Shown: positions 1 to 64,000 of the stretch, one piece after another
Numbering within the stretch: the stretch's first letter is position 1
Layout of the letters: each line of letters opens with the position of its first letter
Origin: Erodium maritimum
Taxonomy: Eukaryota > Streptophyta > Magnoliopsida > Geraniales > Geraniaceae
Direction of reading: 5' to 3'
DNA: 64,000 nt
Assembly: GCA_963921825.1 (NCBI GenBank)
Contig: OY997593.1
Location: 48,530,039 to 48,594,038 of the forward strand
Program-made: the position numbers and the translations under genes
Notes under the pieces: model-generated
What the model saw: only the letters and a program-made list of their open reading frames with translations
The model's database searches: none
What the model was told of the DNA's origin: nothing

Positions 1-1064
1 GAGGGCCGGTGAGCAACACGTTTCGTGCCACGCTCCATGCCACGCGCGTTCAGACTTGCGTTTTTCAGAAGCCCTATATATACTAATCTAAGTCATAATT
101 GTGGGGGTTACGAATTTTGGGGAGCAAAAAGAGAACTTTGGAGCTAGAGCTTGGAGCTTCAAGGAAGAGGAGTGTGTCTTAGAGCAAGGATTGAACAATA
201 CTTTGGTTTTACATTTCGTATTTGGGTATTGTGTATCAAACTCAATTACATTATGTTTATCTATATGTCTTCTTCATCAATTTGTTTGTTCTTCTTCTCC
301 ATCATGAGCTAAGCTTCCATTGATCTAGGGCTAGGGGAAGCAATATGAGTAATTGATTCAATGGGTTTGTGGGTATATTGTGCAATTTGTGTGTAGGATA
401 CTGTTTACATAATTTGGGATTAATGCTTCTTCAAACTGGCCATTTGATAGTTGATTAGGTTTTAGCATTCAACAATCGAAAGCTGAGATTGACTAAAAGG
501 ACTAAGGATTATGTAACTCGGGTTTAAATCTAGTCTCTAATACAGTTAGGTTAACACGAGTGTAACAGCTATAGGCGTATAAACCCGAAAGTTAGAGGAG
601 TTCATGAATCGTAATGATGTATGTCTCTTTAGACCTAGATTAGAAATAACTAGGCGGACAGATTATACTAGGGTCCTAATCGATCGAAACATGTTTAGGA
701 CCAGTTGAGAGAACTTACGTTACCTTTAGACTTACCTTATTTGCACATGTAAACACAGATCCCTGTGAGTCAATAGTCATATTGTGACCCCGTTAAAAGT
801 CCTAGATCGCCTTTTTCCCTGAATTTCACAAACACTTGAACTTTGCTCTTATATTATTTTAATTTTCTTTACAACTTGTTATTTAGAATTTTCAAAACAA
901 AAACCAACCATTCCCAGAAACACATTAATAACAGATTATAAATCGAGTGACTATGTTACTGCTCCCTTGGGTACGATAACCAGACTTAAAACCGAAATAC
1001 TACTTGACGACCGGTGCGTTTGCCGCGCCCTTTTTGTGGGTTAATTCTCAGGGCGTCAAGTTAA

Positions 1065-1081
1065 TGGCGCCGTTTCCGGGG
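1065..1081 (+). other. Primer-binding site of the Athila-like element
   Basis: TGGCGCCGTTTCCGGGG, seven bases after the likely LTR end at 1058. This is the usual first-strand priming site of Athila/Tat gypsy elements. Confidence 0.75.
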
Positions 1082-1157
1082 AGCAACTAAGGCAACACTT
1101 TATATTTCTAATCTGTGTTGAGACTGTTTCACTTATTTTTATTTTTATTTTGTTTTT

Positions 1158-2342
1158 ATGCACTTGCGATCTCACCAATCTCCGAGTTTATTCACTGCAG
1201 ATCTTGAAGACGTTGAGAGGAACGCTAGGCTATTGAGAAGGGAGAGGAAAGGAGCTACAATGAGCCTCCCACCTGGGAACGACCCAAATTACTTGATCAA
1301 TCAGATGAGGCAAGAGGACACAGAGCAGCACACACCACAACCTCCTGCTAGGAATCAACAAGCAATTATGGGGCAACAAGGAAACAATCTCCATGTTACT
1401 GAAGCAGCACCAAGACAAAGGGTGTTAATGGAGTACGGTACCCCCTTTTCTATAGGGGGTGGATCAAGTATTGCAACCCCAACAATTGCGGCCAACCAAT
1501 TCAAGATTGATAGCTCACTCTTGCATTTGCTAAAGAGTGACCCGTTTCATGGGAATGCGCACGAGGATCCTTTGGGCCATCTGACAACATTTTCAGAGAT
1601 ATGCGCTACATTCGAAACGAATGGAGTCACAGAAGAGGCAATCTCTTATGATCATGTTATTCAAGAGAATTTTAATATTTGTGGATTTGAGACTCCTCTT
1701 GAGGCATGTTTAGTAGACAGTATTGATGAACTGTGTGAATCTTCACAGGAAGGTGCAGATGAAGTGATCCAGATGTTGGAGGCTTGTCCACCTTGGAAGA
1801 TTCGTAACACCCCCAAATTTATCATATTGGAAGCAACTTCGGGGCCAAAGTTGAAGCCCTCAATTGAACAAGCCCCAGAACTTGAATTGAAAACCCTTCC
1901 TGAGTCTCTTAAATATGTATTTTTGAATGACAATAACACTTTACCTGTAATAATTTATGTTGTATTGTCACCTCTACATGAAGAAAAGCTGATGAGAGTT
2001 CTGAAGGGGCATAAAAACGCATTTGGATGGACCATTGCAGACATTCAAGGGATAATTCCAGCCACATGCATGCACAAGATACTCATGGAAGATGACCACA
2101 AGCAGAGTGTGCAGCAGCAAAGAAGACTAAACCCGCTGCTGCAAGAAGTAGTGAAAAAGGAGGTAATCAAGCTCCTAGATGCAGGTATCATCTATCCTAT
2201 TTCTGATAGTGCGTGGGTTAGTCCAGTTCAGTGTGTGCCTAAAAAAGGGGGGAATACAGTAGTAAAAAATGATAACAATGAATTAATCACAACTAGGACC
2301 GTTACAGGATGGAGAGTATGCACAGTAGTATGCACAGACTAA
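1158..2342 (+). pseudogene. gag-like and RT-start remnant of the Athila-like element
   Basis: Open stretch of 394 codons. The first part resembles the gag start of Athila-type elements (MHLRSHQSPS, then a FKIDSSLLHLLKSDPFHG block typical of plant retrotransposon gag). The last third resembles the start of a gypsy reverse transcriptase (LLDAGIIYPISDSAWVSPVQ). Protease and the rest of pol are not present. It is a fossil of the surrounding element and not a host gene. Confidence 0.65.
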
Positions 2343-2448
2343 TCGATCGAAACATGTTTAGGATCAGTTGAGAGAACTTCCGTTACCTTTAGACTTACCT
2401 TATTTGCACATGTAAACACAAATCCTTGCGAGTCAATAGTCATATTGT

Positions 2449-3149
2449 AACAGACTTATCATCTTTAAATAGATAATGAAGTTCCAAGATAAGTCGAGTT
2501 TGTTGGGAATTACTTACAATACCATACGTTGTAGTTAATGTAGCCCATGGCTCAGCAGAGATCTTAACACTAGTAAGATGATGATAGTAATTCTCAGAAA
2601 AGGAGGACAGTATCCAGGAATATAGATGATCCTTTTGAAACCAAGAACGGTAACCCGGATTTAGAACCGGAAAGGGTGAATCAACATTTTCAATCATTGG
2701 AGATGGAGGTTTATGGGAGATATTGAAGATATCATGGAGCCCAAACATGTTGAGTAGAGGCTGAAACTGTAACTTTCATAATAAATAAGTTTTGAAGCCA
2801 GTGAGCTTGACAACCGACAACTGAGATAAAAAAAGGAAGAACCAGAAAAGAAAAAAAAGTGGGAACAATGGAGATGGTGGTGGATGATTGAGAAGAAGAA
2901 AAGGAGGAGGAGGAGGAGGAGATTTGAACAAAATAAGCCATTTGCTCTGATATGAAGTCAAGAGTCGTAATCTATGAGTGCAATAGTTGTGTATGTATAT
3001 TAATGATTCCGCGGATACAATACATTTTATATGTAGTGTATACAGTCTTATATAGTCATACAAATAGAGTTCTAATACATGTGTATATGTATAAGATAGA
3101 CTTGAAAATTGGTAAGCCACATTGGTTGTGATAAGGATTACCGTTGACA
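2449..3149 (-). mobile_element. Ty1/copia fragment: 5' LTR, PBS and part of gag
   Basis: On the minus strand a short LTR (about 3149-2953, starting TGTCAACGGTAATCC) is followed by a TATCAGAGC primer-binding site at about 2951-2943 and then by a gag-like stretch. That stretch (2748-2449) has the copia gag pattern: PGYRSWFQKDHLYSWILSS, then SAEPWATL. The rest of the element is absent. It abuts the Athila LTR piece at about 2448. Broken fossil, age not estimated because only one LTR is seen. Confidence 0.65.
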
Positions 3150-3281
3150 CCATTCAACCTATCTTGAAATTCAAACAAATAGGTGAAGGTTCAAACTTAC
3201 TATTTAAGTTGGTGTGGTGATTTATTATTTTAGTAAATTTTATAGTATACTACTTCTATCATGTTATTATGACGTTGTTTT

Positions 3282-6200
3282 ATTTTTATTATCAGCAAAG
3301 ACAAACTGCTAAGAGGTGAACATTAAAAAGGGAATTAACCTAGCAAAATGATGAGCAAAACAAAACCCCAATAAGCCTAGAAACCCAAAATCCGATGAAA
3401 GTGAAAATGATGAAGATGATTACACTACCCATGAAGAAAGAAGATCTACCTAAACCTTGAAACATCACAACACCCTTGAACCTTGAAACGACACAAATCC
3501 CTTGAACCTTGAGCAAGAACTTGGAGATTTGAACTAACGCCATCTCTAGATAATGAAAATGCCCCAACCCAATAAGCCAAAGTGACCAAGAAGCAAAAAC
3601 AACCCGAGACAAAAAGAAGCAGCAACAACAACGAAAAGTAACGGCTGATTGGGAAACCCCCCATACATAACCTCTGAGAATCCAAGACAGGATTATTCAA
3701 AAAGTCTTGAGAAATCCTTAACTCAGCAACCATAAAAATCTCTGGAGTTGGCTGATGATGACAAAAAGATTCCATCTCCCAACCCCAAGGAAGACCATAA
3801 GATCTGAGGAATGAAAAAGGAATTGAATCTAACATTTCCTGAATAAATACCATATGAGGCCTTTGCTTGAACAACATGACATCCCCCCTTGTTCCAAGAG
3901 AGGATCTTCAAATAGGATCTAAAAGACGGAACTGGTTTGAGCAAATTGATCACAACCAATGTCACAATCTTTGTCAAGATTAAGGAACTCATCTTCACTA
4001 CAAAACTCAATATCCACTCCAACATTCCTTCATTTTCTAGGGTAGTTAATTTATGGATAATAACTTCATCAGAGCAATCAGCAGAGAGACCTATAGTCTT
4101 CCCAAATGACCAAGCATTTTCAGTCTTAGCTCTCTTTCCCTTTGACACTTTTAATTTTGTTGTTTTAAATCTCTCCTTACCTTCTTTCAGTTTTGATCTT
4201 GTTTCATAAATATGAGGAGATAAAGAAGGCTTTGATTTTTACCCTTGGCCTTCTTCATAATGCTGGGGGGTGATGGTTTTTTGAAGTTGTGAGGCCCAAA
4301 AATCTGGTACTTCTTAAACTTGTGCTTGCATCTGGGTTTGAGGATTTTAAGGGTTAATATTGTCACTAAGAATTGCCTCCAACCCTTGTTTCTGAGATGA
4401 GACTGAGTGTAAAGCTGAGATGCCTTGATCCTTAGAATTGTACTTAGATGATTGTTGTGGGACTGTGAATGCCTACTAAGGGGCACCAAGCTTGGATCTG
4501 AGTGTTCTCCAACAAAGCATCAGCAGGTAATGATTTCCCAGCCACAAATCCTCTTTGATCTTGATCTTATCTAACATCTACAATCATATTTTGAAAGGCA
4601 GAATTAGAAGAATCTTGAGCAGCAATAAGAACCTGCATTGGAATGGGAAGCTAAAAAATTATGAGTTCTTTGAAGAGGAGGATTTTGTAGTAGTAAATGT
4701 TGAGCAAGAGCGTTCTCAGATGTTTGAACAATCCTCTCCTCCAATACTGGTGTAGAGAAAGTCTGCTCAATATTAAGATCCTTCCTTCTAGAGAGACTTG
4801 CATTAAACTCATAAGTATTTTCAGGAGAATCTTCAACTGAGGGGGACTTAAAAGGGTCTGATTTTGAATTGGTGTCATCGGGGGAAGAATAGCTTAAATC
4901 ACTTTGAATTTATGGTATTTATGAGGCTCCCACTGTAGAGACCCACACTTTAAAAACTTGTTTGCCTAGGTAAATTTCTACATCACTGGGAGATGGAGCC
5001 AACATAGTAGTATGGATGAGGACATAAGAAATGTCAAGATGAATACTAGAGATGGAGATAGGATGGGTGTAAACATAGGTTCCAAACTGATTTATTGTAG
5101 CAGCAAAGGTCTCCTACACCAACCATGAAAAGGTATTCCATGTAATGCAAGCCACACGAACTTCCATCCCTTTTTGCAAAGATAATCTTTTCCAAGAATG
5201 AAAGAGAGCAACTTCTTCAACCAGGCTCCACCATCCTTCACCAATTCCTTATCAAATAAAGGGTCCGAACAATGAACAATAAGAGATCTATTTCCCAGAG
5301 ACTTCACTTACACCTCACACACACCTTTCATTGCAATTTCTCTCAAAACTGAATGCACACCATGACTTTTAAGACTGACAGCTAAAAGGCAATTATTAAG
5401 AAAAAATTCCTGAGATATAACAACTGACCCTTGAATTCGAGGAGGCAAGTAATGTCAAACACTTTGTACTTAAAAGGAGGCATCCTGGCTGGCTTGTTAA
5501 GAGCTGGTGAGACAATTTGTGTCCATTGATTATAAATCCATTGAAAGAGTTGATTACCTTCTCCAGTTGAAATCTTGAGTTAGAGTAGTAGAACCTATAC
5601 CATTTTTCACTCCTGCTTTCTTTGGTTGCTATATGGACCCGTTTAACTTCTCCAACATCTGAAATAAATTAGCTAACCATGGAATTGTTGCTATGTTGGG
5701 AAGATTGTGAATGAAAGCAGCAAACTCTGATTGTTTCTACTGCTTCTTATCTGAAAAATCTCTCATTTTTTTATAATACTTGAATCTTGTTTTTTATGAT
5801 AGATATTATCTTGGAACCTGAAACCTTGTTCAAAGTCTAGGGGTGGAAATCCCATAAAAGAAGAGGCTTGAAGATTCTAATCTTGTTGTATTAGTTGTTG
5901 CTTTGAGACCACCTTGGATTTGAGTTGTCTCTAGGATCCATCTGATCTCTTTTGAAGTACAACTGCTCACCATCAAACATGTGAGAACCTCCATAAGTTT
6001 CTTTAAATTACTCCTATCTTCTGAAGATGTTGGTGAGTGTTTTGGGCTATGAATTAGAGGCCCCTTGTCTTGAGCAGGAACTTCTACTTCCTGGTATGGG
6101 GGATGTTGAGAGATTACTCTGCCATTGGTGAGAAAAATGTTGAGATTGTGTGTTCAACTTCAGTCTCCTTGTTGTATTTGTCCTTGCTTCCTTGTTCCTT

Positions 6201-6485
6201 GATTCCAATACCATTAGAAATCATCCTTATAGTCGTTAAATATAACCCCGGAGGAGCGCCAACATTGGAAGATGACGATTCCTTTTCCATAGATTCCGCT
6301 TCAACCTGCTCGGATGAGATGACCGCCGACCTTAGCCGCACCTTCCTTGGAATCGTAGGCAAGGAACCACCATTGGGACTAGACTCGCCGTCAATTTTCA
6401 GCCAAAATTTATCCATAAAGCAACGAGGAAGGACCAACAACGAATCCTAAAAATCTCTCAAAAAGGGCGCATGCAGCGCGTTTCC
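3282..6485 (-). mobile_element. L1-like LINE derivative (ORF1 plus endonuclease start, no RT)
   Basis: Minus-strand non-LTR element, 5' end at the right. Reading leftward, 6440-6114 codes for an acidic, serine-rich ORF1 start. 5307-5092 resembles the DUF4283 region of plant LINE ORF1 proteins (WKFVWLALHGIPFHGW). About 3920-3480 resembles the start of an L1 ORF2 endonuclease (LKILSWNKGG, then QRPHMVFIQEMLDS). No reverse transcriptase is seen. The left end is A-rich on the minus strand (TAATAAAAATAAAAC). Likely TSD of 12 bp with one mismatch: ATGACGTTGTTT at 3269-3280 and ATGATGTTGTTT at 6486-6497. Frames are broken in many places. ORF1 reading is moderate, endonuclease reading fair. Confidence 0.55.
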
Positions 6486-6502
6486 ATGATGTTGTTTCTT
6501 TT

Positions 6503-8278
6503 TTTTTTTTTTGAGCGAAAGGTGCATATTTCATAAACTAACTTATAGAGTACATTGTTGTGCATCGGGGAACATGCTCCTCGGCCACGGTAAGGTCAGT
6601 ATGAATGAACATTGTTCACAAAGCCATTTCATATCAGAACCGGAACAGACGGTATTTTGGTGCCCCATGGGCAAGGATAGAAGATGGATGGGGGGACGCG
6701 ATACCGGAGATCTAGAGGGACCTCGATGGTAATGGTGATGGTGGGAGGCAAAACATTTTTGGGGACCCCTCCAAGGGCCAGTCCCCGATACTCTGTCGAT
6801 GCCGCATCCCTCCCGACGGGGCCACTTCCCCGCTTGTGGTGAGCTATCCCATGCCACGCCAGGCGCAACCCTCCTCAGAACTCCCGCAACCTCCCTCGAT
6901 TGATCCCCGGGCGCTAGAAGCTCAACATGGCACGCCTCAGCCTGGGTGCGCCCTCCACCCCCGAAACCTCCAGACCGGCAGAGCCGAGCGGTAGCAATCG
7001 AATCAATAGAGAGCTGATCCCTTCGCCGCCCCCAACCATCCATCATGCACTCGGGTCCGGAAGAAAGGTGGAGGACCACCTAGAGCGACCTAGCTCGGTC
7101 GACCAAATTAGGTAACGGGTCCACTGTTATGTCGGTTTCCCCATACCGAGATGACCTAGCATTAGGTAAGTGGTCCACTATCAACGACTGCACTCCTTCT
7201 GCTCCCAGATAGCCATCGCGCCCGGTACATGCTCCACCCACAGCCACCAGGTGCGGACGACCCTGTCGGTGGCGGCATCCATCCACCGGTGCGTACCGGA
7301 GCAATCCCCGCCTATACGAAGGCGAGCTCCAAACCCTAGCAGACCCCCCTCGGGGCTGTGGATCAACATACGGTACCCACACCCTCCTTCGTCGCCGCAT
7401 CCAGTATCGGAAGACCCTTGTTGAAGAAGTCTTCATCATGCTCCATTGCATCCCGGGCCGATCACAGGTCCAGTGCCAAGTGCAAGTCTTCACCGACGTG
7501 ACCGAGACAACAGTCGAGATCTCCGTAATGTGCTGGGAATCGATGAAGGTGAGGATGCAGCCGTTCTGGCTGATATGGATCCCTAATCCGACCAGGCGTC
7601 CCCCTACGCACCAGAGCAAGGTCGTGGCGCTGATGGGTCCCAAAAGACGAGGTAGGGTTCGGGCCACAGGGTGAGGGTGTGTAGCGTGTAGTCGAAGCCA
7701 CCAAGACCCACCGCTCCCAGGTGCAACGTTCCTAATACCTACGACAAGCAACCGCCCTAGAGGAGTCGGGGGCGGTCCCCGGGGCCCGAAGACTCCCGGT
7801 GAGTCCCTCGCATCCGAAGCCCGGGGCCCAGCATCCATCAAAGAAGGAGACCGGGCCGAGAACTGGGAAAGTGAGGAGGGTTGCAATGGTGGTGGTGGGA
7901 CTCGCAGACCAGACAGCGGAATAGTAGGCGAGGCTGGGGAGAGAGGGCGAGGGAGCACGGCGCTCAGGCGATGAGTCGCCGGAGTCACAGGAGGAGCGGA
8001 GAGGGGATGAGTCACAGGAGGAGCGGAGAGGGGAAGAGTCGCAGGAGGTTGTGGACACGCCGCCCACTGCCATCCATAGGTAAACTCCACACCAGGCGTG
8101 GTCTGCGAAGTCAACTGGATGGGGTACGCAAATATCAGGATGACGAACCTGACAGGACTAGGTGACGCGTAACAACAGCAGATTGGAGCTCCATAACAAC
8201 AACAGACAAACTAGGGCTAAGGTTACGCTCCCAAGATTGAGAGAGAAGAATGGGAGCAATTTTGTTTTTTTCTACTTC
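6503..8278 (-). mobile_element. RT-less non-LTR retroelement A with 15-bp TSD
   Basis: About 1.8 kb between two perfect copies of GATGTTGTTTCTTTT (6488-6502 and 8279-8293). A T-run at the left end is the poly-A tail of a minus-strand transcript, and the minus-strand 3' end reads ...TTTCGCTCAAAAAA, as in plant LINEs. The GC-rich body has an open minus-strand frame at 8114-7080 (344 codons, proline/serine-rich at its start) that I do not recognise as a known domain. No reverse transcriptase is present, so it must have moved with enzymes supplied elsewhere. Its left TSD overlaps the right TSD of the neighbouring LINE derivative. Confidence 0.7.
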
Positions 8279-8293
8279 GATGTTGTTTCTTTT

Positions 8294-8675
8294 GTATCAT
8301 CTTACTTCTGTGCATTTTCATTTTGTGTCAGAATTAGTGTAAATGAATGGAAAAATCATCCGATCAAGTCATTACAAATTAAAAAGTCCATTATACATGT
8401 CCCATGTTCACATAATCCTATACATTTTCTTCCTCTCCCATAAAAAAGAACAAACTCTGTTGTAACCAAATAACAAATTTAATAAGATTAATCACTTCCC
8501 CAAGAAGTATCCAAGATTTCGACTTCTATTTATACCGATTTAATATGATGCTATCACGTTGAATTTATATTTGAAATATTGTTTGTATTATATTTTTTCT
8601 TCAAAAATGCATAGAAATTAGACATGCGAGTATTAAGATTTTGAGATAAAAAAAATTAAATGATATAGTCACGAT
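8294..8675. other. AT-rich interval, nothing recognised
   Basis: About 380 bp between retroelements A and B. No open frame with recognisable content, no repeat structure seen. Confidence 0.5.
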
Positions 8676-8687
8676 AAAGAAGTCTTT

Positions 8688-9892
8688 TTTTTTTTAAACG
8701 AGTAATTGAGGTATTGTATTATTATGAAACGTAAACCATGCAGGGTAGGGCGTAATAGCCCAAGATTCTATATATTTGTCCCGATCGACCGTAGTCCACC
8801 AAGCGCTCATAGATCTGTAGAAATAGTCTGTTTGTGTTCGCAGATCTTAACTCAAGAGTTCCCCTTATCGACATCTCAAAAATACAAGAAAAAAGATACA
8901 TAAACCAACAAATCCAAAGACCTAACCGAACTAAAGACAGGTAATAAGCAACATTAAAGAAAACTAAAAATAGTGCTCTGAGTGCGGCTTTCCCGAGACT
9001 CCCCAGTACCGGTAGTCCCGGTTCTGTGGGTATAGTCCGTAGTCGGACCCTCCCACCCCCGCTGGGTTTTCTCATTCTTCCAAAGGAGGTTGTAACGCCT
9101 CCGTCTGTGGGTCCTGAGCTACCTCCTCGTCCCTCATCTCCGAACAGATCTGACGGGGCTCTGATGTGTCACGGGGCCACGACGTTACTCTCCCCGACTC
9201 AGCATGGGCCAGTTGCAAGTTCGGCCAGGCCAGAGACTGTGCATGTTCACCCCGGCGAGGTTGCATCACTGGTTGTCGATTGGTCGGTGAGAAAAAAACT
9301 GGCGTGGGTTGCTCGCGAGGGGAATCGGCCGGTGGGACGGATCTCGGAGTTGCCAGATCCGGAAAACCAGCAGGTGGGAAGGGGTACGTGGCCTGCAACT
9401 CGATGGTGGATGGCCGGGATGGGGGCGGGGCCACCGTGTTCGGTGGGGCGTCGTTGTCCATGACTGGGAGCGCAGATGGAGATGAAGGGCAGGGTGGCTC
9501 GACAAGCGGAGGCTCGACTGTCTTGGGTTTCACGACCGGGATGGGGACAGAGCCATCAAAAACGATGGGGCGCCGTGGTCCATGGCCGCGAGGGAGGTTT
9601 GGCCGGCGTCCATGGCTATGCTGGTAGGGAGGTGCACTGGCGGGAGCGGAAGTTGCAGCGTAGAGACGACAGCGGTGGTAGCTTGACCGACTTCCATGGT
9701 TGCGCTGGTGATGGTGAGGATGAGGCTTGGGGTGGGGATGCTGAAGGTTGGCATGATGAACGGGGGTCATGGAGGTGGGTTAGCACGCCGGTGAGTGACT
9801 GCAGGAGTAGGGGTGAGGAAGAAGACGCGAGCGTCCAGAGGCAACACGAGGGTTTTGTAGAAACCCTAGGGTTCGAAAAAACTAGTCGATTT
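8688..9892 (-). mobile_element. RT-less LINE derivative B with 12-bp TSD
   Basis: About 1.2 kb between perfect copies of AAAGAAGTCTTT (8676-8687 and 9893-9904). The T-run at the left end is the minus-strand poly-A tail. The first 300-400 bp from the left are clearly homologous to the element at 28932-30219 (shared blocks such as TTTGTCCCGATCGA). A minus-strand frame at 9770-9072 (232 codons) is rich in proline and histidine and resembles the unstructured start of plant LINE ORF1 proteins. No reverse transcriptase is present. Presumably mobilised in trans by a full-length LINE. Confidence 0.7.
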
Positions 9893-9904
9893 AAAGAAGT
9901 CTTT

Positions 9905-10510
9905 CTTAGAGCAAGTTGAATGTTTAATTTGGGTGATTTCGTCGGATCCCTCCAACTAAGTACTAGTTTGATGTAATTACACTTGCACTATAAATTGATT
10001 TTCCTAATTTTCACTTTACTACGTGGTCAGAATGGATTTGTGTTGTGTTAATTTTCTCAAAATGATGAAATTGCCTAGATAAGGAACTCACGGCGGACCA
10101 GGCAGAAGCTCGCCTCTGCAGTGCCGGCTAAGGTTACTAGTGTATTTGTGGGGGACAAAGAGAAAAGCTAGAACGCACAACACAAACACCACCAACATTT
10201 TCGAACCAGTTAGGAGAGGACAATGCAACATACACGTTTTTAATTACGATCCATGCAAAGATTAAAATAGAGATTATGTTTATACGAATCCACTCTCTCT
10301 ATCACATGGCCGACCATATCTCCCCCGGGTCAAAAGATTTGGTTTCGATTTCAAACTTGTTTAGTCACGAGCAGAACTATGCAACATTCACGTTTCTTTT
10401 TTGTTTTTGTTTATGATGGATAAGAACGTTTACCGACATTATAAGAATATGTTAGTATTATGGTCCGACCTAAAGAAAATGTCAAACTGGTAAATGAAAA
10501 TTTAAATTTG
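9905..10510. other. Unassigned interval between retroelements B and C
   Basis: About 600 bp, mostly AT-rich, with a GC-richer patch at 10085-10180. No domain or repeat recognised. Confidence 0.45.
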
Positions 10511-10527
10511 ATATTTAGGTTAGTGTT

Positions 10528-12360
10528 TTTTTTAATCAGCAGTGCATATATTAATAGAAAATCTCTTTAGAGGTTGAAGAAGTACAAAGTTTGTCTACAG
10601 ACTTAAACAAAAAACCACAACAAAGAGTTTGGCGCTCAGAAACCTGACACGAGCATGACGCTTATAAACCTGACACGAGCATGGCACTCATAAACCTGAC
10701 ACGAGCATGACGCTCGGAATACAACCACGAGCATGGCGCTCGGAATACAACAACGAGCATGGCGCTCAGAATACAACTACGAGCATGACGCTCGGAATAC
10801 AACCACGATCATGACGCTCGGAATACAGCCACGAGCAAGGCGAGTAAAATCCAACTGTCGAACCTCACCAGCAAAGATCCAAGCCCTATCCTTGATTTGC
10901 TAAACCGACTCCCACCTCAATAGAGTTGCCCAACTAAGGACAACAACTATAATGCCGGCGGCCAACACCACTAACGGCTGAGACAGATCCGAATTACCAT
11001 GCGAACCTTAGCAGAAGGCTTCTGCGGGGCAAACAGCACCCATGAAACCCGCCGGCGGTCAACGCCTTTAACCGACGAGCTCGACCCACCACCGGGTCGA
11101 GATGAAACGAAACCAAAATACTAAAGAAGCATGCACGAATAGGACATGCTTAGCTTACCAAGGGAAAAGGACGAAGACAACTTCAAAACTGACCATCATG
11201 GCATGCACCCGTGCCGGCCCTCGACACGAAACCGGCCAACACCAAGAATCGCCAGTAGGGGACCTGGTATTTCTACCGAACACCAGGCATGCCTTTCTGT
11301 AAGACCTCGGCTACCGCCGATGAGGTCAAAAACACCAACCAAAGCCAAGAACTCCGGAACCGAGAGTCACCCAAAGCCTAACCCTATAACCGAGGCTTTT
11401 CCTAGCAACGAACCGAGCTGACATCACACGTCCTCACGCACCCCTACTTTCGACAGAGTGTAAAAAGCGCGACAGCCAACTCGGACGACTTCGATCTCAC
11501 GGAGGGTCCGCTTAACGCTTCGGCCAGCACCGATAACGCATGAAGAGACCCAAAATTTCTTCCAACCGGAGCCGAGAGAGGGGAGCAGCGATTCTACCCC
11601 TGGGAAGCCCGAGGAGGCCGGGATAACCATCCGCGGCACCAGGGAGGGTCAAGACCAGAGGGCGGCAGACCAAGGAGGTTGGGCAAACTGAACAGAACAA
11701 CGCTGAACTCCGGGCAGACCACTCCGGCAAGCCTCCGACGACGACCTGAAGACTAGCTAGCTCCGGTGACTGGCGAAGCCTCCGCACCGGCCAGACGAGA
11801 ACCAGATCTGACAGGAAAATAGCAACATCGCCCGAGCTCCACAACCCAAGGACCAGCGAGGCTCCGGAGCAGCAAACTCGACACCTTCCGCCAGCGAAGG
11901 AAGATCTGACAGGCCATGGAACCCGAGCTCGGACCCCACACCACTCCTCCGCCGGAGCAAAAGATCGGAGAAGAGGGGGTTTTAGATCTGGGCGGCAGTG
12001 AGCCGACAGATCCGCCACCTCCTCGGGACTTCCAGTCCGGCCGGAACCATGACGAAACACCACCAGAGGACCGGACCTTCACTGGCGAGCAACACGATCC
12101 GGCGGGCAATCCAGTCAGAGAGCAAAAACCACGGGCAGAAGAGGGAGGAGAAAAAGAGAGATGAAAGGAAAAAAGGGTGGAGGAAAGAGGGGAAGGGGGA
12201 AAGGAGAAGCCTCCGCCAGCAAGAACCATGGTCGGAGCTCTGGTCTTCACCGGTGGGGGTAGATCGGGAAGGCGGCACCGAAAAGAGCAAGTAGGGTTTG
12301 GGGGAAGTTTTTTAGAGAGAGAAGGATGAGACGATACATGAAAAATATCCAAAACGAAAC
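10528..12360 (-). mobile_element. RT-less non-LTR retroelement C with 17-bp TSD
   Basis: About 1.8 kb between ATATTTAGGTTAGTGTT (10511-10527) and ATATTTAGGTTAATGTT (12361-12377), one mismatch. A short T-run at the left end fits a minus-strand poly-A tail. The GC-rich body has minus-strand frames (12352-11753 and 12063-11512) without a domain I recognise. A 26-bp tandem repeat sits near the 3' end. No reverse transcriptase is seen, so it is probably non-autonomous. Confidence 0.65.
10630..10850. repeat. 26-bp tandem repeat in retroelement C
   Basis: About eight imperfect copies of CACGAGCATGACGCTCGGAA plus six bases. The first units carry a variant half (CATAAACCTGA in place of GGAATACAAC). 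Confidence 0.8.
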
Positions 12361-12660
12361 ATATTTAGGTTAATGTTAAGAATCAAAGTTACTTGATTTT
12401 GAGACTCTAACATACTTAACGTGCGAATTGGAATTCGGTATCGGACTTGACATGTGAACCGTTGGGATTTGGTCTGAATTAGGACGACATAAAATGAAGG
12501 TACATGGAGATAAATCAGGTTCTGATACCATATTAACATCCTATTCACTTAAGAGTTAGAATTGGTACGGCGGCACAACAGTATGCAGTCAAAACTGTTA
12601 CTGGCAAGGTTGTAAAACACGTTAGGCGCTAGTCGGACGGATTACGGTCTTAGGCGCTAT

Positions 12661-12692
12661 CACTACTGTTGATCTTGACTTGGGTGACGGAT
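12661..12692 (+). repeat. Left terminal inverted repeat of the CACTA element (outermost)
   Basis: CACTACTG, nine bases, then ACTTGGGTGACGGAT. It pairs with the right end at 28668-28699 (CACTACTG, nine bases, ACTTAGGTGACGGAT on the minus strand). Extra copies of this terminus start at 13757, 14851 and 15911. Confidence 0.88.
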
Positions 12693-13310
12693 CTGATCCG
12701 TCACCCAGGTTAGCTTATCCGTCGGCCTGGATCTTGACTGACGGATACATCCGTCGGCCAAGATCCGTCGGTCAGGTCTCGTCGGCCAAGTATTTGGCCG
12801 ACGGATGCGACAATCCATCGGTAGACTGAACATCGGCCCGACGGATCCCATCCGTCAGCCAAAAATGATCACTTTAGTCACAGATTCGATCCGTCAGTCT
12901 GCTTCAGTGACCCTGCCGACGGATCATACTCGTCAGCCAAGAATTTGCACCTGACCAACATATCAGACCCGTCGGCAAGGTGGAACGACTTTCCTGACGG
13001 ATGATACCCGTCGGCAGGGTGATATCGCTTGCCTGACGGATCATACCCGTCGGCAAGGTGGAATCTCTTGTCAGTCGGATCATTCCCGTCAAGAAAGTGT
13101 TTGCACCATGCCGACGGGTCGTATCCGTCAGGCAAGTGATCTCACCTTGCCAATAGGTATGATCCGTCAGTCAAGCGATATCACCCTGCCGACAGGTGCG
13201 ATATGTCAGGCAAGGGATATCACCCTACCGACGGGTGCGATCTGTCAACCAGGTCTAAACTTGTCCGACAGATGTAGATGCTTGTATCCGTCAGCCAAGT
13301 TTGTGTAGAA
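12661..13310. repeat. Subterminal dyad repeats of the CACTA 3' end
   Basis: More than a dozen copies of a dyad built from GACGGAT and ATCCGTC with a few bases between (for example GACGGATCTGATCCGTC at the first). Many are extended by GGCC or GCCAAG. In En/Spm the TNPA protein binds repeated subterminal motifs, so these are the candidate binding sites here. Repeated in units 2-4. Confidence 0.8.
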
Positions 13311-13648
13311 AAACAAAAAAAAAAATGTTTCAAAATTCATGCACCCAACCGTGCATTAAAATGTACCTGTTCCTGTACCATCCAAACCGTAATAACAGCA
13401 AGCACACATACAAACCATAAACACGGCAACCAAACATCCAACCGACATTAACAAATATAGTAGTTCTAAATAAGTTTATCAGTGCACAGAACATAAAAAG
13501 TTATCAGTTCATGTATCCAAATAACATAATGTTCATAAGAAAAAGGGGAGGGCTGACTAAGTTAAAGATGGCAGGGCTGATGGCGGGGTCTTTGAAGCCG
13601 GAGTCCCTGACGGTCTGACAAAAGAAGGCACCATGGTGTCTGTTGAGT

Positions 13649-14742
13649 GAGTTAGAATTGGTACGGCGGCACAACAGTATGCAGTCAAAACTGTTACTGG
13701 CAAGGTTGTAAAACACGTTAGGCGCTAGTCGGATGGAAAACGGTCTTAGGCGTTATCACTACTGCTGATCTTGACTTGGGTGACGGATTTGATCCGTCAC
13801 CCAGGTTAGCTTATCCGTCGGCCTGGATCTTGGCTGACGGATACATCCGTCGGCCAAGATCCGTCGGTCAGGTCTCGTCGGCCAAGTATTTGGCCGACGG
13901 ATGCGACAATCCATCGGTAGACTGAACATCGGCCCGACGGATCCCATCCGTCAGCCAAAAATGATCACCTTAGTCACGGATTCGATCCATCAGTCTGCTT
14001 CAGTGACCCTGCCGACGGATCCTAGTCGTCAGCCAAGAAGTTCCACCTGACCGACATATCAGACCCGTCAGCAAGGTGGAACGACTTGCCTGACGGATGA
14101 TACCCGTCGGCAGGGTGATATCGCTTGCCTGACGGATCATACCCGTCGGCAAGGTGGAATCTCTTGTCAGTCGGATCATTCCCGTCAAGAAAGTGTTTGC
14201 ACCATGCCGACGGGTCGTATCCGTCAGGCAAGTGATCTCACCTTGCCAACAGGTATGATTCGTCAGTCAAGCGATATCACCCTGCCGACAGGTGCGATAT
14301 GTCAGGCAAGGGATATCACCCTACCGACGGGTGTGATCTGTCAACCAGGTCTAAACTTGTCCGACAGATGTAGATGCTTGTATCCGTCAGCCAAGTTTGT
14401 GTAGAAAAACAAAAAAAAATGTTTCAAAATTCATGCACCCAACCGTGCATTAAAATGTACCTATTCCTGTACCATCCAAACCGTAATAACAGCAAGCACA
14501 CATACAAACCATAAACACGGCAACCAAACATCCAACCGACATTAACAAATATAGTAGTTCTAAATAAGTTTATCAGTGCACAGAACATAAAAAGTTATCA
14601 GTTCATGTATCCAAATAACATAATGTTCATAAGAAAAAGGGGAGGGCTGACTAAGTTAAAGATGGCAGGGCTGATGGCGGGGTCTTTGAAGCCGGAGTCC
14701 CTGACGGTCTGACAAAAGAAGGCACCATGGTGTCTGTTGAGT
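13649..14742. repeat. Tandem unit 2 of the CACTA 3' end
   Basis: 1094 bp, nearly identical to unit 1. Carries its own copy of the outside flank and a CACTACTG terminus at 13757 preceded by TAT. Confidence 0.88.
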
Positions 14743-15802
14743 GAGTTAGAATTGGTACGGCGGCACAACAGTATGCAGTCAAAACTGTTACTGGCAAGGT
14801 TGTAAAACACGTTAGGCGCTAGTCGGATGGAAAACGGTCTTAGGCGTTATCACTACTGCTGATCTTGACTTGGGTGACGGATCTGATCCGTCACCCAGGT
14901 TAGCTTATCCGTCGGCCAAGATCCGTCGGTCAGGTCTCGTCGGCCAAGTATTTGGCCGACGGATGCGACAATCCATCGGTAGACTGAACATCGGCCCGAC
15001 GGATCCCATCCGTCAGCCAAAAATGATCACCTTAGTCACGGATTCGATCCATCAGTCTGCTTCAGTGACCCTGCCGACGGATCCTAGTCGTCAGCCAAGA
15101 AGTTCCACCTGACCGACATATCAGACCCGTCAGCAAGGTGGAACGACTTGCCTGACGGATGATACCCGTCGGCAGGATGATATCGCTTGCCTGACGGATC
15201 ATACCCGTCGGCAAGGTGGAATCTCTTGTCAGTCGGATCATTCCCGTCAGGAAAGTGTTTACACCATGTCGACGGATCGTATCCGTCAGGCAAGTGATCT
15301 CACCTTGCCGACAGGTATGACCGTCAGTCAAGCGATATCACCCTGCCGACAGGTGCGATATGTCAGGCAAGGGATATCACCCTACCGACGGGTGCGATCT
15401 GTCAACCAGGTCTAAACTTGTTCGACGGATGTAGATGCTTGTATCCGTCAGCCAAGTTTGTGTAGAAAAACAAAAAAAATGTTTCAAAATTCATGCACCC
15501 AACCGTGCATTAAATTGTACCTGTTCCTGTACCATCCAAACCGTAATAACAGCAAGCACACATACAAACCATAAACACGGCAACCAAACATCCAACCGAC
15601 ATTAACAAATATAGTAGTTCTAAATAAGTTTATCAGTGCACAGAACATAAAAAGTTATCAGTTCATGTATCCAAATAACATAATGTTCATAAGAAAAAGG
15701 GGAGGGCTGACTAAGTTAAAGATGGCAGGGCTGATGGCGGGGTCTTTGAAGCCGGAGTCCCTGACGGTCTGACAAAAGAAGGCACCATGGTGTCTGTTGA
15801 GT
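14743..15802. repeat. Tandem unit 3 of the CACTA 3' end
   Basis: 1060 bp. Lacks about 34 bp of one dyad near 14910 compared with units 2 and 4. Terminus at 14851. Confidence 0.88.
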
Positions 15803-16893
15803 GAGTTAGAATTGGTACGGCGGCACAACAGTATGCAGTCAAAACTGTTACTGGCAAGGTTGTAAAACACGTTAGGCGCTAGTCGGATGGAAAACGGTCT
15901 TAGGCGTTATCACTACTGCTAATCTTGACTTGGGTGACGGATCTGATCCGTCACGCAGGTTAGCTTATCCGTCGGCCTGGATCTTGGCTGACGGATACAT
16001 CCGTCGGCCAAGATCCGTCGGTCAGGTCTCGTCGGCCAAGTATTTGGCCGACGGATGCGACAATCCATCGGTAGACTGAACATCGGCCCGACGGATCCCA
16101 TCCGTCAGCCAAAAATGATCACCTTAGTCACGGATTCGATCCATCAGTCTGCTTCAGTGACCCTGCCGACGGATCCTAGTCGTCAGCCAAGAAGTTCCAC
16201 CTGACCGACATATCAGACCTGTCAGCAAGGTGGAACGACTTGCCTGACGGATGATACCCGTCGGCAGGGTGATATCGCTTGCCTGACGGATCATACCCGT
16301 CGGCAAGGTGGAATCTCTTGTCAGTCGGATCATTCCCGTCAAGAAAGTGTTTACACCATGTCGACGGATCGTATCCGTCAGGCAAGTGATCTCACCTTGC
16401 CGACAGGTATGACCGTCAGTCAAGCGATATCTCCCTGCCGACAGGTGCGATATGTCAGGCAAGGGATATCACCCTACCGACGGGTGCGATCTGTCAACCA
16501 GGTCTAAACTTGTTCGACGGATGTAGATGCTTGTATCCGTCAGCCAAGTTTGTGTAGAAAAACAAAAAAAATGTTTCAAAATTCATGCACCCAACCGTGC
16601 ATTAAATTGTACCTGTTCCTGTACCATCCAAACCGTAATAACAGCAAGCACACATACAAACCATAAACACGGCAACCAAACATCCAACCGACATTAACAA
16701 ATATAGTAGTTCTAAATAAGTTTATCAGTGCACAAAACATAAAAAGTTACCAGTTCATGTATCCAAATAACATAATGTTCATAAGAAAAAGGGGAGGACT
16801 GACTAAGTTAAAGATGGCAGGGCTGATGGCGGGGTCTCTGAAGCCGGAGTCGCTGACGGTCTGACAGAAGAAGGCACGATGGTGTTCTGCTTA
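15803..16893. repeat. Tandem unit 4, continuous with the TNPA gene
   Basis: About 1.09 kb, terminus at 15911. Unlike units 1-3 its right side runs on into the rest of TNPA, so it is the copy still joined to the body of the transposon. Confidence 0.85.
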
Positions 16894-18651
16894 GTGGATG
16901 CCCAAGAGTTGAACAACTCCCGGAATTGAACTTGTTCCGCAGCTTGGGCAGCAATCCTGGCCTCCATTTCTAGGCGCTGCTCCTCCATCAACCGGCGTTG
17001 CTCCTCCCATTTCTGAGCGAACTCAGCCTGTTGATCAGCCAAGCGAGTCTTCAGCTCTTCTAGCTCCTCAGACGAGCTGACTGAACGCGCACTCGAGCAC
17101 CCACTGGCTCCCAGATCCCGTTGGGTTGGGAGCTTGACCGCCTTCACGATGCCTTATTGGAGTCTGCCCTTCTGGTGTTTACCCGTGATAATCTGGATGA
17201 GGGGGAGCTCTTCCTCCAAAGTCAATGCCTTCGCAACAGTAGGCGATGAACCCTCGCACTCCGTCACATGTGACTGCGATAACCGCTCACGGGCCTCATC
17301 CACAACAGCTTTGGCCTGTGCCTGAGATACATAAAACACCAATATAATTTACAGTAATATACGATACATGATAGAAAAACCCATAATCGTATTACCTTAA
17401 AAATAAGTGATGCACTAAATGTAATTAAAACAATATATACCGCTCTTTTCACGTTCTCCTTGTTGAGGTCATTTTCCTTTGTGTAGACCTCGACGTAGGC
17501 GTCGCAGCGTGGAAGCATGGAGGATTTGGCAAGAAAGCGTTTGGCCCGTTTTGCGAGCGGCATACTACCCCCGTGGTGTGCAGTCAGGTTATGTGCTCGA
17601 GAGGCCTTCCCATTGTCACTCAATTTCTACAATAAACGAATCAGATGGTAAACATTTATAATTAACACTCTAATTCTAAACTAATTATTGATAACTCGTG
17701 ACTAGTAATTTACATAATTTACCAAACACAATAATAAAGTGCTTACTTTGAACTCTTTTGATTTGAAGTGCTTGCAGAGCCAACGGAACTGCTCCTCGCG
17801 TTCAAGGAACTCCAGCGGTGTGGGTATGTGTATCTCAGCATCGGGGTGCTCGGGGTCTTTGTACTTCGGCTCCATTTTGAGGACCCACTCATGGATATCA
17901 TACTTCCAATCACAGTAGCGGTTGGATGCCGTTTACATGACAAAATCCAGAAGCTTGTTAAAGTGTGGTCCGGTTTCGAACTCGTACAACATCTGAAAAA
18001 TAAAGACACCAGCATTAGTAATTATATAAGAAATAATTACATGAATCAATGAATGGGAAAAGGTAATGTACTTACGCTGAGCTGGTAGAACATAACCTCC
18101 TTAGCACTTTCAGGAACTTCATGGAAGTACGCCTGGCCCATGGGGATGTAAGTCCGCACTATGGACCCAATCACCCGTACGGCATCCTCCCGCTCAAGCG
18201 TCCCTGTCAGGTGTTTACCGTTATGGCCCAAAGTAAATTTTCCCCCTGGCGGGGCCAGATCCTTGAGCCTACGGTGGAGGTTCTTGTTGGTCACAATACC
18301 TTGCTTCCCGGTCTTGGTGTTTGTTACGGTGGAGGCCACCTCTCCTCCAGCCAGCATGGCAGCCACATCTTCATCGTCCTCCACTAGTTTTTGGGAACGA
18401 ATGCTCTGGACATTGTCCTAGTTGGTGGTAGATGCTGCCTCACTACCACCGGGAGAAGGGGCTGCCTCACTACAACCGGGCGAAAGGGTCTCGCAGTCTC
18501 GAAGGCGCCGCACTGTAGGTGCCCGAGCCGTTGTATTTTGGGTGGAGTCTTGGGTGGTTCCACCAGATGCAGAGGGTTGCGCTCGGAGGGCCTCGAGGGC
18601 GCTCAAGAAGTTGAGGCGGTTGTAGAATTTGCTATAATTTCTCTTTCCCAT
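16803..18651 (-). pseudogene. TNPA-like CACTA protein (Transposase_24 / Ptta-En-Spm family), decayed
   Basis: Four exons with canonical GT-AG introns fit the minus strand: 18651-18076, 17992-17747, 17626-17441 and 17321-16803. Exon 1 begins MGKRNYSKFYNRLNFLSALE; later parts match the Transposase_24 pattern: NRYCDWKYDIHEW in exon 2, KLSDNGKASRAHN in exon 3, VDEARERLSQ in exon 4. The C-terminal part (17100-16880) is a charged, glutamine-rich probable coiled coil (KTRLADQQAEFAQKWEEQRR). In this family the protein binds subterminal repeats and assists the TNPD transposase. In-frame stops are seen at about 18418 in exon 1, near 17936 in exon 2 and at 17154 in exon 4, so this copy is probably inactive unless the true splicing avoids them. 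Start chosen at the first ATG after a CAG acceptor at 18653. The last codons are repeated in tandem units 1-3. Confidence 0.78.
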
Positions 18652-18653
18652 CC

Positions 18654-19581
18654 TGCGAACTCATGTAAACTCAAATCAAACTTTGAATTAGAAAATATAG
18701 AATAGAAACTCATAAAATAAAATGCAATCCTATAGATATCTCACCCATAAATTTAAAGTATACAACAGTCCGGTGCTAATGAGTGAATGGGTGAATTTAA
18801 ATCAAGGATATGTTTCAACACACAAACATTTAAATATCTAATTACCGGATATTTATGAATTTCTCTGAATTTGCACAAACAAAGTAAATAAATAATACTC
18901 ATGTATCTGTGACCTTATATTCAGTAAGGTAACAAATCTTATAATTATACTACCCTGAAGTGCAGGAGGGGAAGAGCACACAGTCTTAACCCTAACAAAG
19001 GCAATCAATTAAAAATGAAAACAGGTCTTGTACTCAAATATTGTTACCATTAAGCTCAATAAGGGAAATCCTAGTCTGACAGTAATTAAGATTGACCCGT
19101 TTTCTCTAATCAACAACAAAGCAGGAAATCTAGTAGGGTTGGCCAATTTTTCTTTAACAAAGCAATTATTTTATCAACCAATAGAGGTAGAAATCATAAT
19201 CTAACATACTAACTCCTAACCTAACCTCGTCACGATTACTAAAGAACAAATGTGTACTTACTGGATTCGAACCTGATAAACCATTAGGGTTTAGTAAAAG
19301 CTCAATGTGTTAGGAACCCTATAACTGTACCCAATTTATCATCAATCCATTTTAGACTGTAACACAATGGTCATTTTGGTCTTTTGAAATGGTTAAATCA
19401 CAATCACAGCCAGCCAAAATCACAGCCAATCCAAGGATCGTTTCAAAAAAATTATGTTCTTTCTTCAACAAAAATTTAGGGCTTTGTAGGGGTTTCAACT
19501 GAAGATAGTAGAAGAAGATGGTATGAGAGGCACGTAGGGGTTTCAACTGAAGATGGTAGAAAAAGATGGTATGAGAGGCAC
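18654..19581 (-). other. Probable leader intron of TNPA, AT-rich
   Basis: AT-rich stretch between a donor-like GTACGTG on the minus strand at about 19581 and an acceptor CAG just before the TNPA ATG. No coding content seen. The intron is inferred. Confidence 0.4.
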
Positions 19582-19880
19582 GTACCCGTCGAAGAGGAGC
19601 GCGAAGAGGTCGGCCAAGACGAGATGTGGTCGGAGACGTTGACACTGGGGCGCGAAGAGGTCGGCGACGACGAGATCTGGTCGGAGACGTTGACGCTGGG
19701 GCGCGACGAGGTCGGCGACGACGAGATCTGCTCGGAGACGTTGATGCTAGGGCGCGAAGAGGTCGGCGACGACGAGATCTGCTCGGAGACGACAACCACT
19801 GGTCCACTACGACGTCCCTGCGGCGCGAATAGGTCGGCGACGAGAGGATCGGCCGAGAATGGTCACCGGCGACTCAGAGA
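19582..19880 (-). promoter_or_regulatory. GC-rich leader exon upstream of TNPA, with 51-bp repeats
   Basis: A GC-rich island in AT-rich surroundings, placed where the first, untranslated exon of TNPA should be. It contains three full and one partial copies of a 51-bp repeat. In maize Spm the GC-rich first exon holds the downstream control region that governs element activity. By position and composition this could be an equivalent. The repeats stay open in several frames (17-residue repeats such as SEQISSSPTSSRPSVNV), but none joins in frame to TNPA across the proposed splice. Confidence 0.45.
19621..19795. repeat. 51-bp tandem repeat, about 3.4 copies
   Basis: Units start at 19621, 19672, 19723 and 19774 with the core GAGATCTGGTCGGAGACGTT. 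Differences between units are single bases. Confidence 0.85.
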
Positions 19881-19959
19881 GAGAGAGAGAGAAGAAAGTT
19901 GAAGACGAATCGAGAAATGAGGGAAAAGGGAGGCGGACTCGGTCTTGACCTACGATATA

Positions 19960-21520
19960 GACCCCTACCGACGGATGCGTAGATCCATCGGCCATGTCCA
20001 AACGATGTCGTTTTACTACCAACACTTAACAAATTTTTGTCGAAATTGAAAAACCTGGCCGATGGATCTACGCATCCGTCGGCCAGCATAAGTTGACTAC
20101 CCTTGACCAAAACCACAAAACCCGTCGTTAATCCCGACTATCGTAGTATTGATAATTGACCGGTATAAGTACTTAGTATGCCTCATATACAACATAATAT
20201 CGTATATTACTCAGACATAACAGTTGATGGATCTCTGCAGCCGTCAGCCACCAGAAGTTGACTGTCAACGTTGACCAAAACCCCAAAACCCGTCATATTT
20301 CCCGACTATCGTAGTATTGATAATTGAACGATATAGGTACGTAGTATGCCTCATATACAACATAAGATCGTATATTACTCATACATATCACATACAGAAC
20401 ATGAACGAGACAAGGTCATACGTTATAAGCTGAATATGGTCATGCACATAATGGAACTGGCGATTTCGTTCAATACGTGTCGGTATCTCGAATATGATAT
20501 AATCAAGACCGCTCATCTCGTATGTACTATCCAAACTAGTATACGTATTTAAAAAAAACTATCATCGAACGGTTAATTCGTCGTTAATATTGTGGTCAAA
20601 TATGTTTTGTAAAATAGTCAACCAACTTTACCCACGTATTGGTAGCACTTGGCTGACGTATGTGTATCCGTCAGCCAAGTTGTCCTAACCATCCCGGCGT
20701 ATAGTCCGCATCCGTCGGCCATGTGTAAACGCTGTCGTTTTAATACCAACACTTAACAATTTTTTGGCGGAATTGAAAAACCTGGCCGATGGTTATATGC
20801 ATCTGTGGCCAGCACAAGTTGACCGACATTGACCAAAACCCCAAAACCCGTCATATTTCTCGACTATCGTAGCATTGATAATTGAACGATATAGGTACGT
20901 AGTATGCCTCATATACAACATAAGATCGTATATTACTCATACATATCACATACAGAACATGAACGAGACAACGTCATACGTTATAAGTTGAATATGTTCA
21001 TGCACATAGTGGAACTGGCGATTTCGATCAATACGTGTCGGTCTCTCGCATATGATATAATCAAGACCGCTCATCTCATATGTACTATCTAAACTAGTAT
21101 ACGTATGTAAAAAAAACTATCATCGAACGGTTAAATCATCATTAAAAGGCTGGTCAAATATGTTTTGCAAATTAGTCAACCAACTTTACCCACGTATAGG
21201 TAGAACTTGGCTGACGGATGTACATCCGTCAGCCAAGTGGTGATAACCTTTCCGACATATATGCTGGATCCGTCGGTAGAGAAATAAATAAATCGATTAT
21301 TGGACTTAATGATTTCTGTAATTCTCTTTCACATCATATATATGTTTATGTTGTTGTAAAACAATGAATGAACTCTATAACATACCAAAACATGCCAATT
21401 TGACGGGTTTATGCACGAATTTCAAACCGAAACAGAGCATTTGCTCTCTGTTTTATGGCAGTTGGATCCGTCGGCGAAGTACTGTCTTGACCGACGGATC
21501 TGAGCATCCATCGGGCAAGT
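19960..21520. promoter_or_regulatory. Intergenic region between TNPD and TNPA with dyad motifs and internal duplication
   Basis: The same GACGGAT...ATCCGTC dyads as at the element ends recur near 19970-20000, 20050-20085, 20225-20250, 20650-20720, 21205-21275 and 21465-21515. Three related segments begin near 20055, 20222 and 20783; the last two are about 558 bp apart and highly similar over about 300 bp (compare 20339-20560 with 20896-21110). The short open frames here are by-products of the repeat. A promoter for TNPA is plausible but not shown. Confidence 0.5.
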
Positions 21521-21683
21521 AGCAGGGCAGAGTAAAACAATTTTGTAGGAAAACGTCAACCCACCTGAAAAACAATTATATCCAATCATTGCATTTGTTT
21601 GAAGTTGATATTTGTGCACACATACAACACATTAGAACTTACATGTTTCTAACTACAATATTAGTACAAAGGCTTATATATAT

Positions 21684-24600
21684 TTAATCGGATTCATGTA
21701 TTTCGTCATTGTTGTATCCATGATCTTCGCAGTCATCTTCATTATTATCGTCGTTATCCTCCACATCATGTACCTCTTGGAGACCGCTATCAGAATGTGG
21801 TAGCACATTGAGTTCCGCTACAACTAGTGCAGTTTCAGGCTCGGTCTCTTGGTAAGGAGCGTCAACCTCGTACGAAATGGATGGCAAACGCTTTTCCAAG
21901 ATGAATAGTCCTCTAGGGGCAACCTTGTTCACGATCTTATACCCTCCACCCATTTTCGGGTCATCGATGTAGAATATCTGTTATGCACATTAAATAATTA
22001 GGAAAGCATCCAACAATGAAGTACAGTAATATATACAACTAATGCAACTTGCCTGTTTGGCCATGGTTGCTAGACAAAATGGATCGTCGCAATATGCATT
22101 TGTGTTGGTATTTATGAATATCAAACCATTATCTACTTTCACGGAATTTAGATCATACCATCGACAGTAAAACAAAACAACCGGCATCCGTCCAGTGTAC
22201 ATAAGCTCAACTACGTATACCAAGACACCGTAATAAGCTACACCGCCCTCTGCATTAAGCATCACACCACTGTTCTGTGAGCTTCTTCCTTTATCGCGCT
22301 GTTCGGACAGGTATTTCACACCGTGTACATGACATTGAGCATAATAATTTACTCTCTGCACGTAACGACTCAGAGCCTTTGATGCCATATATTGTTGATC
22401 GTCATCGGGATACGATTCCATCTGGGAATTTTTGCATACATTATTATTAATATATACACATTGATAAATGTATGTTTATATATATATATATATATAGGAA
22501 TACACGTTTAACTGATATTGAACTTACGGTTTCCTTGAACATTGAGCAAAATGTTCCAATTCGGTGTTGTAAATCGGTTGACCCTGGGTATTCCGTCTCA
22601 TAATCCTCTTTGAAATCAATCATCTCGGAGCTGAATTCTTCAGCATTCTGCATAGCGGTCCAATGAGCGATACACACGAATTCTTTGGTTAACAAGGGCT
22701 CCCATATCTGAATAGTTGGAAGCACATGTTTGGAAATAATTGAAATGCCCCATTTATCTGGCATCTCCGGATCCATGGCTCGTTTATCGAGGTACAAATT
22801 GATGAATGTCGCACATTGATGATTAATGTACGATTCTGCGATGCAACCCTCTGGGTATCGGTGGTTGCGCACCCATTTTTTGTAGTACCCCAATTCACGT
22901 TCCATCGAGAACATCCAATTATAGTCGACAGGACCGGTTTGTAGGACTTGAGATGGGAGATGTTTACATAAATCCACCATGATCGTGTGGAACGGCGGAG
23001 GGAATATCATTCCCAACTTACTGAGAATCAATACGATATCAACCTGCATCTCCTTTAGCTTCTTCTTTGAAATCTCCCTTGCACAGAGAGACTGAAAGAA
23101 ATTTGCAAGCTCACATATCACGGTAGCTACGTGCGGTGCCACATAAGGGCGTACAATGATGGGAAGTATACGTTGCAGCAAAACATGATTGTCGTGTGTT
23201 TTAAGCCCAAAAAACTTCTTATCCTTCACGCTTATCTTGTTTTTCAAGGATCCCGCATAGCCTGATGGAAACCTTATATTTGTAACCTTATCAAGCGCTT
23301 CACCACGTTTCTCAGGCTTGATCGTGTAGTCGGCATAAGGCATGAAAGTCTTGTTGCCCGTTGTTTTGGCCCATAGATCCTTATGCACACCCAATTCCTC
23401 CCACATTTGTCTGGCTTTCAAATCATCTTTGTTTTCCCAGGCAAGTCAAAAAGCGTCCCAATAAGATTGTCGTACACATTTTTTCAATATCCATCACGTC
23501 TAATGCGTACCTTGTCCCCAAAGATTTCCAATACGGGAGTTCCCAAAATATCGACGCATGTGTCCAACACAACCTTTTCTGGCCGGATTTGTTCTTCTGA
23601 GTAAACTTTGGATGTAACGACAGTTCGGGAAACTGAATGTCCGATATTTCTTCATATATTTCATATCCACTCTTTTCAGGGCGGGATTTTTTCATCTCCC
23701 GTTTACCGTTGATTTTTTTTATTTTTCCGTAATGCATGATTCTCTGGAAAGTCCTTCGGTGCTCCTACGTAGTACGTCCTATTATGACTGTGAACCCCTT
23801 CGAGATCATCCAGGCATATTGGACAAGCCTTATAACCCTTCGTCTGAATGCCTCCCAACATTTCCAAACTGGGAAAGTCACTAATAGTCGATAATACCGC
23901 CGCTCGCATCTTGAACGTTCGATTGTTGGATGCATCAAAGATTACAACCTCTTCGGACCACAACTTTTTCAAATCATCCATCAACGGTCTCATTCAAACA
24001 TTTAGGCACCTCCCAAGCAACTTAGGGTCAGATATCAACAGCGTTAAGATGTTAAATTCTTTCTTCATGCACGAGGTTGGAGGTAAATTGTAAGGCATAA
24101 CTACAATGGGCCACACACTATAAGGGACAACATTTGCACCAAATGGACTAAACCCGTCAGTTGCCAATGCAAGACGTACATTGGCAGCTTCAGATCCAAA
24201 ACGAGGCCACGTCCTATCGAAGTCCAACCAGCCTTCCCCGTCAGCTGGGTGAGTCATCTTATCCGGGTCGATCCTTCTTTCCTTACTACCATACCATTGC
24301 ATTTGCTTTGCAATATCAGGTGAACTGTACAATTTCTTTAACTGTGGAATAATGGGGAAATATCTAACAGTTTTCTTAGCCTTTGGTTTTCGCATTCCGA
24401 CGAGCTTCTCATAGCGAGGTGAATCACATTTGTAACACACATCATCTTTCGCATTAGGTGCATCGAATAAGATACAACCATTTTCACGTGCATGGTAAGT
24501 CTTGTAACCGATCCCGACACTCTTCAACACACTCTTTGCCTCTTTGAATGAAGACGGGTAATGATCCTCAGCCGGTAACAATGCTTTATGCAACACACAA

Positions 24601-25206
24601 GACGCAGTGAATGCTTCATTCGACAATTGATATTTCTCCTTATGAGCCATCAACTCCATGATGACCGTCAACCTATCCGTTGTCGCGTCTTTGTACAACT
24701 ATTTTTTATGCTCTTTCAATAACTTTGTGTAGTTGTCTGCCGCTTCTTGTGCAATCGACCTGTCAACATCCGCAATGTCATCGTCATCATGTACCAATTC
24801 ATCCATTTGTCCCCCACACCGAAATTGGAACACATCGTCCATATACTCCATAATTCCTGGATCGCTCTGGTGATCTTCATTCACTACTACAGTTGCGCTA
24901 CTTGATGAACCTCCAGTGTCCCAACTTCTTCTAATACTATTCATTACTTCTGTTAAGATAGGCATGTTAAATTTTTCACCGTGAAAAATCCACACATCGT
25001 AACCCCTCATCATTCTGTTCCGAATCAAATGCATATATATATATATCCGGCACAGTCTAGTAAAATGCGTTAAGACAACTACCGCACGGACACCTGTGTG
25101 ATTCAATATTAGGGAAAGTTGTCTGTATATATTCGATAAAAACCGCTACCCCTTCCATAAACTTCGGATCGTACTTACTTAAAGTCATCCAACTCTTATC
25201 AATATC
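21684..25206 (-). pseudogene. TNPD-like CACTA transposase (Transposase_21), decayed
   Basis: Minus strand, three exons: 25206-22528, 22421-22053 and 21977-21684. The N-terminal association domain lies at about 25200-25070 (WMTLSKYDPKFMEGVAVF, then RCPCGSC). Transposase_21 spans about 24500-23450, with LYSSPDIAKQMQWY, HPADGEGWLDFDRTWPRF, RLALATDGFSPFG, and IFWELPYWKSLGTRYALDVMDIEK. A DUF4218 region lies at 23220-22790 (LKTHDNHVLLQRILP, PEGCIAESYI). The last exons match the DUF4216 region (NSGVMLNAEGG, YYGVLVYVVEL, IFYIDDPKMGGGYKIV). It catalyses excision and integration in CACTA elements. The usual MDKSW start reads IDKSW here. In-frame stops occur at 24699 and 23994, and frame changes near 25080, 23715 and 23425, so it is not functional as read. 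Confidence 0.85.
21978..22052 (-). other. GC-AG intron in TNPD
   Basis: 75-bp intron with boundary CAG|GCAAGTTG at the left and ATAACAG|ATATTC at the right (minus strand). Removing it joins MAKQ to IFYIDDPK, the order expected for DUF4216. The donor is GC and not GT, a known minor class. Confidence 0.65.
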
Positions 25207-25690
25207 CTGATACACAGTCAATACTAACAACTATTGAACACAATATCTAAATACATATACACAACAAGAGGAACAAAATTTATCAAATAAACATACGTAC
25301 CGTTCTCGAGCTTGAAACAACTTCCACGACGCACGGTTCTTACCAATATCGAACACGAGCCACGAATCTTGTCAACGTCGAACAAGACAAAAGATTCTTG
25401 TCAATATTGACATAAAAATGGGAATCTTGTGTAGAGAAAAAGAAATGAAGGTGGGAGAGAAAAAAAAGATTTGGGAAGAAAGAAAGAGTTGGGAGATGAA
25501 AAAGAGATGGAAGAGAAGGTAAAGTTTTTTGAGTGGCTGAGAATAAGTCCAACAGAAAACACTTGGCCGACGGGTGCACGTATCCATCGGCCAGCTTTAA
25601 CAGATACACAAAAAACGCTGCCGTTTCAGCCCTGGACTCGTCCATTAAACGATACGCTGTCGTTTTTCCTTGGCCGACGGATGCATGTAT
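25207..25690. promoter_or_regulatory. Divergent promoter region between TNPD and the plus-strand frames
   Basis: Lies between the TNPD leader (minus) and the plus-strand leader exon. Contains two clear dyads, CCGACGGGTGCACGTATCCATCGG at about 25563-25586 given here as halves GACGGGT/ATCCATCGG, and GACGGAT/ATCCGTCGG at about 25675-25700. A probable TNPD leader exon ends at a donor GTACGTATG near 25300 on the minus strand. On the plus strand GCGTATTTAACTCCC near 25709 could be a TATA region. Confidence 0.45.
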
Positions 25691-25729
25691 CCGTCGGCCA
25701 GGAAGTTTGCGTATTTAACTCCCACGAAC

Positions 25730-25917
25730 CCTAGTTCCTCCCATTTCAGACTTCTCCCCATTTCCTCTCTTCTCTCAATCGCAGCCTCCCACTCCGTCTG
25801 GTCCGACGCCGTCCGCCACCAGCCGCCGCCCGCCACCCGCCGCCGCCTGCTCCAAAGCCCATGCCGCCGCTCTTCCTCTCTCTGCTCAAACGCCTCCATC
25901 TCCTCCCTCACTTCAAG
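25730..25917 (+). other. Probable leader exon of the plus-strand CACTA cassette
   Basis: Pyrimidine- and GC-rich stretch typical of a plant 5' UTR, ending TTCAAG|GTAATG, a good splice donor, at 25917. An ATG at 25861 opens 19 codons (MPPLFLSLLKRLHLLPHFK) that end in phase exactly at the donor. Joined by normal splicing to acceptors at 26519 or 27026 the frame would continue into frame A or frame B. This is inference from splice signals. Confidence 0.4.
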
Positions 25918-26519
25918 GTAATGTTTGAAATCTGTAAAAACACTTGAAATGGTTTTAGATTTATTTCAGAAAATTTGACAGGTTGATACCTGAGACGTGC
26001 AAAAGTTTGTATACTTTCATTTTTTTACTACTTAAATTTATATGAAATGGTTACTTAGGTCCCCGTTTTCTCTTCTTATAATCCATATGTCATAGGAACT
26101 ATTAGGGGTAATACCCGACCCGAATGGGTAGAGATTGGGTAGGGTATTGATCGGGTTTTGGGTATTAAAATCGGATAGGGTACGGGTATCACAAAATCCG
26201 AACCATACCCTACCCATTGCCATCCCTAGTTTTCGGACAGTTTAGTTTCAAAATAATTTAGGGTTTAAAGAATGTAGGGTTCCAGAAATAAGCTAATTTA
26301 GTTTCACAATAATTGTAGGTTTCAGGAATTTATGGTTGCAGAAATAATTAACCTTGTGTTGAATAAGGGTTTCCGGGAAGTTTAGTTTCAAAATAATGTA
26401 GGGTTTAATAAAATACGATACATGTGTGACAAAGATTGAAAAAGTTAGAAATGTAGGGTTTAATATAATGCACGATATGTTTGCATTCTGAAAAACAAGT
26501 TCATTCCTGTGTGTATTAG
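25918..26519 (+). other. Probable first intron of the plus-strand cassette
   Basis: AT-rich, from GTAATG to GTATTAG. Holds a MITE-like repeat at 26103-26228 and several scattered copies of GTAGGGTTTAA-like sequence at 26260-26465. Nothing coding seen. Confidence 0.4.
26103..26228. mobile_element. hAT-like MITE remnant, 126 bp
   Basis: Imperfect hairpin with ends TAGGGGTAATACCCG and, on the other strand, TAGGGATGGCAATGGG, which resemble TAGGGGTGGCAA-type ends of plant hAT MITEs. Inner arms pair as GGGTAGGGTAT and ATACCCTACCC. No convincing 8-bp target duplication. Confidence 0.4.
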
Positions 26520-26531
26520 GTTATCCTTTCG

Positions 26532-26852
26532 ATGGATGAAACCAATAGCACTAGTGTTGGGGAGAACAGCCTAACTGGGGCAGATCACATTGATGAAGAA
26601 GTTCTCGTAGTGACGGAAGTAGACTGGGAAAAATCAATGAACTTAGTGATGAACAAATTGCCTAGGGGACTTTCTTCGATGCACGAGGCAAAGACTCGCA
26701 TGTATATTAGGCGTCTGATTTCAGCTGAAGGAGATAGACTTAGAAAGCAAAGGGAAGAACGAGATAGGCTCGCCGCTGAGAGACACTCTGCTCAAAGCGC
26801 AAGACGGACTCTGTCTGATGGATCGACTTCCAAGCGCGCGTCCCGAGACTAG
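26532..26852 (+). CDS. Plus-strand CACTA frame A, coiled-coil protein of unknown function
   Basis: 106 codons from ATG at 26532, preceded 12 bases upstream by an acceptor-like TATTAG. I recognise no known family. The N-terminal half is acidic (LTGADHIDEEVLVVTEVDWEK); residues about 55-95 are a highly charged helix (RMYIRRLISAEGDRLRKQRE), likely a coiled coil. The same pattern recurs in frame B (RMRLLGLINREGRR), so A and B look like diverged duplicates. It lies inside the transposon, on the strand opposite to the transposases. It could be a captured host gene piece or an accessory transposon protein that pairs with another coiled coil. Expression is unknown. Confidence 0.45.
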   Translation: MDETNSTSVGENSLTGADHIDEEVLVVTEVDWEKSMNLVMNKLPRGLSSMHEAKTRMYIRRLISAEGDRLRKQREERDRLAAERHSAQSARRTLSDGSTSKRASRD

Positions 26853-27029
26853 TTTACTACTTAATTAGTGTCTGAAGGATGTTTAAATTAGGTTATATAT
26901 AAGTTCGTATTGTATGACTCATTGATTAATATGCTAATACATTTTATGAATGCTAATATACGTAAGTTTAAATTTGATTTCTGCTATATCCGTTTTGATA
27001 TAGTACTAAGATTTGCTTTCATTTAGTCA

Positions 27030-27463
27030 ATGGATGATAGAAGTAGAGTAGGGGAGAACATTATCTCAGATGATGAATATGATGGACCACAACAAGTGGG
27101 GCATGATTTGCATGCTGAGATGATGCGCTTATTCAACAGCATTCCAAGAGAGTCTTTGCCACTCACGAGAGCGGTATAGCAGCTGCTCGAATGAGGTTAC
27201 TGGGCCTCATTAACCGAGAGGGACGAAGGATTGCGGCTGAAGAAGCTGCTGAAAGAGAAAGAGTTGCTTCTGAACGAGCCGCTGAACGAGCTGCTGCAAG
27301 AGCTAGGCTTGAGGAAAGAGCTAGGCGTATTCATGCAAGGGTTGCTGCTATCTCAGAGTCTCGTACATCTTATGGAGCCACCTCCATGCGCGGCCCGAAG
27401 CATGACGCAAGGGTGTACGTGCAGTGGCTGAAAGACAACACGGAGCGAGAGGACGAAGACTAG
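27030..27463 (+). pseudogene. Plus-strand CACTA frame B, relative of frame A, with a frame break
   Basis: ATG at 27030, three bases after an acceptor-like ATTTAG. 49 codons run to a stop at 27177 (MDDRSRVGENIISDDEYDG...). A second frame, open through 27191-27463, continues with RMRLLGLINREGRRIAAEEA, an alanine/arginine/glutamate-rich probable coiled coil, and ends YVQWLKDNTEREDED. The two parts line up with the acidic start and charged helix of frame A, which suggests one gene with a frameshift near 27140-27170, or an unseen splice. Function unknown. Confidence 0.4.
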
Positions 27464-27696
27464 ACGCCTAGCTAAAATATTAATTTACTAATATGTAACG
27501 GATGTGTGTGAAGGATGACTGTTATTTCAATAGCACTTATTCTATGACTTTGTTTGAATGTTTAACGGTTGTTTTAAATGATTTTCACTTCATTAATTAA
27601 GTGTTGGTTTTTATGAATATTACTTCCGTATGCTTTGACTTCATTATTTGGGATTGATTATAATTGTAATTTGTTCTTTCAGTCAAGACAGGATAT

Positions 27697-28065
27697 ATGG
27701 AACCAAACTTTGATCGTCGACTCGAGTGTAGGTGGCGTCGACGTGAAAATGTAGGAACTGTTGTACCTGGTCCACATGGAGTCAACGCTGCAGCTCCCCC
27801 ATCGTGGGTCCAACAGTATTACATACTAGTCCAGGAAGCACATCAACGCTTCGACTATATTTTCGACCTGATGCGTGAGAAAGGTATTGACATACCTCCA
27901 CTCCCTGTTGTAGGCCCACATCATACCCCTCCGTGGATGAACGAGGTTCAAGATGATGATCTTCAAGCTATAGAGGAGCATGCGTGGTTTGGACGTTTTG
28001 TGGAATGGATGGAAGCGAACAAAGAAATGCACGAGCGTGTCATCAGAATATTGCTTGCTTCGTAA
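27697..28065 (+). CDS. Plus-strand CACTA frame C, unknown
   Basis: 122 codons, 18 bases after an acceptor-like TTTCAG at about 27680. Contains aromatic-rich stretches (WVQQYYILVQEAHQRFDYIF and WFGRFVEWMEANKEMHERV) and a proline-rich middle (GIDIPPLPVVGPHHTPP). No family recognised. It may be a last exon or a separate gene of the same cassette. Unlike A and B, its ATG is not in phase with the proposed leader exon. Confidence 0.4.
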   Translation: MEPNFDRRLECRWRRRENVGTVVPGPHGVNAAAPPSWVQQYYILVQEAHQRFDYIFDLMREKGIDIPPLPVVGPHHTPPWMNEVQDDDLQAIEEHAWFGRFVEWMEANKEMHERVIRILLAS

Positions 28066-28294
28066 CTATATTAGGCGTGTCTGTGTTTTCTTTTATGAGT
28101 ATGTTTAATGTTGTGATTCTGTGAACACATTATCTGGAAAATGTTTCCATAACTATTTCCAAACACATTATCTATGAACTGTTTTTTTTATATACGCATT
28201 GTTTCATACATATTTCATGTGTAATGTCGTTATGTTCATCGGGATACAGTTATATTCTTTCGTATATTGGCTCACTTTACCAACGGATACAAGT

Positions 28295-28499
28295 CACTTG
28301 GCTGACGGATTCAACATGTGTGGCTAAGGTTTTCTCACTTGGCTGACGGATGCAACATGTGTGGCTAAGGTTTTCTCACTTGGCTGACGGATGCCACATG
28401 CGTGGCTAAAGTTTTTCCACTTGGTTGACGGATACAACATGCGTGGCTAAAGTTTTTTCACTTGGCTGACGGATACAGCATACGTGGCTAAAGTATTCG
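28295..28499 (+). repeat. 42-bp tandem repeat in the CACTA 5' subterminal region
   Basis: Five copies of CACTTGGCTGACGGATNCAA followed by CATGNGTGGCTAAAGTTTT. Each contains half of the dyad found at the other end. Full dyads follow between 28500 and 28690. Confidence 0.8.
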
Positions 28500-28667
28500 C
28501 ACTTTGCCAACGGATAGGAGTTGCCTTATCTACGGATCTTGCATCTGTCGGCCAGGTGGTTCACTTGGGTGACGGATGCAGGATCCGTGACCTTAGTTTC
28601 ACCACTTGGGTGACGGATTGCTGTATCCGTGGCTAGAGTGCCGAAACTTAGGTCACGGATCCATTTT

Positions 28668-28699
28668 ATCCGTCACCTAAGTGGATTTCTGCAGTAGTG
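28668..28699 (-). repeat. Right terminal inverted repeat of the CACTA element
   Basis: Reads CACTACTG on the minus strand, followed after nine bases by ACTTAGGTGACGGAT, and is bordered by the TAT target duplication at 28700-28702. Confidence 0.88.
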
Positions 28700-28702
28700 T
28701 AT

Positions 28703-28918
28703 GCAGGGATTAATCAAAAATTAATCGGGGATTAATCGGATTATTATTTTATTATTTTTATTATATATTATCAAATTTATAATATATTATATAAAAGTAT
28801 TAATAATATCAAACATTAAATGTATTAAAAAAGCGTAAACATTATATTAAACTAAAAATATCATACAATTCTTAAAAGAAGATCAATAAATATGATTCTA
28901 TCGACTCAATTAGCATAA
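28703..28918. other. AT-rich flank right of the CACTA element
   Basis: Begins with repeated GATTAATCGG-type words (28708-28740), then is very AT-rich. Probably continuous with the DNA left of 12660 before the CACTA insertion and with 30233 onward before the LINE derivative insertion. Confidence 0.45.
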
Positions 28919-28931
28919 ACTTGTACACTTT

Positions 28932-30219
28932 TTTTTTTTAAAACGAGTATAGAGGCATTGTATTAATGTAGAACAACAACTTTACAGGGTAGGGCATAAC
29001 TGCCCAGGATTCCAGATATTTGTCCCGATCGATCGTAGTCCATCTAGCGCTCATGGATCCATAAAAATAGTCTGCTTTGAATCGCATATCCGAACTTAGG
29101 AGTTCCTCTCACCGACATTTCCAAAAGAATAAAACCCCAAAGACCTAATCCTGCTAGCCAACAATTTATTCGACCTAAAACCAAAATAAAGACCTGAAAA
29201 TAATGCCTTGATTGAGGATTTTCAAAGACTTCCCGGTAGTGGTAGACCCGGGTCTGTGGATATAGGCCCCAAAGAGGCCTTTCCACCCCCGCCGGGGCTT
29301 ATCCTTCTCCGCGCGGGGAGCCATGCCCCCCCCCCCTTCGTCTGCATCTCTTGGTCAGGTTCCTCCTCGTTATGCTCATGTGTGCGAGGTACTCTTTCGG
29401 AATCCCCAGTCCCGCTTCCTAGCCTGTTCTTCAAAGGTCGAGGACTGATTTCCGGATTATACTTCAACAGGCCTCTAAGGTTCGCCGGTATGCACTCCTG
29501 GTAGTAACGACGGGCTGGAACCCTAGAGCCGAGAGATTTGCGAGGCAACTGACCCTATGGCCGCAACCCTACTTCTCCCTCCATAGTAGAAGCGACCATT
29601 GTCGGTAAAGTGGATTCTTCCGTCAGAATGATCACCGTCACTGTCCTGGACCTCGAAAGCCTCGGGCCACGACGCTTGACCGGCGGCAAAGGTGGAGCTG
29701 GAAGCCTAGAGGGGTTCCATTGACCGGCGGGGATCTGGAAAAAAACCGGCGACGGTCGTGCGAGCCCAGATACAAGGGCCCCTGCATACGGCCGGTGGCC
29801 ACTCCCCCCGATTGAAGATAAGGCGCTGACAGGGGAAGATGCTTGCGGTAGGGTTCGAACATGTGCCAAGTTGGCACCGGGATGTGGTACCAGGGAGGTT
29901 GATCGGTGCGGCGTCGAACAGCAGATAGTGAAGTGCTGCAACTGTCCATGCACAACCCGAGGGGGGGCATGACGACGGTGTTTGCGTTTTAGGCGGGGGA
30001 GCGAGCGAGTAGGGGGTCCATGGGCGGTTTGGCTGCATGATGGGATCGGAGAGGGAGGTCGAGATCACTAGTAGAGTCGCTGGCGACGAGGGAGAACACC
30101 CCTGACGGGATCAATGTCGAACCCTAGATGGGTTTTGGGTGAACTCTATTAGGGTTTTTGAGAGCGCCTTCTACTATATGAATAGAACTTTAAACATGTA
30201 TATAATTTATTTATTTTAG
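28932..30219 (-). mobile_element. RT-less LINE derivative D with 13-bp TSD, same family as B
   Basis: About 1.3 kb between copies of ACTTGTACACTTT (28919-28931 and 30220-30232). The T-run at the left end is the minus-strand poly-A tail. The 3' region is homologous to element B at 8688-9892 (shared TTTGTCCCGATCGA and CATAGATC-like blocks, and the TTCCACCCCCGCCGGGG block). The minus-strand frame 29953-29555 is proline/serine-rich with no recognised domain. No reverse transcriptase. Confidence 0.7.
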
Positions 30220-30232
30220 ACTTGTACACTTT

Positions 30233-30908
30233 ATATGTTTGGAAAATAATTAAAAAAAGATAGATAACGTAAATAAAACTCAGGATGTAACACTTGAACG
30301 AAGTGTCCTATACCAGCTAAACTAGTATAATTTCAAGGTCTCGCTTAGTTTGAAACAGATTAGAAACTGTTTTTTTAATTACCGAATCCGACCCGACGTC
30401 TGACCGACCCGATCAATTAATCAGTCAGACGACGATTAATCGGTCATATTCCCCCCAAACGGCCTAGAACGTCGTGGGAGAATAAATCGATCGACAGAGT
30501 CCATTTCAACGTCAAAGCAGGATCTAGACATCTACAGGCGGAGATTTTTATATCGCTTGTTGTCCAACTACTCAAGTAGAGATAAACAATACACCACCTT
30601 CAAGCCTACCTAACATGTGACACTGACACTTAAACTACTTGCAATGAACCTCAGCTTCCAATTCACTGAATTCAAACGTTAAACTTATCCTCCAAGGCAA
30701 TTCATTAATGACAAAAATTTCATTTCACAACGGACTTGACCTCGAGCCTTTTATTCTCTTTATCCTTTTGATAATTGGGATCAAATCATCGGCGTATTTT
30801 CCCAAGTTGAATCCTCAATTATTACTTTTCCATTAGGTTAGTATATATTTACGGAAAGCTAAGTAATGTTAGATGCTCTTACACAAGGTTACATACATAT
30901 AAAAAAAG
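30233..30908. other. Unassigned interval, nothing recognised
   Basis: AT-rich with one GC-richer patch (30385-30500) holding ATTAATCGG-like words similar to the CACTA right flank. No coding content recognised. Confidence 0.45.
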
Positions 30909-30918
30909 AACATCATCT

Positions 30919-31806
30919 AGATAGACCAGTGTTTAATTTTATTACGGTGAGATGCGCCACTCTCTCTAAACCCTAAGAGAAGTTTTACTATCGCAACAAT
31001 TAAAAACCATGGTTATGGTCATAGTTTTACCATGGCTTATGCCATGATTATGTTTCTCTCCCCTACATATCTTCTGTCTTGCACCCTCACTAGGGATCCT
31101 GGAAAGGTTTTTTCTGTTAAGGTTTTGTTCGAGCCGCCTCTATCCCCCGCGACGTTGATCTTCTTCCGCCATCAACGCAACGTCTCGCAACCTGTTTCGG
31201 TCCCTCCTCTGAAACTCCGGGGGTTTCCGCCTCTGAGGCCGTCGTCCCTGATTCTGTCGCCGCCGAAGCCGTCGCCGTCCCTGGGTTCGTCGCCGCCTCT
31301 GATGACGCTGTCATCTATGATGCTGCCGCCGTCTCTAGAGTCCTTCCTGAAGCCGCAGCTGCAGCCGGCGTGCCCTTCTCCCTGGCCTCCACCGCCGCAA
31401 CCGCCTCGACCCCTTTCACGGTTATGGATCTGGCTGATTGAGTGGGTCCTTTTTACTTTATTTGAGCTTGTCATTGTAGGTTCAATTCCTAGTGAACAGA
31501 GAATCAAATATTTTTTTTGGGAGGGAACCCTGATTCATGTATTGCCTCCTACTATTACTGTTGAAGCAGGAAGTCCAGTATCACCTTCTCAACCTCTGTC
31601 TTCCTTCCTTGCCTATACGGCATCCCAGCTCAGTGTTAGCTGACCCATCTAATACCGTCAGGGACGGTTATATTATGAAAAGAACTGCGACACCATTGTG
31701 TCTTTTGTCTGTTCTTCGTGGTCAGGGATTTATTCATAATGCACTCAGATGTATTTGAATTTAAATTAATGAATTGCACCTCTTACTCAAAAAAAACAAA
31801 AAAAAA
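30919..31806 (+). mobile_element. RT-less non-LTR retroelement E with 10-bp TSD
   Basis: About 0.9 kb between copies of AACATCATCT (30909-30918 and 31807-31816), with an A-rich tail just before the right copy. The body has an open frame at 31032-31643 (203 codons, proline/serine-rich in the middle) with no recognised domain. The last 150 bp before the tail resemble a plant LINE 3' end (TTAATGAATTGCACCTCTTA then CTCAAAAAAA). No reverse transcriptase seen. Confidence 0.6.
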
Positions 31807-31816
31807 AACATCATCT

Positions 31817-32036
31817 CATTGCACTAAACTTTTCGAAAAATCAGATTTTAATTTTTAAAAATATATAAATCTTTTTTCAAAAAATGCATATCATTTTATT
31901 GTATAAAAAACAGTATGAAACTAGGGTCAAGGGATAATCCCTTCTATGTATAAACAAGAACATGTTAAACTAGACACCTCAAATCAAATAATAAAGACCC
32001 AACAATGGATAAGAATAGGTCTAAAATAGATCGTCA
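31817..32036. other. AT-rich interval before the RRM LINE
   Basis: About 220 bp. May include the 5' end of the LINE that follows. No feature supported. Confidence 0.35.
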
Positions 32037-32344
32037 ATGAATTTGGAGAAGAAGAAAGGCCTCTTCTCTAAAGCCATGGACGCCAAAAAGACCTCTTCTT
32101 TGTTTCCTTCTGCTCGGTCTTGATGTTGAGCTACGATCAGTTTTGTGCCATCGTTACTCGTTCAGGCGTCAAGGAGGCTCTGTCTCGAGTCATGGACAAA
32201 GGTAAGAACATGTGCGTTTTTCCTCCAATCAGCATAGACGAGAAGACGAAGGGAGGGCTCGTTGGAGGTGATGGGATTTCTTCCTTGAAAAAAGGAGTCA
32301 AGGTCCACCCTACTCAGGTTACGGTCCGTAGTCCAGCCGTGTCT

Positions 32345-34937
32345 TGTAAGAACCGCCCCCGGTCGATCTCGGTCGAACCGGCTGATTCTGGCGAAAGTTG
32401 ACTTTTTGCCGGAAAAGTAAACCGATGACTCCGGGAGTCATTCGGGACCTTTCCAGAGCCCAAAAGGCTTAGCCGTCATTACGGTTAGCTTGGTTGGTTC
32501 GTTTCCTTTCAAACATTTGTGATTGTGGGAAAAGTCAACCCGAGCTCGTATTCGGTCAAACGCGGTCCAATTAGAAACTAAACCTAATTAATGATTTGAG
32601 CTGGAATTAATTGAGTAGAAGTGGTCCCCACATGGACATGTGTCCATGTTAGCTTGGAAGGGAAGAAATGGATGCAAATTGACCCTTCTACCCTTAATAG
32701 TTGAACTTGGGAAGAGTAAGGACAAGGGGGTATTTTGAACATCTTTCCATATAGGTTTAAGACACCAAATTGGACCATTGTCACTCATTTTTGTTGCATT
32801 GGCCGAAATCTAGAGAGAGGGGAGAGAGAGAGAGGAACCAAGGAAGCTTGAGGAAGAAGAAAGAAGGAAAAGGAGGAACTTTAGCTTGTTCTTACCTCAA
32901 AATCTCTCTAAAATCCCATTTTCTTCATCTAATCGTCATTACCAAGGTGATCATCCAAACCATTTTCGTTTTGGTTGAATTTCATTCATGGGTTTTGATA
33001 TAGAAATTCTAGATATGGTTGAGTTTAAGGTTTGTTGGTGTTAGATAATGTTTTTATGGTTGGAAGTGAAGTTGGATTATGGAAATCAATTGATTTGAGT
33101 AGTTTTGATGAAACCCATTGAGGGTGTTGAAGGATTGGAGAGTATTGGGTATGTTTTGGAGGTTTAGGAGTTCATCAATGGAGGTTTGAGGTAGAAATTC
33201 GTGCAAAACGAAGTGGAAGGAGGAGGAAGAAAGGTATGTCCAGACCGGCGCAGAACGCCGCACGGAACGGGCCAGGTTCCGGCACGGAACGCCACACGGA
33301 ACGAGCTAGGGTCCAGCACGGTGTGCAGCACGGACCGTGCCTGGTCCCAGGCCGGTGTGCCGCACGGGTCGGGTCGGGTACCGGGCCTGTGGGCCATCCA
33401 GATTGGGCCTCATTCCGACCCATTTCCCTTTTAGCCCATGTTTGACTTCCGGGCTTAGTTTAATTGTTTCTCGTTAAAGGTGCAACTGAATTGGTATTGA
33501 TTCACGAATTGTTTTGTGATCCAATACTTTGGACCCGAGCTTGACGGAGGAGGAGGTCTTTCGACATCGTGAAGTGACGAGGAGGAAGCTAGCCAGGTCG
33601 TCCGCTGCTAGGATTTGGATTGCTTTTGAGGTAGGGAAAGTAGCTAATACCGGTTTAATTGCGGAAAGTTACTAGTATGCCTATAGGTTGTAATTACTTG
33701 TTTAAATTGTTAGAATTGCATGATTAGGATGTGAGGAAAGAGTGAAATGAGGGATAGCTTACGAGCCATGTGGAGCCGTAAGTTTGGGATTGTCGTGTTG
33801 TAGAAATGCATGCGGGCCATGTCGAGCCCTTAGGGTTGCGTGTTGATTGTGATGCCATGATCTATGATTGAGACGCATGAAGTGTGATTTAGTCGTTGTA
33901 GATTGAGAATCATGATATGATTTACTCGGTGTAGCATGTTGTTGCTATGTTTGGGCGAGTGTGTCATGCTTGATGTGACGTGAACCATTGGTTGTGACAT
34001 GATCGGGTGAGTGATAGACCGATATGTTGTGTTCGGTAAGTTGTGCGGTTGGTATACCGTGGTTGAACTATGGCATTATGATGCGGTTATTCTCTTGATG
34101 TGTGTTCCAAGAGGATGTGTATACGGAATGATACCTACACCGAGGGTGGGTTCCAGTGTAAGGTGTCTGAGCCTAGGATGGCGTGATCATTACCCCGATG
34201 CTGTGTGGTCCGGGAAGACATACGACCGAGGGATGTGCCGGTCCGGCATGTGATGTGAGTGATGCCCCGAGGCTTAGTGCCGGGAAGACGTCCGACCGAT
34301 GTATGTGCCGGTCAAGGATGTACCCCGAGGTTGTGTGCCGGGAAGATGTCGGTACCGATGTTGTGTGGTCTGATACGATATAATTATAACGGGCTGGAAC
34401 AGCTGGTGATGTTGGGGACTGCGTTACGGGACGTGTGATTGCCTTTATTGTGTGTTGTGTGCTTACTGTGTGCTTGATGATTGGGTAAGTGAGGTGATTA
34501 AGTGTGGTTATAGTCTCGTGAGTGTGGTTGTGATGTCGTGTTCTATGTGGAGGTCTTTAGGGTTGTGCTTTACTAGTATGCCCTAATTGGACGGTTACTC
34601 GTGGTGATGAGCGGACGTTCATAACCTTAACTACTTTTCCTACTGAGCGAAAGCTCACCCCTTTACCTTGTTGTTTTACAGGTCTTGAGCGGGATTTGTG
34701 CTAGCGGGATTATCGGCGCTTGGGAGCTAGCGAGGGTCTTGTCTAGTGTCTAGTGACGTACTGTTTATTTACCCTTAAACTATTTACTTTGTGGTTTTTA
34801 CTGAGCTGTTGACTCATGAGGTTACTTGGAGCTTTTAACTGTTATTTGATACCCCTTTTTCATTATTAAACTGCTTTTATTATTTATCTTTTAGTTCACA
34901 TCTCGAGTCCGGTCAAAACCGGATTTGGGGCGTGACA
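32345..34937 (+). repeat. 5' LTR of the plus-strand chromovirus
   Basis: Starts TGTAAGAACCGCCCC, ends GGGGCGTGACA, and is followed by a primer-binding site. Imperfect repeats of GGGAAGAYRT-CCGGTC type lie at 34195-34375. Confidence 0.88.
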
Positions 34938-34940
34938 ATT

Positions 34941-34953
34941 TGGTATCAGAGAG
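34941..34953 (+). other. Primer-binding site of the plus-strand chromovirus
   Basis: TGGTATCAGAGAG directly after the LTR, complementary to the initiator methionine tRNA 3' end as in most chromoviruses and copia elements. Confidence 0.8.
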
Positions 34954-34958
34954 CCTGG

Positions 34959-35792
34959 TTACGTTTTTCAAAAATCTCGGATCGTACGTCAATTAGGTGG
35001 GTAGAGTTAGGGTGCTAGGTTTCCGTGTGTCAGTTACGCAAATCGGATATGTCCTAAGCATGGAAACGAGACAAGAGAGTCTCGGTTAGTGAAGTGTCCG
35101 GTCTAAGCACCGTGTACTTGTAATGGACCATTATGGTTGGTGTCTTGATTGTGTTATTGACTGTTGAGTATTGGGTTAGCCCGATGGTAATGGTGTAAAT
35201 GCCGAGACCCGAGGTGTATAGCTGCAATAACTGGCTGTGTGTTATGATTGTGTTGAGTGCTTTGTGCAGGTTGTGATTGGTTGTCCCACATAAGCGGATG
35301 GTTAGTGTAATTTACGAACGGGTCATGCCCAATTTTCTACAGAAACTGAAGTGTATGTACCATCACGATTCGGCTATAGGGGCCACTGTAGCCGGCCGTG
35401 AATGGGGGATATCAAGTGGTTACAACGTAATTCGGGGACGCTTGAACCGGGCTGTAACGACGCGATGTCAACATGAATGTTATGTTAGAAAGAGGACGTG
35501 TTAAGAACTAGAATCTAAGTTGATGTTATCTAATGTGTAACTACTGTGTGATGGGTGCATTGTGGAGTGTGTGACTGTGTGTAACGTTGCTGATTGATTG
35601 AGTGATTTATGCGACATACTAGTGTGCGGACTTCTGTGGCTGTGTGACATTGTGTGACTATATTATACTGAATATAATATTAGTACGAGTGCTATTGTTA
35701 TGAACTATGTGTGACGTTAGTTATTTTAAGCGTGCCGTTCTATACGAGTTAAGAAACTGAACATGTGCGTTATCCGTGCAGCGGATATACGA
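34959..35792 (+). other. Untranslated leader of the plus-strand chromovirus
   Basis: About 830 bp without coding content between the primer-binding site and gag. Part of it (35290-35470) is similar to the minus-strand element's leader at 53640-53780. Confidence 0.55.
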
Positions 35793-37130
35793 TATGGCGC
35801 CGACTTACGTACCGCGAGGCACCAGGAGACGGCCCGCTAGAGGTCGAGGGTAGCCATCGACCGCTGAGTCGGCAGGGGCAACCAGTGCCCAAGGTGCACC
35901 CGCTGAGGGGCACGAGCGAGATGAGACTACACAGGCGAAAGCTCTAGAGGAGCTTACTCGCACAGTTCAGGGCTTGGGAGCGGCCTTCGCCCGGAGAGAA
36001 GCTATGGATCCGACACCGGAGACTGTGCATGCTGCCACTACAACAGCCACCGAGGGACCTAGTCAAGTCGACAGCTACACAGCTCAGGCGCTGCGAGACT
36101 GCGCAGACTGGGCACACCTGTCTTTTCCGGGGAGCCAGACCCCGAGGCAACCGAGAGATGGCTGGAGCGGATTACCCGCAACCTGGACACGTTGGGGATA
36201 CTGAGTAGGGGCATGAGAGTATCGTTCACAGCATTTCATCTGGAGGGAGAGGCCTACCACTGGTGGCAACGCGAGCAGGCGCGCTTGGGGGATGACTTTA
36301 CGTTGTTCGGGCAGCGATTCCTTGAGCAGTATTTTCCACTGTCGGTATTGGATGAAAGGCATCAGCAGTTCCTCGAGCTGCGATAGGAGGGACTGATAGT
36401 GTCCGAGTACAAGGCGAGGTTCACCTCCTTGTCTCGGTTTTCTCAGGAGATGGTACAGACTGAGACTCACCGCTGTCGTCGATTTGAGGGAGGGCTTCGC
36501 CCTGCGATTGCGGACCGAGGCGCTGTTATGAGGACCTAGGTATACTCTGACCTGGTAGATCAGGCGTTGGCTGTGGAGCGACGCTTCTGTGTGACAACTA
36601 GAGTTCGAGAGGTCAGGCCGAGACCGAGCAGCTCCCTGAGGCCATCTGAGTCTCGTGATCCGAGGAGGCAGAGGACCTCGGGATCGTTCCAGTCCCAGAC
36701 ACAGTTGAGAGGGCCGCGACAGGTAGGGTCAGTGGCATCTGTTGGACCTGCCTTGTCATGGCGCACGTGTTACCGATGCGGGCAACCGGGCCACATGGCT
36801 CGAGATTGTTCGAGGAGTAGTGGGCCAGCAGACCGTCTGGCGGGTAGACCTGAGGGGAGGATGAGTGCCGGGCCACCGCTATGCCACCAGTGCGGTTAGC
36901 CAGGATACTTCGCTGCCAGGTGCCCAGATCGGTTTGGGGAGTTGTCGCCTCCGCGACCACAGCAGTCGCAGACTGGGTAGTCACCGCAGTTCCAACAGCT
37001 TCAGGCTCAGGCGCAGAGGGCTCCACGGCAGGCAGCGAGCGCACCAGCACCGAGGCAGAGAGCTGCGCAGCAGGTGGCCCTTCCACCACCTCCGAGAGGC
37101 GGACCCCAGGCACAGCAGGGCCGGGTGTAT
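35793..37130 (+). pseudogene. gag region of the plus-strand chromovirus
   Basis: Capsid-like part includes AFHLEGEAYHWWQREQ near 36230-36280, typical of gypsy gag. A zinc knuckle CYRCGQPGHMARDC lies at 36768-36809. Fossil, broken. Confidence 0.75.
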
Positions 37131-37149
37131 GCTGTCACCGACTATCGAG

Positions 37150-37496
37150 CTGAGGGACGTCACTCTAGCCATGAGGCTACTCAGGGTACGTGCTTGCTTA
37201 GATATTCATGGGCATCCTTCTTATTTGATACTGGAGAATCTCATTCTTTCATCTCTTCTTCTTTCGCTCGTATGTTGGGGTTGAGGGTAGAATTTCTGAG
37301 TCGACCTTTATGTCTTGAATCCCCTGTTACGGGAGAGGTAGTTTTGAGTACTGTTTGTCGTGCATGTGAGATTCGAGTGGATGATTGCCCTTTTTATGGT
37401 GATTTGCTTGTGTTGGACATGACGGCATTTGACGTGATCTTGGGGATGGACTGGATGACGAGGTATCAGGCGTCGATCGACTGTTATCGTCGATAG
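37150..37496 (+). pseudogene. Protease region of the plus-strand chromovirus
   Basis: Contains FLFDTGESHSFISSSFA, the aspartic protease active-site type, and later DVILGMDWMTRY, a conserved block of gypsy proteases. Fossil. Confidence 0.75.
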
Positions 37497-37726
37497 GTGA
37501 GCGTAGTATCAGGCGACACGATTGTCACTTGCGTCTTAGGCAGTAGGAGCGGGGTACTCCTGTCAGCATTGACCGTGGGAGATGACACGGAGACCGTGCA
37601 AAGTAGAGAGCTGCCGAGAGTGGTATGTGAGTTCCCGGAGGTCTTTCTGGAGGAGTTGTCGGGATTGCCGCCAGCGCACGAGGTGGAGTTCAGGATCGAC
37701 TTGATCCCGGGTATAGCCCGATATCT

Positions 37727-38619
37727 ATGGCCCCGTACCGGTTTGCACCAGCCGAGTTGGTCGAGCTGAAGCGACAACTCGAGGAGCTTCGGGAGAAGGG
37801 ATTTATCCGACCGAGTGCTTCACCGTGGGGAGCACCCGCCCTCTTCGTGAAGAAGAAGGGTGGAGCGTTGAGGATGTGCATTGATTACCGGAAGCTGAAC
37901 CGGGTCACGCTGAAGAACCGTTATCTGATGTCGAGGATCGATGGCTTGTTCGATCAGCTGAGAGGAGCGAAGTGCTTCTCGAAGATTGATGTACGATCCG
38001 GGTATTATCAGTTGAGGGTTCGGGAGGAGGATGTGGCTAAGACCGCATTTAGGACTCGGTATGGGCACTACGAGTTCCTGGTGATGCCGTTCGGGTTGAC
38101 GAACGCGCCTGCAGCGTTCATGGACCTAATGAATGGGATCTTCCGACCTTACTTGGACCAGTTTGTCGTGGTGTTCATGGATGATATTCTGATTTATTCG
38201 CCGAGTGAGGAGGCGTATGTGGAGCATCTGAGGACAGTTTTGACATTGTTGCGTACTCACCAGCTGTACGGCAACCTGGAGAAGTGCGAGTTCTGGCTCG
38301 CCAAAGTGAAGTTCCTCGGTCATGTTGTGTCCCGAGAGGGTATCCTAGTCGACCCGGCGAAGATCGACGCAGTTTTGAAGTGGGCACTGCCCAAGAGTGT
38401 ATTTGAGATCCGCAGCTTCCTGGGATTGGCGGGATACTATCGACGGTTTGTCCAGGACTTCTCACGACTGTCGCGCCTATGACCGCCCTGACACGCAAGG
38501 GGGCCGATTTCGTGTGGAATGATGAGTGTGAACACTCCTTCACCGAGCTGAAGGCTCATTTAACCACCGCGCCCGTGTTGATAGTGCCGGAGCGTGGGGT
38601 CGATTATGATGTGTATTGT
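37727..38619 (+). pseudogene. Reverse transcriptase and first part of RNase H, plus-strand chromovirus
   Basis: Reverse transcriptase blocks are visible in order: [62 protein letters not shown]. The RNase H region begins near 38540 and is cut by the insertion at 38620, its remainder lying from 57303. Fossil. Confidence 0.85.
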
Positions 38620-39277
38620 TGTCACGCCCCAATTTCAGTAAACCGAACTCGGGACGCGAACGTTTAAAACATAAAAACACTTTGAAACCATTTCCATTAA
38701 AACACTTTACAATACCAGTTTAGTTCAACAAAATAATAAATACAATTTAAAACAAGTTCCAACAAGTGGACAAAAGTAGGTATCCGTCACTAGACTCAAA
38801 AACAACCCGGACTCCGCTCCTAGCTCCACAAGCTTCGAGAGCTCACCTAGTCCGTCCTGTGATCAGTACATGTAGGAAAAGAAGCTAGGGGTGAGCGTTC
38901 GCTCACCACCACGGATAACAGACTGACTACGGCATAATTAGCAGACAATGTCGGTAACACCAATAATAAAGTCTACACCGGGGGACACTGTCCCCAACCC
39001 AAGGACTCTGACTGATCATACACCCACTGTTACCTTCCTTGACCAACTCAACACTTTGACACGTAAAGTAGACCCGACACAACGATCACGACCTCTCCCA
39101 AGGACTCGAAAGAAACGACGCAACACCAAACAAGATCACAAAGGATCGCACACCAAACAAGATCACAAAGGATCGCAAACTAGCTGCTCAGTAACCTCCC
39201 TCACCAGACTCAACCTCAAACTCGTAAAAGTAAAACCGACACAACAAACAATGACGACCTTCCCCCAAAGACACGAA

Positions 39278-39516
39278 CACGGATCAGGCTAGCCGAAGAA
39301 TGCTCAGAACCTGCCGAGCCTCGTACACGGATCAGGTCAGCCGAAGAATGCTCGTAACCTGCCGGGACCCGGTCACGGATCAGGCTAGCCGAAGAATGCT
39401 CATAACCTTTCGGGATCCGGACACGGAACATACTAGCCGAAGAATGCTCAGAACCTGCCGAGGCTCGAGTTTGGTCAGGCCAACCGAAGAATGCTCGTAA
39501 CCTGCCAAAATCCACA
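39278..39516. repeat. 48-bp tandem repeat in the gypsy LTR
   Basis: About five copies with the core GCTAGCCGAAGAATGCTC. Also in the other LTR (about 54636-54874). Confidence 0.8.
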
Positions 39517-39869
39517 CCACTCCCCGACACACAGTCGGTTCGGGCAAACACAACAACAAACATAAGCAAGTTCAAAAACCAGGCACTCAAGGCCACTCAT
39601 GACACCTCAACAGTAAACCTCGGACTCAACAGCCCCACAGGCACTCACGGCCTCCCAAGACACACCGACAATAAGACACGGACTTAACAGCCCCACAGGT
39701 ACTCACGGCCTCCCAAGACACCAACCATAACTCACGGGCTCAACAACCCACGGGCACTCACGGCCACTCAAACCACCAACAGTAAAGACACGGGTTCACA
39801 ACCCCACGGGCACTCACTGCCACCCAAAACACCAAAATGACCATACGAGCTCTCATGGCCACCCAAGAC

Positions 39870-40085
39870 TCAGCAAAAGTAACACGGGCTCTCAAGGCCA
39901 CCCAAAGCTCAACAATAAACAACGCGGCTCTCAAGGCCACCCAAACTCGACAATAAACAACACGGGCTCTCAAGGCCACCCAAACTCGACAAAAAATTAA
40001 CACGGGCTCTCAAGGCCAGCCAAACTCAACAACAATTAACACGGGCTCTCAAGGCCACCCAAACTCAACAACAATTAACACGCAA
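39870..40085. repeat. About 38-bp tandem repeat in the gypsy LTR
   Basis: About six copies with the core ACGGGCTCTCAAGGCCACCC. Also in the other LTR (about 55200-55440). Confidence 0.8.
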
Positions 40086-42396
40086 CAACCTCCGGCATAA
40101 TCGATGCCTACAACAGTCCTAAGATCACTAGTTTCACAAACAACCTCCGGGCATGGTCACATGCCTCCAGTAAATCAATTATTGCTAAGTTCTCTACTCC
40201 TACGCCACTACTAAGTGTCACATGCTTTACACTTAAACGCTACAATCCCGTATCATGCTTTTCTAATATTAAAATAATTCTACTCAACCCACGACACCCG
40301 GTGTCACATGCAATTCTACTATTAACTTTCCCAAATCAGGGCCGAGATCCGACTACTTTTCCCTACCTCAACCGAAGAACACCCGCTACATTTCCTAGCT
40401 GCTGACGTTCTGGCTCTCTACCTCCGATCTTCTCTTCGATCGAAGCCGGACTCTAAAGATAACACGAAAGCCATAATTAATAACGGCTCCACCGTTAAGT
40501 TAAAGATTACGATTTGTCCAGTTTAAATCCGACATTTGTCTTTTAAACTCGAGCGGGCTAAAAGCGGGGTCACGGCGAATCGGGTTTGAGTACCCGAGCA
40601 CCGAAACCGGTGCATGCGAGGCACGGTCCCAATGCACGAATCTCGAGGTCCGATTCAGCGGTCCGCTTTTGTTCCTTTTTAATTTCGATTTTTAAACGTC
40701 CAGCTTAGTCGATTTACGCCCCTCGTTCAACAGTCCACAACGTCTTAATTCCAAACCGAAAATAATCCGTTTTGAATCCTTTTCAACTTTTCAAATTACA
40801 ACCCTTTTTATTTAAAACTGAAATTTCCCTTTTTACAATTTACAACCTTTACTTTTCTGATTCAACCAGAACAGTTCCAAAGATTTTCTATTTCAAAACA
40901 GTCAAGATCGATAACCATTTTTCGTCCGAATTACAAACATCGAATTTTCATTTCAAATCTCGTTTTATTTCCTTCACTGAAATTACATTACTTCACGACA
41001 TTTTTAGACAAAAAACAGATCAACCGCTCGGGACCAAAACACAGAAGCCAAAAAAAAGACGAACGATACGGAAATTTAAACCGGCCGCCGGCGACTAAAC
41101 CCCCAGGCACGAACCTCACGTGGAGGGAAGGACGGCTGGGTGGTGCACGGTGGTGCACGGCGGGGACCTTCCTTGCCTCAGATCTGGCCCGTACGGCCAG
41201 GGTTTCGCCGGAATCATGACGTCCCGGGCTCTGCCGAACTCTCCGGCGACGGGGCGTTGCCGGCGCGCTTGGTTTCGGAACAGCGCAGGACGGTGAGGGT
41301 TTCGCCGGAATCGAACCCGCAAGGAGACAGAAGGGAGGTCGGAGAGAAACGGAGGAGACGGCGGCGGTCCAGGAGACCTGAGGAGGCGGAGGCTACGTCC
41401 TCAGATCCGGACGGGCGTCGGCGAGCCCTTCTCGTGCACGGCGAGGGCAGAGCGTGGCTGAGGGTTCTCCTCAGATCCAGACGAGCGCCGGCGAGCTCGA
41501 GCGGAGAGAGGGAACGGCGAGAGGGAGAGGGAGACGGACGGCGCGCGTCGGGCTCAGACTGCCGGAGACGGGGAAGGGAGGGGAGCGGTCGGTGAGGTTG
41601 AGGGGCGAGGTCGGGACGGCCGGTTTCCGGCGAGATGAGATGGCGAGGGGAGTGGGTCAGGAGAGGTTCGAAGGAGACGAAGAAGAAGCAGTGAGGGAAG
41701 GAGGCTACGTTGGAAAAGAAATTAGGGTTTCACCCTAATTTCGTGCTTAAAAAGCACGGGCCTCTCGGCCCAACAGCTGGTTCAGCTGGGTCAGGCCTGG
41801 CTGGGCCTGCGGTTCTGGTCGAGTCTGACCGGCCCACCTTCATTTTTTTCATTTTTTTCTTTTTTTTTAACGAAACAACTCGTTCCCAACCACGACGTTA
41901 TTATTTAATAATTTAAACGTTAGACTTTTCTCGGTCTTTACAGTCTACCCCCCCCCCCCCCCTTAAAGGAATTTCGTCCCCGAAATTTAAAATAACGTAC
42001 TTCAGAAGTCGAACCGGTCGGGGTACTTCGCGCGAACCTCGTCCTCGCGTTCCCAAGTCGACTCGGCCTCGTGGTGTCGCCACAACACCATCTCTAAGCG
42101 GATAACCTTTCACCCGTCACTTCGGCATCTGCCCACTCAAAGACGTACTCAAGACCTCGAAAGGCCCGATACACCGCGGGGCCAACCCGCCTCCGCCGCG
42201 GTTGAAACGCAATAGTCCACCTTTCAGGCTCACCTCCAGGGATACATGACCACTGATTGTTGACTCGAGAGGTCGGCGCCGTTAGTCAGCATGACTCCTG
42301 CTGACTCTGCGTGGTCTTCAACCGCTCACGCTTTGGCACGACCAACTCAGCTGTCTCTCGGTCCAGTTCCAGACCCAGTAACCTCTTATTTCTCAC

Positions 42397-43760
42397 TTAT
42401 GCCCAACACACGGGCGATCGACACGGCCTACCATACAACGCTTCGAACGGTGCCATCATGATACTGGCCTGAAAGTTGTTGTTGTAGCCGAACTCGGCTA
42501 ATCGCTCACGAAACCCATCGTGACGTGCCCCCATTTCCACGGTGCAACCGGCGGTGGCTGCAATAATCCAGCGGGATGCTGTTGTTCGGCTCTCACCTGC
42601 CGACGGGCGAGGCATCGCGATACTAACTCCGCGACCGCTCTCTGCATCCCGCTCCACTAGACATGCCACCTGATGTCGCGCTCCTCTTAGTGCTATTCAC
42701 GTGCACTGTTAGACGCGAATGCTGCGACTCTCGTAGCTCGTCGCCTCCGCCGTCACGCGGTATGTACAAACCTCCACGATACCGTAACTCTCAATTAGTA
42801 CAACGATCCCAACCCTCGGCGTCTGTACCGCCGGCAACTAACTCCCGGATCCTGGTCGTCCACAAAACACCACCACAAACTGATTTAAGAACAACCGGAC
42901 TATACTGTTCATCAGGTCCAAGAACGCTGCAGGTGCGTTCGGTAGTTTAGAGTCATTGCCCAAAACTCGTAATGTTCATAGCATGTCCGGAATGCAGTCC
43001 TTGCGACGTCCCCCTCTCGGACTCGCAACTGGTAGTATCCGGATCGCAGGTCGATCTTCGAGAAATACGTCCACCCTCTCAACTGGTAGAACAGGTCATC
43101 AATTTTCGGCATCGGGTATCGGTCATTCACCGTAACCCGGTTCAGTTTCCGGTAGTCCATGCACATCTGAAGCTCTCCACTCTTCTTCTTCACGAAGAGT
43201 GATGGCGCTCCCTACGGCGATGTGCTCGGACCAATGAGCCCCCTTCTCCCGAAGTTCCTCGAGCTGACTCTTCAGCTCGGTCAACTCGGCTGGCGCGAAC
43301 CTGTAAGGCGCCATCGATATCGCTGCCGTTCCCGGCACCAGGTCAATCCCGAACTCCACCTCACGAACTGGTGGCAACCCGCTCAATTCCTTAGGGAAGA
43401 CCTCGGGGAACTCGCACGTCACTCGCGGTAATTCCCGGCTCTGCTCGGCCGATACTTCCTTTACTGCAGACAAGCCGACAGGAGAAACTCCGCTCCTACT
43501 GCCCAGAATACACGAACCTTTCGTGTTGCCTGTTGACACCGTCACTCGTCGCCTGTAACAGTCGATAATGACTTGGTACTTCGCTCGCCAATCCATTCTC
43601 AGGATCACGTCAAGGCGGTCATTTCGTGGGTATCCTTCCCACGGACACAGGTACCAGCTTAGTCGCTGCCGAACTTCATGGAACCTCGCGGTCTCACAAA
43701 GACCTCGCTCCTCCACCGTTATCGTGCTTACCAATTCCGAACACACCCAAATCCTCGGGT
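42397..43760 (-). pseudogene. pol remnants of the minus-strand gypsy element
   Basis: From right to left: protease end (MDWRAKYQVIIDCY near 43580), leader of reverse transcriptase ([14 protein letters not shown] near 43310), reverse transcriptase core ([29 protein letters not shown], 43180-43000) and an integrase piece ([16 protein letters not shown] near 42400-42450). Much of pol is missing. Fossil. Confidence 0.75.
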
Positions 43761-44146
43761 GAGGACTCGATCCAGCATCAGGGCTCTTGAGCCTTCTCTC
43801 GAACCTCCAGTATCAGCTCGATTCTCTAACTTCGATTTGGAAATTCATGGCAGGGCTGGGTGTAATTAAAAACCCATCCAGCCCGGTGAATCCATCTTGC
43901 GACAACACAAGGGCCATTGCGCAAGCTAAAAGCCTAGATCGTTTAACAAATCCAAACATGTACTGCGGCGTATCCACCTCATCAGATAAATACTGAACTG
44001 AGGTGAAGTGAAGATAACCGATATTGCAACAGATGATAACATAGCCAACCCTTTGACTAAGGCAGTGTCACTGCTGAACATGTTAGACATGTAAAGTCGA
44101 TGGGGACATATTGGAGTTTAGATTGAAACTAGGGCAAGTGGGAGAT

Positions 44147-45834
44147 TGTTAGTCTTAGTGCCCGTAGTTCAATCCTAAATGTCCAAATGTATATATCATC
44201 GTTAGCAATAAAATTAAAGCGGCTTTATATTACTTATGTGTTGGAGTAATATATCGATGTGTGCTCTGATCTATGCACACCATGCGAATAGAACCATAGA
44301 TCGACATAGATCACACTCGATGGGTCCATAGTCAACAAAGCTTCACTAGAAGCGACTAGTATGAAAGATGACTCTTTATGGCTTACGTTCTGTTAGTCAT
44401 TGGAATGGGATTCCGGAGTCTGATCATAGATATCATGTGGGACATGATATTGGACGACCCGCCCTGAATATGTGCCATAGATTAAGTCATGAACATATTC
44501 AGTGTTGTAGCTTGTCATGTATCCTTAGACCAAGGAGTCTTTGTGATCGCTATGTAGTCAACAACTGAGTTTGACCTGAGCCTAACGTTGTCCGTAACAG
44601 GGCTTCCATAACGGCCAGGATTGGCTTGGGGACGGGCTACATGAGTGACACGAAAGACGGCTAAGGGATTTATCCCTCATACTAAGGTATGGGAAAGATA
44701 TCGGTTCTCAGCCGCTTGATCGAGAGTGACTGGAAGAATAGCATGGCCATGCACATGATACTGGTTATCATATCTTCAGTCATCTCACATATCAAGGAAC
44801 GGTGATTGAGAATAATAAGGATGACGACTCTATGCCTTACCTCAATCATGATATCGGAGATAAAAGGATAATGACAGGGACGACGGAAAGGTTAGAATCG
44901 ACAGGGTCGATTCGTTATGTAGTGTCAGGCAATACTAAAGTCTCGTTAGTTGCCACTTAAATAGGATCAAGTAAAATGGTATTTTACGTTGATCTATTGA
45001 CATGCATAAACCTAAGGGTCACACCGGAGGATGAAACTCATTGACACATTTATGGAGAATGGCCAAAAGGGAGTTGTCTCGGGACAGGACCAAAACTGGG
45101 TTTTGGGTCATGTGCCCGTAAGTGAATAGGACTTTACGGATCGAGACAAGGCTTGGAGTCTTGGGATTGATCGCGTCGGATAAAGTTGGACATTTCCGGT
45201 ATGGAAGGCATGGAGGCGATGAGCGAATCACGGGACCTCGTTGGAAATGGCAACGGGCCATGTTCCAAGAGGCCCATGAAAGGCCCATGCAACCAAGGCC
45301 CATGGAACTAATTAATCAAGTCTTGATTAATTAGTACTAAGTAAGCAAGACAAGGATTAAGGTGTTGGTGATTCACCACCTAACCCAATCTTGTCTTGCC
45401 ATACTTTGTCCTATTTACACCTTACTTGACACCATACTTGTCCCATGCCTTTAGTTGGACAAGTATGGGTTTTGTTATGTTTAAGTCATCTTTTTTCAAC
45501 ATAACAAACACAAGACAAGAATAGGAAACACATTTTCTCTCCCTCTTCCATGGCCATTTCGGGTTTGGCTAGTTTCCACCTCCATTTTTGTGTTCTTGAG
45601 TCCTCAAAGAGAAGAACTACGTGGCTTTGATTCCCATGTGGATACGTAGGCGTCTTGGAGACTCAAGCCAATCATTCGTTAACCGGTGTTCTTGTTTTGG
45701 TAAGAGATAGTGCTGAATTTTTCTCTTGTGAATCCATTCTTTGTTAGTTGTTTCATGGTTTTAAACGTCTCTTGGTTTGTATTGATTTTCCGCTGCGAGT
45801 TGGTTCATCTCCAACCCTACCTCGAGACCCAACA
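44147..45834 (+). repeat. First LTR of the copia element
   Basis: Starts TGTTAGTCTTAGTGCCC after a purine-rich tract, ends GACCCAACA before the primer-binding site. Confidence 0.9.
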
Positions 45835-45835
45835 G

Positions 45836-45848
45836 TGGTATCAGAGCC
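45836..45848 (+). other. Primer-binding site of the copia element
   Basis: TGGTATCAGAGCC two bases after the first LTR, matching initiator methionine tRNA. Confidence 0.85.
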
Positions 45849-47392
45849 GTGCTACCTTCGGGATTCACAAGACGGTGTTCAAAGTTTCGGTTTTTGCTTG
45901 AAAGTTTCGTTTTTGGCATGTTGTTTTGCTAAATTGTTTGATAACATGTTTTAAATTCTTGTTCATGTATTTAATGCATGTAAAATGAATTTTTGAAAAT
46001 TATTTCAAATCTGGAAATTTTGAAAAAAAAATTGATTTTTCGGGTCTCGGGAGCGGGACTCTCGGGGAGCCGAAACCGGGACCGAACGGGGCTCCGTTGG
46101 ACGGAGCTAGGCCAAGCATGACCATTGGATGGTTGATATTCCAAGGCTAAACCGTTTTGTTAGTTATGACGAGTTTGGAACCGTCATGACGAACTCGAAG
46201 ATCAAATGTTCAAAAGTTTCATTTTTGAACGGTTTCGATAAACCGAGCATCAAAAAATTTCGAAACTTGGCTATTAATTAAAACCGGAAAGTCACATGAT
46301 GTTTGATAACATGCTTGTTTGATAACACGATGTGTGATGTGATGTTGGCATGGTGTACATAATAGCCCCGAGCTCGATTTAATTATTTATCGCTTTTCAC
46401 GGCCTGCGAGCCGTTAGAGTTAGCGTGTAATTATTTTTTCAATGTGTGGTCGTCGAACCACTTGTTTGTAATATTTATTTATTCCCGACCTGCGAGTCGT
46501 GTATTAAATTGTAATATTTTACTCAAGACGAAGAAAGGGCGAAAAGGTCATTTGGTGGCTTTTCGGGTGTTGGCATCGGCTTGGAGTCGGTGGAGCTCAA
46601 GAAGCTAGTGGGAGTTAGTTTAGGGGGCTAATATGTGCACATTTACCGCTTTATGCTTGGTTTAGTTTATGCATGATTAATTCTATGTGTTTTAGAATTG
46701 CATGCTTAACTTTATTTACCGAGCATATCACCTCACATGCAAAGATAAAATTGGAATTTTAATCCTTGTGTGTGAACCCTTAGAACCGTCATTGCATTGG
46801 ATGTAGTTGACGGGTTCAAAGGAAGAATTACATTGGATGTAATTTGAGCCATCATTTCATTTGGAATGTAGTTGATGTGCTCATCACATCTAGGATGTGC
46901 CAAAGTTTTGAACACAACTGGACAAGTAAAAGCGGGTCATGTTCGATACCTTCCAATCATCAACACCTTACTACCTCCCCATCCTATGGGTGTCGTGCGC
47001 ATTAGCGGAGCATCCATGGGGAAGCGGGGTAGTAGGTTTGGACGACATATGTGGGTGTCGTGCGCATTAGCGGAGCACCTACATAGTGACGAGCCATAGT
47101 TGAAAATTGGTGGACCCGACTACGATTCTCGGCCTGAGGTTGAGCTAGGGTAACAGATAGGGTAAGTCGTGTACATAAGTACATACCCTAGCCAAGAGTC
47201 ACATTGGATGTGATTGGATGGAGTCCTACCTACATAGCTCGATTAAGTGGTGAGCATTAGTTCAGCTTAATCGAGTGAATCAAGGATCTTGGTTTCAGAT
47301 TAAACAGGTTTAGAATCGATTGTTGGTGTTTAAGCTTGATCTTCATAAAATTTATTCAGTTTACTGATTGAATTTTATCTGTTGTAGATCAA
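45849..47392 (+). other. Long untranslated leader of the copia element
   Basis: About 1.5 kb without coding content. Contains a short direct repeat GGTGTCGTGCGCATTAGCGG at 46988 and 47052. Confidence 0.6.
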
Positions 47393-50300
47393 ATGGCAAA
47401 TTCAGCGAACATTAATAGTTTGTCATTAAAAACCATTCTTGACAGGGTCAAGCTAAATGGGACAAACTATTTGGACTAGTACAGAATTTTGAGGATAGTC
47501 CTCAAGTCTGAACGCAAAGAATATGTCCTTGACAAGGCTGTCTCTAAGACCATATCAGAGTTACATGAAGTGTCATTAATTGCTGAGAAGAATATATCAG
47601 GGATCTGGGATCCAAGGATATTCTGATGGTCAACAAGGGAATTGGAAGTGGCAAGGGCGGGGCCCATGCGCACTTGGCAGGAAAGATGAAACACATGAGA
47701 ATGTCTGCTTCTACTGCCAATAGCCTGGTCATTGGAACCGGGATTACAGGAAGTTCACGGCTGATCTGAAGAAGGGCAGTGGGACTGCGCCTTCATCAAA
47801 TAGCGTGGATGATCTGAAGAAGGGCAGTAGGACTGCGCCTTCATCAGGAAACCTGGATGATCTAAGGAAGGGCGGTGGGACCGTGCCTTCATCCGGTATT
47901 AACTCTATAGAGCTACATCTCTCTACTTCCAATGATTCATGGGTATTAGATACCAGGACTGAATCTCACACATGCACTTATATATGGTGGCTGAAAGTAG
48001 GAGAGGTTTGGAAAGCACGAAGTGGACCTCAGAGTTGTGGCAGCTGCTGTAGGATCCATGAGTCTTGCTTTGCCAAGAGGCCTTGTCTTAGTACTGTATA
48101 ATGTATATTGCATACCTACTTTTAGTAGGAATATTATATCTGTATCCGTGTTTGACAAGGAAGGATATAATTTTAATATTGGAAATGGAGTTTTCAATGT
48201 TCTATGCAATGATATGTTTTATACCAGTACTGACTTGGTTGGAGGATTGTACATATTAGATATGGGTAACAATGCCTCAAGTTCTATATATTCCGTTAAT
48301 ACCAAGAGGTCTAAATCCAACGATTTAAACCTAACTCTGTTAAGGCACTGTCATTTAGGTCGCATAAACAAGAAGCACCTATCAGCACTTCAGAAGTGCG
48401 GACTTTCAGGTTCATTCGAATTCCATTCGATCGATAGGTGCAAGGTTTGTTTGATGGGCAAAATGACTAAAGTGCCCTTTTATCGATCGCGATGAAAGGG
48501 CTGGTGAATTATTGGGGCTGATACACTCGAATGTGTGTAGACCAATAATTTCACTTGCCGGGAGGGGTTTTAACTACTTTATCACATTTACTGATGATTA
48601 CAGTAAATATGGTTATGTCTATTCGCTGAGACATAAGTCTGAAGCTTTTGATAAATTCAAAGAGTTTAAGACTATAGTAGAAAACCAACTCGACAAAGGT
48701 ATTAAGGCACTTCGATTGGATCGAGGTGGAAAATACTTGACCACAGAGTTATTAGATCATCTAAAAGAGAATGGGATCCTTTTGGAATGGACTCTTCCTG
48801 GGACACTGTAGATGAAAGGTGTATCCAAACGGAGAAATCGGACATTGTTAGACAATGGTCCGTTCCATTATTAGTTGGACTGATCTCCCAATCTCTTTCT
48901 GGGATTATGCTCTAGAGACGACCGCATTCATAGTGAATCGGGCTTCGACGAAGGGTGTGGAAGGGACACCATTTCAAAATGATATGGGATGATGCCCGCT
49001 TTGTCCTTCCTAAAGATTTGTGGTTGCGAGGCTTATGTGAAACATTTGGTTTCGACTAAGCTCGAACCAAGATCTGAGATATGCACCTTCGTGTGGTATC
49101 CCAAAGCAACAAGGGGATACTACGTCTACAATCCCAGTGAGAACATGGTGTTCGTCGCATGGGGTGGGGTCTTTATGGAAAAGGAGTTTTGTTTCCAAAG
49201 ACGTCATTGGGAGGACTGTGCATCTCGAAGAAATTCAGGATGGTACAGATCTGTCTAAACCAATTGGCAACCCAGTAGAAAGGAGCCAGAGATTTTCGTA
49301 GAGTAAGAACCAATTCCTGTTACAATTCCGAAAGGTCCAAGGCGATTTGAAAGGATCAATCTTCCACCTCCAAGATATGGTATCCGGAGGTGACAATGAA
49401 GTCATGGTGGATCACGATGATCCAGCCACCTTTCAGGAAGTCGTGGATGGGCCCAACTCCGAGTTATGGCTGGGAGCCATGAGGGAGGAAATGCAATCCA
49501 TGTCGGACAACCGAGTCTGGGAACCGGTTGATCCCATCAATGGTGTGAGGACCATCGGATGCAAATGGATCTTCAAGGTGAAGATGGACATGGATGGCAA
49601 CCCTCTGACCTACAAAGCTCAACTGGTGGCGAAAGGTTATAGGCATGGGTTGACTATGAGGAAACCTTCTCCTTAGTGGTTATGGTCAAAATCGATCCAA
49701 ATTCTTCTTGACATAACTGCGTATCATAATTACGAGATATGGCAAGTGGATGTCAAAACCGCTTTCCTAAATGGAAATTTGACAGAGTACATTTGTATGT
49801 CTCGGCCCAAAGGTTTTGACGATCCGAAGAATAAAGGAAAGATTTATAAGTTGTTGAAATCCATTTATGGATTGAAACGAACTTCTCGGAGTTGGATCCT
49901 TCGTTTTGATGAAGCTGTAATTGGATTTGGCTTAATCAAGAACGAGGATGAATCTTGCGTTTATAAGAAGGCTAGTGGGAGCAAGATTACCTTTCTGGTT
50001 CTCATTGAAAACAACATCCCAACCTTGCACGAGACTAAAGCTTGGTTGAGGAAGTGTTTTTCAATAAAGGACTTAGGCGATGCTTCTTATATCTTAAGGA
50101 TTAAGATATGTAGAGATCGCACCAAGAGGGTCTTGGATTTAAGTCAGGGAACCTATGTGAACAAGGCATTGAGTAGGTTCTTAATGCTCGATTCAAAAAA
50201 AGGACTCTTACCCACTAGTCATGGCATTCATCTCAGCAAGACTCAGTGTCCTAAGACACCTGATGAGCTGAAAAGGATGATGAGAATCCTATGCGCCTGG

Positions 50301-50870
50301 GGGCAGGATCGATCATATATGCCATGACATGTATGAGACCAGACGTCTCGTAAGCCTTATGTTGTACCAGTAGACATCATTCTAACCTGGGGGAAAGATG
50401 ATGTTGAACTAGTCGTCGAAGGATGAGTAGACGCTAGTTTTCCAAGACAAATCCAGATTACTTTAGAAGTCAATCAGGATATGTGTTTACGCTGAATGGC
50501 AGAGCTTTAGCTGGGAGAGAGTAAAGCAAGATATCATTGCCGAATCTACGACAGAGGCCAAGTACATGGATGCTGCAGAGGCAGCTAAGGAGGCTATGTG
50601 GATTTGGAAATTCATGGCAGGGCTGGGTGTAATTAAAAACCCATCCAGCCCGGTGAATCCATCTTGCGACAACACAAGGGCCATTGCGCAAGCTAAAAGC
50701 CTAGATCGTTTAACAAATCCAAACATGTACTGCGGCGTATCCACCTCATCAGATAAATACTGAACTGAGGTGAAGTGAAGATAACCGATATTGCAACAGA
50801 TGATAACATAGCCAACCCTTTGACTAAGGCAGTGTCACTGCTGAACATGTTAGACATGTAAAGTCGATGG
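47393..50870 (+). pseudogene. gag-pol remnants of the copia element
   Basis: In copia order: gag start (MANSANINSLSLKTILDRVK, 47393 on), zinc-knuckle-like stretch near 47700, protease region near 47935, pre-integrase (LRHCHLGRINKKHLSALQ, 48340 on), integrase core (FTDDYSKYGYVYSLRHKSEA, 48590 on), reverse transcriptase (GCKWIFKVKMDMDGN near 49560, VDVKTAFLNGNLTEYI near 49748), and RNase H to about 50870. Many breaks. Fossil. Confidence 0.82.
47763..47906 (+). repeat. 48-bp triplicated repeat in the copia gag-protease spacer
   Basis: Three copies beginning GATCTGAAGAAGGGCAGTGG, differing at several sites in the third. Confidence 0.8.
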
Positions 50871-50913
50871 GGACATATTGGAGTTTAGATTGAAACTAGG
50901 GAAAGTGGGAGAT

Positions 50914-52601
50914 TGTTAGTCTTAGTGCCCGTAGTTAAATCCTAAATGTCCAAATGTATATATCATCGTTAGCAATAAAATTAAAGCGGCTTTATATTAC
51001 TTATGTGTTGGAGTAATATATCGATGTGTGCTCTGATCTATGCCCACCATGCGAATAGAACCATAGATCGAGATAGATCACACTCGATGGGTCCATAGTC
51101 AACAAAGCTTCACTAGAAGCGACTAGTATGAAAGATGGCTCTTTATGGCTTACGTTCTGTTAGTCATTGGAATGGGATTCCGGAGTCTGATCATAGATAT
51201 CATGTGGGACATGATATTGGACGACCCGCCCTGAATATGTGCCATAGATTAAGTCATGAACATATTCAGTGTTGTAGCTTGTCATGTATCCTTAGACCAA
51301 GGAGTCTTTGTGATCGCTATGTAGTCAACAACTGAGTTTGACCTGAGTCTAACGTTGTCCGTAACAGGGCTTCCATAACGGCCAGGATTGGCTTGGGGAC
51401 GGGCTACATGAGTGACACGAAAGACGGCTAAGGGATTTATCCCTCATACTAAGGTATGGGAAAGATATCGGTTCTCAGCCGCTTGATCGAGAGTGACTGG
51501 AAGAATAGCATGGCCATGCACATGATACTGGTTATCATATCTTCAGTCATCTCACATATCAAGGAACGGTGATTGAGAATAATAAGGATGACGACTCTAT
51601 GCCTTACCTCAATCATGATATCGGAGATAAAAGGATAATGACAGGGACGACGGAAAGGTTAGAATCGACAGGGTCGATTCGTTATGTAGTGTCAGGCAAT
51701 ACTAAAGTCTCGTTAGTTGCCACTTAAATAGGATCAAGTAAAATGGTATTTTACGTTGATCTATTGACATGCATAAACCTAAGGGTCACACCGGAGGATG
51801 AAACTCATTGACACATTTATGGAGAATGGCCAAAAGGGAGTTGTCTCGGGACAGGACCAAAACTGGGTTTTGGGTCATGTGCCCGTAAGTGAATAGGACT
51901 TTATGGATCAAGACAAGGCTTGGAGTCTTGGGATTGATCGCGTCGGATAATGTTGGACATTTCCGGTATGGAAGGCATGGAGGCGATGAGCGAATCACGG
52001 GACCTCGTTGGAAATGGCCACGGGCCATGTTCCAAGAGGCCCATGAAAGGCCCATGCAACCAAGGCCCATGGAACTAATTAATCAAGTCTTGATTAATTA
52101 GTACTAAGTAAGCAAGACAAGGATTAAGGTGTTGGTGATTCACCACCTAACCCAATCTTGTCTTGCCATACTTTGTCCTATTTACACCTTACTTGACACC
52201 ATACTTGTCCCATGCCTTTAGTTGGACAAGTATGGGTTTTGTTATGTTTAAGTCATCTTTTTTCAACATAACAAACACAAGACAAGAATAGGAAACACAT
52301 TTTCTCTCCCTCTTCCATGGCCATTTTGGGTTTGGCTAGTTTCCACCTCCATTTTTGTGTTCTTGAGTCCTCAAAGAGAAGAACTACGTGGCTTTGATTC
52401 CCATGTGGATACGTAGGCGTCTTGGAGACTCAAGCCAATCATTCGTTAACCGGTGTTCTTGTTTTGGTAAGAGATAGTGCTGAATTTTTCTCTTGTGAAT
52501 CCATTCTTTGTTAGTTGTTTCATGGTTTTAATCGTCTCTTGGTTTGTATTGATTTTCCGCTGCGAGTTGGTTCATCTCCAACCCTACCTCGAGACCCAAC
52601 A
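50914..52601 (+). repeat. Second LTR of the copia element
   Basis: Same length as the first LTR, offset 6767 bp throughout, ends at 52601. Confidence 0.9.
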
Positions 52602-53640
52602 TAACCCTCACACGGTCCTCTAGGCATTTACTTGTAACTTTCTGCAACCAAACCAGTGTTCGCTACTCGTCCCTTGCGGGAAAAGTAGTAAAGGGGATGA
52701 GCGTTATGCTCACCTCCACGGACACCCGTTCGATTATGGCATACTAGTAACACACTTAAGACTTACCGATCTAGCCAGGGCAACCCACTACCTCAAAACG
52801 CCAAACGTCACACTGCTCACATCATCAACACCTCAAGTACTCGCTTACGTAAGATAAACCTCGACACGGGAAACACTTCCTCAGTTCAGTAAAACACCAC
52901 GGCTCACGCTATTAATGCCTTAATTATATTAGTACGTAAGCGAAAAACTCAACGACGACCCAACCGTACGCCAGGCCTACGGCCTCTGCAACCCACAACC
53001 GCGAGCACAAACACGTAAAACCAACGCTCAAATCGCACGAACGTGAACCGAGTCACACAACCACAGCCCTAAACGCACGAAGAAACAAAAACAACCAAAG
53101 AAAATTGAAGACGGCTCACTGGACCGGGCCGGTACACGACCCTGCCATGCCACTCTCCGGGCCGATAACCTAGCCGGCCTTGCCCCCTACCGGGCCGGAA
53201 CCCAAAACCTGCCGGGCCTCTTACCGGGCCGGCATCCAATACCTGCCGGGCCCCTTACCGGGCCGGCGCCAAACCGGTCCACTCTACCTACCGGACCAAA
53301 CCAGTGACCCCGATAATATAGCGGTAATGATTTCTTACTACTTACACCCGCTATGTCTACCCTAGGGTATTCGTAACTTTCCCGGCTAATAGCGACCCGC
53401 ACACAAGTACGTCGCAGACAACGACCACCAAACACATAACACAGTTACGGAAAATCAAGACCGACCTCAAACACAGGCCAACACGGCCGAGTAATAACAA
53501 TACACGCCCACCAGGCCAAACACAATCAAACACACACGCCCACGGTGTGAAACAAAATCAAATACGCTCACCGAACCAACCAAACTTACACACACGCCCA
53601 CAGGGCCAACCAACTTTAAAACTTTCTCCACTTCATTTTT
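52602..53640 (-). mobile_element. LTR-like block inside the minus-strand gypsy element
   Basis: Sits where gag should be. Shows the LTR-like word GATGAGCGTTATGCTCACC and GC-rich CCGGGCCGG repeats at 53170-53290, resembling parts of a related gypsy LTR in the same orientation. Its origin is not resolved. Confidence 0.4.
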
Positions 53641-53962
53641 AAAACCTCATACTTGACATCAGGTGGTTACAACCCGGTCCAGGCGTCCCCGAACTACGTT
53701 GTACCGACTTGATATCAGCACCGTCACGTTCGACTACAGGAGCGCTCCTGAGTCGACCCGCGACAGCTTAAAACGTTTCACGCAGCAACAACAATCAGCA
53801 AGCCAGCAAGAAAACACTGCATGTACACACAACACAAACAGGACTCACAATACCACGGGTCTACACACAGTTCCGACCTGCGTACCCCAAACGTACGACG
53901 GGACTTTACTGACTCGACTATCCCCACCTAATTGACGTACAGTCCGAGGTGTGAAACCTCGA

Positions 53963-53975
53963 GCTCTGATACCAA
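53963..53975 (-). other. Primer-binding site of the minus-strand gypsy element
   Basis: TTGGTATCAGAGC on the minus strand, two bases inside the 5' LTR. Confidence 0.82.
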
Positions 53976-53977
53976 GC

Positions 53978-56900
53978 TGTCACGCCCCAATTTCAGTAAA
54001 CCGAACTCGGGACGCGAACGTTTAAAACATAAAAACACTTTGAAACCATTTCCATTAAAACACTTTACAATACCAGTTTAGTTCAACAAAATAATAAATA
54101 CAATTTAAAACAAGTTCCAACAAGTGGACAAAAGTAGGTATCCGTCACTAGACTCAAAAACAACCCAGACTCCGCTCCTAGCTCCACAAGCTTCGAGAGC
54201 TCACCTAGTCCGTCCTGTGATCAGTACCTGTAGGAAAAGCAGCTAGGGGTGAGCGTTCGCTCACCACCACGGATAACAGACTGACTACGCCATAATTAGC
54301 AGACAATGCCGGTAACACCAATAATAAAGTCTACACCGGGGGACACTGTCACCAACCCATGGACTCTGACTGATCATACACCCACTGTTACCTTCCTTGA
54401 CCAACTCAACACTTTGACACGTAAAGTAGACCCGACACAACGATCACGACCTCTCCCAAGGACTCGAAAGAAACGACGCAACACCAAATAAGATCACAAA
54501 GGATCGCACACCAAACAAGATCACAAAGGATCGCAAACCAACTGCTCAGTAACCTCCCTCACCAGACTCAACCTCAAACTCGTAAAAGTAAAACCAACAC
54601 AACAAACAATGACGACCTTCCCCCAAAGACACGAACACGGATCAGGCTAGCCGAAGAATGCTCAGAACCTGCCGAGCCTCGTACACGGATCAGGCCAGCC
54701 GAAGAATCCTCGTAACCTGCCGGGACTCGGTCACGGATCAGGCTAGCCGAAGAATGCTCATAACCTTTCAGGATCCGGACACGGAACAGACTAGCCGAAG
54801 AATGCTCAGAACCTGCCGAGGCTCGAGTTTGGTCAGGCCAGCCGAAGAATGCTCGTAACCTGCCAAAATCCACACCACTCCCCGACACACAGTCGGTTCG
54901 GGCAAACACAACCACAAACACAAGCAAGTTCAACAACCAGGCACTCAAGGCCACTCAAGACACCTCAATAGTAAACCTCGGACTCAACAGCCCCACAGGC
55001 ACTCACGGCCTCCCAAGACACACCGACAGTAAGACACAGACTTAACAGCCCCACAAGCACTCACGGCCTCCCAAGACACCAACCATAACTCACGGGCTCA
55101 ACAACCCCACGGGCACTCACGGCCACTCAAACCACCAACAGTAAAGACACGGGTTCACAACCCCACGGGCACTCACTGCCACCCAAAACACCAAAATGAC
55201 CATACGGGCTCTCATGGCCACCCAAGACTCAGCAAAAGTAATACGGGCTCTCAAGGCCACCCAAAGCTCAAAAATAAACAACACAGCTCTCAAGGTCACC
55301 CAAACTCGACAATAAACAACACGGGCTCTCAAGGCCACCCAAACTCGACAAAAAATTAACACGGGCTCTCAAGGCCAGCCAAACTCAACAACAATTAACA
55401 CGGGCTCTCAAGGCCACCCAAACTCAACAACAATTAACACGCAACAACCTCCGGCATAATCGATGCCTACAACAGTCCTAAGATCACTAGTTTCACAAAC
55501 AACCTCCGGGCATGGTCACATGCCTCCAGTAAATCAATTATCGCTAAGTTCTCTACTCCTACGCCACATTAAGTGTCACATGCTTTACACTTAAACGCTA
55601 CAATCCCGTATCATGCTTTTCTAATATTAAAATAATTCTACTCAACCCACGACACCCGGTGTCACATGCAATTCTACTATTAACTTTCCCTAATCAGGGC
55701 CGAGATCCGGCTACTTTTCCCTACCTCAACCGAAGAACACCCGCTACGTTTCCTAGCTGCTGACGTTCTGGCTCTCTACCTCCGATCTTCTCTTCGATCG
55801 AAGCCTGACTCTAAAGATAACACGAAATCCATAATTAATAACGGCTCCACCGTTAAGTTAAAGATTACGATTTTTCCAGTTTAAATCCGACATTTGTCTT
55901 TTAAACTCGAGCGGGCTAAAAGCGGGGTCACAGCGAATCGGGTTTGAGTACCCGAGCACCGAAACCGGTGCATGCGAGGCACGGTCCCAATGCACGAATC
56001 CCGAGGTCCGATTCAGCGGTCCGCTTTTGTTCCTTTTTAATTTCGATTTTTAAACGTCCAGCTTAGTCGATTTACGCCCCTCGTTCAACAGTCCACAACG
56101 TCTTAATTCCAAACCGAAAATAATCTGTTTTGAATCCTTTTCAACTTTTCAAATTACAACCCTTTTTATTTAAAACTGAAATTTCCCTTTTTACAATTTA
56201 CAACCTTTACTTTTCTGATTCAACCAGAACAGTTCCAAAGATTTTCTGTTTCAAAACAGTCCAGATCGATAACCATTTTTCGTCCGAAATACAAACATCG
56301 AATTTTCATTTCAAATCTCGTTTTATTTCCTTCACTGAAATTACATTACTTCACGACGTTTTCAGACAAAAAAACAGATCAACCGCTCGGGACCAAAACA
56401 CAGAAGCCAAAAAAAAGACGAACGATACGGAAATTTAAACCGGCCACCGGCGGAGACGTCGCCGGCGACTAAACCCCCAGGCACGAACCTCATGTGGAGG
56501 GAAGGACGGCTGGGCGGTGTACGGCGGCGGTGCACGGTGGGGACCTTCCTCGCCTCAGATCTGGCCCGTACGGCCAGGGTTTCGCCGGAATCACGACGTC
56601 CCGGGCTCTGCTGAACTCTCCGGCGACGGGGCGTTGCCGGCGCGCTTGCTTCCGGAACAGCGCAGGACGGCGAGGGTTTCGCCGGAATCGAACCCGCAAG
56701 GAGACAGAAGGGAGGTCGGAGAGAAACGGAGGAGACGGCGGCGGTTCGGGAGACCTGAGGAGGCGGAGGCTACGTCCTCAGATCCGGACGGGCGTCGGCG
56801 AGCCCTTCTCGTGCACGGCGAGGGCGGAGCGTGGCTGAGGGTTCTCCTCAGATCCAGACGAGCGCCGGCGAGCTCGAGCGGAGAGAGGGAACGGCGAGAG

Positions 56901-57302
56901 GGAGAGGGAGACGGACGGCGCGCGTCGGTCTCGGACTGCCGGAGACGGGGAAGGGAGGGGAGCGGTCGGTGAGGTTTAGGGGCGAGGTCGGGAAGGCCAG
57001 TTTCCGGCGAGTTGAGATGGCGAGGGGAGTGGTTCGGGAGAGGTTCAAAGGAGACGAAGAAGAAGCAGTGAGGGAAGGAGGCTGCGTTGGATAAGAAATT
57101 AGGGTTTCACCTTAATTTCGTGCTTAAATAGCACGGGTCTCTCGGCCCAACAGCTGGTTCAGCTGGGTCAGGCCTGGCTGGGCCTGCGGTTCTGGTCGGG
57201 TCTGACCGACCCAACTTCATTTTTTTTTAACGAAACAACTCGTTCCCAACCTCGACGTTATTATTTAATAATTTAAACGTTAAATTTTTCTCGGTCTTTA
57301 CA
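53978..57302 (-). repeat. 5' LTR of the minus-strand gypsy element
   Basis: 3.3 kb, collinear with 38620-41942, with the same internal repeats and GC-rich block. Bordered on the inside by the primer-binding site. Confidence 0.88.
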
Positions 57303-57690
57303 ATTGTGATGCGTCCGGCGAGGGACTGGGATGTGTGTTGATGCAGTCCGGGAAGGTAGTTGCATATGGCTCCAGACAGTTGAAGACACATGAGCACAAC
57401 TACCCTACCCACGATCTAGAGTTGGCAGCAGTTGTCTTTGCGCTGAAGAGCTGGCGACACTACTTGTATGGAGAGCGATTCCGAGTGTTTTCGGATCACA
57501 AGAGTCTCAAATACATCTTCTCCCAGCGCGACTTGAGCATGCGCCAGAGGCGGTGGATGGAGCTACTTGAGGAGTACGACTTCGAACTACTCTACCATTC
57601 GGGCAAGGTGAACGTCGTCGCCGAGGCCCTGAGTAGGAAGTCGACTCGCTGTCTTACTAGTATATCAGTCCGAGAGTGGGACATGATGTA
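57303..57690 (+). pseudogene. Second part of the RNase H region, plus-strand chromovirus
   Basis: Shows [20 protein letters not shown] and [16 protein letters not shown], the usual gypsy RNase H blocks. Follows directly on the target duplication ATTGT of the inserted element. Confidence 0.85.
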
Positions 57691-57901
57691 GGAGTTGAGC
57701 TCATTTATACTTGAGCTGGATGAGATCACCGATGGCGTGACCATGTGTCCGCTAGTAGCTCAGCCCACACTAGTTGCTCGTGTGCTAGAGGCATAGGCCG
57801 AGGATGCCGAGACGGTAGAGATCTGGGGGAGGATGATCAGCGGTGTTGACACCGAGGGCTGGGAGCAGGGTGCCGATTAGGGTCTGCGTTACAGAGGAGG
57901 G

Positions 57902-59165
57902 ATGTTTATGTCGCGTGGTTGTAGAGACGCTGTGTTGAGAGAGTGTCATCACTCCCGTCTTGCGGTGCACTCAGGTGGCACCAAGATGTATCGAGACATC
58001 AGACGGCAGTTCTGGTGGAACGGGATGCGTAGAGCAATTGCGGAGTTCGTTTCAAGATGCCTCACTTGTCAGCAAGTGAAGGCCGAGCATCAGCGTCCCG
58101 CTAGTTTGCTACAGCCATTGCCAATCGCGGAGTGGAAGTGGGAGCACGTCACGATGGACTTCGTGAGTGGCTTACTAAGATCGCCGAGAGGGCTCAACGC
58201 AGTTTGGGTAGTGGTCGACCGACTGACCAAGTCGGCACACTTCTTAGCTATGAGGATGACTGACACGGTTGACACCCTAAGTCGGTTGTATGTTCGGGAG
58301 ATCATCCGTCTTCACGGGGTTCTGGTGTCGGTTGTGTCCGACAGAGATCCTCGGTTCACCTCCAAGTTTTGGGAGAGCTTACAGAGAGCGTTGGGGACCG
58401 AGGTCTTGCTTAGTACAACGTATCACCCACAGACCGATGGTCAGTCAGAGCGCACTATTCAGATACTAGAGGATATGCTACGAGCATGTGTGTTGGACTT
58501 CCAAGCCAATATTGGGATGGCACCGTTTAAGGCGTGGTATGGTAGGCCGTGCAGATCGCTCGTGTGTTGGGCAGAGGTGGGGGACCAGAGTGTACTTGGT
58601 CCGGAGCTTGTCCGGGAGACAACCGAGAAGGTCGCACTGATTCGGAATCGGTTGAGGACCGCACAGAGTCGTCAGAATATTTATAGAGATAAACTGCGTC
58701 GGCCTCTTGAGTTTACTGTTAGCGATCATGTGTTTCTGAGGGTGAGCCTGAAGAAGGGCCTATTGCGGTTCAACCGCGGCAGAGGCAAGTTGACATCGCG
58801 GTTTATCGGACCTTTCGAGGTTTTGGGCAGAGTTGGAGTCGTTTCTTACCGCCTTTCATTTCCACCGTAGCTCGGGAACGTTCATAATGTCTTCCACGTG
58901 TCCCAGTTGCGGAAGTACACTACGGACCCCTCCCACGTAATTAAGTGGACGGACATCGAGGTAGCTGAGGATGTTTCGTATGAGGAGCAGCCAGTCAGGA
59001 TTCTGGATACGCGAGAGCAGGTCTTGCGTGGAAAGACTATCCCACTGGTACGAGTGTAGTGGAAGCACCACGGAGCAGAGTCGACCTGGGAGCGCGAGGA
59101 TGAAGTTTGTGCGAAGTACCGCAGCCTGTTCGACCCTTGCGGTACGTCCGTTTTAAATTTCAAGG
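57902..59165 (+). pseudogene. Integrase and chromodomain of the plus-strand chromovirus
   Basis: Zinc-binding start (HHSRLAVHSGG, then CLTCQQVK), core with TMDFVSGL, VVDRLTKSAHF, SDRDPRFTSKFW and HPQTDGQSERT, and the GPFEVLGRVG block. A chromodomain-like tail lies at about 58960-59130 (ESTWERE). A polypurine tract TTTTAAGGGGGG precedes the 3' LTR. Fossil. Confidence 0.82.
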
Positions 59166-59191
59166 ACGAAATTCTTTTAAGGGGGGTAGAT

Positions 59192-61710
59192 TGTTAGAAC
59201 CGCCCCGGGTCGATCCCGGTCGAACCGGCTGATTCTGGCGAAAGTTGACTTTTTGCCGGAAAAGTCAACCGATGACTCCGGGAGTCATTCGGGACCTTTC
59301 CGGGACCCAAAAGGCTTAGCCTTCGTTATGGTTAGCTTAGTTGGGTCGTTTCCTTTCAAACAGTTGTGATTGTGGGAAAAGTCAACCCGTGGTCTTTTTC
59401 GGTCAAACGCGGTCCAATTAGAAACTAAACCTAATTAACGATTTGAGCTGGAATTAATTGAGTAGAAGTGGTCCCCACATGGACATGTGTCCATGTTAGT
59501 TTGGAAGGGAAGAAATGGATGCAAATTGACCCTTCTACCCTTAATAGTTGAACTTAGGAAGAGTAAGGACAAGAGGTATTTTGGACATCTTTCCCTCTAG
59601 GTTTAAGACACCAAATTGGACCATTTTCACTCATTTTTGCTGCATTGGCCGAAATCTAGAGAGAGTGGTGAGAGATAGAGGAACCAAGGAAGCTTGAGGA
59701 AGAAAAAAGAAGGAAAAGGAGGAACTTTGGCTTGTTCTTACCTCAAAACCTCTCTAAAATCCCATTTTCTTCATCTATTCTTCATTACCAAGGTAATCAT
59801 CCAAACCATTTTCGTTTTGGTTGAATTTAATTCATGGGTTTTGATAGAGAAATGCTAGAAACGGTTAAGTTTAAGGTTTGTTGGTGTTAGATGATGTTTT
59901 TGTGGTTGGAAGTGAAGTTGGATTATGGAAATCTATTGATTTGAGTAGTTTTGATGAAACTCATTGAGGATATTGAAGGATTGGAGAGTATTGAGTCTGT
60001 TTTGAAGGTTTAGGAGTTCATCAATGGAGGTTTGAGGTAGAAATTCGTGGAAAACGAAGTGGAAGAAGGAGGAAGAAAGGTCTGTCCAGACCGGCGCAGA
60101 ACGCCGCACGGAACGGGCCAGGGTCCAGCACAGTGTGCAGCACGGACCGTGCCTAGTCCCGGGCCTGTGGGCCATCCGGATTGGGCCTCATTTCGGCCCA
60201 TTTCCCTATTAGCCCATGTTTGACTTCCGGGCTTAGTTTAATTGTTTCTTGTTAAAGGTTTAACTGAATTGGTATTGATTCACGAATTTTTTTGTGATCC
60301 AAGACTTTGGACCCGAGCTTGACGGTGGAGGAGGCCTTTGGACATCGTGAAGTGACGAGGAGGAAGCTAGCCAGGTCGTCCGCTGCTAGGATTTGGATTT
60401 CTTTTGAGGTAGGGAAAGTAACGAATACCGGTTTAATTGCGGAAAGTTACTAGTATGCCTATAGGTTATAATTACTTGTTTAAATTGTTAGAATTGCATG
60501 ATTAGGATGTGAGGAAAGAGTGAAATGAGGGATAGCTTAGGAGCCATGTCGAGCCGTAAGTTTGAGATTGTCGTGCTGTAGAAATGCATGCGGGCCATGT
60601 CAAGCCCTTAGGGTTGCGTGTTGATTGTGATGTCATGATCTATGATTGAGACGCATGATGTGTGATTTAGCCGTTGTAGATTGAGAATCATGATATGATT
60701 TACTCGGTGTAGCATGTTGTTGCTATGTTTGGGCGAGTGTGCCATGCTTGATGTGACGTGAACCATTGGTTGTGACATGATCGGGTGAGTGATAGACCGA
60801 TGTGGTGTGTTCAGTATGTTGTGCGGTTGGTATACCGTGGTTGAACTATGGCATTATGATGCGTGTTATTCCCTTGATGTGTGTTCCAAGTGGAGGTGTA
60901 TATGGTATGATACCTACACCGAGGGTGGGTTCCGGTGTAGGGTGTCTGAGCCTAGGATGGCGTGATCATTACCCCAATGATGTGTGGTCCGGGAAGACAT
61001 ACGACCGAGGGATGTGCCGGTCCAGTATGTGATGTGAGTGATGCCCTGAGGCTTAGTGCCGGGAAGACGTCTGACCAATGTATGTGCCGGTCAGGGATGT
61101 ACCCCGAGGTTGTGTGTCGGGAAGATGTCGGTACCGATGTTGTGTGGTCCGGTACGATATAATTGGAACGGGCTGGAACAGCCGGTGATGTTGGGGACTG
61201 CGTTACGGGACGTGTGATTGCCTTTATTGTGTGTTGTGTGCTTACTGTGTGTTGTGTGCTTGATGATTGGGTAAGTGTGGTTTTAGTCTCGTGAGTGTGG
61301 TTGTGATGTCGTGTTCTATGTGGAGGTCTTTAGGGTTGTGCTTTACTAGTATGCCCTAATTGGACGGTTACTCGTGGTGATGAGCGGACGTTCATAACCT
61401 TAACTACTTTTCCTACTGAGCGAAAGCTCACCCCTTTACCTTGTTGTTTTACAGGTCTTGAGCGGGATTTGTGCTAGCGGGATTCTCGGCGCTTGGGAGC
61501 TAGCGAGGGTCTTGTCTAATGTCTAGTGACGTACTGTTTATTTACCCTTAAACTATTTACTTTGTGGTTTTTACTGAGTTGTTGACTCATGAGGTTACTT
61601 GGAGCTTTTAACTGTTATTTGATACCCCTTTTTAATTATTAAACTGCTTTTATTATTTATCTTTTAGTTCACGTCTCGAGTCCGGTCAAAATCGGATTTG
61701 GGTCGTGACA
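59192..61710 (+). repeat. 3' LTR of the plus-strand chromovirus
   Basis: Starts TGTTAGAACCGCCCC, ends GGTCGTGACA, collinear with 32345-34937 apart from small indels. Confidence 0.88.
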
Positions 61711-62690
61711 TGTCTAGTACAGAAGGAGAAGCTACGACCAGCTGTGACACAAAAATAGGGAGGTTTTAGAGTTCGGCCTTCTTCTCCTGCTCCGTTCTCG
61801 TTGAAGGATACTGGACCAGCGGCATCATACTCTTTGGTCTTAGCGACGAGGACTGATCGTCGGATCCGATCAAGGAGGAAGGCTAGTCTTAAAGAGGACG
61901 AGGTCTTCGTGTGTAATCTCCCGTTTGGGTCATCGGAGGATTGGGCTAGAAACGTTTTTGGCCCCTATGTACAATCGTTTTTGTTTCTGTTCTCAAGCGA
62001 CCGAATCGTAATAGTCATTTTTTTGGATTCATGCGTATTGAATCAAAAACTAAGGCTGATCAGGCTATTGAGGGGTTTGATAGTTTCAAAATCAATGGTC
62101 ATATTTTACTTGTGGTCGTCGCTCGATGTTGGAGGCGGAAGGAAGTAAAGTTATCATCAGTGTGGATTGGATGTTGGGTTGCTTATGGGCCAAGCAACCC
62201 AACACCAAGTAGAAATCGGAATCTGATGATGGACCCATCAAGAGAGACCCATACTCTTGACCAGATTTAGGAGGGCTTGCAACTCCATCGATTCCGTCAT
62301 CGGATGGGGAAGTGGAGCAGAAAAGGGAGGAGTTGGATCGATCTACTCCATGTACCTTGGCCCAACAACAACTGGGTTCCAACGAAGAAGACCAGCTAGT
62401 TATTACGGATAAGGAGGCCCAACAATCTCCTCAAACCATGGATTTTATCGGTTCATGCCGACACTAGTTTCGAAAGAGATAACATGTATGATGGGTATAA
62501 TCCTTTACAGGTTTGGGCTTTATTTCTCATGTTCCTGATGCAATAGGAGATATAGAGGAAACAGTGGTTAATTTTGATCAAGCATTTGTTACTCTATCGC
62601 ATGCAATCGCTAAGAAAGCCAATGGAAACAACAAGAAGAAACATTCAAAGACTTGAACTTATACCATACAAACTCGAGCCCCCGCGGACA

Positions 62691-63520
62691 TACAAGGAAG
62701 TCAGGATTCTTACGCGAGGAGAGATACCAGTGATATGTGTATGATATATTGGGTTGAATGCAGGTGTGGAGAATGGAGGCCTTGAGGATCCGACATGATT
62801 GGCCCTATCTCTCGGGTTTCTAGTGGGTGCATCCCGTTAACCCACTCGTCCCTTCTTCCTTCTTCATTTGTCTCAGCGGGGTTTTTGGCAACTCACACTT
62901 GATCTAGTAGCTCCCCCTTAGTTAACACTACCTTTGGGGAGATCCCACTCGCGTACCGATGTTCTTTCTTCCGCAGCTATGTCGGGGAAAATGCTATGTC
63001 TGCCTTATCTTGCGCCTTGGTCATCATGTTTCTGCATACCCCTTGCTTAAGGGTACATGAGGATATCCTCGGGAGGCGGGAGATAGGGCATCCACTAGAA
63101 TCTCCCTCATCTCGCATGCCTTTCTTATGGGCTTTTCCCGTTGAAGGAATTGCTCCTCCGCTACAACCCTGATATGTTCCCATATAATATGGAAGGATCA
63201 GCCTTTTCCTCTCATCGGTGTCGAAGGTTCTGCAGGTGGCACTTATTGACTTTTATTCCCTCAAAAAGACACCGAAATGATTGTCGATATCTGGTCGGAG
63301 TTAATAGGGTAGGGTCGCTCCTTCTGAACATGGTGAGTTGGCTTTGATGGACCATACATCCTATTTGGCTTGATAAGACGAAACCCAAGATTAAAAAAAA
63401 TGTATAAATCTAGTTTTTTTAGATCACATTTCAATTTTGTATATCACATTTATTTTAAAATAATTAAATAAAAAAACAGCCTCGGTGAAGGCCGAAATTA
63501 GATCTGTGGATACCTAATCC
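62691..63520. other. Unassigned interval
   Basis: About 830 bp. A few short open frames without recognisable content, then AT-rich. May contain worn LINE sequence. Confidence 0.4.
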
Positions 63521-63522
63521 GG

Positions 63523-64000
63523 TTAGGTGTCACCCCTAAGAGGTGTAGTACCATCAATGTCGTGATTGAAGGGATCCTCAACGGTGGGGGTAGAAGGCGG
63601 TGGGGTTGAGCTGTAATTCGCATACGCATCCAAACATTGTATCTTGTCCCCGGCCATGCCTTCAAATACCAAAATCTTGTCCTTGTACTTTAAAGTGTCA
63701 TACCAATGCTCGAGGTCAAAGAGCTTTGGTTTGCTTTCCTTTATGTACGCTTCCTTTTCCATCCTGATGTAGTCGGCCTCAAAGTAACCGTTTGTACAAA
63801 TCTGCTTCACCGGCCTCAGATGATCGTATAATTTTCACATCTGAATGTAAGATCTGTTCCAGTGGATTTTTGATTTGTTTCCAATCCATTACTTGGTAGC
63901 GATGCACATGGTTGTAACCTTTCGTAATATACACCTAAAATGTATTATCGTCTTGTTGGTTTGCCTTTATTGCATCTCTGGAGGTGTGTAGCCAAATATG
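63523..64000 (-). pseudogene. Myb/SANT-like (NAM-associated type) protein fragment
   Basis: Minus strand, running off the right edge. The stretch at 64000-63815 reads WLHTSRDAIKANQQDDNTF and then YITKGYNHV; the stretch at 63810-63523 reads FDLEHWYDTLKYKDKILVFE and a proline/threonine-rich tail. This pattern (a W..I..D..-.-.Q..D.FW start, then F..EHCW..LK) is that of plant trihelix/Myb-like proteins with a NAM-associated region, often encoded by or derived from Harbinger-type transposons. A stop lies in the upstream part (near 63936) and the two parts are in different frames, so it is probably a pseudogene. Family call is by eye only. Confidence 0.4.

Follow-up and report, generated by a model that had tools for sequence, protein, structure and literature searches.

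CACTA (En/Spm) elements have TIRs that start with CACTA and end with TAGTG, and they are associated with a 3-bp target site duplication (TSD) (PMC4158355). In En/Spm, the subterminal repeats are recognised by TNPA and function in cis in excision, and in the available text of the same report the subterminal repeats of the soybean element Tgmt* number 4 on the left and 24 on the right (PMC2613891). Duplicated ends have been described in another group of DNA transposons, the MULEs with tandem TIRs, where elements carrying a single additional end scarcely increase in copy number, a fate called 'death on birth' (PMC3310237); as far as the accessible part of that study goes, the formation of the tandem termini is left open (Ferguson and Jiang 2012, PMC3310237). 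A general model, in the portion of the text available, derives tandem repeats from pieces of transposons via end joining and non-allelic homologous recombination (PMC9659126). Judging from the titles and the opening lines of the abstracts of the open-licence literature, no CACTA element with duplicated termini and host flank has been reported.

The locus considered here lies in 64,000 nucleotides of Erodium maritimum DNA (the window; contig C6, 48530039-48594038), and it was compared with the genome as a whole (763 Mb, 40 contigs). It resembles Tgmt* in its terminal CACTA, 3-bp TSD, and asymmetric subterminal repeats, but it has four 3' ends, whereas Tgmt*, in the text available, is described with one end per side (PMC2613891). 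Tandem repeats near the CACTA 3' end are also found in Chenopodium Jozin; according to the accessible text, however, the Jozin monomer is a satellite (PMC8978399), while here the unit consists of a terminus plus host flank. As in the tandem-TIR MULEs, a terminal region has been tandemly duplicated and no further composite copy was found; in contrast to those elements as the available text presents them (PMC3310237), one side carries four ends, host flank separates them, and the path of formation can be read. Furthermore, the CACTA termini and tnp2 transposase set the locus apart from Mutator-type elements. Both kinds of step inferred below are proposed in the general model, whose figure includes TIR and TSD, but unlike the satellite birth treated in the available text of that work (PMC9659126), the present case is a single locus with legible steps and with host flank inside the unit. 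Maize P1-wr, as far as its accessible description goes, provides a parallel for duplication followed by misaligned exchange and for units that share blocks, but it is a gene array rather than a transposon end (PMC2686159). To the preliminary description, the present analysis adds that the flank is host DNA, as identified through empty sites and a private base, that units 2 and 3 are recombinant, and that no composite was found elsewhere.

The composite element extends from 12661 to 28699, and the minus strand encodes both its transposase and ORF2. Its termini are of the CACTA/TAGTG type, with CACTACTG at 12661 and CAGTAGTG ending at 28699, where it is followed by TAT. The 3-bp TSD typical of CACTA elements is present as TAT on both flanks and is supported by the empty sites described below. 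The single 5' end with its subterminal repeats occupies 28280-28699 (minus strand). It is the one full-length match to this end in the window (among the best 40 of 690 candidates), in agreement with the preliminary description, which had set four 3' termini against one 5' terminus.

The transposase region (22447-24698, minus strand) was recognised from Pfam matches and reading frames as two adjoining pieces of Transposase_21, the tnp2-type transposase domain (E 3.2e-29 and 1.3e-23), followed by DUF4218; a DUF4216 match is also present on this strand. An in-frame stop at 23996-23994 lies between the two pieces of Transposase_21, and because it splits them, this copy probably does not make a full-length transposase. 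A second gene, ORF2, lies on the minus strand at approximately 16803-18660, as judged by position and reading frames, and corresponds to the TNPA position. In the scanned frames (all but the frame at 17743-18021 and the first exon), it has no Pfam family above the cut-off. Its last codons fall within the innermost unit of the array. The tail that was first attributed to TNPA is thus called the ORF2 tail here, with TNPA identity being an assignment by position.

The interior of the element has other features. Two direct copies of ~490 bp (20226-20718 and 20788-21276) are 90% alike and carry motifs resembling those of the subterminal repeats. On the plus strand near the 5' end, opposite to the transposase, open frames of 110, 114, and 131 aa lie within 26520-28065; they have no Pfam match above the cut-off and may represent an additional, third gene in this CACTA family. 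Elsewhere in the window there is an array of a 26-bp repeat to the left of the 3' ends (10591-10850), and there are three pairs of direct copies. The 3.3-kb pair at 38620-41942 and 53978-57302 (96% alike, 15.4 kb apart, with many short tandem arrays) may represent the two long terminal repeats of a single retrotransposon; inside it, the 2.0-kb pair at 43834-45834 and 50601-52601 (99.4% alike) is perhaps the terminal repeats of a younger nested element. The third pair, of ~2.5 kb (32344-34937 and 59191-61710), is 92% alike.

Facing the single 5' end are four tandem direct copies of the 3' end, which start at 12553, 13649, 14743, and 15803, giving spacings of 1096, 1094, and 1060, with the fourth unit ending at ~16893. 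Every unit has the same order: a 108-bp flank with TAT at its end, then CACTACTG, the subterminal repeats, ~330 bp, and finally the last ORF2 codons. The termini formed by CACTACTG are at 12661, 13757, 14851, and 15911. The units differ from one another by 1.2-3.6% in pairwise alignment. All are on the plus strand: unit 1 (12553-13648), with the outermost terminus, is designated type A; unit 2 (13649-14742) and unit 3 (14743-15802) are hybrids; and unit 4 (15803-16893), the innermost, is type B and runs on into the ORF2 gene. The termini, unit spacing, and flank of the preliminary description, which had claimed four tandem 3' ends each with 108 bp of outside DNA, were recovered unchanged. Its 34-bp loss from unit 3 is real but somewhat smaller, since the deletion covers 32 alignment columns (165-196) and the other 2 bases are small indels; in the sequence, the deletion is flanked by two ATCCGTCGGCC 11-mers. 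Likewise, the roughly fourfold supply of TNPA-binding dyads claimed there holds as a count of motifs: GACGGAT and ATCCGTC together occur 16, 14, 14, and 16 times in units 1 to 4 versus 8 times in the terminal 500 bases at the 5' end, and these motifs are putative sites for TNPA.

The 108-bp flank is host DNA, outside the transposon, as had been proposed. Its inner part (12605-12660, plus strand) belongs to a dispersed host repeat, of which it forms the left margin and which was broken by the CACTA insertion. Matches to 26 other copies of this repeat begin at 12597-12606, with at most a few bases to the left held in common, in sub-groups. The right continuation lies beyond the element at 28700-28943 (plus strand), and the TSD TAT is at 12658-12660 on one side and 28700-28702 on the other. 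The repeat picks up again at ~30218-30557, beyond a second insert of ~1.27 kb (28944-30217). When the two flanks were joined (12301-12660 to 28703-29100), the resulting CACTA-free sequence aligned to all 26 of the dispersed-repeat loci examined (L013-L038, the best 26 of 36 places outside the window among the best 40 of 316 candidates); the junction is well spanned in 25 of these, and in L038 it is spanned by 5 bases, after which comes another break. The outer part of the flank (12553-12604, plus strand) was found in the array only. A query with 12345-12603 gave four candidates in the genome, and all four, when scored, proved to be the query itself and three 51-bp matches within the array, so this part was found nowhere else. 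(The genome search omits very common words, and its negatives are thus no proof of absence.)

One base within the flank ties the units to this locus. At 12618, all four units have C, whereas the other 26 copies of the repeat all have A. Consequently, the four flanks descend from this one locus, and the duplication took place after the CACTA insertion and across the border of the element, as the preliminary description had held. Several independent insertions were considered as a source of the four ends and were rejected, since all units have the same flank.

The location of the 108 bp between termini, like an internal spacer, could suggest instead that this segment is a normal internal part of a CACTA family with several natural 3' ends. 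The rest of the family speaks against such a design. Searches with the 3' end (best 40 of 494 candidates) and with two relatives as queries (best 40 of 468 and best 40 of 431) together gave at least 49 distinct 3' ends outside the window, some of them incomplete. In a sample of 26 of these family loci (L055-L080, each with 1.5 kb on either side of the match), the DNA examined contains a single 3' terminus in every case, and none of the 26 has the 108-bp flank, whose presence as a normal component of the family had been named at the outset as a refuting outcome. The terminal match begins at base 1 in 25 of the loci and at base 13 in L078. For 14 of the 26, a 5' partner was found by eye among the best 40 of 690 5'-end candidates, and in all 14 the single 3' end is flanked by a matching 3-bp TSD. 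Given also that half of the flank is a host repeat with a mapped empty site and that the other half was found in the array only, the probability that the segment is a family part is, within the 26 loci examined, negligible.

Other places were inspected for multiple ends. Among the matches listed, one same-strand pair of 3' ends lies within 20 kb (C5:9125695 and C5:9139993, 14.3 kb apart), but its flanks differ and it was read as two separate insertions rather than as a second multi-end case. Two smaller irregularities were seen in other copies: in L063, the ORF2 tail is repeated in tandem at small scale (~2361-2511), and at G000:C4:26340596-26341246, a 5' end has two overlapping matches with a shift of ~231 bp, as if the subterminal repeats had been expanded.

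The junction between the units provides a view of how the host DNA came to lie inside. At 13640-13660 (plus strand), and again near 14743 and 15803, the ORF2 tail passes into the host flank, with the sequence reading CTGTTGAGTG and then AGTTAGAATT. Beyond GAGTG the element sequence differs, and the host has AAG ahead of AGTTAG, so that ~1 bp is shared. The best 40 of 118 candidates gave no such junction elsewhere; the full-length matches are the three sites in the array. TE-derived satellites form long, homogenised arrays, and the locus differs from these in having four units at one place (again among the best 40 of 118 candidates for the junction).

With ~1 bp shared at the junction, end joining is a likelier source of the first duplication than slippage, as far as the anatomy of this one junction suggests. 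In favour of slippage during replication between repeated motifs, similar to what the available text proposes for the tandem-TIR MULEs (PMC3310237), the subterminal region contains many short repeats, and unit 3 lost its 32 bp between two 11-mers. However, at the breakpoints themselves, host and element have just the ~1 bp in common, and slippage as the source of the duplication is quite unlikely. Even less likely is alternative transposition acting on the ends of sister chromatids. Such transposition makes rearrangements for Ac/Ds, and this precedent counts in its favour; duplications of this kind are, however, expected to end at a TIR, while the borders here lie 108 bp outside the TIR and within ORF2.

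To polarise the changes among the units, two sets of outgroups were used, namely the 26 loci of the family and the 26 loci of the host repeat. Columns gapped in any unit or with <80% agreement among the 26 loci were left out of the rooted counts; two sites in the flank were added by hand, as were two indels (13163 and a tail deletion placed at 13640), 13641 and 13643 were omitted, and sites that vary inside the family itself (12926, 12929, and 12944) lie outside the rooted set. Derived changes common to units 2, 3, and 4 are found at four sites (12638, 12657, 12893, and 12974). These are followed by eight sites, from 13103 to 13361, that group units 1 and 2 or units 3 and 4, and then by six sites, from 13552 to 13640, with derived changes common to units 1, 2, and 3. 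The three groupings conflict on a rooted tree, yet they stay unmixed along the unit, occupying three blocks that do not overlap (p = 6.5e-7 for the 18 sites if their order were random). When only SNPs inside the element are used (2, 7, and 5, or 14 sites), the block order has p = 8.3e-5. Site 13092, derived in units 1, 2, and 4 and ancestral in unit 3, does not fit this pattern and calls for either a second change or its own small exchange. A cluster of changes beside the junction in units 1-3 was also considered and then set aside; first counted as 7 in 60 bp, it shrank to 4 after correction (P 0.0017, post hoc), because two changes came from the way in which the alignment had split a 1-bp deletion and a third was at a family-variable site.

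The three ordered blocks identify units 2 and 3 as hybrids, each of type B in its left part and type A in its right part, with different breakpoints. In unit-1 coordinates, the switch lies at 12974-13103 in unit 2 and at 13361-13552 in unit 3. The preliminary description had called for a tree of the units, but such a tree would mislead since two of the four are recombinant. These data also bear on whether the array could be an artefact of assembly. Polarised SNPs confined to a single unit number 7, 4, 1, and 7 in units 1 to 4, unit 3 has its own deletion, and the blocks are logically ordered. The differences between units argue against a plain copy error, as had been held earlier, and an assembly artefact is very improbable.

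Taken together, these results have led to the following model. A CACTA element inserted into one copy of the dispersed repeat, with TAT as its TSD. After the insertion came a tandem duplication, probably through end joining, of a stretch that begins 108 bp beyond the 3' border and ends within the last ORF2 exon, and the two resulting units, A (outer) and B (inner), would have diverged. An unequal crossover in which B of one chromatid was misaligned with A of another could then have produced the order A, B/A, B, and a second crossover, between B and the hybrid, could have yielded the present A, B/A, B/A, B. This history as a whole, with its insertion, two-unit end-joined duplication, and two unequal crossovers, is the simplest one and is considered highly probable.

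The exchanges themselves invite a different reading, in which gene conversion made units 2 and 3 hybrid and the four-unit array arose in another way. Conversion is discussed for plant tandem arrays in the available text on P1-wr (PMC2686159), and site 13092 hints at further exchange. However, both hybrids have the orientation B-left/A-right that a crossover requires if copies are to be gained, together with a single switch, whereas conversion is unconstrained in orientation and adds no units. It seems, then, that crossover rather than conversion made the hybrids, with the limit that two hybrids are few for such a discrimination; conversion is unlikely, albeit a reading that retains some weight.

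A rough time scale can be placed on the model of duplication and crossover. Over 1091 sites, units 1 and 4 show 39 differences (K 0.037). At a substitution rate of 1.3e-8 per site per year, the A/B duplication would be roughly 1.4 million years old, or 2.8 million years at half that rate. The few changes found only in unit 2 or unit 3 (4 and 1 polarised SNPs, plus the unit-3 deletion) make the exchanges look younger than the duplication.

Formally, a single 5' end is matched with four 3' ends in the array, all of them preceded by TAT, so that four nested 'complete' elements may be read from the sequence, and structural annotation could call four such elements here, all with TAT at either side. 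If the repeats at the four ends are recognised by TNPA, there would be four possible excision units with TAT on both sides. Use of the outermost end would take three host segments along, while use of an inner end would leave flank and solo ends behind. Because the transposase frame is interrupted, these consequences of excision are hypothetical. The preliminary description had envisaged copies moved from one terminus or another, but the genome search gave no sign of any terminus having been used to move the composite, and no composite element was seen elsewhere among the best 40 of 316 and the best 40 of 118 candidates or among the four candidates for the outer flank. Most likely, the element is at present an inactive relic or a poor substrate, with its mobility inert or impaired, and the outer 3.25 kb may serve as a decoy of putative binding sites.

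The duplicated host flank is an outside marker that dates the duplication after the insertion, and the mosaic units indicate growth by exchange. Viewed from the outermost end, the element contains three captured host segments; this is a simple route for host DNA to lie between transposon termini. Pack-CACTA elements have reportedly been proposed as agents of gene shuffling. Were the composite mobilisable in trans, it would carry host segments, with the choice of end setting how much. As a tentative and rather unlikely generalisation, a tandem duplication that crosses the border of an element may make host DNA internal to a transposon without transposase, and other host fragments and multi-terminus elements may have come about in the same way. 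If so, some of the host fragments carried by CACTA elements could be explained by this route, as could the origin of elements with multiple termini in other superfamilies.
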